In this document: positions 1-42,021 of the stretch, piece after piece
How the letters are laid out: every line of letters begins with the position of its first letter
Position numbering within the stretch: the stretch's first letter is position 1
Source of the DNA: a virus
DNA: 42,021 nucleotides
Direction: 5' to 3' (one strand)
Virus record (IMG/VR): IMGVR_UViG_3300044904_000043
Coordinates: 1 to 42,021 of that record
The notes under the pieces: generated by a model
Told to the model about the DNA's origin: nothing
Seen by the model: the letters and a program-made list of their open reading frames with translations, nothing else
The model's database searches: none
Made by a program: the position numbers and the translations under genes

Positions 1-127
1 GGACCACGTCGAGATCCCGCGGGCGCTGCATCGCCATGACGTACCGCGCCTCGACGATGGCGCGCGCCTGGGCCGCCCGTGCGGTCGAGGCCGTCTCCCC
101 ACTGACCACTTGCATTGACGGCGCCAG
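1..127. repeat. Left copy of the 127-bp terminal direct repeat
   Basis: Bases 1-127 are identical to 41895-42021. An exact repeat of this odd length at the two ends of a contig is typical of the k-mer overlap left when an assembler walks round a circle. It also lies inside a reading frame that continues across the junction, so it is best read as circular closure and not as a biological terminal repeat. The unique genome is then 41,894 bp. Confidence 0.95.
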
Positions 128-160
128 CATGATCGCCGCACTCTCTTGTTTTGCTGCCAT
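1..160 (-). CDS. N-terminal part of candidate single-strand annealing protein (continues at 42021)
   Basis: This is the 5' end of the gene whose main body lies at 41068-42021. The start chosen is ATG at 158-160, preceded by a strong AGGAGG site at 166-171. It adds 15 residues (starting MAAKQESAAIM) in front of the internal methionine at base 115. The upstream exonuclease gene ends at 205, so the two genes are 44 bases apart and should share a message. The split is only an artefact of where the circular sequence was opened. Function is discussed under the 41068-42021 entry. Confidence 0.85.
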   Translation of the reverse strand, partial: MAAKQESAAIMLAPSMQVVSGETASTARAAQARAIVEARYVMAMQRPRDLDVV

Positions 161-204
161 TGGTTTCCTCCTAGCTATCCGTATAGCCGTTGGTGTTCTC
201 GTGG

Positions 205-1065
205 TCATAGCTTTATCCGGCGCAGTACGCGCGGGGTTGATGCTTCGACGGTGAAGGACTTCCGTGGCTCGGTCTTCCAGCGGTATGCGTCGCCGCCGGG
301 CAAACGGCCGATCGTGGCCTTGCCGATTAATGCTTTGAGGTTCGCCTCGGCGTCTTCCTTCGCTTCGATCGCCTTGGCGGCTTCCGCTTTGGCGTCGCGG
401 ATAGCAATGTCGAATTGCAGCGCCTCGGCGGGGAGATCCACGATCCCGTCAGGGTCTTCCGGGGAGTAGATCGACGCCAGGAGATTGTTGTCTGCCGCGA
501 CCGGGGCCGGCGGGTTTCCGCTCTGCACGCACGCCCAGAACTCGGTTTCCCGCTTGAGTAGGTTGGAGATGAACGCCTCGTTCCGCTTCACGTCGAACGT
601 GAGGAATCGCTGGCCGCCAATGAGGGCCGCGATGCTGCCCCACTGTGCGCCCGTCACCAGCATGTAGTGCTGGGTCTGGACCTGGACGTAGAGCGGGGGT
701 TCGCCCTCCCACGACTCGGCCATGTGCGCGCCCGTTGTCTTGATCTCCAGCACGCCGCGGCCGAGGATCTTGTCGAAGACCCATCGGTCGATGTGCCCGC
801 CGATGAACTTGTGGACGGGGTGCAGGATGAGCCGCGAGTGCCGCCGGATCTCGCGCCCGGATTGTTCGGCGTACTTCTTGGCGATGACTTCCTCAAGCCG
901 GTTTCCCCACTCCATGCGTTCGTTCGCCCGGGGCTGCGGCACAAGGCCGCGTAGTTCGCCCCACGCTTGGAGCGCGGTCTTGTACCCGAGGCCGAGGATC
1001 GCGGCTGCGGTGGGGCCGCCGATATAGGACGGGGGCCATTCCCGGGCGATGGGTTCTGCGCTCAT
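205..1065 (-). CDS. YqaJ-type phage recombination exonuclease
   Basis: A 286-residue protein of the YqaJ/lambda-exonuclease group of PD-(D/E)XK nucleases. These enzymes chew one strand from double-stranded DNA ends so that a partner annealing protein can pair the exposed strand. The active-site pattern is visible: Asp93 in GGHIDRW, Glu107 and Lys109 in LEIKTT, then the conserved glutamine-rich helix VQVQTQHYM at about 127-135. Residues 195-260 form an Ala/Glu/Lys-rich helical tail. The start overlaps the stop of the preceding GIY-YIG gene by four bases (ATGA). The next gene is the candidate annealing partner. Family assignment is secure; the polarity and partner are inferred from the family. 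Confidence 0.92.
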   Translation of the reverse strand: MSAEPIAREWPPSYIGGPTAAAILGLGYKTALQAWGELRGLVPQPRANERMEWGNRLEEVIAKKYAEQSGREIRRHSRLILHPVHKFIGGHIDRWVFDKILGRGVLEIKTTGAHMAESWEGEPPLYVQVQTQHYMLVTGAQWGSIAALIGGQRFLTFDVKRNEAFISNLLKRETEFWACVQSGNPPAPVAADNNLLASIYSPEDPDGIVDLPAEALQFDIAIRDAKAEAAKAIEAKEDAEANLKALIGKATIGRLPGGDAYRWKTEPRKSFTVEASTPRVLRRIKL

Positions 1066-2024
1066 ACTGCCTTCTTTCGCGTTGTTCCTGTCTTGGCTCG
1101 TGAGATTTTCGCCCGATGTTCTGGTGTAAGCACCCTGCCAGTTAGAGCCGCGCTGATCTTTGCACGATGTTCCTTGCTAAATGGCGGTCGGCCGCATTGG
1201 AATGCGGACATCTTCGCGCGGGCCTCGGGACTGTGCCGGCGCCCCCGATTGGCTGCTCCAATTTTTGCTCGCGTTTCGGGACTAAGCGGGCCGCGCCTCT
1301 TACCGCGTTGGACGGCAGAGATCTTGGCACAAGTCTCCGGTGAAGCCTTCGTCCCCTTGCGAGCTGCCGATATCTTCGCGCGGTGCTCTGGGCTAATTGA
1401 CTGCCCCCTACGCGCTTCAGACATCTTTGCTCTTGTTTCCTGACTGTGATGTCTTCCGAGCTGAGAAAGCCGCATTTTCTCCTGTGTTTCTGGGCTTCTA
1501 TTGCGCTGTGCTTCGCATAGGCGCGATCGCCATTCTTCGGTGAAGGGGGGCCGCGTTCTTCCCCTCATGGTGCTTGATCTCTTCTCAATTGCCTCTGGAC
1601 TTATCTTCCTGCCGGTCAGCGCGCTCACCATTCTCTGCCGGTATTCAGCATTGAGCCAGCGGTTGCGTTGCCGCTCTGCCATCCTGCCGCACTCTTCTTG
1701 GCTGACTGCGTGTCCAGTTGTACCCTCTCCACCGTCCGTTCCGTTTACCAGACGCGCACCGCGGCGGCGCATTGCGGCGATGTAAGCCACCTCGCAGCGA
1801 GAGGCTTCCGCGTTTCCCTGAAGAATTGCAAGCGGACGCATCGCGGGCGATAAGGAGAGGCTTAGAAGCTTCCTTATCCATGTGAAGCGGTGGTTGTTCT
1901 TTCCACCCCTTGCTTGCGCAAGATGATGCCGCAAGCGCGTTTTCAGTGGGCGAGACGTGATCCCAACGTACCGGATTTCTCCAGTTCGCGGATCGTCAAG
2001 GGCGTAGAGAAATACAGGTTTCAC
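1062..2024 (-). CDS. GIY-YIG homing endonuclease with long NUMOD3 repeat array
   Basis: A 320-residue free-standing homing endonuclease. The GIY-YIG nuclease core is at the N-terminus (FLYALDD...EIRYVGIT at 4-24, with catalytic Arg in the following helix). From about residue 130 the protein is almost wholly a series of NUMOD3-type DNA-binding repeats of the form SPExRAKIS, at least eight of them. Such enzymes cut a recipient genome lacking the gene and spread it by repair. Both ends are stitched to neighbours by ATGA overlaps (2021-2024 and 1062-1065), so it is inserted without breaking the operon. The N-terminal domain and repeats resemble the second GIY-YIG gene at 21332-21868. The target site is unknown. 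Confidence 0.92.
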   Translation of the reverse strand: MKPVFLYALDDPRTGEIRYVGITSRPLKTRLRHHLAQARGGKNNHRFTWIRKLLSLSLSPAMRPLAILQGNAEASRCEVAYIAAMRRRGARLVNGTDGGEGTTGHAVSQEECGRMAERQRNRWLNAEYRQRMVSALTGRKISPEAIEKRSSTMRGRTRPPFTEEWRSRLCEAQRNRSPETQEKMRLSQLGRHHSQETRAKMSEARRGQSISPEHRAKISAARKGTKASPETCAKISAVQRGKRRGPLSPETRAKIGAANRGRRHSPEARAKMSAFQCGRPPFSKEHRAKISAALTGRVLTPEHRAKISRAKTGTTRKKAV

Positions 2025-2215
2025 CGCGTTGCCTCGTTGATCTCGTCCGTGATGTCGTTGATCCTCTCGCGCAAATCCGAGGTTCTCTGGATGGAGTCGG
2101 CGAGCTCATCGCAGAGCATCGACAGCAGGTCGTGCAGCCACACGACACGGGCATCGTCAAGCTGTGGCTCGGCTTCCTGGGCGTCGTAACGGAGCTGTGC
2201 AGTGCGCATGTTCAT
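2021..2215 (-). CDS. Small helical early protein, unknown function
   Basis: A 64-residue acidic protein starting MNMRTAQLRYDAQ, not recognised as any family. The C-terminal two thirds look like one or two amphipathic helices (DLLSMLCDELADSIQRTSD then LRERINDITDEINEATR), so a small oligomeric or coiled-coil protein is likely. The start at 2215 was preferred over an upstream start at 2428 because the upstream part has shadow-like composition and overlaps a better small gene; GAGGT lies just before this ATG. Its stop overlaps the start of the GIY-YIG gene (ATGA). Confidence 0.65.
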   Translation of the reverse strand: MNMRTAQLRYDAQEAEPQLDDARVVWLHDLLSMLCDELADSIQRTSDLRERINDITDEINEATR

Positions 2216-2217
2216 GG

Positions 2218-2379
2218 CTACCTCGCTTCCGGCAGCCGCGGCAGCCGCACGAGAGCGCCTTTTTTCCACGCCTCCGAGTGCGCCGGCGGCCGGGAGCCGC
2301 AGCACGGGCACGATCCGGTTGGCGGCGTCACCTTGACGCGGACGCCGAGGAGCGAGAGAATCGACTTGAGCAGTTTCAC
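2218..2379 (-). CDS. Small CPCCG zinc-finger-like protein
   Basis: A 53-residue basic protein with a GTG start and a very good AGGAGGT ribosome site six bases upstream. An N-terminal hydrophobic stretch (VKLLKSILSLLGVRV) is followed by SCPCCGSR, which is half of a zinc knuckle, then a tail rich in Lys, Arg and Pro. It ends two bases before the next gene. A strong hairpin (2392-2411) lies directly upstream of the ribosome site. No family was recognised; the cysteine cluster suggests metal binding, possibly as a dimer. Confidence 0.6.
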   Translation of the reverse strand: MKLLKSILSLLGVRVKVTPPTGSCPCCGSRPPAHSEAWKKGALVRLPRLPEAR

Positions 2380-3239
2380 GATTTACCTCCTGCCCCGGTG
2401 CCAGCCGGGGCGATTTCGTCTGAGACATGCGCAGCGGGAGCCATGCGCCGCTGCGTGCTAGTTGGGTTGGCGCACTGAGGAGCTACGGTGCAACGGGAGC
2501 CGCTTGGCCCGTCGGCCGGGTCGGGGGCATGGAGCCAACTTTGTGCGGGTGAAACGGAGGAGAGGGCGCTGGCCGGCCTTGCTCCGGCTGTGGGCCTCCG
2601 CTCCTCCGCTAGGTGATTGGCGGAGTCGGTCCCAACAGCGCCCAAGTTGTCGTTTTGTGCCGTCTCTCCGGCGGTCAGACCCAGTGAGCCGAGCCGCTCC
2701 CGTCGTGGTCGTTGAACGCCTTGAACAGGATGTTCCCGATCTTCTCGTGGTGTCGGTACATCGCCCCGAACTGCCGGTCCTCCAGGGGCACACCTTCCTT
2801 CCGTGCCTCTGCGGCCCTCGCTGCGAGATACTTGAGGTTGTACTCCAGGATGCCGTACAACTCGGCCGTCTTCTCCTTCTGTGTCCGTTCCGGTGGGTGA
2901 TAACGTTCTGTTTTCATCTCGTTCTCCTTCTACCCCTATGGGGTCGAGTTGGCCGGCCGCCGCCGGCCGGGTCTCGATGGCGGGTGACGCTATGGGACGA
3001 CCCCCGCTGAATTGTGGGTTGACCGAGTGCGGCGGCACTGGCAGAGATTCGCGCACGGCGCCGGTGCGCGCGGCTAGACATTGAGGGCAACAGTCGAGGG
3101 AGACGAGCCGCCCGCTGCTGTGCTCGATCGTGTCGAGCACCCAGCCCTCGGCCTTCGCCTCACTCGGGATGTCGAACAGGAACGTGATGTCGAGCTTGAG
3201 CGTTCGCGGGCAGTAGGCGCAGTGGACGGTGACCCTCAC
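2376..3239 (-). CDS. Zinc-finger-like early protein; C-terminal extent uncertain
   Basis: The GTG start at 3239 overlaps the previous stop (GTGA). The first 60 or so residues look genuine: HCAYCPRTLKLDI, a compact beta/alpha stretch, then DCCPQC, giving two Cys pairs suited to one zinc site. The frame then stays open for 287 residues and stops at 2378-2376, again in a GTGA overlap with the next gene. From about residue 108 the composition turns Arg/Gly/Pro-rich and a well-formed gene (2675-2917) lies in another frame. The true product may therefore be the whole frame, or a short zinc protein whose end has been lost to a frameshift. Function is unknown. Confidence 0.5.
   Translation of the reverse strand: MRVTVHCAYCPRTLKLDITFLFDIPSEAKAEGWVLDTIEHSSGRLVSLDCCPQCLAARTGAVRESLPVPPHSVNPQFSGGRPIASPAIETRPAAAGQLDPIGVEGERDENRTLSPTGTDTEGEDGRVVRHPGVQPQVSRSEGRRGTEGRCAPGGPAVRGDVPTPREDREHPVQGVQRPRRERLGSLGLTAGETAQNDNLGAVGTDSANHLAEERRPTAGARPASALSSVSPAQSWLHAPDPADGPSGSRCTVAPQCANPTSTQRRMAPAAHVSDEIAPAGTGAGGKS
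2392..2411 (-). promoter_or_regulatory. GC hairpin abutting the ribosome site of the CPCCG gene
   Basis: On the minus-strand transcript GCCCCGG pairs with CCGGGGC across a six-base loop, and the AGGAGGT site begins immediately after the stem. There is no U-run, so it is not a standard terminator. It could protect or position the ribosome site, or mark a processing point in the early message. Confidence 0.5.
2675..2917 (-). CDS. Small helical early protein MKTERYHPP, unknown function
   Basis: An 80-residue protein with a good GAAGGAG site eight bases before the ATG. Composition is natural and non-repetitive, with an N-terminal basic segment (MKTERYHPPERTQKEK) and helices such as LYGILEYNLKYLAARAAEA and a His-containing stretch AMYRHHEKIGNILFKAF. 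No family was recognised. It lies entirely within the longer open frame 2376-3239 but one frame over. Its ribosome site and coding character make it the more convincing of the two in this segment. About 295 bases follow before the next well-supported gene; apart from the longer frame I see only the hairpin at 2392-2411 there. Confidence 0.7.
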   Translation of the reverse strand: MKTERYHPPERTQKEKTAELYGILEYNLKYLAARAAEARKEGVPLEDRQFGAMYRHHEKIGNILFKAFNDHDGSGSAHWV

Positions 3240-3430
3240 AGGCCACGTCCTTGCGCGCTCGTGTTCTCTTCGATGGCTTTGCGGAACCACGCCTCGCGGA
3301 CCTGCGGGCGGCCGTTCAGGCGCGTCACCGGGAACAGTCCGAGCGCCGCCCAGCGGGAGATGGTCTTGACGCTCCGGCCGGCGATCGCCGCGCACTCGGC
3401 GTAGGACAGGAGGCGCAAAGATGGAGTCAC
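3236..3430 (-). CDS. Excisionase/MerR-like helix-turn-helix protein
   Basis: A 64-residue DNA-binding protein. The segment LSYAECAAIAGRSVKTISRW is a classic winged-helix opening of the excisionase/MerR type (HTH_17-like): a 'check for the correct helix' motif followed by a wing (LFPVTRLNGRPQVREAWF). The GTG start overlaps the upstream stop (GTGA), with GAGGAGG just before it. In phages such proteins are either excision directionality factors or small transcription regulators. With no integrase in the genome, a regulatory role in the early operon is the more likely one. Confidence 0.75.
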   Translation of the reverse strand: MTPSLRLLSYAECAAIAGRSVKTISRWAALGLFPVTRLNGRPQVREAWFRKAIEENTSAQGRGL

Positions 3431-3804
3431 AGCGCCTCCTCTTTGCTCGGTTCTGCCGTCACGTTCGGCCCACGCAGCGCGCAGGACGCCTCGCGGTAGC
3501 TCATCGCCCAGACCTCGCGGCAGCGGCGCAGGAGCATCGGTTGGCCGCACAGGAGAGCGAGCACCCAGCGCCGCGCCTCGCGGGTTTCCGCGAGCACCTT
3601 GCGGATGCGGCGAGCGAGGTTGCGGCGGCGCCACTTGCTGCGGATTTCGCCACTGGCGCCGAGTTGGCCCTTGGCGAGTGCCAGCGAGTGATGGGCGCGG
3701 CCCGGGTGGCCGTCCAAGATCGCCTGCGAGACGACGGAGGCGGTCAGGGCGAGCATGCCTTCGTCGATTCCGGTTGTCTCTTCGTGGGCCACTTCGAGGA
3801 TCAC
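3427..3804 (-). CDS. Early protein of unknown function, basic helical C-terminus
   Basis: A 125-residue protein starting GTG (VILEVAHEETTGIDEGM), overlapped by the stop of the Xre gene (GTGA) with AGGAGG upstream. The C-terminal half is strongly basic and helical (IRSKWRRRNLARRIRKVLAE, then REARRWVLALLCGQPMLLRR), suggesting nucleic acid contact. No family was recognised. It stands between two regulators in the first early operon, so a host-takeover or regulatory role is possible but unproven. Confidence 0.65.
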   Translation of the reverse strand: MILEVAHEETTGIDEGMLALTASVVSQAILDGHPGRAHHSLALAKGQLGASGEIRSKWRRRNLARRIRKVLAETREARRWVLALLCGQPMLLRRCREVWAMSYREASCALRGPNVTAEPSKEEAL

Positions 3805-4019
3805 ACCGCCTCCTGTTCCGGCGTCCCGAGGGGCCACAGGTCATCGACCTCGCACTGGAGCGCCCCGGCAACCCGCCTGGCGACATCTAGGCTCGGCCGG
3901 GACTCCCCGCGCTCCATCATCCCCCAGTAGGTGAGGGAAAGGTTGGCTGCGTGCGCTGCGTCCTGCTGGTTGATCCCCAGGTCGCCACGCCGTTCTTTGA
4001 GGTGGTTGAGAGCGTCCAT
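3801..4019 (-). CDS. Xre/Cro-family transcription regulator
   Basis: A 72-residue protein that is almost only a lambda-repressor-like helix-turn-helix: INQQDAAHAANLSLTYWGMM is the turn and recognition helix, followed by ERGESRPSLDVARRVAGAL. It has no dimerisation or autocleavage domain, so it is closer to Cro or a small Xre repressor than to CI. It is the first gene of the leftward transcript and its ATG is about six bases past a convincing -10 box, so the message is probably leaderless, as for lambda cI from PRM. It probably binds the palindrome at 4050-4065 and controls both divergent promoters, including its own. Confidence 0.88.
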   Translation of the reverse strand: MDALNHLKERRGDLGINQQDAAHAANLSLTYWGMMERGESRPSLDVARRVAGALQCEVDDLWPLGTPEQEAV

Positions 4020-4025
4020 AAAGGG

Positions 4026-4054
4026 AGTATGGAGCCTTCGTTTGGCTTTGTCAA
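4026..4054 (-). promoter_or_regulatory. Leftward sigma-70-type early promoter (leaderless)
   Basis: On the minus strand TTGACA (4054-4049), a 17-base spacer and CATACT (4031-4026) match the -35/-10 consensus at 6/6 and 4/6. The expected transcription start falls on or next to the ATG of the Xre gene at 4019, giving a leaderless message. No ribosome site precedes that ATG. Confidence 0.75.
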
Positions 4055-4065
4055 GCCCCCTTGAC
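4050..4065. promoter_or_regulatory. Palindromic operator candidate between divergent promoters
   Basis: GTCAAG-CCCC-CTTGAC is a perfect 6+4+6 palindrome. Its left arm overlaps the leftward -35 box and its right arm overlaps the rightward TTGACT. A dimeric regulator bound here would cover both -35 elements at once. The adjacent Xre protein is the obvious candidate ligand. Confidence 0.65.
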
Positions 4066-4089
4066 TTTCGGTCCCCGGGAGCCTACCTT
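4061..4089 (+). promoter_or_regulatory. Rightward promoter candidate for the plus-strand gene pair
   Basis: TTGACT (4061-4066), a 17-base spacer and TACCTT (4084-4089). The -35 is good and the -10 weak (3/6). The predicted start near 4096 falls on the AGGAGG ribosome site at 4096-4101, which would partly truncate it, so the true -10 may differ. Still, the two plus-strand genes need a promoter in this 88-base gap. Confidence 0.45.
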
Positions 4090-4107
4090 GTCCTCAGGAG
4101 GTTCACC

Positions 4108-4563
4108 ATGAATACGAACTACCACAATCAGCGTGAAGACGCTCGCGACCAGGGCTGGACCCCGCCAGTGCGGAAGGACAGCACGCGCACCCGGATCATC
4201 CTAATTGCCGTCGCCGTCGCCCTGCTCTCCCTCACCGGTTGCGCCACAATCATCAACGGCTCGCACCAGACGGTGCCGGTGACGAGCACCCCCGCGGGGG
4301 CGATCATCACCGACAATGGTACCGCCGTGGGTCGCACCCCGGCGAAGCTTGAGCTGGCCCGCAAGCTGAGTCATTTCGTCGTTGTGGAACTTGCCGGATA
4401 CGCGCCCTGCGAGACGACCCTCGTGCCCCACTGGAGTTCGGTCGTCCTTGGAAACCTACTCTTGGGCGGCCTAATCGGGGACGGCGTTGATGCGGCCACC
4501 GGATCGTACAAGAGGTTGGTACCGAAGAAGGTACAGTGCGTTATGGTTCCGGTGACGCCATGA
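4108..4563 (+). CDS. PEGA-like lipoprotein, probable moron gene
   Basis: A 151-residue protein with AGGAGG seven bases before its ATG. A polar N-terminus of about 28 residues leads to a membrane segment ending in a lipobox (ALLSLTGCATII), so it should be exported and lipidated at the Cys. The mature part has a PEGA-like beta unit (VPVTSTPAGAIITDNGTAVG then RTPAKLELARK) and a Gly-rich hydrophobic segment near SSVVLGNLLLGGLIGDGV. Such lipoproteins are widespread in bacteria. It is transcribed against all other genes, from its own control region. An envelope role such as superinfection exclusion or host surface change is inferred, not shown. Confidence 0.8.
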   Translation: MNTNYHNQREDARDQGWTPPVRKDSTRTRIILIAVAVALLSLTGCATIINGSHQTVPVTSTPAGAIITDNGTAVGRTPAKLELARKLSHFVVVELAGYAPCETTLVPHWSSVVLGNLLLGGLIGDGVDAATGSYKRLVPKKVQCVMVPVTP

Positions 4564-4730
4564 CGTCCTTCATCGCACTAAACGCGTGGCTTCTGTTTGC
4601 GGTCGCCGGGGCCTTGATCGGAAAGTCCACGGGCAACGCCCCCTTGGGGGCGATCCTGGGATTTTTCCTCGGCCCGCTGGGTCTGCTCATCATCGCGCTG
4701 CGGGAAGACAAGCCGAAGGCGACGCCCTGA
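4560..4730 (+). CDS. Small two-helix membrane protein, partner of the lipoprotein
   Basis: A 56-residue protein overlapping the lipoprotein stop (ATGA), so translation is coupled. It has two hydrophobic segments (NAWLLFAVAGALIG and LGAILGFFLGPLGLLIIAL) joined by a short SKxGN-like turn, and ends in a charged tail (REDKPKATP). Glycine-zipper spacing is evident. It resembles small inner-membrane proteins of unknown function. With the lipoprotein it forms an isolated two-gene envelope cassette that may be expressed independently of the lytic block. Confidence 0.75.
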   Translation: MTSFIALNAWLLFAVAGALIGKSTGNAPLGAILGFFLGPLGLLIIALREDKPKATP

Positions 4731-4741
4731 CGCAAAAAGAG

Positions 4742-4773
4742 CCGTCCCGCTGGCGCGCGGTCCAGCGGGACGG
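4742..4773 (-). terminator. Strong intrinsic terminator between convergent blocks
   Basis: CCGTCCCGCTGG pairs perfectly with CCAGCGGGACGG (12 base pairs, eight-base loop). Read on the minus strand it is followed by CTCTTTTTG, a proper U-run, so it ends the long late transcript 41 bases after the last late gene. On the plus strand the run is absent but an A-run precedes it, so it may also stop the two-gene plus-strand message less efficiently. Confidence 0.88.
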
Positions 4774-4813
4774 TTGCGGCGCCCGGGGGAGGAAGCCCGG
4801 GGTGAACTGGGAA

Positions 4814-5152
4814 CTACAGCGTCGGCTCGACCGGCGGCTCGACGGGCGGGTCGCTCGGCAGCGGGTGCGCCAGCACCGCGTCGGCGATCGCCTTCGACTG
4901 CGCCCTCACGTCGTCCGCGAGGCCCTGGATCGCCACCGGGTCCTCTTTCGCCGCCTCGAACAGCGTCGCCATCTCGTCGACCAGGCCGACGATGCTCGTC
5001 ACCTGACCCTTGAGCTCGGTGACAGCGTCCACCATGTTCTGAACTTCGGTCGTCATTTTCTTGATCTCCCTTCGGAGTTTGTTCACGGCTCGGGTGAGTA
5101 ACAGCAGTGCAACGGTTGCGCCGATGAGCCAGACGGTGACGAGCCCTACCAC
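4814..5152 (-). CDS. Membrane-anchored coiled-coil protein (possible inner spanin)
   Basis: A 112-residue protein, last of the late block. An N-terminal membrane segment (GLVTVWLIGATVALLLL) is followed by a basic stop-transfer stretch (NKLRREIKK), then a long heptad-like helix and a Pro/Glu tail (DPPVEPPVEPTL). A GGAGG site at 5162-5158 fits GTG at 5152; GTG at 5158 overlaps it and is unlikely. The N-in, coiled-coil-out layout is that of inner spanins and of DUF948-like proteins. With the exported protein at 5621-6082 it could form a spanin pair, but lysis-protein calls on topology alone are weak. Confidence 0.65.
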   Translation of the reverse strand: MVGLVTVWLIGATVALLLLTRAVNKLRREIKKMTTEVQNMVDAVTELKGQVTSIVGLVDEMATLFEAAKEDPVAIQGLADDVRAQSKAIADAVLAHPLPSDPPVEPPVEPTL

Positions 5153-5165
5153 GGCCACCTCCAGT

Positions 5166-5528
5166 TTACGTTTGCGGCGTAGGCGGTATCGTCTGCCGCG
5201 TGATGAGGTACTGCCCCGCGTCGAGCGCGATCTTGAAAACCGCCACGAGCAATGACGCGCCGACGATGAGCAGAACGTGGCCGGAGATCACAGGCATCTT
5301 CCCGGCCATGACCTGATCAAGTCCAAGGATGGTCGCGTCGAAGTTCAGGATGTTCTTGAAGAACTTCGCATTTCGCTTCAGTTCCTCCGTGAGCAGCCAG
5401 CCCTTCATGCTGAACGGCGGGCTGATGACTACCGGAGTAACGGCGGCGGTCGCTACCTCTGCGATCTTCGCGAGCGCGACGGTTGCCGCCGCCGCTTCCG
5501 GCGTAATGGGCGGGGTTTGTGCGCTCAT
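5166..5528 (-). CDS. Single-pass membrane protein of the late block, unknown
   Basis: A 120-residue protein with a good GGGGAG site before its ATG. An Ala-rich N-terminus (AAAATVALAKIAEVATAAV) is followed by an amphipathic part (WLLTEELKRNAKFFKNILNF) and one clear membrane segment near the C-terminus (HVLLIVGASLLVAVFKIAL). Placed among the lysis-region genes it could be a holin-like or accessory membrane protein. No family was recognised. Confidence 0.65.
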   Translation of the reverse strand: MSAQTPPITPEAAAATVALAKIAEVATAAVTPVVISPPFSMKGWLLTEELKRNAKFFKNILNFDATILGLDQVMAGKMPVISGHVLLIVGASLLVAVFKIALDAGQYLITRQTIPPTPQT

Positions 5529-5531
5529 GAT

Positions 5532-5624
5532 CTACTCCCCACGGCGGCGGTAGTAGCCCCAGCCCCCGCCGCCGAAGAGCAGGACCAGGACGAGAATCAG
5601 GACGATGAGGGCGCCGTTGCTCAT
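5532..5624 (-). CDS. 30-residue DUF3309-like membrane peptide
   Basis: A tiny protein of 30 residues starting MSNGALIVLILVLVLLFGGG and ending WGYYRRRGE. The one hydrophobic helix followed by a Gly-rich turn and WGYYRR closely resembles the small DUF3309 family, whose role is unknown. Its ATG overlaps the stop of the preceding gene (ATGA at 5624-5621), which supports it despite the size. Possibly a small holin or antiholin-like helper. Confidence 0.65.
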   Translation of the reverse strand: MSNGALIVLILVLVLLFGGGGWGYYRRRGE

Positions 5625-6082
5625 TTGATGACGCCCTTCAGCTTGAGCGTGGCGATGGAAGACTCGACACCCTCGGTCTTGACCTGGGTCGTCGCCTGAG
5701 CCACATAGTCGGTCGCGCCCTGGGCCTGGAGGCTCTTCTGAAGCGTGGCGAACAGATCCTCGAGCGCCGAGCACGCCATCACGTAGTCTTTCGTGTGATC
5801 GGCCTCGTAGGCTGCGAGTCCTTCCTGCGCCAGGCTCACGAAGGTCGGGACTGCTGCGTGGTAGCCGGCGAAGATGGTGCTGAGGGGCGGCGGGATCAGA
5901 CCGCTCGCCAGCGCTGCCTGCATCAGTAGGTCTGCGCGCTCGCTGATCGCGATTGCCTGATTCACCCGACAGGTGGCAGTGTCCCACGTCGACGGACACG
6001 TGACCCCGCTGAGCGATGTGCACGAGATCGGAAGCGCAACGATGCACGCGGCCAGGACTGCGGTGAGGATGATGTTCTTCAT
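5621..6082 (-). CDS. Exported protein, probable lipoprotein (possible outer spanin)
   Basis: A 153-residue protein. The start MKNIILTAVLAACIVALPIS is a signal peptide, and the Cys after it (PISCTSLSG) can serve as a lipobox, though the -3 position is not classical. The ATG at 6082 has GGAGA upstream. The mature part is helical and has further Cys residues (VTCPSTWDTATCRVN, MACSALEDLF). It lies four genes from the endolysin and is coupled to the DUF3309-like peptide. Outer spanin is one idea; other lipoprotein roles are equally open. Confidence 0.65.
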   Translation of the reverse strand: MKNIILTAVLAACIVALPISCTSLSGVTCPSTWDTATCRVNQAIAISERADLLMQAALASGLIPPPLSTIFAGYHAAVPTFVSLAQEGLAAYEADHTKDYVMACSALEDLFATLQKSLQAQGATDYVAQATTQVKTEGVESSIATLKLKGVIK

Positions 6083-6113
6083 GGTGTCTCCTTTCGGTTC
6101 ACAGCTCATTTGC

Positions 6114-6266
6114 TCACGCGGCGCGTTCGTGATGCTGCCAGCACTTGCACGAGTAGGGCTTTTTGTAGATCGCCCAGTGAAGCGCGTAGAGCGGGTGGCT
6201 CAGAAACCACCACGCGTTCTTGGCGATGCGCTGCCGCAGCGAGAGTCCAGAAAAGTTTTCGCTCAT
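6114..6266 (-). CDS. Small late protein MSENFSGL, unknown
   Basis: A 50-residue protein with a strong GGAGGA site before its ATG. It contains an aromatic, weakly hydrophobic helix (NAWWFLSHPLYALHWAIYKK) and ends with a Cys/His cluster (YSCKCWQHHERAA) that could bind metal. No family was recognised. It lies between the papain-like peptidase and the exported protein in the lysis/accessory block. Confidence 0.6.
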   Translation of the reverse strand: MSENFSGLSLRQRIAKNAWWFLSHPLYALHWAIYKKPYSCKCWQHHERAA

Positions 6267-6285
6267 CGTTTCCTCCTTCTTCGGT

Positions 6286-7032
6286 TCACAGCGCGTTAAG
6301 TGCTTCACGGAGGCCCATCCAATCGAAGCCCTCCGGCGTCTTACCAGTGTTGTCGATCTGCTCCCGGGTGACCATCGCGATCGCCTCGTCGCAGTTCTTG
6401 TAAATGAACGGGATCGTCACCGGTTCGATAGCCCCCCACGTCACGGCCGGAACCATCCCATCGCGGAGGCCCATTCCTGGGATGTAGTGCCCCCCGACGA
6501 TCTCGCTTCCCGGCTCGACCGTCCACGGCTGCCCGCTCTCGAACTGTCGCTCGGCCGTGTCCGGCAACTCCACACCGATGCCAACCGCCCCAAAAAGCCA
6601 CATCGCCCGCAGTAGGTGGTCGATGTTGCCGGGGTCCAAGAAAAGGTAGGCCGCGATCTTGTGCCGGTTCCCCGCCGCGTCGATCAGCCCGGTTTTGAGG
6701 CGGTAGTCCATGACCGTGTGCATTTCGCAGCCGGTGTCGGTCGAGGGATCGCCTGGGACGTAGCCGGAAATCGCGCTGTAGTCTGCGAGCACACCCTCGT
6801 CGTTGAACGCGGTCGGGTTCATGCCCCCGGTCGTCCAGAGCATGTGCTCGTGTGCGGCGCCAGCGAGGGCACAATCGCTTTTCGTGTCGTTGCAGAACAT
6901 CGGCCACACGCCGATCGACAACTCGTGCCCAAACTCCTTCGGGTACGCAGGGAGCGCCCTCGGTAGGAACGTCTTGAACAGAAAGTCCGTGGGCTGTGGC
7001 GCTGCCGGCTGTTTGCCGAGCCCGAACCGCAT
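6286..7032 (-). CDS. Papain-like cysteine peptidase fold protein
   Basis: A 248-residue protein with the spacing of a papain-like (C1/C39-type) enzyme. A candidate nucleophile is Cys54 in KSDCALAGAAHEHML, at the start of a helix. His182 in IVGGHYIPGMG begins the core strand pair, and VTWGA (198-202) supplies the following Trp-Gly strand usual in the fold. The role could be cleavage of cell-wall peptides or of a virion or host protein; it could also be a catalytically modified relative. It has no signal peptide. AGGAG precedes the ATG. It lies between small late genes and the lysis genes. The fold call rests on motif order only. Confidence 0.65.
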   Translation of the reverse strand: MRFGLGKQPAAPQPTDFLFKTFLPRALPAYPKEFGHELSIGVWPMFCNDTKSDCALAGAAHEHMLWTTGGMNPTAFNDEGVLADYSAISGYVPGDPSTDTGCEMHTVMDYRLKTGLIDAAGNRHKIAAYLFLDPGNIDHLLRAMWLFGAVGIGVELPDTAERQFESGQPWTVEPGSEIVGGHYIPGMGLRDGMVPAVTWGAIEPVTIPFIYKNCDEAIAMVTREQIDNTGKTPEGFDWMGLREALNAL

Positions 7033-7046
7033 GTTAGTCTCCTATC

Positions 7047-7256
7047 CTATTCGTGGTGAACCCCGCTCGGTGGAACCACCGTGGGCTTCGGCCCGTACGC
7101 ACCAACGGCCCCGCGTACCTTCGAGATGTCCGTCCCGAGGCCTGAGAGCATCGTTTCGAGCTGACCGCGCAGCGCCTCAAGCTTGTCCCGCGTCTGCGCG
7201 CCGTCCTCCATGAGGTTGGCGATCCCCGTGATAACCTTCTCCTCGAACTCCGTCAT
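7047..7256 (-). CDS. Small late coiled-coil protein, unknown
   Basis: A 69-residue protein starting MTEFEEKVITGIANL, coupled to the gene before it by ATGA. Residues 1-45 form one amphipathic helix typical of a small coiled coil; the C-terminus is flexible and Pro-rich (YGPKPTVVPPSGVHHE). No family was recognised. It may be an accessory to the peptidase downstream. Confidence 0.6.
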   Translation of the reverse strand: MTEFEEKVITGIANLMEDGAQTRDKLEALRGQLETMLSGLGTDISKVRGAVGAYGPKPTVVPPSGVHHE

Positions 7257-7711
7257 GCTGTCCTCCCCTCCTTCGCCGCGAGCGCGGTTCTGTCGTCGTC
7301 GAACGCCCTCTGTGCCGGAGGCGTCCGTACGCCCTCGTAATACTCCTCGGCCTTGAACTGGCTGACGCCCTGCGTGATGAGCATCTCGTACCAAAGCAAG
7401 TCGCACGTGTCCTTCGGCAGAAGCGTCTTCACGCCGTTCACCAAGACGTACCCTCTGTAGCTCCGGTCATGGCCCATTCCGCACGGCCACGCGGGGCCGA
7501 ACCTCTCGATGCCTAGCACCTGGAGTGCGAGGCAAATCGAGGGGCCGTCCGCGTCGTCGAGTCCGTCGTCATCGCCAGGAAGGAACGTGATCCGGTCGCC
7601 GCCGACGCTCGCCGGTCGGATGTAGTCGAACGGCGCGAGCAGGCGCGCGTTTAGGCCATCCCAAATGCGGGCGTCAATCCAGTGAATCGGGAAGCTGCCA
7701 ACGTCGCTCAC
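7253..7711 (-). CDS. Late protein of unknown function (VSDVGSFPIHW)
   Basis: A 152-residue protein. The GTG at 7711 overlaps the stop of the preceding large gene (GTGA), which is the pattern throughout this genome; an ATG at 7762 would instead add 17 residues and overlap by 55 bases. The sequence is a well-mixed globular one with acidic FLPGDDDGLDDADGPS, which could bind calcium, and WPCGMGHDRSYRGYVLVNG. Not recognised. It sits in the fibre/lysis accessory block. Confidence 0.65.
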   Translation of the reverse strand: MSDVGSFPIHWIDARIWDGLNARLLAPFDYIRPASVGGDRITFLPGDDDGLDDADGPSICLALQVLGIERFGPAWPCGMGHDRSYRGYVLVNGVKTLLPKDTCDLLWYEMLITQGVSQFKAEEYYEGVRTPPAQRAFDDDRTALAAKEGRTA

Positions 7712-9336
7712 GGTCGCGCTCCAGCCGGAGGCGTGGGCCGAAGGATCGCGCCCGGTAGCCATGTCGGCGCGACGTGCTTGGCTTTCTTCGCGGCAGGCTT
7801 CGGATTCGGAACCGGGTTGATGACGACGGTCGCCACGGCGGGCGGGTACGCGACCGCCGCCGTGAAGATGTTTCGCGGAAGCGCGGCCCCTTGCTGATAC
7901 CACACGTAGGGTTGCCAGTCACCGGGCTTCGTCCAGTCCATCCCGTCATCGCCGTCCTGCGACCAAAATGTCCCGCAGACGCCCCACATGGGCGAGAACG
8001 CCGCGCCGCCTGGCTGAACAGCGATTCCGCACTGCGCGATTCCAACGGAGCCGACTGGCGCGGGAATCGCGATCGCGGTCGCGCTCCAGGTCTGCCCCTG
8101 GTCGGCGCTCTGCCATAGGTGGCACGCCAGCGTCACGGGCCACGGCCCATCCGTCGTGAGAAGCGTCTTGCCGTCACTCGCCAGCACGAGGTTCAACGGC
8201 CCCTGTATGCCATCGGCAACCGTTGACATCTTCACCGGAGGGAACGAAGGGTCAACCTCGAACTGGCCGCTCTGGGTGATTCGGAATCGCATCAACAGGT
8301 AGGGCCACGACCCCATCTTGTACAACGCACCAACGTAGGCCAGCTCGTGCCCGGCCAAGTCCACGATCCCCATGAGCGAGAAGTTGGCACTCTTCTGCGC
8401 GAGCACGGTATACCTGTAGAAGTTTGGCGAGAGCACCGTTGGCACTCCCTGCTCCGTCCGGAACGTAACCATTTCGAGCTGAACGTCGCGATCTGAGTCA
8501 CCCCCGAGAGGGCCAACGGGTCGCCCGGTGAATACCCCGTAGCTATGAAGCTCAGCCGGTTTGGTCTGGACTGGAATAATTTTATCGCCCGTCTCCCACG
8601 TCTCTGTGGTCTGACTGCTGCAATAGACCTGACGTGCCTGTGGTGTTGAACCGTCGGCTGCGAACCGCACAAGAACGAAGCACTCGCCGGGGTCTGTGGA
8701 CGACGATCCAACTGCCGGAGGCGTGAGCGACTCGTCAGGGTAGTGGCCGCTGTTGCACGAGATAACCGTTGATCCGTCCGGCTGCTGCTGAATCCACGGG
8801 ACTTGATACTGGTAGGAGAACGGCCACGGGAGGTAGGGCAGCCGCGTGAGCGTGATCGGAATTGCTTGCGTCGGCGTCGGGGTTGGCGTGGGCGTAGGCG
8901 TAGGCGTCGACACCGCGCAGGGTGTCGCGTTGATAACGTCCCCTGTGGCGCTGCACGGCAAGCCGATCGCTGGAGGCCACGCGAAGCATCCCCCGCTCGC
9001 GAGGTGGCAATACTGTTGCGAAGCGGGCGGGGTTGGCGTCGGCGTCGCAGAGCCTCCAGAACAAGAGGACGCCGGAATGATTGAGGCACCCGAAGGGCAC
9101 GAGGGAAATATCGCGCCCGCGCAGGTCGTGGTATCGGTGCACGGCCAGAGGAGTATTCCCTGACTGCAACAGACCGACCCGGCCGGGATAGGCGTGGGCG
9201 TCTGCGCTCTCGCCGGACGCGTGACGGCGCACGTCACCACCATCCCGGTGAGGACCCAACCCAGGACAGTGCCGATGCAAACTAGCAAGCAACCACGGCG
9301 GCTGCTGGTGGGCGGCGACTGCTTGTCCTCGTGCAT
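7708..9336 (-). CDS. Exported TPT-linker protein with Asp-box (sialidase-like) domain
   Basis: A 542-residue protein starting MHEDKQSPP. Residues 16-36 form a signal or anchor segment (CLLVCIGTVLGWVLTGMVV), followed by an RPARAQ sequence that would suit signal peptidase cleavage. Residues 50-142 are rich in paired Cys with short TPTPT runs, 144-156 is a pure TP linker, and 157-500 looks all-beta. SADQGQTW at about 410-417 is a canonical Asp-box, and SQDGDDGMDW is a degenerate second one, as in sialidase-type propellers that bind or cut glycans. The tail is Pro/Lys-rich. A surface glycan-binding protein is the best guess; catalytic residues were not identified. Confidence 0.72.
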   Translation of the reverse strand: MHEDKQSPPTSSRRGCLLVCIGTVLGWVLTGMVVTCAVTRPARAQTPTPIPAGSVCCSQGILLWPCTDTTTCAGAIFPSCPSGASIIPASSCSGGSATPTPTPPASQQYCHLASGGCFAWPPAIGLPCSATGDVINATPCAVSTPTPTPTPTPTPTQAIPITLTRLPYLPWPFSYQYQVPWIQQQPDGSTVISCNSGHYPDESLTPPAVGSSSTDPGECFVLVRFAADGSTPQARQVYCSSQTTETWETGDKIIPVQTKPAELHSYGVFTGRPVGPLGGDSDRDVQLEMVTFRTEQGVPTVLSPNFYRYTVLAQKSANFSLMGIVDLAGHELAYVGALYKMGSWPYLLMRFRITQSGQFEVDPSFPPVKMSTVADGIQGPLNLVLASDGKTLLTTDGPWPVTLACHLWQSADQGQTWSATAIAIPAPVGSVGIAQCGIAVQPGGAAFSPMWGVCGTFWSQDGDDGMDWTKPGDWQPYVWYQQGAALPRNIFTAAVAYPPAVATVVINPVPNPKPAAKKAKHVAPTWLPGAILRPTPPAGARP

Positions 9337-9530
9337 AACTCCCCCTTCTTCTTCGCCTGGCGCGCTCGCATCGCCTCGCTGCGCGCTTCCGACTCCACAG
9401 GGTTGTGCCCCGTGGCCCGCAACGCGCGGATCGCCGCGCTCGTGGAATCCGAGCACGGCCGCTCCGGGCCGCCGCACAGGTAGCGCCCATCACGGCCGAC
9501 AGCTCCGCAGCGGGGGCAACGGTCAATCAC
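9282..9530 (-). CDS. Small zinc-ribbon-like protein
   Basis: An 82-residue basic protein. The GTG at 9530 overlaps the lysin stop (GTGA). The opening DRCPRCGAVGRDGRYLCGG looks like half a zinc ribbon, with another Cys in ERPCSDS. The rest is Arg/Ala-rich and polar. The last 55 bases overlap the start of the exported Asp-box protein in another frame, so the extreme C-terminus may be poorly conserved. No family was recognised. Confidence 0.55.
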   Translation of the reverse strand: MIDRCPRCGAVGRDGRYLCGGPERPCSDSTSAAIRALRATGHNPVESEARSEAMRARQAKKKGELCTRTSSRRPPAAAVVAC

Positions 9531-10033
9531 GCGAGTCCCCACTTTTTCGCTACCGCGAGCACGCTCTCGCGGTACTGCGGGTTTGTTGACCAGCCGGGCT
9601 CATCTACCTCTCCATCTGGTGCCCACTTGGCGAGCAGGCCGTCGAGGAACCCCAGCGCGTCACCACGCTGGGCGGCCGCCGCCGCATCGGCGAACCACGG
9701 TTTGCTGCCAATTAGGCGGCCATAGTCTGCGAAGCATTCCGTCCAATCCGGGTACGAGCGCCAGTATGCTTCGATGGTGACCAACTCGCCGTCCTGCATT
9801 TCGACCGTCGGCATTGCGAGCCGCAACCCCTGCCAACTCTTCCCAGCCTTGATCCCAAATAGGTTATTGCCGCGGACCGCGAGGCGTGACGCGCCGTAGC
9901 GTGATTCAAGCGCAGCCTGCGGGGCTGCGATGCCAGGGACGATCGGAGCGCCGCCGGCTCGCGCAGCATCGGCGGCTGCGAGCGCGCGACGGATGAAGTC
10001 CTGTTTCTCTTCTGACGTTGGGTAGGCGCTCAT
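9527..10033 (-). CDS. Endolysin, glucosaminidase (FlgJ/GH73-like)
   Basis: A 168-residue single-domain lysin of the N-acetylglucosaminidase group. The signature is clear: PQAALESRYGASRLAVRGNN includes the catalytic Glu43, and NNLFGIKAGKSWQG (57-70) is the conserved substrate loop. It should cut the glycan chain of peptidoglycan. There is no signal peptide, so release depends on a holin. It overlaps the preceding membrane/coiled-coil gene by ATGA, a usual holin-lysin arrangement. Confidence 0.88.
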   Translation of the reverse strand: MSAYPTSEEKQDFIRRALAAADAARAGGAPIVPGIAAPQAALESRYGASRLAVRGNNLFGIKAGKSWQGLRLAMPTVEMQDGELVTIEAYWRSYPDWTECFADYGRLIGSKPWFADAAAAAQRGDALGFLDGLLAKWAPDGEVDEPGWSTNPQYRESVLAVAKKWGLA

Positions 10034-10488
10034 CGACCGCTGCCGTTCTTGCCATCACGCAAACGAAGTATCTCCACGGCGTGCGCATCAAGCCGAGCCC
10101 CCTGCGCGGCCTGGACGTTCTGAATGGCGACTACCCTCTCCAAAATCTCCTTTTGGCCGGCGACGATCTCGACGCGCATGTGCTCGATGGCGTACTGATT
10201 CGCCTGGCGCCCCCTCGACCGCTCGTCGCGCTCGTGATCCAGGTCTACGGCGACATCGGCTTGCGTGCGCTCGATGAGCTCTACGACGTTGTCGGACAAC
10301 TTGCACGAGGATGCGTGCGACGCGATCTTCGCATCGACACGTTCGTCAATCTCTCGCCGACGCTCGTCGCGGCTTCCGCGCCGCATCGACGCCGTCGTGC
10401 TCAGGCTTGACACGATCCCGCTGCCAAGACTCCCGATTGCAACCAAGACCGCCCAAGCCGCGTTGTCCACTCTTACCCCCTTAAACAT
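10030..10488 (-). CDS. Membrane coiled-coil protein, probable holin or spanin
   Basis: A 152-residue protein just before the endolysin and coupled to it. One hydrophobic segment near the N-terminus (AWAVLVAIGSLGSGIVSSL) is followed by a long charged helical domain rich in Arg/Glu (RRGSRDERRREIDERVDAKI and on). Position suggests the holin. The single membrane pass with a long coiled coil is equally like an inner spanin. Only experiment or structural comparison can separate them. Confidence 0.65.
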   Translation of the reverse strand: MFKGVRVDNAAWAVLVAIGSLGSGIVSSLSTTASMRRGSRDERRREIDERVDAKIASHASSCKLSDNVVELIERTQADVAVDLDHERDERSRGRQANQYAIEHMRVEIVAGQKEILERVVAIQNVQAAQGARLDAHAVEILRLRDGKNGSGR

Positions 10489-10497
10489 TGATGGTTC

Positions 10498-13419
10498 CTA
10501 GCTGTACTCGTGAATGATGATGATGCCGTCGGTGCCCCAACCGCCGTTCTTGCTCGTGCCAAAGGCAACGCCGCCGCCACCCCCGCCACCGTAACCGTTA
10601 CCGTTGTACCCAGCGTTCGCGTCCACCCGCCCCAGTCCGCCGCTACCGTATGGGTTCGATCCCCCATTTCCCCCGAAACCGAAAACAGAGTAAGAGGCGC
10701 ACGCTCCACCTCCCGGCGCTCCCGGCACAATCACGTCACCGCCAGAAGAACCGGACTGGAATACCCCCCCCACGCTGCACCCGCCGGTGGTTTGACCGAC
10801 CATTCCTGGACCACCGCCGCCGCCCTTTGCCGTGAGGGTACCGAACGTCGTGTCACCCCCTGCGGCCCCGCTTCCAGCGGCGGAGCCGCTCCCGCCCGCA
10901 CCCCCCCCACCAACCGAGTAGGTGTACGTCGAGCTCGGCGAGGTGATTCGCTTCATTACGTAGTCGCCGCTCGCACCTCCAGCTCCAGCGGCCTCTGTGC
11001 TGGTTCCCGACTTCGCTCCCCCGCCGCCCCCGCCGCCGCCAACCAGCTCGACGACGATGGAATGCGCACTCGCCTTCGTGGTATAGGTTTGCGCCGTGCC
11101 GGTCGTGTAGATCACCACGGCGAGGAGGGCTCCGCTCCCGCCACCCGATGGGGCGGCACTCGTCCAGGCCGAGCCGTTGCTCGTAAGGACGTTCCCGGTC
11201 GCCCCGGTAGAGGTCAGGCCTGTGCCGCCGCTGCCGACCACCAGGGTTGTGCTGAGCCCCGCCGCCGTGCCGCTCGTGCTCTGATTCCACGTCGGGATCG
11301 ACGTTGCTCCAGTGCCGCCGCTGGCAATGGGCACCGGGAACGTGCTCGGCGTCGGAGTTGGCGGAATCGTCTGAGGCGTAGGTGTAGGGACGGGCGGTAT
11401 CGGAGTCGCCGTTGGTGCGGGAGTTGGTACCCAGGTACCCCCGCCGATCCACGCTCCTATCTTGTCGAGCGCACTCTGCACGGTCCCCGGCGTTGGCGTT
11501 GTCCAGGCCCAGGGTGTCGGAGTTGCCGCATACGGAACACTCCCCGCGTAGGCTGTAGGCTGCGGCGTAGCCGTTGGGCACCCTCCACACCCACCGCCAG
11601 GAGTTGGGGTGGACGTTGCCGCTGGGGTTGGGGTTATCGTCGGCGTCGCGGTCGGGGGTGCCGGGGTCCACGTCGGGACGGGCGTGTACGCACCTGTCGG
11701 GGTCGGCGTAGGCGTCTGGGTGTTCGATGGCGTGACCACTGCAGTTGGCGTCGGCGTCACGTAAGCGCCGCCGGCGAAGTTCGCCTGGACTTGAGTGAAG
11801 GACGGAGACATCGTCCACGCGCAGGTCACGGACACGCTCCCCGCGCACTCGTCGTTGCTCCAGCCGGTGAAACGATAGCCAAGCCCTGGCTTGGCCGGGC
11901 TCGCCGTCAGCACCACTGAGGACGTCTTCGGTACGGAGTACACGCACGGGAAGGAACGACTCGTGCAGAGCTGCTGGATCGCGCCGTTCACCTGGACGTT
12001 GATGGAGCCAGCCCCCGAATTGAACGTGAGCGACAGGAACGGGATCAGCGGAGTTGGCGTCTTCGTCGGCGTGTTCGTCGGCGTGGCTGTTGCCGTTGGG
12101 GTCGGCGTGATCGTGGGAGTCGGCGGCACGGGCGTGATCGTAGGCGTCGGCGGGATAGGCGTGATCGTGGGGGTCGACGTGATGGTCGGCGTCTTGGTTG
12201 GGGTGTTCGTTGGGGTAGGCGTGTTCGTCGCAACACTCGTCGGGGCCGGGGTCGGCGTCGGGACAATGACGAAGTTACCAGTGACCGACACAACGCCTGA
12301 CGACATCGTAAACACGCAACTGGTCGAGGTGCTGCCGTTACACTCGCTGCCCGTCCAATTGACGAAACCGTACCCGCTGTACGGGTTCCCGTAGAGGGTG
12401 CAGGAAGACCCGAGAGCGACGCCCCAAGTCCCTGGCGTGCTGCCAGGCCACACCGAGCCAACGATGCTGCTATTCACGTACAGGTCCACCTGACCTGCCC
12501 CTCCGGAGATAGCCAAGGTCACCTGCGGCAGTGGCGTTGGTGTAGCCGTAGGCGTAGGCGTAGCGGTCGGAGTCGGAGCGTTCGCCGCGAAGTTCCCAGT
12601 AGACGACGTGCTCGTCGATGGCATGTAGACCGTGCAGGGACTGCTGTACCCGGCACACAGCCCGGTGAAGTTGACGAACGACCAGCCGGCATGACCCCAC
12701 GTCTGAATGCTCATGTACATGCCCGCGGGCACCCCGATACCGCACGTCGTCGTCGGGTAGTCGCAGTAGAGGATCGTCCCACCGCCCCCATCGAATGCAG
12801 CGACGGTGCCTTGGCCCGAGATGTTCAACGTCAACGTCGGCGACGTTGGCGTTGGGGTTGGCGTCCCGGGGACCGGCGTCGGAGTGATCGTCGGAGTTCG
12901 CGTCGCCGTAGGCGTTGGCGGAATCGGCGTCGGCGTGATCGTGGGTGTCTTCGTCGGGGTCGGCGGGATCGGCGTGTCTGTCGGAGTGGCCGTTGGCCCT
13001 GACACCGTAGGCGTGACCGTCGGGGGCACTGGTGTGATAGTCGGCGTAGCCGTCCTGGTCGGCGTTGGAGGAACTGGCGTCACGGTCGGCGTAGGAGTGG
13101 CGACGGCTGTCCACGTTGCGCCTGCGCTACAGAGGAGGGACCCCACCGTGAACGAGCACGTCGTCGAGGTGCCACTGCAATGTCCCGTCCAGCCGTTAAA
13201 CGTGTACCCAGAGTTCGGCGTCTCCGTGAGAGCGATCGAATCGCCGTTCTGGGTCGCATAGGTGCAGGGAGACGCAGCGGGAGTACAGTTCCCCTCATCG
13301 GTCCCATCCCAGTTCACATCGACGACGCCGCCAGCACCAACGGACACGATCGTGCTCGTGGAGGCATAGACCAGCACCGGAGCGAGCAGCATCAACGCGA
13401 AGGCGAGTAGCCGTTTCAT
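10498..13419 (-). CDS. Large tail fibre with signal peptide, TPT linkers and glycine-rich tip
   Basis: A 973-residue modular protein. Residues 1-20 (MKRLLAFALMLLAPVLVYAS) are a textbook Sec signal. Four divergent InlB-type beta repeats follow at about 22-105, 196-279, 299-385 and 462-549, each ending in a GYxFxxW-G-C-C-F/WTM-like pattern, separated by TPT-rich linkers. CGGCP lies at 611-615. Phage-fibre ASGGTGATS repeats are at about 699-745. The end, from about 765, is a glycine-rich domain (VVELVGGGGGGGG onward) of the sort that forms receptor-binding fibre tips. The gene follows the tail tip genes. ATG at 13419 (or the adjacent 13422) has GAGGGG upstream; an ATG at 13434 is also possible. 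A fibre with a secretion signal is odd. Confidence 0.82.
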   Translation of the reverse strand: MKRLLAFALMLLAPVLVYASTSTIVSVGAGGVVDVNWDGTDEGNCTPAASPCTYATQNGDSIALTETPNSGYTFNGWTGHCSGTSTTCSFTVGSLLCSAGATWTAVATPTPTVTPVPPTPTRTATPTITPVPPTVTPTVSGPTATPTDTPIPPTPTKTPTITPTPIPPTPTATRTPTITPTPVPGTPTPTPTSPTLTLNISGQGTVAAFDGGGGTILYCDYPTTTCGIGVPAGMYMSIQTWGHAGWSFVNFTGLCAGYSSPCTVYMPSTSTSSTGNFAANAPTPTATPTPTATPTPLPQVTLAISGGAGQVDLYVNSSIVGSVWPGSTPGTWGVALGSSCTLYGNPYSGYGFVNWTGSECNGSTSTSCVFTMSSGVVSVTGNFVIVPTPTPAPTSVATNTPTPTNTPTKTPTITSTPTITPIPPTPTITPVPPTPTITPTPTATATPTNTPTKTPTPLIPFLSLTFNSGAGSINVQVNGAIQQLCTSRSFPCVYSVPKTSSVVLTASPAKPGLGYRFTGWSNDECAGSVSVTCAWTMSPSFTQVQANFAGGAYVTPTPTAVVTPSNTQTPTPTPTGAYTPVPTWTPAPPTATPTITPTPAATSTPTPGGGCGGCPTATPQPTAYAGSVPYAATPTPWAWTTPTPGTVQSALDKIGAWIGGGTWVPTPAPTATPIPPVPTPTPQTIPPTPTPSTFPVPIASGGTGATSIPTWNQSTSGTAAGLSTTLVVGSGGTGLTSTGATGNVLTSNGSAWTSAAPSGGGSGALLAVVIYTTGTAQTYTTKASAHSIVVELVGGGGGGGGAKSGTSTEAAGAGGASGDYVMKRITSPSSTYTYSVGGGGAGGSGSAAGSGAAGGDTTFGTLTAKGGGGGPGMVGQTTGGCSVGGVFQSGSSGGDVIVPGAPGGGACASYSVFGFGGNGGSNPYGSGGLGRVDANAGYNGNGYGGGGGGGVAFGTSKNGGWGTDGIIIIHEYS

Positions 13420-13433
13420 CATTCCACCCCTCA

Positions 13434-15338
13434 TCAGGCGTCCGGGAGCTGCGTCACGGTGTTCACCACCGTCTGCGGGACGTAGGCGGCAGTGCAAAAG
13501 TCCGCAGCGTTCCACTCGATCAGCGCGAGGTCGAACGTGCCGTGCGAGTTGTCGCTTACCGTGTCAACAAGCATGGTCTTCGTGGACGTGAACAGCCTGC
13601 TCTTGAGCTGCACCAGCATCCCAGGGTGCAGCCTGATGCCGTGCTGCGGGACCGAACAGGTGGCGTGCCACGTCCGCCGGCCACGCGCAAGCCAGGTGCT
13701 GAGCAATCGGTACATCTGGTCGCCGCTTGGGACGGCAAGGACCGACATTCGGAGCTCGCGAGGCTGGTCGATGCCCTCCGTGACCGTCAACCATGGAACG
13801 GACACCTCAACCCGGTCCCACGTCACGGTGTCGAGGTAGTCGCCGATCGCCAGGTTCGGGACCTCCGGCGTGCTCCGGGTGCACTGCATGGTGCCTTGGG
13901 TCGCCAGGATGTCCGGGGCGACGCTCTCCTGGTCGGAGATGACCAGCGACCCCGCGGCCAGATGGTCGAGGCTGACGCGGTACAGGCCGTCCCAGTAGCC
14001 CCATCGACCATTGCAGACCTGGAGGATCGGGGTGACGGCTTGCTCAATCGGCTGGCGTTGCGTGATGGTCAACTCGAGGCGGAACATCTTCTCCGCGACC
14101 GCGGTCCGAAACCAGTGGTCGTAGATCTGACCTGCCCAGGAGCCGGAGAGGTAATAGGCTGAGCCGTCGGTATAGTTGTTCGTCGTTGAGTTGAGGTACC
14201 ACTTGACGCTCGCGTTCTGCGGCATCACCAGGTAGTACGTCGTCCCGGCCACGAATACCCGGCCCGCGCTCACCTGGGTGATGTCGTTGCCGTACCACGC
14301 CGTCAGGTAGTAGTCCCCCGGCCCGTTGATCGGGGCTGGCGGACATGGAAACATATTCGGGTCGGTGCTGCACGTCCAGCCACCGCTTGGGCCGGCAGGA
14401 AGAATGACCGGATACAGCGGGCTTGCTGTGCCCGATAGGCTCGCCCGGAGCTGGAACAGATCAGGCCAGCCCTTGCCGTCGGCGCCATGGTCAAGAACCT
14501 GGATCTTCACCTGAATGGCGAACGAGTCGTTGATGGCCTTGAACGACTGCGCCCTCGGGTAGTCTGTTCCTGCCGACGTATCGCTGAGGGTGTTACCGGA
14601 CACCTGAACCAACAACCTGTCAACGACCGCGTCGCATCCGAGCGCCGAGTCGTACCAGCTCTTTCCTGGGCTACTCTCCAGCGCGTCGACCATGGACTTC
14701 GACAACCCGCAGCCGAAGTCGGGCGAGCGCATGAGCAGCATGAGGGCCGCCATCGGGTTCTCGGTCCACACCGTCGGGAAGTCCGGGGCTGGGATAGTCG
14801 CGTTCGAGTAGTCCCATGCCAACAGGCCGCGTCCGGCAATCTCCACGCGCGGCATCCCGCCGTTGATCGGGGCCGTTGCGAGGTTCACCGTGATGCTCAC
14901 GTAGGCATAGCCTGGCCACGCGAGCTGCGCGATGGTCGAATTCGTAATGTTGCCGGGCGGCGTCTGCGTCAGGGTCCCGGTGCGGATCACCAGGCTGGTG
15001 ACCCAGGACGGAGGCGTCGGGTAGACCTGCGTTTGGTCGAGCCAGATGCTCTCGACTCCGTCAATCGGACCCTCACCGATCAACGCCACCATCTCGATCG
15101 AGGTGTCCCCACCTGCGATGTCAAAGTGGACCAGCTTGCACACAGCCCTAAACCTGCCGAGATTGACCGGGATGATCGTGCCCATCGCGGTGTCGGTAAC
15201 CTCGAGCGTCGCATCCCGCGTGCTGGCCTGGCCGGCCGACGGTGCTGCGGTCTGGGACGGCGGGACAGTGATCACCGGCGTCACCACGATCGGGGTCGCC
15301 GGACCAGACTGGAGGTGCCTGCGAGGGACGTTGCTCAT
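13434..15338 (-). CDS. Tail tip / central hub protein (J-like)
   Basis: A 634-residue structural protein. It begins with a flexible Pro/Thr-rich segment and then a beta-rich body with the ALIGEGPIDGVESIWLDQT stretch that is characteristic of central tail tip proteins of the lambda J/hub group. Later parts include GYWDGLYRVSLDHLAAG and a receptor-proximal half with many aromatic residues. It should close the tail tube and hold the fibre. Its ATG overlaps the previous stop (ATGA), and the fibre gene follows directly. It is shorter than lambda J, the fibre being a separate gene here. Confidence 0.82.
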   Translation of the reverse strand: MSNVPRRHLQSGPATPIVVTPVITVPPSQTAAPSAGQASTRDATLEVTDTAMGTIIPVNLGRFRAVCKLVHFDIAGGDTSIEMVALIGEGPIDGVESIWLDQTQVYPTPPSWVTSLVIRTGTLTQTPPGNITNSTIAQLAWPGYAYVSITVNLATAPINGGMPRVEIAGRGLLAWDYSNATIPAPDFPTVWTENPMAALMLLMRSPDFGCGLSKSMVDALESSPGKSWYDSALGCDAVVDRLLVQVSGNTLSDTSAGTDYPRAQSFKAINDSFAIQVKIQVLDHGADGKGWPDLFQLRASLSGTASPLYPVILPAGPSGGWTCSTDPNMFPCPPAPINGPGDYYLTAWYGNDITQVSAGRVFVAGTTYYLVMPQNASVKWYLNSTTNNYTDGSAYYLSGSWAGQIYDHWFRTAVAEKMFRLELTITQRQPIEQAVTPILQVCNGRWGYWDGLYRVSLDHLAAGSLVISDQESVAPDILATQGTMQCTRSTPEVPNLAIGDYLDTVTWDRVEVSVPWLTVTEGIDQPRELRMSVLAVPSGDQMYRLLSTWLARGRRTWHATCSVPQHGIRLHPGMLVQLKSRLFTSTKTMLVDTVSDNSHGTFDLALIEWNAADFCTAAYVPQTVVNTVTQLPDA

Positions 15339-15964
15339 GCGCCAACCTCTTCGCCCTGGAGCTGCAACGTGAACTGGACGCGCGCGTAGTCGGACACCGT
15401 GACCTCTCCTGGGTCCGCGATCAAATTTCCCAGGAGCAGACGGCAACCCATGAACGACACGGTGACCACCGCTCCGCTGGCCGGCGCGGTCGCGAACGTC
15501 ACCGCGAACCGGTTGTACTCGTCGTCGGTGACCGGCGCGACGGTCCAGTGCAGACCGTCTGTTCCGTACTGCGGGATCGGCACGTGGTTGACCATGACGA
15601 TGGGCAGAAGCTGGTCGAGCGCCAGGTTGCTCCCGCCGAACGGGAACGTGTACGTACCACCGTCACCTACCCCGGCCGGAGTGTCGTCCCACCAATCCCA
15701 TGGGCTCGGCGTGTAGAAGTAGCAGGGAACCGCGCCGCCCTGGAGTGACCTGAGTGCACTGAGAAACACGCTCATACTGAAGGCGTCCGTCGGGTTGCTG
15801 AGCGGGCGGTCGTAAGACAGGGTGACCGTCCAGAACGGTGACGTGCGTCCCATCCCGCGGACCTGGATCACCTTCCCGAGGTCGTCCTTGATGTAGGTGT
15901 TCTGCCACCCCTGCCGGTTCTTCGAGCCGTAGTCGGCGAGCGGGTAGTTCAGGAAGGTCGTCAT
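15335..15964 (-). CDS. Tail tip protein (DUF2460-like / distal assembly)
   Basis: A 209-residue protein starting MTTFLNYPLADYGSKNRQG. It lies between the L-like protein and the hub protein, coupled to both by ATGA overlaps, which is the place of minor tip proteins (M/K position or distal tail). It has a beta-rich composition and many aromatics (WDWWDD at about 98-103). The end (VTVSDYARVQFTLQLQGEEV) resembles the beta-sandwich close of distal tail proteins. The exact family is uncertain. Confidence 0.7.
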   Translation of the reverse strand: MTTFLNYPLADYGSKNRQGWQNTYIKDDLGKVIQVRGMGRTSPFWTVTLSYDRPLSNPTDAFSMSVFLSALRSLQGGAVPCYFYTPSPWDWWDDTPAGVGDGGTYTFPFGGSNLALDQLLPIVMVNHVPIPQYGTDGLHWTVAPVTDDEYNRFAVTFATAPASGAVVTVSFMGCRLLLGNLIADPGEVTVSDYARVQFTLQLQGEEVGA

Positions 15965-16710
15965 AATGCCCTCGCGAGGAGCCTGCGTACGGTGCTCCCG
16001 TTGCCGCCGACGCTGGGAGCAGTGATCGGCGGAACTGGGATAACCGCCGCCCCGATGTTTGATCCAGCGGTGCCAGCGAGTGTCGTGCCGTTCGCCACCT
16101 CGTAGGAGAAGACCGTGCCGATCTGAGGTACCGACGGCCAGCCCCCGTACCGCTGGAAGTTGCTCAGCGCCTGACACCGATCCATGGTCCTGTCGCAGAC
16201 GGTTTCGGAGCCAGCGTAGCCGCACCGTCTGCCCTTGAAGACGAGAACGCAGAGCTGGCTGACGTACCTGCCGACCATGCCGGCGGAGGACTGCCCTGGC
16301 ATCCGTGAGGTTAGCTGCAGGTCGGCGTATTCGGCCGTGTACTGGGCTTGATTGATCACCCCGCTAAAGATGAGCACCGGAGCGAGCTGGGCACCCGTCG
16401 TCGGGTCCCACATGACCTCGTAGACCAGCACGGCGACGTTCTGCAGGCCATTGCTGTCCGCGTCGACCGCGCTCACCTCGTTCGCACCGTTGCGCACGCG
16501 GATGGTCACCGTAGGCGTCGGGCCAACATTGACCGCGCCGACCGTCATCACACCTTCGCTGTACGTCTCGCCGGCCACCTGGATCGCCCCTGGGCCTTCG
16601 CACAGGAGTAGGGGCGTCGCAAACGCGATGCGCACGGCGTGGCGCGCCTGGTAGGCCGGCGCGGTGGCCGCCGCGACGACTCCAGTGGGGAGCGAGAGGT
16701 CGCGGCTCAT
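15961..16710 (-). CDS. Minor tail protein L-like, four-Cys cluster motif
   Basis: A 249-residue tail tip protein. Its C-terminal part carries the L-type signature CVLVFKGRRCGYAGSETVCD with DRC seven residues on, then NFQRYGGWPSVP. The four cysteines are 154, 163, 172 and 179. In lambda, L binds an iron-sulphur cluster through such cysteines while joining the tape measure complex to the hub. The N-terminal half is beta-rich. ATGA overlaps link it to the tape measure gene before and the tip gene after. Confidence 0.85.
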   Translation of the reverse strand: MSRDLSLPTGVVAAATAPAYQARHAVRIAFATPLLLCEGPGAIQVAGETYSEGVMTVGAVNVGPTPTVTIRVRNGANEVSAVDADSNGLQNVAVLVYEVMWDPTTGAQLAPVLIFSGVINQAQYTAEYADLQLTSRMPGQSSAGMVGRYVSQLCVLVFKGRRCGYAGSETVCDRTMDRCQALSNFQRYGGWPSVPQIGTVFSYEVANGTTLAGTAGSNIGAAVIPVPPITAPSVGGNGSTVRRLLARAL

Positions 16711-19700
16711 GCCCACCCCGCAGCCTTCGCCGAGGCCGCCGCGTTCGCCATGATCTGGGCGAAGGCGTTGGCCGAATCGACGAGGCTGTCACCTGCGGCC
16801 TGCGCGCCGTCCGAGAGGGCCTGGACGGCCTTGACCGCCGCGACGTGGGCGGCCTGGAGCGTATCCACCGCGGCACCCAGGCCGTCGAGACTCTTGGTCG
16901 TGGCGGACACCGACGCCGCCTCGGACCCGAACAGGCCGCTGTTGGGGTCGCCGGTCGGGTTTGGGCTGCCACCGACGACCGGTCCCTTCCCTCCGCCCCC
17001 GACTCCACCACCGCCCCCGCCGGTGCCCCCAGGAACTGTCGGCGGCGGGGTGAGGGCGGTCGTCTGCGGGATGCCGTTGAGGTCCTTCAGCGTGTTCGCG
17101 GCGCCCTGCGCGGCGCTCGTCAGCGTGGTGAGGGCGGTAACGAAGTCGTCCACTTCCTTCTGCAGCGCGGCATTCGCGGCGACGACCTGGCCTTCCCAAT
17201 CACCGATGAGCGCGTCCGAGGTGCTGAGCGCCCCGTGCAGGTCGGTGTTGATCAGGGTTGCGATATCGCCGATCGCCTTGTTAAGGCCGGACGTGTCCGT
17301 GGCGATGTACGTCGCCAGGCCCGAGATTGCGTTCTGCAGCTGCTGGTTGGCGCTCTGCACGCCGTTCGCGGCGTTGTTGAGCTGGCCCTGGGCCATGGTG
17401 TTCACGGCCTGCAGGAGCTGGTCGAGCCAGTCCGTCGTGTTGATCGGCTGGCCACCCGGGCCGGTGAGCGAGATCGCGGTCCCCATCCCGTGAAGCGTGT
17501 CGGCGAGGCTGGTGATCTCGCTGGTCAGCGTGCTGACCTGCTCGGGGGTGAGGCCGCCCTTCTGGAGCGCGCCGTAGTCCGACATGAGCTGCTGGACGAG
17601 GTAGTTCCCCTCGGCCTGCGGGCCGGCCGCCTGGGCGTCCTGGAGCTTCCAGTTCTGCATCTCCGAGGTGATGGACTGACCGATGCTCTGCTCGAGGCCG
17701 AGGATCGTGTTCAGTTCGGAGATGTTGTTCGCGTACTGCTGTTGGGTCAGCGAGCCGATCTGGTTGAGCGTGTTCACATCGCTGGCCGGGTCGAGGGCGT
17801 TGAGTCCCTGGCGGAGCTTGTCGACCTGGGTGACCGTGTCGGCGGTCTGCTGCTGCATCAGGGTCAACGTGCTCTCGCCGAACGTCGCCATGGTCTTGCC
17901 GACGCCGGTCGCGAGGTTGGTGCCGAGGTCGGTGAACGTCGTGTTCAACGTGTCGAACTGGGGAACGAGGCCCTGCAACGTCTGGGATAGGTTCATGAGG
18001 CTGCTGGCCCAGCTCTGGACCGCCTGGTCAGCGGCGCTGAGGTCCTCCGTGCTCGAGGTGGCCGGGTTCAGCCCCTGGAGCGCCGCGAACGCCGTCGTGA
18101 ACTGCGACGTGAGGTACGCCTGGAGGGCCCCCGTCCCCTTCGACGTCGCCGTGGTCGTGGCGATGCTGTCGAAGATGGACTGGAACGACTGGTCGATCTG
18201 CTTGCCGGTCGAGACGAGCGATGCCATGAGCTGCTGGTTGGCCGAGATCTGCTGGTTGATGAGCGAGACAGCCTGCGTCGCCTGGGACACCTGGTCGGTC
18301 GAGGACAGCGCCGAGAAGCTCTGGAGGATGTTGCCGATCGAGGTCTGCGTGGTCGCGAGACTCTCCGCCCACTTCTGCACCGCGCCCATCGACGCGTCGG
18401 AGACGAGCTGCGACAGCGGCTTCTGAAGCTCGGTTGTCTCCGTTCCAAAGTCGAGGAGCGCCTGGACGTATGCTTGGAGGCTCGCCATCGCCTTGCTGAA
18501 GTCGCTGGCGCTGATGACCGCGTCCATCTCGTTCTTCGCCCGGTCGGCGGACACGCCGAGCGCCTCCAGACCCGTCGTCAGCGCCGGGCTGAACGCCTGG
18601 AACACCGCCTGCGGCATCGTGTTGTTCAGGAACTGGTTGAAGGCCGTCGAGACGTCGCTGGTCGTTCCGCTGAGGGTCGCCGACCACGCGGGGTTTGCGA
18701 TGGTCTGCTGCTTCATCAGGACCAGCAATTCCTGCAGGCTGTCCTGGGTCGAGGATGCCTTCTCCGAGACCTGCTGGCTCATCTGGGTGAGGGCGGCGGT
18801 ATTCGCCACGCCACCAGTCGAGACGCCAACCGAGGAGAAGGTCCCGCCCTGGGTCGTGTCCTGCTGCCACTTCGTGGTCCAGTCGGCCGGCTGCGTGCTG
18901 CCGGCCGCGACGTTCATCGAGTAGCCCTTCGCGCCAGCCGTGCCGAAGTAGCCCATCGCGGCGCCGACGACAGCACCCACAATTGCGCCCACGTAGGAGT
19001 ACGGATCGGCCGGACCGCCCATCATCATGTAGCCCGATGCGGCCCCCGAGAGAGCACCACCGAGTGCCCCCTCGCCTTGGCTGCCCTTCGCCTGGGCGTT
19101 CGACGAGATTGCCCCGCCGGCCATGGACCCGGCGGCGCCCCAGTTGAAAGATGTTTGCCCACCTACGGGGTCCGTGTATTCCAGGCCGCCGGCTGCCAGG
19201 AGGCCATTCGAGCCCGTGATTCCTGTAATCTGGTGACCCTGGGAGTCCTTCCCGGTCAGCAGCCCGGTCAGCATGTCACCGAGTGACTTCGAGGCCGTCT
19301 TCGCCATCTGATCCGAGAACGACTTCCACGCATCGCTCAGGCCCTTGCCCTCGAAGATCGCAAGGAAACCATCCTGGAAGGCTTTTGTGGTTGACCGCTG
19401 GAGGTCGACGGCCCACTTGTTGAGCGGCGGTACGACCCCAGCGAGGCCGCCGAGGACGCCGGCCTCTATGCCCTCCTCGATCCCGTCGGGGACCATCGCG
19501 CCCATGGTCATGCCAAAGTTGGCGCCCGCGTAACTGGCAAACGAGTTGAACGAGGTGCTTGCGAGTTGGAGCCCCTGTCCGAGCCCAGGACCGGACCACT
19601 CGCCAATAAATCCGGTCGTGAAGTAGTCGGCGCTCTTCTCCCCGAGGTCAACCATGTCGTGCTCGGCGTCGCTCGGGAACGCTGAGGAGTACAGCGGAGA

Positions 19701-21332
19701 CTCGAAGGTTGGCTCCCCCTTCATGTAGTCGTTGCTGTCCTTGAGCGCCTTTGTGAACCCGCTGGCTGCATCCTTGGCGTCCTGAAACTTCGCCTTTGCG
19801 CCGTCGAGTACCTTCTGGTAGTCGCCGCCGAGGTTGATGCCGAGCTTCACCGCCTCGTTCAGGGTCGCCATTTGGGTCTTGTAGTCCTGCGTGGCTTTGG
19901 CGAGTGGATCGAACGATGCCTGGAGGGCGGCGTAGGCCTTAATTGTGTCCTGTATCCCGTCGTCGGTCTCCTGGTAGAACAGTTGGGCGCCTGGGCCGCC
20001 CGGGGCGGCAATGCTCCCCACGCCCTTCGTCAGCGCATCGAACTGCGCCTGGAGATTCAATGCCGGGGCTGGGGTGCGGAGCTGTTCGTCTGAACCACCA
20101 CCGAGCGATTGAAAGAACGCGGTGACGGACGACATCACGCCAGAGCCACTTCCGAGGGTTTCGAAGAACGACTCGAATGCACTCTTCCACGTGTCTACCG
20201 CCAGCGTCGCTTCCTGCACATTTACGGTCGTGCCCGTTAGCCATGCCGTCGCCGCCGGAAGCAATGGACTCCCGAGTGACTGCATCAACTCCTTGGTTGC
20301 GTTCGTTAGCTTGTTCCACGCGCCGACGGTGGTGTTGCCCACAACCTCGGCGCCGTTCTCGAACTTCCCCTCGACCTGGTCAAGGATTAGGTTCATGGCG
20401 CCCATCTGGTCGCCGCCATTGGCCATGGCCTTGATCTGCTCGCGCACGGCCTGGGTGAATGTGACACCGGAGCGCGTCAGCGTCGCCAGACCGGCGGCGG
20501 GGTTCTGCAATGCACGGCCGAGCTGCTCCAGTGACGAATTGAGGTCGCGCCCCGTTACAGACGACATGTCGAGAGCGTCCTTAATCATCCGCTCAAACAT
20601 TGGTCCGGTGACCTGGTCGAACGTCAGGCCGAGCGCCTCGGCGTTCTTGATCGTGTCACGCGAGACGCCGCTCATGTCCGACAGGGACTGCGCGAGCTGG
20701 TCGAGGCGTTCCTTCGAGATTCCCGCGGCTCCCGCGTTGGCGGTCCATGTGGCCGAGAGCTTCGCGTTGACGAGTTCCTCATCGGCCGCCGCCGAGCCAA
20801 TTGACTCCAGCCCCTTGCCCAGGGCCACGAGCGCCGCCATCGCGAGCACAATCGGGTTGGTGAGCATGGCCGTCAGCTTCGGGGCCAGCTGTTCTAGCGC
20901 CGAACCGAAACTCAACGTTCCGCCCTGGACCTGCTCGAGCTTCTGTTTGAGAGTGTCGAGGACGGGCGCGGTCTCGGCATACTTTTCTTTCAGCGCATCG
21001 GCGGCGACCGCGGCCTGATTTGTTACAGCCGTGGTTGCGTTGTACTTCTGCCACAGCGTGTCGAGGCCGGCCGTGTACTGGTCTTGGGTAATCTTCCCGG
21101 CGTCGAACGCCTGCTGAAGGATTTGCTGCGAGGACGCGAGCTTCTCGGTCGCCACGCGCGCCGGTTCGAGCCGGTTGAGGAGGTTCTGGAGGGTCTTGTC
21201 CTGCTGGTCGCCCGACTCCTTCACCGAGAGTATCGACACGCCAAGCGCATCCATTTGAGACTTGATCGCGTCGATGGTGGCCGTGCCACCGGTATTGGTG
21301 ATCGCGATTTCGATCAGCGCGCGCCCGGCCAC
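16707..21332 (-). CDS. Tape measure protein
   Basis: A 1541-residue protein, the longest gene. It is mostly helical, with long Ala/Gln/Leu-rich stretches. A hydrophobic segment lies near 165-195 (TNPIVLAMAALVALGKGLES) and a Gly/Ala-rich membrane-like segment in the middle (YSYVGAIVGAVVGAAMGYFG). It sets tail length and is thought to pass into the cell with DNA. The GTG at 21332 has GGAGGT four bases upstream and overlaps the previous stop by one base, so it was preferred to 21359. The usual chaperone-tape junction is interrupted by a GIY-YIG gene. Confidence 0.93.
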   Translation of the reverse strand: MAGRALIEIAITNTGGTATIDAIKSQMDALGVSILSVKESGDQQDKTLQNLLNRLEPARVATEKLASSQQILQQAFDAGKITQDQYTAGLDTLWQKYNATTAVTNQAAVAADALKEKYAETAPVLDTLKQKLEQVQGGTLSFGSALEQLAPKLTAMLTNPIVLAMAALVALGKGLESIGSAAADEELVNAKLSATWTANAGAAGISKERLDQLAQSLSDMSGVSRDTIKNAEALGLTFDQVTGPMFERMIKDALDMSSVTGRDLNSSLEQLGRALQNPAAGLATLTRSGVTFTQAVREQIKAMANGGDQMGAMNLILDQVEGKFENGAEVVGNTTVGAWNKLTNATKELMQSLGSPLLPAATAWLTGTTVNVQEATLAVDTWKSAFESFFETLGSGSGVMSSVTAFFQSLGGGSDEQLRTPAPALNLQAQFDALTKGVGSIAAPGGPGAQLFYQETDDGIQDTIKAYAALQASFDPLAKATQDYKTQMATLNEAVKLGINLGGDYQKVLDGAKAKFQDAKDAASGFTKALKDSNDYMKGEPTFESPLYSSAFPSDAEHDMVDLGEKSADYFTTGFIGEWSGPGLGQGLQLASTSFNSFASYAGANFGMTMGAMVPDGIEEGIEAGVLGGLAGVVPPLNKWAVDLQRSTTKAFQDGFLAIFEGKGLSDAWKSFSDQMAKTASKSLGDMLTGLLTGKDSQGHQITGITGSNGLLAAGGLEYTDPVGGQTSFNWGAAGSMAGGAISSNAQAKGSQGEGALGGALSGAASGYMMMGGPADPYSYVGAIVGAVVGAAMGYFGTAGAKGYSMNVAAGSTQPADWTTKWQQDTTQGGTFSSVGVSTGGVANTAALTQMSQQVSEKASSTQDSLQELLVLMKQQTIANPAWSATLSGTTSDVSTAFNQFLNNTMPQAVFQAFSPALTTGLEALGVSADRAKNEMDAVISASDFSKAMASLQAYVQALLDFGTETTELQKPLSQLVSDASMGAVQKWAESLATTQTSIGNILQSFSALSSTDQVSQATQAVSLINQQISANQQLMASLVSTGKQIDQSFQSIFDSIATTTATSKGTGALQAYLTSQFTTAFAALQGLNPATSSTEDLSAADQAVQSWASSLMNLSQTLQGLVPQFDTLNTTFTDLGTNLATGVGKTMATFGESTLTLMQQQTADTVTQVDKLRQGLNALDPASDVNTLNQIGSLTQQQYANNISELNTILGLEQSIGQSITSEMQNWKLQDAQAAGPQAEGNYLVQQLMSDYGALQKGGLTPEQVSTLTSEITSLADTLHGMGTAISLTGPGGQPINTTDWLDQLLQAVNTMAQGQLNNAANGVQSANQQLQNAISGLATYIATDTSGLNKAIGDIATLINTDLHGALSTSDALIGDWEGQVVAANAALQKEVDDFVTALTTLTSAAQGAANTLKDLNGIPQTTALTPPPTVPGGTGGGGGGVGGGGKGPVVGGSPNPTGDPNSGLFGSEAASVSATTKSLDGLGAAVDTLQAAHVAAVKAVQALSDGAQAAGDSLVDSANAFAQIMANAAASAKAAGWA

Positions 21333-21868
21333 TAGGACCTCCCGGCGCGCGCGCGCCACCGGCGGCGCTGCGAAGCACTCATCTTCGCTCTGGTTTCCTC
21401 GCTGTGGCGACGACCGACCGAGTAGCGATTCCCAGCATGAGCAGCGCTCATCTTTGCTCTGGTTTCGGGACTCGCCTTCGTGCCGAGGCGATACTTGTTA
21501 CCGAGGTGTGCCAAATGCATCTTTGCTCGTGTCTCAGGACTGTGGGGATGGCTGAGGCCTGGGGCCCCTTCGCCACCGTCCGTGACGTTCGTCAACCGCA
21601 TGCCTGCTCGGCGGCGCGCTGCAATCACCGCACGCTCGGTCGCCGGGCCTTCAGCAACTTCACCAATTGCCACGACGTCAAGCAGAGGAATTAGGCCGTC
21701 CCTCAGAAGCTCTAGAATCCACTTGCACCGATGCGGTTTCGCCTGTAGGTAGCGGGCGTCCCAGAGATGCTGCTGCAACCGGAGCGCGGGGCTATTCGAT
21801 GTCCACCCCACGTAGCGAATCTCCCCCGTGCGCGGATCGAGGAGTTCGTAGACGGTTGCGAGCTTCAT
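21332..21868 (-). CDS. GIY-YIG homing endonuclease with NUMOD3 repeats
   Basis: A 178-residue free-standing homing endonuclease. The GIY-YIG core is at the N-terminus (TVYELLDPRTGEIRYVGWTS) and three to four NUMOD3 repeats (SPETRAKM-type) follow from about residue 108 to 165. The N-terminal half is clearly related to the enzyme at 1062-2024 but the repeat array is shorter. It lies exactly between the tail assembly chaperone and the tape measure, with one-base overlaps on both sides, so the insertion leaves both neighbours intact. Confidence 0.92.
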   Translation of the reverse strand: MKLATVYELLDPRTGEIRYVGWTSNSPALRLQQHLWDARYLQAKPHRCKWILELLRDGLIPLLDVVAIGEVAEGPATERAVIAARRRAGMRLTNVTDGGEGAPGLSHPHSPETRAKMHLAHLGNKYRLGTKASPETRAKMSAAHAGNRYSVGRRHSEETRAKMSASQRRRWRARAGRS

Positions 21869-22176
21869 CAGTACCCCTTTAGGTAGCCACCGCCCTGCTC
21901 GGGCGGTTTGGAATCGCTGTGCTCGGAAGTGGACGCGACGAACTCGTGAAACATGACGCGGAGGCCATCGAAGAGGTCCTCGGGGATGCAGTCGCGCTCA
22001 TCGTCCCAGTACCCGGCCGGCTTGAGCGCCGCGGCGACGCCGGCCCAGTCGACACCGGTGATTCCGGACATTCCAACCCGGACCTGGTCGTGCACCAGCG
22101 ACCACGCTGACAGCACAACCAGGTCCGCGGTCGAGAGGTCCTCCGGTAGGGGCGTGCCCGCGAGCTGGCAACGCAC
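21868..22176 (-). CDS. Tail assembly chaperone, second frame (T-like)
   Basis: The second reading frame of a G/GT-type chaperone pair. Read alone from GTG at 22176 it gives 102 residues, but the frame is open upstream to the GGGAAAA slip site, so the likely product is the fusion described at 22185-22631. Sequence features are SAWSLVHDQVRVGMSGITG, VDWAGVAAALKPAGYWDDE, and an acidic end. No good ribosome site precedes the GTG, which supports expression by frameshift. It ends one base into the GIY-YIG gene. Such proteins coat the tape measure during tail assembly. Confidence 0.78.
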   Translation of the reverse strand: MRCQLAGTPLPEDLSTADLVVLSAWSLVHDQVRVGMSGITGVDWAGVAAALKPAGYWDDERDCIPEDLFDGLRVMFHEFVASTSEHSDSKPPEQGGGYLKGY

Positions 22177-22184
22177 CGCCTCCG

Positions 22185-22631
22185 TTAGGCTTTTCCCTGG
22201 GTCGCCGCCCGCCCTTCCGCGAGCTCCTTGCCGGTGCGCATGAGCGCCCAGAAGACCTCCGGAAACTTCGCCACCAGGTCGTCACGGTGCTCGTCGGTGA
22301 ACTCGTACTCCGGGCCGTCCGCGGTCGGAACGTCGCGCATGCCGAGGCACAGCTCGACGCCGATCGCCTGCTGGATCTCGGGCTTGTCCATGGTCGGCGC
22401 CGTCGAGCTGGCCCGGCACACCGGGCACCTGGCGGCGCTGTCCTGGCCGAGGGGAATGATGCCGATCCCCCCGCACTTGCGGCAGAAGCCGTACCGCGTC
22501 TCCCACCGCCGGCGCATTTCGGCGGTGATCGGGGGCACGAGGAACTCGCCACCGATGAGGGACTCTCCCTCAGCCGTTGTCAGTTTCACCCACACGGGAT
22601 CGGGCGCAAGCCCGATCAGGATCTTCGGCAT
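22185..22631 (-). CDS. Tail assembly chaperone, first frame (G-like) with zinc ribbon
   Basis: A 148-residue protein starting MPKILIGLAPDPVWV with GGAGGAGG before its ATG. It lies between the tail tube and tape measure genes, the place of tail assembly chaperones. Residues 50-72 hold CRKCGG and CPVC (Cys50, 53, 69, 72), a complete zinc-ribbon pattern that is not usual for this group. The C-terminal half is helical and acidic. A -1 slip at codon 147 would make a fusion of about 254 residues with the next frame. The ratio of short to fused product normally matters for tail assembly. Confidence 0.82.
   Translation of the reverse strand: MPKILIGLAPDPVWVKLTTAEGESLIGGEFLVPPITAEMRRRWETRYGFCRKCGGIGIIPLGQDSAARCPVCRASSTAPTMDKPEIQQAIGVELCLGMRDVPTADGPEYEFTDEHRDDLVAKFPEVFWALMRTGKELAEGRAATQGKA
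22191..22197 (-). other. Programmed -1 ribosomal frameshift site (GGGAAAA)
   Basis: On the minus strand the zero-frame codons are CAG GGA AAA GCC TAA. The heptamer G-GGA-AAA is therefore in the exact X-XXY-YYZ phase for a -1 slip, one sense codon before the stop. After the slip the ribosome reads AGC CTA ACG GAG GCG GTG and continues into the 21868-22176 frame. Lambda G/GT and many siphophages use a site of this kind at the same gene position. Confidence 0.85.
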
Positions 22632-22654
22632 CGTTCCTCCTCCTCGTTTTCGGC

Positions 22655-23665
22655 CTACGCGGCGGTGAAGATGGCGGCGTAGTCCGCGATTCCGTTGATC
22701 AACGTCGCCTGGATCGGCGCGTCGGCGTTGCTCTGGTAGTAGGCCTGGAAGTCGACGGTGAGCTTCTTCGCGCCGGGGGTAGCCGGCGTGCCCGGCGCGG
22801 CCGCCAGCGCCAGGAGCACTTCGTTCATCAGGAACGTGAGCGTGTGGCCAGCGGTCATGCTGACCAGGTCGAGCTCGAGGGTCGTCGCCGCACCGGGGGC
22901 GCCGGCGGCGCTCATCGCGAGCAGACGCAGGGCGTCGGCGTCGTCCCAGATCCCCTGGAGGCTGCCGGAGATCGTGAAGTTGCCGAAGCTGATGAAAGCA
23001 CCGTAGCGGTTGCCGTCGAGGACCTGCTCGACCGTGACCGCGCGCACGATGCTGAGGTTGAGTTGCTGGACGACACCGCTGAGGGTGCCCCCGATCTTCG
23101 CCTTCGACCCGAAGAGGTCGTAGCGAGAGGTCAGGTAGGTCGCCGGCGTCGCGGCGACCGACGTCGCACCGTTCAGCGCCGGTGGACCGCCGACCAGGCC
23201 GACCAGGTCGGCGGTGATCGTCGCCTTCGCCGGGTTCTTCTGGACCTGGAGGGTGATGCCTTTGACGGCGCACCCTGGGATCACGTCGAACTTGCTGACG
23301 CCGGTGTTGCCGAGCTCGACGCCGAACGACTCGGGGTCGGCCGACGCCACTTCGAAGACGTGGCTGTACGGGTCGGCCGAGCCGCTCTTGGTGTAGGCCG
23401 CGAGCAAGAGTTTCAGCCAGAGGCCAACGCCCACCTCGTCGATCGGCACCACGACGTTGCCGTCGGCCAGCAACACATCGCGACCCGGCTGCGCGGGCTT
23501 CGGCGAGCCGTTGATCTCGAAGCGCGGCTGGATGGCCGTCTCGTGCAGATCGAAGGTCCGGCTCATCAGGGGCATGACGTGCCCCGCCGGAGTCGTCGGC
23601 TTCGTGCCCCGCGTGAGTTCCTTCCACAGCATGATGCGGTCGTACGTTCCTTGTCTGATGGCCAT
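22655..23665 (-). CDS. Major tail tube protein
   Basis: A 336-residue beta-rich protein starting MAIRQGTYDRIMLWKELTRG. The order (connector, terminator, tube, chaperones, tape measure) and the repeated beta segments identify the subunit that stacks into the tail tube. Its length suggests the tube fold plus an extra surface domain. The stop of the preceding gene (TAA) is joined directly to its ATG. GGAGGAG is the ribosome site and is suited to high expression. Confidence 0.88.
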   Translation of the reverse strand: MAIRQGTYDRIMLWKELTRGTKPTTPAGHVMPLMSRTFDLHETAIQPRFEINGSPKPAQPGRDVLLADGNVVVPIDEVGVGLWLKLLLAAYTKSGSADPYSHVFEVASADPESFGVELGNTGVSKFDVIPGCAVKGITLQVQKNPAKATITADLVGLVGGPPALNGATSVAATPATYLTSRYDLFGSKAKIGGTLSGVVQQLNLSIVRAVTVEQVLDGNRYGAFISFGNFTISGSLQGIWDDADALRLLAMSAAGAPGAATTLELDLVSMTAGHTLTFLMNEVLLALAAAPGTPATPGAKKLTVDFQAYYQSNADAPIQATLINGIADYAAIFTAA

Positions 23666-23881
23666 TTACTCCTCCTCTGCGGCTTTCGTCCGCGTGTCGG
23701 CGGTCGCGAGCGGCTCGACGTCGGCGACGCGACGCAGCTCCTCCACCTGACGGTCGTCGAGCTCGACGGGCTCGCTCGGTTGGTTGAGGTGGAGCGTGAG
23801 GTTGCGCGGTCCATGCCCAAGACAGAAGGACCGCTCTTCCCCCGCCGCTCCGTTGACGAGCGTGACGGTGTATAGCGCCAT
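23666..23881 (-). CDS. Small tail-region protein, unknown
   Basis: A 71-residue protein with AAGGAGG before its ATG. It opens with a short beta part (MALYTVTLVNGAAGEERSF) and ends in an acidic helix (VEELRRVADVEPLATADT). No family was recognised. It stands directly before the tail tube gene and could be an assembly partner or a small structural protein. Confidence 0.65.
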   Translation of the reverse strand: MALYTVTLVNGAAGEERSFCLGHGPRNLTLHLNQPSEPVELDDRQVEELRRVADVEPLATADTRTKAAEEE

Positions 23882-23890
23882 GGCGCCTCC

Positions 23891-24313
23891 TTAAACGCTT
23901 CGTTGGTGGGTGATCGTGGCGGCATAGAGCCGGCACGAGCCGATGTAGCCGACGTTCTTGATCCCTGAAAGCTCGAGCATGCTGCAGCCGACATCCGGCC
24001 GGAGTCCGGCAATCGGACAGAGCGCCGCGGCGACGTCCGCGAAAATCTGTTGCGCCAGGCTCGCATCACCGATTTGCCCAGGGACCAGCAGTTCGAGTTG
24101 CCACGTCCAGGTCTCGTCCTGGTGGACGGAGCCGAGTTCTTCGTTGGGTGCGTACGTGGTTTCGTCCCAGTAGAAGTTGAAGCAGAGGCCCGACGCCTGT
24201 TGTGCCAGCTCGATCGCGGCCTGCTCCGAGATGTCGTTCTCGAGGCGCACGTCCGGGAGCGTCTCGGCGATCGCCGCCGTGATCACGTCGCGGATCGTGT
24301 CGTGCGCGCTCAT
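23891..24313 (-). CDS. Tail terminator-like protein (tail completion)
   Basis: A 140-residue alpha/beta protein starting MSAHDTIRDVITAAIAETL. Its place between the Mu-G-like protein and the tail tube, its size, and the opening helix followed by beta strands fit the tail terminator/completion group (lambda U-like), which caps the tube and joins it to the head. It overlaps the previous gene by ATGA. The family call rests mostly on gene order. Confidence 0.65.
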   Translation of the reverse strand: MSAHDTIRDVITAAIAETLPDVRLENDISEQAAIELAQQASGLCFNFYWDETTYAPNEELGSVHQDETWTWQLELLVPGQIGDASLAQQIFADVAAALCPIAGLRPDVGCSMLELSGIKNVGYIGSCRLYAATITHQRSV

Positions 24314-24834
24314 GGGACCATCACCTGCTCGGTGTAGGTGGTCAGCTCCGCGATCTTCTCAGGGGGGATCCCGACAAAGCCGCGCGCCGGCATGGCCTGA
24401 GCCGGCCGCAGCCGGGGCCGCGATTCCTTCTTGAACCCTCTGGGGGTCGAGCGCATGTAGGTCCGACGCTTCTTCGCCTGCACGCCGTAGAGATGAATCA
24501 GGGCGAGACCGATCTGGCTGGCCTGAACGTTGAGGAACGCCGTCGCCCCGGCGGGCGTGAGCTGGTACCCGGAGACGAGGGCGCCTTCGAGCTGACCGCT
24601 CCGCACCAGGAGCGATTTGAAGCCCTTGTCGCGCACCGTTGCCGCGGCCGGGGGTGCCCACGCCGTATCCCGCATCGGGTCGGCCTTCGTCCCGAAGGAG
24701 CCGTGAGCCTCCGTGAGCAGCTCGTCGGCCGCCTTCGCGGCGACCTTCTCGACGCCGGTCGTCGCGAGGTTCTGCTCGAGCTGCTGCAGCATCGCGTTGG
24801 CCTCGGAGGGGTCGTAGACGACTTGCCAGCCCAT
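24310..24834 (-). CDS. Virion morphogenesis protein, Mu G / HK97 gp10-like
   Basis: A 174-residue protein of the phage virion morphogenesis group. The typical SLLVRSGQLEGALVSGY segment and the closing MPARGFVGIPPEKIAE motif are both present; the latter is a hallmark of the Mu G and gp10-type family. It acts at the head-tail joint or in tail completion. ATG at 24834 overlaps the connector stop by one base. Confidence 0.85.
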   Translation of the reverse strand: MGWQVVYDPSEANAMLQQLEQNLATTGVEKVAAKAADELLTEAHGSFGTKADPMRDTAWAPPAAATVRDKGFKSLLVRSGQLEGALVSGYQLTPAGATAFLNVQASQIGLALIHLYGVQAKKRRTYMRSTPRGFKKESRPRLRPAQAMPARGFVGIPPEKIAELTTYTEQVMVP

Positions 24835-25856
24835 CAGACCACCACCTGGTGCCGGTAGTTCGCCACCTTGGCGAGGATCGCGTCCGGCGGGGGAACCTGC
24901 CCCTTGAAGCCGCCGGCGCCGATGTAGAGCTGGTCGCCGGTGTGGACGTAGTGGTAGCGCACGAGTTCGCGGACCGCGACGCGCAGAGGGCCCGGGACTA
25001 CGCCCGCGATGCCCGTGAGCGTCACCAACCCCGACTTTCCGGCCACCTGGCTCGTGATCTTCACCCGGTAGTACGCTTTCACGAGGGATGGGATCGTGAC
25101 GTGGTCCATTCGGCCGGCCGTCACGACGTCCGTGGCATGCACCGGCGCCTCGTCAGACCAGTCGGCCTCATCCGCCCCGTAGACGGTCCACGCGATGGCG
25201 TTGCCGGCCACCTCGACGGCGTAGCGGACAGCGCTGGTGGCGGCCGCCGCCACGACCGAGGCGGCGATCGCCGCCTCGGCGTCGGCGCTCGCCTGCACCG
25301 CCGGTGCGATGGCGGCCGCGTAGCCCCCGGTGAACTGCACCTCAAGGCACGCCTGCCGGCGCAGGGGCGACGGCCAGAGAACGCCGTCGCGGAGGAGGAT
25401 GCGCCCGGGGTCCTCGCCGGCGAGCGCCACCCAGTAGTCGGTAGTGGGATCCATCAGGACCATTGTGCCGTCCACGAGGGTGGCCGTGACCGACTGGACG
25501 GACACCAAGGGCGGCAGCGGGAGGTAGACCTCGCGGCGCAGGAGTTGCATGAACCCCTGGCGCCAGACGCCTGGGAGCGCGTGGTAGTGCCTGCGGTACC
25601 CGTCCTGGTCGCGGCTCCAGTCGATCAGGTCCTCCAGGTCGAGGGTGGCGACGCAGGGGCCGATGATCATCGCGCGCTCGAGGTCGTTCTCCAGGAACTG
25701 CCGCTGGTCGGTGATCAGCTCCCGGATCCTCTCCTTCGCGGCCGCGTTCGGCGTCCCGGCAGTGTCGCCAATCGAGACCCCGGCCCAGTCCATGAGCACG
25801 TCGTCCATGAGGATCGGCTCGACGGCCGGCTCGGCGGTCCGGTGGAACGTGATCAC
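24834..25856 (-). CDS. Head-tail connector (gp6/gp8-like) with inserted beta domain
   Basis: A 340-residue connector. Residues 1-175 show the gp6/gp8 plan: helical segments (IRELITDQRQFLENDLERAM), then beta strands ending in ACLEVQFTGGYAA. The usual closing helix (VPGPLRVAVRELVRYHYVHT) comes only after about 110 extra residues. This insert has an Ala-rich helix and a beta stretch (AWTVYGADEADWSDEAP, YYRVKITSQ) of the kind seen in decoration domains. The GTG start overlaps the previous stop (GTGA). The insertion makes it about twice the usual size and would place a domain at the neck or near the portal vertex. Confidence 0.78.
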   Translation of the reverse strand: MITFHRTAEPAVEPILMDDVLMDWAGVSIGDTAGTPNAAAKERIRELITDQRQFLENDLERAMIIGPCVATLDLEDLIDWSRDQDGYRRHYHALPGVWRQGFMQLLRREVYLPLPPLVSVQSVTATLVDGTMVLMDPTTDYWVALAGEDPGRILLRDGVLWPSPLRRQACLEVQFTGGYAAAIAPAVQASADAEAAIAASVVAAAATSAVRYAVEVAGNAIAWTVYGADEADWSDEAPVHATDVVTAGRMDHVTIPSLVKAYYRVKITSQVAGKSGLVTLTGIAGVVPGPLRVAVRELVRYHYVHTGDQLYIGAGGFKGQVPPPDAILAKVANYRHQVVV

Positions 25857-26074
25857 TTGCCTTTGCCCTTCGCCCTCCCACCCTCGGGCTCGACTTCGGC
25901 AGCTTCAACCGCGGCCCTGGCCCTCGGCGTCAGGTTCATGGTGGTCGCCTGGATCGGGTCGAGGATGTCGTAGTCGAGGCCATCGAGGGCAGACTCGTCC
26001 GAGACGATGAGGATGGCGCCGGCATGGACCACGCGCCTGGCGTCGGCCGACGTGTTGCGGATCTTGACCTTCAT
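25853..26074 (-). CDS. Small head-region protein, unknown
   Basis: A 73-residue protein starting MKVKIRNTSADARRVVHAGA with a good AGGAAGG site. A short beta domain is followed by a basic tail (GGRAKGKGK). Small proteins of this type lie before connector genes in many HK97-like phages, with unknown function. The stop overlaps the start of the connector gene. Confidence 0.65.
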   Translation of the reverse strand: MKVKIRNTSADARRVVHAGAILIVSDESALDGLDYDILDPIQATTMNLTPRARAAVEAAEVEPEGGRAKGKGK

Positions 26075-26090
26075 GGTGCCTTCCTTTCGC

Positions 26091-26762
26091 TCAGTAGCCC
26101 ACCCAAGTCGCCGTCACCGTGCCGCCCGAGATGGTCGTGGAGATTCGGGCCCTGACGGCGCCCAGCGAGGTCGTGATGTGGACGCAGTCGACCTTTGACG
26201 CTGCCGACCAGGGGACTGCCTGGACGACGGCCCAGGTCCCGGTATAGCCCGGGGTCCTGGCGGTCTCGATGCTCACGGCGCCCGCGCTGCAGCCGGCCGA
26301 CCACTCAATCCACACGGTGGAGTGGAAGATCGAGTTGCCGGTGTCGAAGACCAGGCCGCTGCCCGTGGTGGCTCCCGACTGGAGCGTCGCGCTGAGAGTC
26401 GTCAGGGAGGACAGCGCACTGGCGGCCGTCGGCGTCGGGGTGACCGTGGGCGTCGGCGTAATCGTCGGCGTCGGGGTGATTGTCGGCGTCCGGGTCGGCG
26501 TCTTGGTCGGGGTGATCGTCGGCGTGTTGGCCGGGGTCGGAGTCGTCGTCGGCGTCCTGTAGTACCAGGGCGTCGCCGTTGGCGTCGGCGTCTTGGTTGG
26601 TGTCTTCGTGACCGTCGGCGTGACAGTCGGCGTGATCGTCGCCGTGGCCGTGGGCGTGACTGTCGGCGTGTTCGTCGGGTTCACAGTCGGCGTCGCCGTC
26701 TGCGCAAGCACACTGCCGGCTGCGAGGATGGCCAGGACAGCCGCAAGGATCGTCTTCTTCAT
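26091..26762 (-). CDS. Exported TPT-linker protein with beta domain in the head block
   Basis: A 223-residue protein. The start [20 protein letters not shown] followed by Q is a model Sec signal peptide. Residues 22-115 are a near-pure threonine-proline linker (TPT repeats with interspersed V, I, K, N). Residues 118-223 form one beta domain ([40 protein letters not shown]) of the sort found in phage decoration proteins. GGAGG precedes the ATG. It lies between a probable decoration gene and the connector genes and behind a strong hairpin. A secreted protein in this place is unusual. Confidence 0.72.
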
Positions 26763-26780
26763 CGCAGCCTCCAAATCAAA

Positions 26781-26800
26781 GGGGGCGGTCGGCCGCCCCC
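26781..26800 (-). terminator. Hairpin/terminator before the exported TPT gene
   Basis: GGGGGCGG pairs perfectly with CCGCCCCC over a four-base loop. On the minus strand it is followed by TTTGATTTGG, a modest U-run. Located 17 bases after the stop of the probable decoration protein, it could stop part of the transcription so that capsid proteins are made in excess over downstream genes. Confidence 0.65.
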
Positions 26801-26817
26801 TTCAGGTTTTGATGTGC

Positions 26818-27231
26818 CTACGACTGCGCAGGCGCGTTCCGCGGGAAGGCGAGCACGGCGAAGGCCGCCAACGCGGCGCCCGTGCCGCCGTTGCCCGTGC
26901 AGCCGATCTGCAGGTACCGATGGAGGCCGACGTAGCCGATCGCGATGCACTTGTTGGCGTCGCCGGCGACCACGGCCTTGAAGCCGGTCAGGTCGCCGAG
27001 GATTTCGCCAGCCGGCACGTCGACGTAGTTGGTGTCGTCGTCGCATGCCTGGAGCGTCAGCGTCTGGCCGTCCGTGACGGAGCCGGCCTGGACGACCAGC
27101 ATCACCGCGTTGAAGCCGGAACGGTCGATCGAGACAGGCGTGACGTTGGCGCTGCCATTGAAGACCCCAGGCACGAATGCCGGGACCACCACCTGTTGGT
27201 GGAAGTTCTCAAACTCGGTGTACGGGTTCAT
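26818..27231 (-). CDS. Probable capsid decoration / minor head protein
   Basis: A 137-residue beta-rich protein starting MNPYTEFENFHQQVVVPAFV, with AAGGAGA before the ATG. It lies directly after the major capsid gene, between two strong hairpins. The middle (MLVVQAGSVTDGQTLTLQAC, DDDTNYVDVPAG) and the end (VGLHRYLQIGCTG) have the alternating pattern of a small beta-sandwich decoration protein. This place in the order often holds the decoration protein or head fibre. The call is based on position and composition. Confidence 0.7.
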   Translation of the reverse strand: MNPYTEFENFHQQVVVPAFVPGVFNGSANVTPVSIDRSGFNAVMLVVQAGSVTDGQTLTLQACDDDTNYVDVPAGEILGDLTGFKAVVAGDANKCIAIGYVGLHRYLQIGCTGNGGTGAALAAFAVLAFPRNAPAQS

Positions 27232-27251
27232 GTTTCATCTCCTTCGGGTTA

Positions 27252-27273
27252 GGGGGCCCGTCTCCGGGCCCCC
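27252..27273 (-). promoter_or_regulatory. Perfect GC hairpin after the major capsid gene
   Basis: GGGGGCCCG pairs with CGGGCCCCC over a four-base loop, 27 bases after the capsid stop. On the minus strand it is followed by TAACCC, with no U-run, so it is more likely an mRNA 3'-end protector or processing site than a terminator. With the hairpin at 26781-26800 it brackets the probable decoration gene. Confidence 0.6.
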
Positions 27274-27300
27274 GTTGGTTGCGTCAGTTCACTGCGCCAC

Positions 27301-28623
27301 TCAGCCGAGCTTGCAGCGCACGAAAGCCTCGGACAACACCGGCATCCCGTCGCCCGAGACGTTGGCGATGAGGCCGTCCTGGTTCGCCTCGGCGTACAGC
27401 TCGACCAGGCGCTGCACCTGCATGTTCAGGCCGTCGAGGATGTAGTAGAACGAGAAGTCCCCGAGCATCCCGACGTAGTCGCCGGAGCTGAAGGTGTTGG
27501 GGACGTATTCCGAGACGAAGACCGGAATGCCGTCGATCTTGTCCGGCTGGTCCCCGTTCGCCGGCTGCCACATGTACTCGCCGGTGCCGGCGCCCCCGAT
27601 GTTGGTGCGCAGGAGGGTGATCTGCGTCATCGCGTCGCGGTGGAAGAGCCACTTCGCCCTCGGGCGGTACTGCATCTTCAGCGCGCCGCGGCAGGTGCGC
27701 AGGCCGTCGTAGGTGATCGCCGTCGCACTGCCGCAGACGAAGTCGCGCGAGGTCGGGATCCCCTCGTTGCTCGCCACGAACAGCCCGAGCGGCTGCTTGA
27801 CGCCGGTGCCCAGGAGGTATGCCTTCTCCTGGGTGATGCCGATCTTGTACCCCAGGCGCTGGTACACGTAGGTCAGGATGTCGAAGCCGGGCATGTTCAG
27901 CAGGGTCTTCGAGATCTTGAGCCGCTTGCGGAAGGGGTTGCAGACGAGCTCGCGCATGCCGAACTTGAGCGAGGTGTCCTCGGTGATCGACGTCGGCAGC
28001 TCGATCGACCACTCCATGTCGTCGATGTCCGTCTCTCTGGAAACCTGGCCGGCGCTGCCACCCTCCCAGGTCTCGATCTTCGTGGCGAGTTGGCGGATGT
28101 AGACGAGGTTGTCGACAGCCGCGAGGATCCCCTGGATGACCGACATCGGCGGCCGAAGGTAGCCGCCGCGGGTCAGGTCGGTGACGTTGAGGGCGGCCTT
28201 GTACTCCGGCGAGAGCAGCGTTCCGGCGTCGGGCCCCAAGCGCCACCACGCGACGAACGCCCGGCCCTGGATGTCGTCCAGAACCTTGCGGTCGGGGCTG
28301 CCCTTGGGCACGGCATCGTAGCCGCCGCCTGCGAACGCCGCGAGCACCCGCTTCTCGACCGAAGCGGCCGTCAGCCCCCCGGGTTCCGAAACGCCGTGGT
28401 TGAATGCCGCGGGTTGGTCGAGTGCGCGCTCGATGACGTCCTGGCGGTCCAGGTTGTCGGCGGTGGCCTTGAGGCCCTCCGCATCCTTCATCATCGCCTC
28501 GTACTTGGCGAACTCCTCGGCGGTCTGGGCGCGCTTGTCCTTCACCGCGGGCTCGAGGAAGTCACGTCGGGCTTGGGCGACCAGCTCGGCGCGACGCTGC
28601 AACAGATCCATCTTGCGGTTCAT
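27301..28623 (-). CDS. Major capsid protein, HK97 fold
   Basis: A 440-residue protein of the HK97-type phage_capsid family. Residues 1-100 are a charged helical prodomain (MDLLQRRAELVAQARRDFLE and on) expected to act as the internal scaffold and be removed. The mature shell protein would begin near 100-115. Family-typical segments include ISKTLLNMPGFDILTYVYQR, GTGVKQPLGLFV and GIPVFVSEYVPN. The ATG at 28623 is one base after the protease stop, with GGAGACC upstream. Cleavage is probably by the S49-type protease encoded next to it. Confidence 0.94.
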   Translation of the reverse strand: MNRKMDLLQRRAELVAQARRDFLEPAVKDKRAQTAEEFAKYEAMMKDAEGLKATADNLDRQDVIERALDQPAAFNHGVSEPGGLTAASVEKRVLAAFAGGGYDAVPKGSPDRKVLDDIQGRAFVAWWRLGPDAGTLLSPEYKAALNVTDLTRGGYLRPPMSVIQGILAAVDNLVYIRQLATKIETWEGGSAGQVSRETDIDDMEWSIELPTSITEDTSLKFGMRELVCNPFRKRLKISKTLLNMPGFDILTYVYQRLGYKIGITQEKAYLLGTGVKQPLGLFVASNEGIPTSRDFVCGSATAITYDGLRTCRGALKMQYRPRAKWLFHRDAMTQITLLRTNIGGAGTGEYMWQPANGDQPDKIDGIPVFVSEYVPNTFSSGDYVGMLGDFSFYYILDGLNMQVQRLVELYAEANQDGLIANVSGDGMPVLSEAFVRCKLG

Positions 28624-28624
28624 G

Positions 28625-29962
28625 TCAGGTCTCCTTTTCGGTTTCGAGGTGGCGGGAGAGCCGCTCGAGCGTCTGCCCGTAGCCCTCCGGGGTTGCGGTC
28701 GCGGCGGCTGCCGCGACACGGTTTGCCTGCGACGCCCCGACCCCGAGGCGCGCCAGCGTTTCGTCCAGGGTCCCCACGCGATCGGCGAGGCCGACCGCGA
28801 CTGCTTCCTTCGCGCCTACCGTGCGCCCTTCGCCGTAGCCGCGGCCCACGACATCGGGGCTCGTGCGACGGTTGCGGGCAACGGCGGCGGTGAACATCCC
28901 GTACTTCTCGTCGACCATCTTCTGCAGGCTCGCCTTCGACTCCTCGGTCAGCGGGCCGAAGGGGCTGTGCTCGGCCTTGTACTTTCCGGCCGAGATGATG
29001 GTGTTCGTGACCCCCTTCTGCGCGGCCGCGCCGGACTGGTCGGTGTGCACGGCGTAGACCCCAATCGAGCCAACGTCGCCGCCAGGCGTGACGACGACCT
29101 CATCCGCCGCGCTCGCCAGCCAGTACGCCGCGCTCGCCATCACCGAGTTGGCGACGGCGATCAACGGTTTCGAGCCGCGCATCGCGTACATCGCCGAGGA
29201 CGCTTCGTCGATGCCGTAGGTGTTGCCCCCCGGCGAGTCAACGTCGAGCACAACCGCCGCGATGTTGGGATCGGACATCGCCGCACTCAGCGTGGCCATG
29301 AAGTCCTGCACGGAGGTCCCACAGAGGGCGCCCCGCTGCGCCAGGGGGCCGTACAGCGGGATAACGGCGACGCCCTTCCCCCCGGCAACTGGCGCCCGGC
29401 TGATCGACCTGGCGGCCTCGAAGTTGACCGCGACGCCCGAACCGCGGAGTTCGAGGGCCGCGAGCAGCTCGAGACCGCGCTCCGGCACGATCGCCCAAGC
29501 GGAGGCGGCGATCCAGTTCCAGAGGTTCGGGAAAGCCGCGGCGATTCTTCCTGCCCGGCCAGGCGCGAGCACCGCGACGTCCCTGGCGGCGAACTCCTCG
29601 CCGTCCTCGCCCTTGAAGTCCGGCGGTTGCTTGCCGGCGTCGCGGAGGTGGCCGGCCAGGTGGTCATACACGCCGCGCTTGTCGCCCATGGGAATGGTCG
29701 TTCCTCCGCGCGCGCCGTTGAGGACGCCGATGCCGCTGACGCAGGCCATCACGTTCGCCGCGCCGACCTCGCCGCCGTCCGCAACCATATGGTGGATGTA
29801 GCGAAAGGCATTCTTCTTCGTGGCGTCGCCCTCTGGGTCCTGCCAGGCGTACGCGCTCCGGTAGTAGGCCTCCGAGCCACCAAGCTTGAGCCGCGCCTCG
29901 TTGGCGGGACCATCCCAAGCGGTTTCGGTCGTTGCGGTCGTGTGCTTCGGAATTGCGGACAT
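28625..29962 (-). CDS. S49 (SppA-like) capsid maturation protease with N-terminal module
   Basis: A 445-residue protein. Residues 14-115 form a separate module (WDGPANEARLKLGG, FRYIHHMVADGG, GIGVLNGARGG) often seen in phage head proteases and portal-linked proteins. Residues 170-420 are an S49 serine protease: the oxyanion loop VDSPGG at 241-246, catalytic Ser277 in VMASAAYWLA, the GSIGVYAVHTD strand, and a candidate general-base Lys near AGKYKAEH at 325-332. It should process the capsid prodomain. The ATG follows the portal stop by one base and the capsid gene follows directly. Confidence 0.9.
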   Translation of the reverse strand: MSAIPKHTTATTETAWDGPANEARLKLGGSEAYYRSAYAWQDPEGDATKKNAFRYIHHMVADGGEVGAANVMACVSGIGVLNGARGGTTIPMGDKRGVYDHLAGHLRDAGKQPPDFKGEDGEEFAARDVAVLAPGRAGRIAAAFPNLWNWIAASAWAIVPERGLELLAALELRGSGVAVNFEAARSISRAPVAGGKGVAVIPLYGPLAQRGALCGTSVQDFMATLSAAMSDPNIAAVVLDVDSPGGNTYGIDEASSAMYAMRGSKPLIAVANSVMASAAYWLASAADEVVVTPGGDVGSIGVYAVHTDQSGAAAQKGVTNTIISAGKYKAEHSPFGPLTEESKASLQKMVDEKYGMFTAAVARNRRTSPDVVGRGYGEGRTVGAKEAVAVGLADRVGTLDETLARLGVGASQANRVAAAAATATPEGYGQTLERLSRHLETEKET

Positions 29963-29963
29963 G

Positions 29964-31502
29964 TCACGCTCCCAGTGCTGAGGCCGCAAGGCGCGCGGCC
30001 AACACTTCGAGATCCCCGTCAAGGGCGTCCGCGGGCACCTGGCCGACGAGGTACTCAGCATCGTCTGTGCGTCCGCCCATCTGGCGATACGAGGTCAAAA
30101 TCGGTTCCAACTGGTCGACGGCGTAGGAACGAGCGGCCCCCGGGTCTTCCGCGTGTCCCGTGCGCGCGCCCATGCGCCGCAGCCCGCGCAGCCAGGCCTC
30201 TCGGACCAGGGGCTCGAAGGCACCCTGGAGGTTGGCCGGGGGCAGCGTTTCTGTCGGATCCGGGGCGCCTGTGACCTCCTGGTTGAGGTTCTGGAGGACA
30301 TCGTCGTACGGGCCACCACGCCGGTCCAGGTTCTCCCGGCTTCGCGCCTCGTCCCTCGTCATAAACGGGCCGCCGACCGCGATCTGATAGCCCTCCATGC
30401 GGCTCTTGAAATCGCTGCGGAGGAGCCCGTCGACGGCGTGCTCCACGAAGTAGCCGTTGGCGCGGTCGCGGGCCGAGAAGAGCTTTGCGTTGATCACCTG
30501 CTCGACCCGGATGAGGTCCGGCATCAGCGAGTACTGGAGGAACGCGATGTTCTGCTGCTCGATGCCGCTCCCGACGTGGCCCGTCTGGTTTACCCCGAGC
30601 AGCCAGAGCGGAATCCGGAAGAACCGGCCGCCGATGTCCTCCACCTGCCAGCTCCGGGTCCCGAGGAACTGTGCGTCGTCGTTCGGCATCCCGTAGTTGA
30701 CGAGGTCCATTCCCTCGAACAGAACGGCCGGCCGCTGGAGGTTGCCGGCGCCCCCATGGTCCTCCATCCACTCACGTTTGATGTTCCCGGCAATCTTGCG
30801 GTTGGCCTTGCCGGGATGTTTCAGGGCGACGGAGGGTCTGCCGCCGTCGGCGAAGAACGCGGCACCATGGCGCTCGGTGATGATCGAGAGGCCGATAGCT
30901 TCACGCGCGAAGCCGATCCGGGACCGCCCCTTCAGCCCGTCGAAACCGAGAGCTGGGACGTGCAGGATGTCCCCCGCCGGAAGGTCCAGGACCGGCCCGT
31001 GGATCGGCGTGATGTGGTAGAGGATTTGGTGTGTCGAAACGTCGCGGTATGGGTAGATGCGAGCCGGGTCGAGCGACCAGAGGTTTGTGACGCGCCCAGC
31101 GCCGTCGAGCTCGATGTAGCTGTACTGGTCGCCCCATAGGAGCTCGTGCACGCACCCGGCCTCGCGCCAGAGGAATGCCGCCTGCTCGTCGTTCGGTTCG
31201 TCATGGAGCAGGGGGTAGAGGCGATGCTCTTCCGCGACGCGCTTGCCCGATTTTGTCTTCTGGTACACCTTCAGCGGCAACATCGCCCGGATGCCGGACA
31301 GGATGCCGACGCAGGCGTTGACGACGCCGACCGCCATCGCCGTCTCTTCGTTGACCGGCACGCCGGCGGTGACATGGCGGCCGCCCGTGTCATCCACCAG
31401 CCACTGTTCAGGGCTGGTGAGGTTGGTTTCGAGGACCTCCCTCGCGACCGGCGCCATCTCCTTCAACACGTCGGAGAGGCCGAGGATCTCGCCGAAGTTC
31501 AT
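29964..31502 (-). CDS. Portal protein, HK97 type
   Basis: A 512-residue portal of the HK97 (phage_portal) family. Recognisable parts are MAVGVVNACVGILSGIRAML at the N-terminal wing, VFLPL-like loops, WSLDPARIYPYRD, PAGDILHVPALGFDGLKGRS, and the stem-to-crown part ending with ADALDGDLEVLAARLA. It forms the twelve-fold ring through which DNA enters and leaves. The ATG overlaps the TerL stop (ATGA). Length is slightly above the family mean because of an acidic Pro-rich end. Confidence 0.93.
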   Translation of the reverse strand: MNFGEILGLSDVLKEMAPVAREVLETNLTSPEQWLVDDTGGRHVTAGVPVNEETAMAVGVVNACVGILSGIRAMLPLKVYQKTKSGKRVAEEHRLYPLLHDEPNDEQAAFLWREAGCVHELLWGDQYSYIELDGAGRVTNLWSLDPARIYPYRDVSTHQILYHITPIHGPVLDLPAGDILHVPALGFDGLKGRSRIGFAREAIGLSIITERHGAAFFADGGRPSVALKHPGKANRKIAGNIKREWMEDHGGAGNLQRPAVLFEGMDLVNYGMPNDDAQFLGTRSWQVEDIGGRFFRIPLWLLGVNQTGHVGSGIEQQNIAFLQYSLMPDLIRVEQVINAKLFSARDRANGYFVEHAVDGLLRSDFKSRMEGYQIAVGGPFMTRDEARSRENLDRRGGPYDDVLQNLNQEVTGAPDPTETLPPANLQGAFEPLVREAWLRGLRRMGARTGHAEDPGAARSYAVDQLEPILTSYRQMGGRTDDAEYLVGQVPADALDGDLEVLAARLAASALGA

Positions 31503-33316
31503 GGTTCGCTTTCCTTGTAGTAGTCACCATAGCCGCCGGACGGGGGTCGCGCGTCGGCTTCCTCAGCCGGCGGCTCGCCGGCCTCCGGTGGCTCCTTGAA
31601 GTAGCCCTCGCCGTAGCCGGAATCCTCCTGGCCAGGGTTGAGGTCGAGGTACAACCGCGTGGCGTTGAGCGAGGCCGAGACGCCGTCAATCCGCGCCCGG
31701 TAGTTCGCTTTCTTGAGCTTCTTCAGGGTCGTCGAGCCGCTCGACACCTCGTAGCACTTCGCGTTGAGGATGTACCACTTGAGGAGCGGGTTGCCGTCGT
31801 GGCGGATGGCCCGGGAGATGACCAGGTCCTCGAAACGCTGGATCGGCGAGGTCATGTTGACTGGGCCCTGGCCGACCTCCGCCAAGGGGACCCCCGCGTC
31901 GGCCATGCGCACGACGACATCGGCGGCCTTCGCGCGGTCGTACCCGACCTCGCGGTAGGCGTAGAGCTTCGTCTGCTCGACGAGGAACTGTTCGATCCAG
32001 CGGTAGTCGGCGACGTTCCCCGGGGTCGGCTTGAGCCACCCCTGCCGGGCCCACTCGACGTACCCGGCCCGGTCGCGGTCGGCGCGCTGCTCGAGGAGGT
32101 CACCCGGACACCAGGACATGCACCGGATTCCGATGACATCTCCGCGCGGGAGCAGCGTCGCAAACGAGCAGGTGTCCGTGGTCGAGCCAAGGTCGAGGCC
32201 GCCGTAGGCGACGTTCCCTTGCCATCCGTCCCACCCAACGAGTTTGGGATCGAAGCAGGCGTCCCAATCCTCGCCGCGGATCCACGGCGCCGAGGTAGAG
32301 GTGCGGACATTCAGGCGCAGCCGCTTGAACGACGCCTCGGCCGCCGGCTTGTCCATCGCCTCACGGAAATCCTTCTCCAGGTCCTCGTGCCGCAGGTTGA
32401 CGCCGAGGCCGGGGTTGGACTTGATCCAGGTCTCCTTGTTCTTCCAGTCGTCGCCCTCGTCGAGGGTGAAGATCAGGGCGAAGAACTCGTCGGCCGCGGC
32501 GCCCTGCACCGCTCCCTCGATCACGTCCGTCGCGTAGCTGTGGATCTCGTCGTACAGCGAGGTCTCCAGCTCGTCGCCGGCGGTCGTGGCATGGAAGAAC
32601 AGCGGCTGCCGGCGGCTGCGCGAGCCGTACTTGAGGACGTCGTACAGGTCGCGCCCAACCTGGCGGTGGAGCTCGTCGTTGATCACCCCAGACGGCATGA
32701 CACCGTCCGATCCCTGGTCCTCGGCGCTCAGGGCCTGGTACTTGGATCCCGTCTTGGCGACGAACATGTTGTAGGCGAAGCGGCCGCGGGGGAGCTGGAT
32801 GCACTTGGCGAGTGACGGCGACGCGTGGACGATCGCCGCGGCGTCCTTCCACGCGAGCGCGGCCTGGTCGCGCTTGGCGGCTGTGGAGTAGATCTCCGCG
32901 CCGGCCTCGCCGTCGAGCAGGAGCAGTTGAAGGGCCACCACGGCGCCGAGGAACGTCTTGCCGTTCTTCTTCGCAACCTCGTAGAGCACCTCGCGGAAGC
33001 GCCGGCGCCCGTCCTCGCGCCGCTTCCAGCCGAACACGCACCACAGGAGGAACGCCTGGTCAGGTCGCGGGTCGAACACCTGACCGACCCACTCGCCCTT
33101 GTAGTGGTGGACGAGTTTGCAGAAGTCGAGGGCCACGCGGGCCGCGTTGGCGTCGAAGCAGAACGGGTAGTTGGAATCGCTCTCGGACCGCTCGAGGTCG
33201 TGGACATGGCGCTCGACGGCCAGTCGCGTGAGTCGGCACACCTCTCCCGTCCCGTTGATCGCCGCGGTGATGAACGCGGCGACGCGCGGGTCGGTGTGGT
33301 TACCCTGAGTTTCCAC
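31499..33316 (-). CDS. terL: Terminase large subunit, HK97-like
   Basis: A 605-residue packaging motor. The ATPase domain has the Walker A-like EVAKKNGKT at 113-121 and Walker B VINDELH at 211-217. The nuclease domain begins at GGLDLGSTTDTC with Asp374, and the later DRAKAADVV segment holds another acidic residue. The C-terminus is acidic and Pro/Gly-rich, a possible portal contact. It starts GTG at 33316, overlapping the TerS end by 17 bases, and its own stop is overlapped by the portal ATG. The family is HK97/P27-type, commonly linked to cohesive-end packaging with an HNH partner, which this genome has. Confidence 0.95.
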   Translation of the reverse strand: METQGNHTDPRVAAFITAAINGTGEVCRLTRLAVERHVHDLERSESDSNYPFCFDANAARVALDFCKLVHHYKGEWVGQVFDPRPDQAFLLWCVFGWKRREDGRRRFREVLYEVAKKNGKTFLGAVVALQLLLLDGEAGAEIYSTAAKRDQAALAWKDAAAIVHASPSLAKCIQLPRGRFAYNMFVAKTGSKYQALSAEDQGSDGVMPSGVINDELHRQVGRDLYDVLKYGSRSRRQPLFFHATTAGDELETSLYDEIHSYATDVIEGAVQGAAADEFFALIFTLDEGDDWKNKETWIKSNPGLGVNLRHEDLEKDFREAMDKPAAEASFKRLRLNVRTSTSAPWIRGEDWDACFDPKLVGWDGWQGNVAYGGLDLGSTTDTCSFATLLPRGDVIGIRCMSWCPGDLLEQRADRDRAGYVEWARQGWLKPTPGNVADYRWIEQFLVEQTKLYAYREVGYDRAKAADVVVRMADAGVPLAEVGQGPVNMTSPIQRFEDLVISRAIRHDGNPLLKWYILNAKCYEVSSGSTTLKKLKKANYRARIDGVSASLNATRLYLDLNPGQEDSGYGEGYFKEPPEAGEPPAEEADARPPSGGYGDYYKESEP

Positions 33317-33785
33317 TGCGCTTCAGCAGCTCCTGGAGTGGGTCAGCTTCCTCGGCCGGCCGCGAACTCGTCTTGGATCTCGACGCCGGCGTCAGGCCGA
33401 ACTCCACCAACATCAGGCGCACTCGGCGCCAGGCGTCCTGGTAAACCTGAATGAGGGGATGCTTCACTCTGACCATCCCAGCCTTCGTCAGCCGAACGAC
33501 CATCATGCCGTCGTGCTCGACCTGGCGCCGGGCGACGCGGTACTCGTGGTAGGCGTCACAGAGCAACCCCAGGGCGTGCCGGTCCTGTTGGGACAGAACC
33601 CGCGTGCCGGCGTCCCCGAGCTGCCCGGCGAGCTGTTCCCAGGCCCACCGGGCCTCCCCTTTGAGCCAATCTGGGGCCGTAACGTGGCCACGGGGGGGTT
33701 TTGGCTCCCCCGGATTCGCGCGGTCCTTCCGAAAGGTGCCAGCAAGCACCTTGGCGGACGTCGGCTTCCGCCTTCTGCCTGCCAT
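33300..33785 (-). CDS. terS: Terminase small subunit, P27 family
   Basis: A 161-residue protein of the P27 small terminase family. It has a basic N-terminus (MAGRRRKPTSAKVLAGTFRK, typical of the group), then DWLKGEARWAWEQLAGQLGD and a helical core with HPLIQVYQDAWRRVRLMLVE that ends just before the LTPASRSK motif. It recognises the packaging site and recruits TerL. Its ATG overlaps the stop of the HNH-AP2 gene by one base (TGATG), so the homing gene was inserted seamlessly. Confidence 0.93.
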   Translation of the reverse strand: MAGRRRKPTSAKVLAGTFRKDRANPGEPKPPRGHVTAPDWLKGEARWAWEQLAGQLGDAGTRVLSQQDRHALGLLCDAYHEYRVARRQVEHDGMMVVRLTKAGMVRVKHPLIQVYQDAWRRVRLMLVEFGLTPASRSKTSSRPAEEADPLQELLKRSGNSG

Positions 33786-34339
33786 CAGCCCATACCCCCC
33801 GGCTGATCCAAAGCGCCTGAATGTGCGTCGATGCCACACGCTGGCACATCGGCGACCACTCCTGAACTTTCGACCCCCCCCTGCCCATACTGCTGCTGGT
33901 GAGCTCGATCGGCGACCCGCGCCGCTTCCTCGACAGTTGCGAAGACTCCGAGGTGAATAATCTTGCCGTCGCGGCGCACCCGAGCCATGTAGGGGTTACT
34001 CTTGCGCGGCTTGCAGGCAACACCCAGGGGAAGGCCATGCTTACTGCGGCATCCACGAGCCTTGCGTGCCATGTCGATCATGTTGTCGGCGGGTGTGCCA
34101 AGACGAAGGTGCGATGGGTTCACGCAACGCCGGTTGTCGCAGGCGTGGATCACGAACATCCCCGGCGGAATCGGCCCATCAAATACTTCGAAGGAGAGAC
34201 GGTGAGCGTAGAAAAACTTCCCTTTGAAAGACAGGGCGCCGTAGCCGTTCCGTTGAATCCACCCGGTCCAATTCCAACAGCCGGTGCGGACGTCCTCAGT
34301 CGCGTGGGACAGTAGGCGTGACCGGGCATCGTCCTTCAT
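33785..34339 (-). CDS. HNH homing endonuclease with AP2 DNA-binding domain
   Basis: A 184-residue selfish endonuclease. Residues 15-95 are an HNH_3 domain: CWNWTGWIQRNGYGAL, AHRLSFEVFDGPIPPG, then IHACDNRRCVNPSHL with the His and Asn residues of the metal site. Residues 108-152 are an AP2-type DNA-binding domain (NPYMARVRRDGKIIHLGVF, TVEEAARVADRAH). It lies between the HNH packaging nuclease and TerS, overlapping both. Homing endonucleases often sit beside terminase genes, which are well conserved and so give a reliable target. Confidence 0.9.
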   Translation of the reverse strand: MKDDARSRLLSHATEDVRTGCWNWTGWIQRNGYGALSFKGKFFYAHRLSFEVFDGPIPPGMFVIHACDNRRCVNPSHLRLGTPADNMIDMARKARGCRSKHGLPLGVACKPRKSNPYMARVRRDGKIIHLGVFATVEEAARVADRAHQQQYGQGGVESSGVVADVPACGIDAHSGALDQPGGMG

Positions 34340-34707
34340 CTCCCAGCCTTCCGGTATCTCCGGGTGTCGTCTGCTGCCTTGCGGAGGTTACAGGCTGTAC
34401 AAAGGGATTGAAGATTCCGTTCCTCCATCAACTCACCACCTGCCCACAGCGGAACGATATGGTCCGTGACTTCGGCGAACGCACCGAGTTCGCCGTGGAC
34501 GTGGAACGGATCGACGCATAGGGCATGGAGTAGGAGTCGGGTCTTCGAGTACCGTGACCACGCGCCTGTGTACCCGCGCTCGCGGAAGTTCCCACGCCGT
34601 TCGTCGGCCAGCCGCATCTTGTCGCGCGCATGTTCGGGACACCTTCCCCGGACCACGCGGTTCCGGCAACCCGGAGCGGCGCAGGCCTTCAAGGGCGCGT
34701 TCGGCAT
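34336..34707 (-). CDS. HNH nuclease of the packaging module (HK97 gp74-like)
   Basis: A 123-residue HNH nuclease. An N-terminal Cys set (CAAPGCRNRVVRGRCPEH) is followed by the HNH core TDHIVPLWAGGELMEERNLQ and SLCTACNLRK: His83, Asn98 and Cys103/Cys106 give a zinc-stabilised HNH. Proteins of this type beside terS-terL are needed for terminase cutting at cos in HK97. It is the first gene after the candidate late promoter and shares an ATGA overlap with the HNH-AP2 gene. Confidence 0.9.
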   Translation of the reverse strand: MPNAPLKACAAPGCRNRVVRGRCPEHARDKMRLADERRGNFRERGYTGAWSRYSKTRLLLHALCVDPFHVHGELGAFAEVTDHIVPLWAGGELMEERNLQSLCTACNLRKAADDTRRYRKAGR

Positions 34708-34721
34708 CTCTTCAACGCAAA

Positions 34722-34741
34722 GGCCCCGGTTTCCCGGGGCC
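34722..34741 (-). promoter_or_regulatory. Leader hairpin between late promoter and HNH gene
   Basis: GGCCCCGG pairs with CCGGGGCC across a four-base loop; on the minus strand it is followed by TTTGCG. It lies about 30 bases after the predicted start of transcription and 15 before the HNH ATG. It could end the early message, act as a leader attenuator that an antiterminator must pass, or protect the late mRNA 5' end. Confidence 0.6.
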
Positions 34742-34773
34742 CTTCGACAGCTCTCGCTATCGTCGTCGCAGGT

Positions 34774-34802
34774 AGATTAAGGCTACGTTCGGACGTTGTC
34801 AA
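34774..34802 (-). promoter_or_regulatory. Candidate late promoter
   Basis: On the minus strand a perfect TTGACA (34802-34797), a 17-base spacer and TAATCT (34779-34774, 3/6). The -35 box contains the stop codon of the preceding early gene. This 91-base gap is the only clear non-coding stretch between the early and packaging blocks, so a promoter is expected here. Confidence 0.55.
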
Positions 34803-35320
34803 GTCCCTTGTACGTAGGGCAGGAACGACGCATCCCCTCGCACGCCGCGCGCCGGATCGCCGTAGACCAGGAGTTCAAACTCCCCCACGAGCCAGGACAT
34901 CGCCGGCTGCCACGCCGGGTGCCCGCGGTAGTGTTGCGCCAGCAGGCGTGCCATGTCGCGATCCTGCATCGCGAGGACGGTCTCCCGCCACTCGACCGCA
35001 CCCTGCCACGTCTGAAGCCGGGCCGCGATGCGCTCGAGGCGCGTGTACTCCAACTCTGCCTTGATCGCGCGCTCGACAGGTGTAACGGTGAACCACCCAC
35101 CGAACGGATCGCCAGCAATCGCGCGGTAGGGACACTCGGCGAGGATCAGGCCAATCTGATCGCGAGGTCCCCAAAGCGCCCGATCCACACGCCGCAGTCC
35201 GGACTCGACAACGATCCGCTCCGTCCCCGACGTACCACCCTGTTCGACGTACCACCGCACAATTCCCTCGACCACGTCCGCGTCGACCTCGGCCACTCGC
35301 ACCTCCAGAACTGCAATCAC
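34799..35320 (-). CDS. Last early gene, candidate late-transcription regulator
   Basis: A 173-residue protein. The GTG at 35320 overlaps the previous stop (GTGA). Its C-terminal half is helical: VERAIKAELEYTRLERIAAR, then WRETVLAMQDRDMARLLAQH and a WQPAMSWLVGEFELLV helix, loosely recalling ArpU/sigma-region-4-like phage regulators. Its place, last before the packaging block and just before a promoter with a leader hairpin, is where Q, ArpU or RinA-type late activators sit. The role is inferred from position and a weak resemblance; no definite motif proves it. Confidence 0.6.
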   Translation of the reverse strand: MIAVLEVRVAEVDADVVEGIVRWYVEQGGTSGTERIVVESGLRRVDRALWGPRDQIGLILAECPYRAIAGDPFGGWFTVTPVERAIKAELEYTRLERIAARLQTWQGAVEWRETVLAMQDRDMARLLAQHYRGHPAWQPAMSWLVGEFELLVYGDPARGVRGDASFLPYVQGT

Positions 35321-35490
35321 GTCCGCCTCATCGACTGCGCCCACCTCGGTCTGTCCGGGCGCACCTTCCCGTCGAACAGCAACTCGCGCACGCCGTCGAC
35401 CAGGCACCAACCCCTTGCGATCTCGCGCTGCACCTTGACCTCGAGGTCGACGCGAGTGTTGGCGGTGATGGTGAGAACGGGGGCGCTCAT
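35317..35490 (-). CDS. Small early protein, unknown (DUF1737-like size)
   Basis: A 57-residue protein starting MSAPVLTITANTRVDLEVKV. The pattern of a beta strand, then VQREIARGWCLVDGVRELLF resembles small proteins whose helix and strand sense a substrate (the DUF1737 type with 'GW' and a following strand), but this is only a look-alike. Its ATG overlaps the previous gene's stop (ATGA) and its own stop the next GTG. Confidence 0.6.
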   Translation of the reverse strand: MSAPVLTITANTRVDLEVKVQREIARGWCLVDGVRELLFDGKVRPDRPRWAQSMRRT

Positions 35491-35780
35491 CGCCTCGCCC
35501 TCATCCGCACCGGCGCCGCGACCGGCTGCGCGAATTCCAAGCGCACGGCAACGAGGTCGGCGCGCACAGCGTCCGAGACGACGGCGGGCAGGCAGTTCGG
35601 GCAGACCTCCGTCCGCGCCAGCTCGCCTTCCGTGTCCTCCACGGTCATCAGCGCGAGCGCCGGTTTGCGGCAGTGGTCGCACACCAGGTTTTCAACTCGC
35701 ATCGTTGCCTCCCTTCCGATCACGCGGCCCCCGCAGCGGGAATCTTCCGCCGCATCCGTCCTCGGTGTGTCACTTACCAT
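35487..35780 (-). CDS. Small zinc-binding early protein
   Basis: A 97-residue protein from ATG at 35780 (MVSDTPRTDAAEDSRCGG), or 71 residues from ATG at 35702 (MRVENLVCDHCRKPAL); both have very good ribosome sites. The SDTPRTDA opening recurs in many small phage proteins. The C-terminal part has CDHC and CPNC about 23 residues apart, a zinc ribbon with a strand pair between. It overlaps the preceding gene by 11 bases if the upstream start is used. Both products may be made. Confidence 0.6.
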   Translation of the reverse strand: MVSDTPRTDAAEDSRCGGRVIGREATMRVENLVCDHCRKPALALMTVEDTEGELARTEVCPNCLPAVVSDAVRADLVAVRLEFAQPVAAPVRMRARR

Positions 35781-36201
35781 CGTTGGCCTCCTCTCGACGG
35801 CGATAGGCCACAACAACCTCGGCCACACCGTCAAGTGCAATCTCGACCCTATCGCGGTGATCCCACAGCCAGTCTGCCGCCTTCCTCGCCTCCGCAAGCT
35901 CCCGCTCTGCCTTCTCGGCACGATCCTTGTACGCGCCCATCTGATCGAGCACCTCGTTCCACGCCTCTTTGAATCCGCGCTCGGTCTTGATTCGCCTAAC
36001 CTCCTGATCGGACTTGCCGAGGGCGATGGTCAACTCGTTGCACTTGTCGCGCAGGCGATCACAGGCCGCGTCCTTCTCATCCCGCTCGCGTCCGTAGCCG
36101 CCCTTGGTAGCTCGATTGCCTGTCCATGTCCAGCAGGCGGTTGGGCTGTCCGATGGGACATAGACCCTAGCCAAAAATCTCTCAAGCAGAGATCCTCTCA
36201 T
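35770..36201 (-). CDS. Coiled-coil protein fused to the N-terminal remnant of an HNH nuclease
   Basis: A 143-residue protein from ATG at 36201, overlapping the previous stop (ATGA). Residues 1-37 (LLERFLARVYVPSDSP, then ACWTWTGNRATKGGYGR) match the start of an HNH_3 homing endonuclease, as in the HNH-AP2 gene here, but everything with catalytic residues is missing. The rest is a charged helical coiled coil (ERDEKDAACDRLRDKCNELT; YKDRAEKAERELAEARKAAD). This looks like a decayed homing gene that became fused to an early protein. The coiled-coil function is unknown. Confidence 0.65.
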   Translation of the reverse strand: MRGSLLERFLARVYVPSDSPTACWTWTGNRATKGGYGRERDEKDAACDRLRDKCNELTIALGKSDQEVRRIKTERGFKEAWNEVLDQMGAYKDRAEKAERELAEARKAADWLWDHRDRVEIALDGVAEVVVAYRRREEANDGK

Positions 36202-36407
36202 CCTTCTTCCTCCCTCTCCGTGACGATGACGCGGCGAATTGAGTAGCCGCATGATTCCCGCATGTAGCGCCAGCGACGGCTGAGATCGAACGTCCCAACC
36301 GCCCACTCCATACAGCCTTGTCTGGTGGCCTCGGTGTGCCACACAACACCGTCCTCATCAACAACAGCCCACCACTCGGTCGTTCTGATCGGGGGTCGGT
36401 CGGTCAT
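36198..36407 (-). CDS. Small early protein MTDRPPIRTTEWW, unknown
   Basis: A 69-residue protein with GAGGA before its ATG and ATGA overlaps at both ends. It has several aromatic residues and a compact alpha/beta look (EWWAVVDEDGVVWHTEATRQ, CMEWAVGTFDLSRRWRYM). Not recognised. It belongs to the run of small accessory genes between the RuvC-like resolvase and the late block. Confidence 0.65.
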   Translation of the reverse strand: MTDRPPIRTTEWWAVVDEDGVVWHTEATRQGCMEWAVGTFDLSRRWRYMRESCGYSIRRVIVTEREEEG

Positions 36408-36517
36408 CGAGTCCTCGCTTTCTTCGCCATCAGCGCCCACAGCGCCAGGCACGCCAGCATCAGCGCGACAGCAACCTCGCCCCAGCCGGTTGCGATCCAC
36501 GCGGAGAGGGGGGTCAT
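36404..36517 (-). CDS. 37-residue single-pass membrane peptide
   Basis: A tiny protein starting MTPLSAWIATGWGEVAVALM with a hydrophobic helix (VALMLACLALWALMA) and a basic tail (KKARTR). It fills the gap between the resolvase and the next gene with ATGA overlaps on both sides, which supports translation. Function is unknown; small early phage membrane peptides may affect the host envelope. Confidence 0.6.
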   Translation of the reverse strand: MTPLSAWIATGWGEVAVALMLACLALWALMAKKARTR

Positions 36518-36996
36518 GCGGCACCTCCTTGGGGTGCGGCTGAGTTCCCGGCGCCGATGGGGTTCGTGTCCAGCCAACACAGCCCAACCGCCAAGGCGGC
36601 CCACATATCGGCCCTGATCCCGTAGAGCTTGCCGCCCTTCTTCGTGCAGGCAGGGCCACCGTAGCGGTCGATGATGGCTTGCCGGATGTTCGTATCCTTC
36701 GCGCGGGGGCTGTGGCAGAGGTGCATCTTCACGGCCATCCGAGGCAACCGCTCGACCCATCCACCGAACGCCTGCGCGAAGCGGCCCGACCAGTAGACCG
36801 TCTCGAACACGGTCTCCCCGACGCTCATCCCGTAGCTGGCGATACGTTCTATCACCAGGACGTCCCGCCCACCGCGATAGCCGGCGAGCATTGCCAGCAC
36901 GTCCTCGTTTGGCTGCTTGGCTGCGCCGGCCAGGGCGCCATCCTGCAGCCGCACCCATGCACTCTCGGTTGGACCCGGATCGAGGGCGAGGATCAT
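36514..36996 (-). CDS. RuvC-like Holliday junction resolvase
   Basis: A 160-residue protein of the RNase H-like fold. The first strand has MILALDPGPTESAWV with Asp6; VLVIERIASYG holds Glu50; and IRADMWAALAVGLC near the end supplies Asp130, the usual acidic set of RuvC-type phage resolvases. It should cut branched DNA made in replication and recombination before packaging. It overlaps the DnaC-like gene (ATGA) and lies in the replication block. Confidence 0.82.
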   Translation of the reverse strand: MILALDPGPTESAWVRLQDGALAGAAKQPNEDVLAMLAGYRGGRDVLVIERIASYGMSVGETVFETVYWSGRFAQAFGGWVERLPRMAVKMHLCHSPRAKDTNIRQAIIDRYGGPACTKKGGKLYGIRADMWAALAVGLCWLDTNPIGAGNSAAPQGGAA

Positions 36997-37682
36997 GCTG
37001 TCTTCGCCTTCCTCACCCGTCGATCCGAGCCGCCGAGCTTGATAACCGTCGAGCCATCCCCGGTCCCGAGCAAGCGCGACGCCATCCGGCCGTGAAGCTC
37101 GGCGAGCGCCGCGGTGTCCAGGTTCGTCGTCACGATCGTCCGCCGGCAGCCGTCGTATCGCGCCTGTACGAGCGTCGCAACCCGGTCGAGGCCGAAGTCG
37201 GTCAGCCGCTCGGCCGCCAGGTCGTCTAGGACGAGCGTCGGCACGCGGACGAGGCGCTCCATCAGATCGGCCGAGTGGTCGAAGTCCTTGAACCGGTCAA
37301 TGAGCGCCGGCACGGACATCCAGGTCATCCCGCCGGGCCCCTCTGCCAGTTGTGCGAGGACGGCCGCTGCGAGGTGCGACTTCCCGCACCCGGTCGGTCC
37401 AAGGAGCACCAGCGCCCAGCCCTCAGCGCGGATCCAGCCGAGCACCCGATTCCAGGTCACGGCGTCGATGTCCGCGGGCGAGGCGCCTGCGTACCGCCGC
37501 GGGATTCCGGCCTCGGCGAGCCGATCGGAGCGCTGTTCCGCGGCGACCCGGCCGGCGCAGACGGTGCACAGACCGTTGCCGGCCTCATCGCGCTCTTGGC
37601 AGCGGTAACACAGTCGCGCCACGGCGGTGCGGCCGATCTCCAGCACGCGGCTTCCAAGCTCACCCACTTGGGTCGGTTTCAC
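36993..37682 (-). CDS. DnaC/IstB-like helicase loader ATPase
   Basis: A 229-residue AAA+ protein. Four N-terminal Cys (CYRCQ at 26-30 and CTVC at 40-43) form a likely zinc site. Walker A GPTGCGKS is at 96-103, Walker B LVLDDLAAE at 151-159, sensor TTNLD at 186-190 and RMASRLL carries the arginine finger. It should load a host replicative helicase at the phage origin; no phage helicase is visible. The GTG at 37682 (or TTG at 37685) overlaps the initiator gene by about 25 bases, the O-P like order. Confidence 0.88.
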   Translation of the reverse strand: MKPTQVGELGSRVLEIGRTAVARLCYRCQERDEAGNGLCTVCAGRVAAEQRSDRLAEAGIPRRYAGASPADIDAVTWNRVLGWIRAEGWALVLLGPTGCGKSHLAAAVLAQLAEGPGGMTWMSVPALIDRFKDFDHSADLMERLVRVPTLVLDDLAAERLTDFGLDRVATLVQARYDGCRRTIVTTNLDTAALAELHGRMASRLLGTGDGSTVIKLGGSDRRVRKAKTA

Positions 37683-38364
37683 CAATCACCCCCTTCTCGT
37701 TGAGTTCGCGGTCCATGTCCGCGAATTGCTTGCGGCGCTCGTCGTCGAGGCCGGCGCGCTGGGCGGCCGAACGTGCGGCCGCCTTACCTGTGGCGCCCGG
37801 CTCCTTCTTCCAGTTCTCCTCCCAGGTTGTGCAGGAATCCTCCCAGGACTTCATCGCATTTCTGCCCACCTTCCAACCGTTCGAGTTGTAGTGGGCTATG
37901 AAGGCCGCCGGGGAGAAGTGATACCCGCGCCCGGCCACTAGCTTGGCGACCTCGTCGAGCGTCGGCCTCACGAACGCGCCGCTCCCCCCAAACCCCCCAG
38001 AAGAAACAGAGTCAGAGACAGAGACAGAGACAGAGACAGAGGGGACGCAAACGCTAGCATCTGCTAGCAACTGCTTGCATTCACTATCAGGAACTAGGAA
38101 ACCACTAGAGAATAATGGATTTAAGTCCTTGAGGCTAAATCTATCAATCCTCAACCGAAAGGCGATGTCTTGCTGGTCGTAGGGTACCTTCCCGTCGTCC
38201 TCGGACGCGAGAATCCAGAGGAGCAGCAACAAGCCTCTGCTAGCAAGTGCTAGCTCCATGAACGCGCGGTCGTTCAGGAGTTGAGCGTGGAGTTTGATCC
38301 ATGGTGGTCGGCGGTCCTTGTAGTGCTGGAACCGCTCCCAGTTTTTGATCGCGAAGGAACTCAC
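37660..38364 (-). CDS. Replication initiator / replisome organiser
   Basis: A 234-residue protein. Residues 1-95 are a winged-helix DNA-binding domain of the phage replisome-organiser/DnaD-related sort (MSSFAIKNWERFQHYKDRRP; ELALASRGLLLLLWILASED). A Ser-Val repeat (SVSVSVSVSDSVSS) forms a linker at about 108-122. The C-terminal part (LDEVAKLVAGRGYHFSPAAF, WKVGRNAMKSWEDSCTTWEE) is the DnaD-like helicase-loader contact. The gene contains short iterons and an AT-rich stretch, as does lambda O. It overlaps the preceding HNH gene by GTGA and is followed by the DnaC-like loader. Confidence 0.82.
   Translation of the reverse strand: MSSFAIKNWERFQHYKDRRPPWIKLHAQLLNDRAFMELALASRGLLLLLWILASEDDGKVPYDQQDIAFRLRIDRFSLKDLNPLFSSGFLVPDSECKQLLADASVCVPSVSVSVSVSDSVSSGGFGGSGAFVRPTLDEVAKLVAGRGYHFSPAAFIAHYNSNGWKVGRNAMKSWEDSCTTWEENWKKEPGATGKAAARSAAQRAGLDDERRKQFADMDRELNEKGVIGETDPSG
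38013..38041. repeat. CAGAGA hexamer tandem repeat in the initiator gene
   Basis: Nearly five copies of CAGAGA in tandem. On the coding strand they encode the alternating Ser-Val linker of the initiator. The tract is a likely site of slippage and adjoins the GCTAGCA iterons. Confidence 0.9.
38053..38254. other. Candidate origin of replication: GCTAGCA iterons and AT-rich stretch
   Basis: Three copies of GCTAGCA or GCTTGCA start at 38053, 38063 and 38073 with an exact 10-base period, one helical turn. They are followed by an AT-rich run at about 38081-38155, unusual in this GC-rich genome. Two further GCTAGC cores at 38239 and 38249 keep the same 10-base spacing. The layout of iterons next to an unwinding element inside the initiator gene is that of lambda-type origins. 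Confidence 0.65.
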
Positions 38365-38801
38365 GGGCGGTCCTTGGCCTGTTGGCTTGCAAAGAACGCG
38401 TCATATGCCCGTGTCTCCCATCCGGCAGCCCTTTCAAGAGCCCGTCTGACGCCGGTATGGTTGTACTCTGGATCAATGGCAACGGCGCCGAGTGACATCG
38501 CCTCGCTAAGTGCCTCGAGGTCGTCGACCATAAAATCCGAAAGGACCAAGAGGAGCGCTTTCTCGGTTAGTGGGCGCTGTTCGCGCTCGTAGGTGTGGCA
38601 GTGCTCGCAAAGCGTCACGAGCACCTCATTCGGGTAATCCCATGGCGCCTTTCCGCGCTCGTACGACAGGTGGTGAACCGCAAGTGTGTCGGCCGTCGAC
38701 TGACAACGCTGGCAGGTGAAGTTGTCTCGCTGCATGATCTCCAGCCGCTTCTTTTGCCAGCGGGGATCCCTGAGCTTCTCGGAGTAGGTCGCGCGCGCCA
38801 T
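38361..38801 (-). CDS. HNH endonuclease in the replication block
   Basis: A 146-residue HNH protein with GAGG before its ATG. The core FTCQRCQSTADTLAVHHLSY (His43-His44), PNEVLVTLCEHCHTYERE (Asn58, His68) with two CxxC pairs is a full zinc-HNH. The C-terminal part is a helical tail ending in FFASQQAKDRP. It may be a free-standing homing nuclease or an enzyme in DNA metabolism; the close coupling to the initiator gene by a GTGA overlap is in keeping with either. Confidence 0.85.
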   Translation of the reverse strand: MARATYSEKLRDPRWQKKRLEIMQRDNFTCQRCQSTADTLAVHHLSYERGKAPWDYPNEVLVTLCEHCHTYEREQRPLTEKALLLVLSDFMVDDLEALSEAMSLGAVAIDPEYNHTGVRRALERAAGWETRAYDAFFASQQAKDRP

Positions 38802-38875
38802 ACCTCGCCCCTCATTTCGGCCCGGCGCCGCCACGCCGAGCACCCGTCCACACCTTCCCTGGTGGGGGTTGGTTG

Positions 38876-39367
38876 TCACAGGGACTCGACCGTCTCTTGT
38901 TCGATATCCACTCTCAGGGCGCAATATTTCTCCGCGTCTTCGATTGGAAGGTAGAACTTCTTCACGGTGCCGTGGCTTTCCGCATCCTGATAGCGCCCCG
39001 TCTTGTGGAGTCCAATCAATAGCGTCTTCGCAAAGATGTAGAGGCGGGAGTCGCAGCCTTGGATGTAGAGCCATGTGTTGTCGTTACGATAAATTCCCGA
39101 TGGTACCCAGAAGGGATTATTGGGGTTACTCTTCTCGGCGACCTCGATGCTCAATCGCCCGGTATCGAGAAATCGCCGATCGAGTTTGATCTCAAATCCC
39201 TGGATGTTTTCACCGATTGCAAGCTGGTAGCGTTTACTGCCGAGGTTTTGCAGGATGATCCCCCGCTTCGAGAGTTCAGTACATACACGGTCCTGAAACT
39301 CGATTCCGCTCTCGAACGACTGCGGGTCGGGGCATCCCGGATAACTAGGTGCCAGCTTGGTTGCCAT
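38876..39367 (-). CDS. PD-(D/E)XK-like nuclease next to the methyltransferase
   Basis: A 163-residue protein, lower in GC than its neighbours. ENIQGFEIKLDRR (Glu59-x-Lys61) and DTGRLSIEVAEKS (69-80) with the following GIYRNDNTWLYIQG strand recall phage PD-(D/E)XK nucleases of the 'TGN..IE' sort. It overlaps the methyltransferase end by 23 bases. The pair may act as a restriction-modification-like unit, or the nuclease may serve in recombination. The fold call is moderate: the first Asp of the motif was not assigned with certainty. Confidence 0.6.
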   Translation of the reverse strand: MATKLAPSYPGCPDPQSFESGIEFQDRVCTELSKRGIILQNLGSKRYQLAIGENIQGFEIKLDRRFLDTGRLSIEVAEKSNPNNPFWVPSGIYRNDNTWLYIQGCDSRLYIFAKTLLIGLHKTGRYQDAESHGTVKKFYLPIEDAEKYCALRVDIEQETVESL

Positions 39368-40493
39368 ACGAATCCCATCCCTTGGCCTGTCGCCTCGAAA
39401 ATAGCTCTACACGTTTGCCGGCCGGGTAGAGTGTTTCGATGATGGTGCGGAACTCCTCCGGTTTGGAAGAGTGTTCGGTGCGCTCAATCTCCTGAACGCT
39501 CGGGTAAAGAGTGCGCACATCCGGTTGGCAACTACCCCTGACGCATACGAGGAGAAACTCGTGCCGGACACTGTTGTAGTGGCCCATAACGTGTCCGAGC
39601 TTGTGCCAAATGAATGATGCTTTATACATGAAGCCCCACGCCCCCGCAAGATTGAGCGCCTCTGGGAGAATTGGCGACGTGGCCCACAGGAACAGCACCG
39701 AATCGTCCTCGGCGAGATCGCGCACCGGCAGCTCGGCCAGTTCCGTCATTGTCATAACCGGGTAGTGATCGCGCTGCTCTGGAAAGTCGTCCGGCTGAGT
39801 ATTACCGTAGCTCCACGGAGGGTCGGCATAGATGACGCGGTACTTTCCGGTGGGAAAGTCCGCGTGCGCCTTGTTGATGGTGGACGCTGTGACGCGCCGA
39901 ATGGCCTCCATGGGCTTGACGCCCTCGTCCTCGATAATCCTGATGACGGCGTGCTGGAAGTCAATGGGTTTGTCGGCGAGCTTGGCGGCCAGTGATACCT
40001 TGACACGGCCCTGGTCCACGGCCTTGGTCAACTCGGGGACCGCGCTGGCGATGACCTTCGCGGCGCTCTCGACGGAGCGGGCCGAGACGTTCACCGCGGA
40101 GGCGGCCTGGTCGCGGGATTGACCGCGGGAACTTTCAGGCAAATTTGCCTGAAGGTCCGTCCGTGTCCCCTGCCGTTCTCTCGCCTCTGCCTCGAACATC
40201 GGCTTAATCCGAGCGCCCACCATCGCCCGCTGACTCTCGTCAAGGTGACGGCGATGCAGGTTAAGCGAAACGACGAACGCGATGATGGAGCCTTTTCCGT
40301 CCCACGTGCGGAACGTCGGCTCAACTCCAGCCAGCCCACATGCAGCCCACCGGTTGCGACCATCGAGGACGCTGCCGTCCGGGTGCAGCCATATAGGCTC
40401 GCGGAGCCCATTTTCTCGAATGTCGTCTGCGAGTCCCTGAACTTCCGTTTCACCCATGAGCGGAAAGATCGAAGCGGCATCGTGGAACTTCAC
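39345..40493 (-). CDS. ParB-domain / MT-A70 adenine-N6 DNA methyltransferase fusion
   Basis: A 382-residue fusion. Residues 1-100 are a ParB/Srx-type nuclease-like domain (IRENGLREPIWLHPDGSVLD, GRNRWAACGL), 130-200 a helical DNA-binding region, and 215-380 an MT-A70 adenine methyltransferase with the DPPW motif (IYADPPWSYG, at 224-227) and SVLFLWATSPILPEAL. It should methylate adenine in phage or host DNA. ParB-MT-A70 fusions are known in phages and may protect phage DNA against host restriction. The GTG at 40493 overlaps the previous stop (GTGA). Confidence 0.88.
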   Translation of the reverse strand: MKFHDAASIFPLMGETEVQGLADDIRENGLREPIWLHPDGSVLDGRNRWAACGLAGVEPTFRTWDGKGSIIAFVVSLNLHRRHLDESQRAMVGARIKPMFEAEARERQGTRTDLQANLPESSRGQSRDQAASAVNVSARSVESAAKVIASAVPELTKAVDQGRVKVSLAAKLADKPIDFQHAVIRIIEDEGVKPMEAIRRVTASTINKAHADFPTGKYRVIYADPPWSYGNTQPDDFPEQRDHYPVMTMTELAELPVRDLAEDDSVLFLWATSPILPEALNLAGAWGFMYKASFIWHKLGHVMGHYNSVRHEFLLVCVRGSCQPDVRTLYPSVQEIERTEHSSKPEEFRTIIETLYPAGKRVELFSRRQAKGWDSYGNQAGT

Positions 40494-40876
40494 GGCGCCC
40501 CCACTTCGCTCTCGCTGATGAACACCGGGCACCCGCACCCGCTCACGCCGCACTCGCCGTCACCGCCCTCGTGCAGCGAGCGGTAGTGCTCGCAGTCGGC
40601 GCAGCACGGCTCGTCTGACTTTTCCTCGGGGGCCGGCGGTGCGGGCGGCAGTCCCTTGCCCATCCGCTTGCGCCCCTTGTCGGCCCGGGGCTTGCGCGGT
40701 GCCTTCGCCTTGGGCTTCTCCGGCTTCTCGCCGGTGATGGCGGCGAGTGCCTTGTCGAGCGTTGCCTCGACGCGGATCTGATGCTCGTGCTTGACCTGCT
40801 CGATCCGCTCGGCGAGCTGATCGGCGTACTGTTCCTCGATTGCGGCGAAGAGCGTGGCGCGCAGAATGTCACACAT
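40490..40876 (-). CDS. Early protein with coiled coil and C-terminal Cys cluster
   Basis: A 128-residue protein from ATG at 40876 (MCDILRATLFAAIEEQYADQ) with GGAGGG upstream. Residues 1-50 form a long helix, 55-85 a Lys/Pro-rich linker (EKPEKPKAKAPRKPRADKGR) and 90-125 a Cys/His-rich end (PCCADCEHYRSLHEGG, ECGVSGCGCPVF) that should bind zinc. Function is unknown. It follows a small coiled-coil gene with an eight-base overlap and is coupled to the methyltransferase. Confidence 0.72.
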   Translation of the reverse strand: MCDILRATLFAAIEEQYADQLAERIEQVKHEHQIRVEATLDKALAAITGEKPEKPKAKAPRKPRADKGRKRMGKGLPPAPPAPEEKSDEPCCADCEHYRSLHEGGDGECGVSGCGCPVFISESEVGAP

Positions 40877-41075
40877 TGGTCCCTCCAAGTGGCAGCGACG
40901 GCTGGAACTGCCCGCCCTTAATCTCTGCGGACAGCGCCCCGATTGCCTCCTCCAGTTCCTTGATCCCCTCGTTGTGTTCGGCCACGTCCGCAGCCTTCTG
41001 TTCGCGCGCCGAGATCCACTGCGCGACGAGGTTGGCGAGCCGATGTTCGGCGTCCTGGCGGTTGGCGTCAGCCAT
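40869..41075 (-). CDS. Small coiled-coil early protein, unknown
   Basis: A 68-residue helical protein starting MADANRQDAEHRLANLVAQW and continuing with a second heptad stretch (GIKELEEAIGALSAEIKG). It ends in a short tail, QPSLPLGGTNV. It overlaps the candidate annealing protein by eight bases at its start. Similar small coiled-coil genes near phage recombination modules have no known function. Confidence 0.65.
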   Translation of the reverse strand: MADANRQDAEHRLANLVAQWISAREQKAADVAEHNEGIKELEEAIGALSAEIKGGQFQPSLPLGGTNV

Positions 41076-42021
41076 TGGACTTCCCGCCCTTCTTCGCTGC
41101 CGCCGCTTCCTCGGCCGGGGTCGGCGGGATGAAGTCGGGGTCGGTCGGAGCGCCGGCGAGCTTCTCGGTCAGCTTGTCGAGTCCGGTTGCGCCCGTCGGT
41201 TCCTTCGGATCGTCGGTCGGAGGCTGGTCGCGGGCCGCCAGCACGTCCTTCCAGGTCGCCTCACCGTCGCGGATCGCGGCGTAGACCGCCCGAAGGTCCG
41301 CGAGCTCGGCCGGGGTCAGCGTCTCGCCCGCGTGGCCGAGGTAGCTCTTGAGCTGTGCCGTCTTGACGCCCACGGTCGCGAAGGCGTCGAACACCTCGCG
41401 CTTGGCAGCGTCGGGATCTTTCGCGTCGTGCTGCCGCAGGGTCTCCATCACCGTCGTCTGACACTCGTCGACGATGTCGCCGGGGATGAGCCGCAGGCCG
41501 AGGTTGCGGACGGCTTTGCTGATCTGCGCGTTCTGGGTGTTGAGGATCTCATCCTCGGTCGCGGGCACGAGGTAGACCATCTCCCCGTAGCTGTTGAGGC
41601 GCGAGCCGAGGATCTGTGTTCCTTCCTTCGGCGACTTGCGCTCGACGGCCTTGCGGATTGTGATGTCTTGCCCGTAGGCGAGGTTCGTTTCGAGGTCGGT
41701 CGCCGAGACGTTGAGAATGCGCTTCTCCTCATCGTCCCAACTCGTGCTGACCTCGACGGCGACGTTGGTCATCGCCCGCACGGCCGCCTCGGCAAAGCGG
41801 ATGCTCGGACCCGAGACGCCCTTGCCGACCGGCTTGAGGTAGCGCGCCACCTTGGCGAAACTCGGGCGCTTGCACTCTTTCAGAAGCGACTCGCGGACCA
41901 CGTCGAGATCCCGCGGGCGCTGCATCGCCATGACGTACCGCGCCTCGACGATGGCGCGCGCCTGGGCCGCCCGTGCGGTCGAGGCCGTCTCCCCACTGAC
42001 CACTTGCATTGACGGCGCCAG
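41068..42021 (-). CDS. Candidate single-strand annealing protein (main part; start at base 160)
   Basis: With the N-terminal 15 residues encoded at the start of the window this is a 328-residue protein. I recognise it as a conserved phage protein of the kind that accompanies YqaJ-type exonucleases. Conserved blocks are AIVEARYVMAMQRPRDLDVV, CKRPSFAKVARYLKPVGKGV, GPSIRFAEAAVRAMTN and VYLVPATEDEILN. The C-terminus is an acidic, Pro-rich tail (DPDFIPPTPAEEAAAAKKGG), a feature shared by annealing and single-strand-binding proteins that recruit partners. The adjacent exonuclease suggests it anneals the exposed strand. It shows no RecT, Erf or Rad52 signature I can identify, so the role is inferred from context. 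Confidence 0.72.
   Translation of the reverse strand: MAPSMQVVSGETASTARAAQARAIVEARYVMAMQRPRDLDVVRESLLKECKRPSFAKVARYLKPVGKGVSGPSIRFAEAAVRAMTNVAVEVSTSWDDEEKRILNVSATDLETNLAYGQDITIRKAVERKSPKEGTQILGSRLNSYGEMVYLVPATEDEILNTQNAQISKAVRNLGLRLIPGDIVDECQTTVMETLRQHDAKDPDAAKREVFDAFATVGVKTAQLKSYLGHAGETLTPAELADLRAVYAAIRDGEATWKDVLAARDQPPTDDPKEPTGATGLDKLTEKLAGAPTDPDFIPPTPAEEAAAAKKGGKSNG
41895..42021. repeat. Right copy of the 127-bp terminal direct repeat
   Basis: Identical to bases 1-127. Joining the copies restores one continuous minus-strand gene from base 160 to base 41068. A circular map means either a circularly permuted (headful) genome or a concatemer or cohesive-end form that assembles as a circle; the sequence alone does not decide between them. 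Confidence 0.95.

Follow-up and report, generated by a model that had tools for sequence, protein, structure and literature searches.

The gene at positions 10498 to 13419 of this viral DNA (IMG/VR record IMGVR_UViG_3300044904_000043, 42,021 nucleotides, the whole of which we call the window) raises a simple question: why would a protein built like a tail fibre begin with a Sec signal peptide? Textbook assembly of tailed phages is cytoplasmic, and the window carries the gene set of such a phage, here an uncultivated one: terminase, portal, capsid, tape measure and endolysin. The first-pass annotation had pointed out this puzzle of an export signal on a virion-like protein, and we judge both the anatomy that it described and the puzzle itself to be right. 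The features discussed are collected in Table 1.

Table 1. Features of the window that bear on the fibre-like gene, with positions counted from the first letter of the window.
Feature	Position	Strand	Basis
Signal, InlB-repeat/TPT and fibre-tip protein, 973 aa	13419 to 10498	minus	ORF, domain matches
Sec signal peptide, residues 1-19, MKRLLAFALMLLAPVLVYA (predicted)	13363..13419	minus	heuristic score
InlB-like repeat 1, residues 20-107, Cys 45, 52, 81, 88, 97	13099..13362	minus	
InlB-like repeat 2, residues 195-281, Cys 219, 226, 255, 262	12577..12837	minus	
InlB-like repeat 3, residues 297-381, Cys 340, 360, 368	12277..12531	minus	
InlB-like repeat 4, residues 460-549, Cys 485, 492, 525, 533	11773..12042	minus	
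GGTGATS / NQST fibre-type segment, residues 698-767	11119..11328	minus	phrog_863
Glycine-rich tip like the Pam3 fibre tip, residues 768-973	10501..11118	minus	PF21722, PDB 7ypx/7yfw
Ribosome-binding site GAGGGG	13427..13432	minus	
Tail hub (J-like), immediately upstream of the fibre-like gene	13434..15446	minus	
Glucosaminidase-type endolysin, two genes downstream of the fibre-like gene	9527..10033	minus	
Third signal/TPT protein, located after the endolysin, 542 aa, Cys-rich with 19 Cys	7708..9336	minus	
Second Sec-signal/TPT protein, 223 aa, post-cement head slot	26091..26762	minus	
Cement-like gene, between the capsid gene and the second signal protein	26818..27231	minus	
Major capsid protein, without signal	27301..28623	minus	phrog_10, 5.6e-54

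Anatomy of the fibre-like protein

We observed that the two halves of the protein match very different families. Within residues 20-549, four stretches separated by TPT linkers match PF18998 (Flg_new_2, InlB-type) in Pfam with an E-value of 2.7e-19, which bears out the Cys-containing InlB-like repeats on TPT linkers described earlier for the first ~550 residues. Most of these repeats have four Cys, and in repeat 3 both Cys of the first pair are missing together. The fibre-like build described for the C-terminal half is also borne out. Besides its GGTG motifs, residues 700-973 resemble phrog_863 (tail) in PHROGs with E 2.5e-28, residues 773-970 resemble PF21722 (Gly_rich_2) in Pfam with E 1.7e-11, and residues 789-972 resemble the solved Pam3 tail fibre (PDB 7ypx/7yfw) with E about 3e-5, some of these scores being inflated by glycine-rich composition.

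Searches of Pfam and PHROGs recognised no N-terminal virion-docking domain in this protein, and no muralytic or spanin domain. Peptide patterns searched in IMG/VR gave no relative of the whole protein, nor did INPHARED with the low-complexity filter on. The pattern of InlB repeat plus TPT gave 0 loci in IMG/VR and, among the matches listed for the TPT-GGTG pattern, no locus combines a signal with both TPT linkers and a GGTG segment.

Translation start and signal peptide

As for the start of translation, the stop of the hub gene overlaps an in-frame ATG at 13434 (TGATG), which is followed by GAGGGG and then by ATGATG (13422/13419). The start of the fibre-like gene either overlaps the hub stop or lies within 14 nt of it, in agreement with the position after the hub that had been noted. 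Whichever of the three starts is used (13434, 13422 or 13419), the signal is included, and the next 120 codons contain no in-frame start with a ribosome-binding site. A translation start downstream of the signal, named in the first-pass annotation as a possible refutation, was rejected on this ground.

To score signals we used a heuristic that combines n-region charge with h-region hydrophobicity and an AxA cleavage motif, and not SignalP. By this heuristic, we confirm that the fibre-like ORF begins with a classic Sec signal, with a predicted cut after residue 19, directly before ST; among random sequences of the same composition, 0.08% pass at h >= 2.8. The description as a textbook signal peptide is in line with this score. 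The heuristic is passed by 5 of the 16 major late-region proteins tested, four of them strongly (h >= 2.8): the fibre-like protein, the products of 26762-26091 and 9336-7708, and the lipoprotein-like ORF 6082-5621. The core genes identified in the window, namely terminase, portal, protease, capsid, adaptor, neck, tape measure and hub, all score negative.

Neighbouring genes in the window

The hub ends shortly after its Phage-tail_3 region, with no apparent receptor-binding extension, and no other fibre gene is present between the hub and the lysis genes. Relatives of the hub were found neither in 27 records nor in INPHARED.

The second signal protein (26762-26091) combines a signal and a TPT linker with a C-terminal domain, and the cement-like gene that precedes it has relatives occupying the same place in many phages. 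A search for relatives of the second protein itself gave none, and the AlphaFold model of its C-terminal domain (pLDDT 39) is useless. The same is seen with the third protein, for which no relatives were found and the AlphaFold model has a pLDDT of 33. Matches to phrog_15511 were discarded as meaningless, their coverage being mainly TPT linker.

Other genes of the window include a PEGA-domain lipoprotein-like ORF on the opposite, plus strand (4168-4563; PF08308, 4.6e-8) and a 153-aa lipoprotein-like ORF with a strong signal and a ribosome site (5621-6082). Two homing-endonuclease-like genes (1062-2024 and 21332-21868; phrog_314), one of them within the tail region, have a common N-terminal motif. 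The scan for an integrase, which covered part of the ORFs in the window, found none.

Related proteins with and without a signal

A comparison of relatives with and without the signal had been proposed as a check. Since no relative of the whole fibre-like protein was found, the comparison rests on other proteins, in two families, one of the head slot and one of the tail, whose domain functions are those suggested by position.

For the head, capsid relatives were gathered from IMG/VR and GTDB genomes, and a profile was built solely from three post-cement-slot proteins that lack a signal (cut-off E <= 0.001). This profile finds 21 members. Sixteen start at the domain itself (MADATYQPKVY..QGG and similar), and five have a hydrophobic N-terminus instead, either a signal or a signal anchor. 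The N-termini of L280, L287 and L259 resemble cleavable signals, and those of L284 and L292 resemble signal anchors. The signal-less profile reaches the signal-bearing members with E-values of 2.5e-15 (L287), 6e-14 (L280), 8e-10 (L292) and 1e-8 (L259), and the clearest of these cases retain the KVY.EQGG-type start. L292 lies 2.8 kb from its capsid gene, with the other members at 0.5-0.7 kb. The second signal protein of the window has no detectable similarity to this family and shares with it position only, behind a homologous cement gene.

For the tail, a tail-type N-terminal domain is found at the very start of the protein in 57 loci, internally in 21, cut in 1 and behind a signal in 1. The signal-bearing locus (L337) is on the same contig as L166, and a phage record in INPHARED has a 69% identical tail-type domain without a signal. 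Retention of the domain after the gain of a signal suggests that it still works in the virion. The presence of surface-part proteins both with and without a signal in related phages suggests that some phages export outer virion parts ahead of their joining the particle.

Signal genes in other phages and in a cellular genome

Signal genes also occur in runs. In G004 (46 kb), a capsid-like gene (phrog_371) is followed downstream by an unbroken series of about nine ORFs that are signal-bearing or signal-like, some scoring weakly and a few being read by eye. Up to four signal genes, three of them strong, follow the capsid gene in G001; single or paired ones follow it in L161 and L235, and in L192 and L210 they follow tail genes. 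In the loci examined, the signals sit in decoration or fibre slots. The Cys content of signal ORFs has a median of 1.63%, against 0.80% (p 0.04), a modest enrichment by a weak test.

Two loci were noted on their own account. In L424 (IMGVR_UViG_3300010391_000098, 3628-15131), roughly nine consecutive signal-bearing or signal-like ORFs lie downstream of a capsid gene, several of them Cys-rich or TPT-rich. L417 (IMGVR_UViG_3300009285_001594, 13004-17639) has signal ORFs after the capsid gene, two of which have the same C-terminal motif, YGP.W.K...SWW.E.K.RN; it may mark an attachment domain that they share.

A cellular genome also encodes Gly_rich_2 proteins bearing a Sec signal (L425 and L443, from one Pseudomonadota genome), so that a glycine-rich tip alone is no proof of a virion role.

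Comparison with known systems

Filamentous phages have Sec-exported virion proteins, the coat proteins pIII and pVIII, and assemble in the membrane without lysis, whereas the phage described here is a tailed one and has an endolysin. The second signal protein occupies the same post-capsid slot as phage head decoration proteins. The likeness to last-added parts of the T4/P22/lambda type is that of peripheral parts added late; to our knowledge, the known head decoration proteins and last-added parts have no signal. With bacterial exported InlB-type repeat proteins (PF18998), the fibre-like protein has in common the signal, the Cys-bearing repeats and the Thr/Pro linkers, but it is encoded by a phage, in the late structural region, and has a fibre tip.

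The fibres with a glycine-rich tip (Pam3 gp24, Salmonella phage S16 gp38; PF21722 / phrog_863) have the same tip, by sequence match to Pam3, as well as GGTG motifs and the post-hub position. They have a docking helix where the protein of the window has a signal, InlB repeats and long TPT linkers, and a phage chaperone takes part in the folding of Pam3 gp24 (PMC9608196). SAR endolysins and spanins are Sec-dependent late proteins of phages (e.g. PMC3765740), but they are lysis proteins and not fibre-like, and the fibre-like protein has a cleavable-type signal. A Sec-dependent lysis protein of this sort was rejected, given the lack of a muralytic or spanin domain in the Pfam and PHROGs searches. 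According to a DGR survey, its phage variable proteins have no signals (PMC6199706), and in the open-licence papers that we searched we came upon no description of a tailed-phage fibre bearing a Sec signal.

Proposed export with late attachment, and other explanations

We favour, tentatively and at slightly less than an even chance, an explanation in which the peripheral parts of the virion leave the cytoplasm by export, are oxidised outside it and attach to particles at lysis or later. The fibre-like gene would encode either the receptor-binding fibre of the phage or an accessory to it, and export would take place late in infection. Residues 1-19 would be cut off by signal peptidase, the Cys pairs of the repeats would oxidise outside the cytoplasm, and the mature protein would meet finished particles in the periplasm or in the lysate and attach last. 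The protein at 26762-26091 would be handled likewise, as a head decoration. As a wider rule, a minority of tailed phages would export peripheral, last-added virion parts and not core ones.

Fibres and decoration proteins are classically the last to be added and can join finished particles (T4, P22, lambda), and for this reason export before attachment is possible for peripheral parts and not for core parts, a possibility that fits the distribution of signals observed. The Cys pairs of the repeats, the paired loss in repeat 3 and the Cys enrichment of signal ORFs fit with folding outside the cytoplasm. A fibre tip in the fibre slot, behind a hub with no apparent receptor-binding extension, argues for export and late attachment, as do the second and third signal/TPT proteins of the same phage. 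Against it, the N-terminus is the usual docking end of fibres, and that of the fibre-like protein has no known docking domain. The chaperone of the Pam3 fibre, which has the same type of tip, is cytoplasmic (PMC9608196); an exported fibre could not use it, which also counts against this explanation.

The idea that the protein is added to virions or to the cell surface after export had been raised in the first-pass annotation and fits best, although sequence does not decide between these two destinations. A serious rival, which we consider rather unlikely, is that the infected cell secretes the protein or displays it on its surface, and that this protein, made of fibre and surface-protein modules, never becomes part of the particle; it may then protect against superinfection by blocking receptors, bind debris or aid attachment. 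With its signal, its InlB repeats and its TPT linkers, the protein is built like a bacterial surface protein, it has no known docking domain, a cellular genome contains proteins with a signal and a glycine-rich tip, and the PEGA lipoprotein-like ORF and another lipoprotein-like ORF are present in the same window. However, the fibre-like gene fills the only apparent fibre slot, the signals of other phages are on virion-slot families whose bare members start directly at the conserved domain, and lysogenic conversion is unsupported because no integrase is among the part of the ORFs scanned. It is improbable that the hydrophobic N-terminus is kept, with the protein tethered to the membrane and joining tails at the inner membrane, or with the segment acting as a virion docking peptide. 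A retained N-terminus would stand in for the missing docking domain, and two head-slot relatives (L284 and L292) resemble signal anchors and not cleavable signals, but the signals of the fibre-like and second proteins are short, with good cleavage motifs (VYA, VLA), and Cys-bearing repeats suit an oxidising compartment.

Chance fusion, in which the phage took its 5' end from a host gene for an exported repeat protein and the signal has no role, agrees with an N-terminal half typical of bacterial exported proteins. We consider it very improbable: the signal is intact and well scored, this one genome has three signal/TPT proteins, and signals recur in unrelated phages. The earlier idea of a one-off fusion between a bacterial protein and a fibre is insufficient, given two more Sec-signal/TPT proteins here and, in other phage lineages, signals on virion-slot proteins, some of them from families whose other members have none. 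An artefact of wrong start, strand or assembly, for which one may cite that the strand was absent from the original observation and that no relative of the whole protein was found, is hardly credible. There is one open frame in a coherent late operon, with a ribosome site at its start and none at downstream starts, and the start-site evidence already largely refutes it.

Significance

Export with late attachment may be part of a two-compartment plan, used by a minority of tailed phages. Cores would be built in the cytoplasm, and decorations and fibres would pass through Sec, be oxidised, perhaps be glycosylated on their TPT linkers, and be added at lysis, with signals gained or lost by swapping a few N-terminal residues of ordinary virion proteins. 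Taken jointly, these proposals are quite possible, but we lean against them as a whole. Should outer parts indeed be exported, phages would have access to binding parts that are disulfide-bonded and possibly glycosylated, and receptor binding could act before lysis. Free virions may also be decorated by the proteins of neighbouring infected cells. Lastly, export of outer parts would give a sequence rule, with the signal on peripheral parts only, that is testable in cultured phages.
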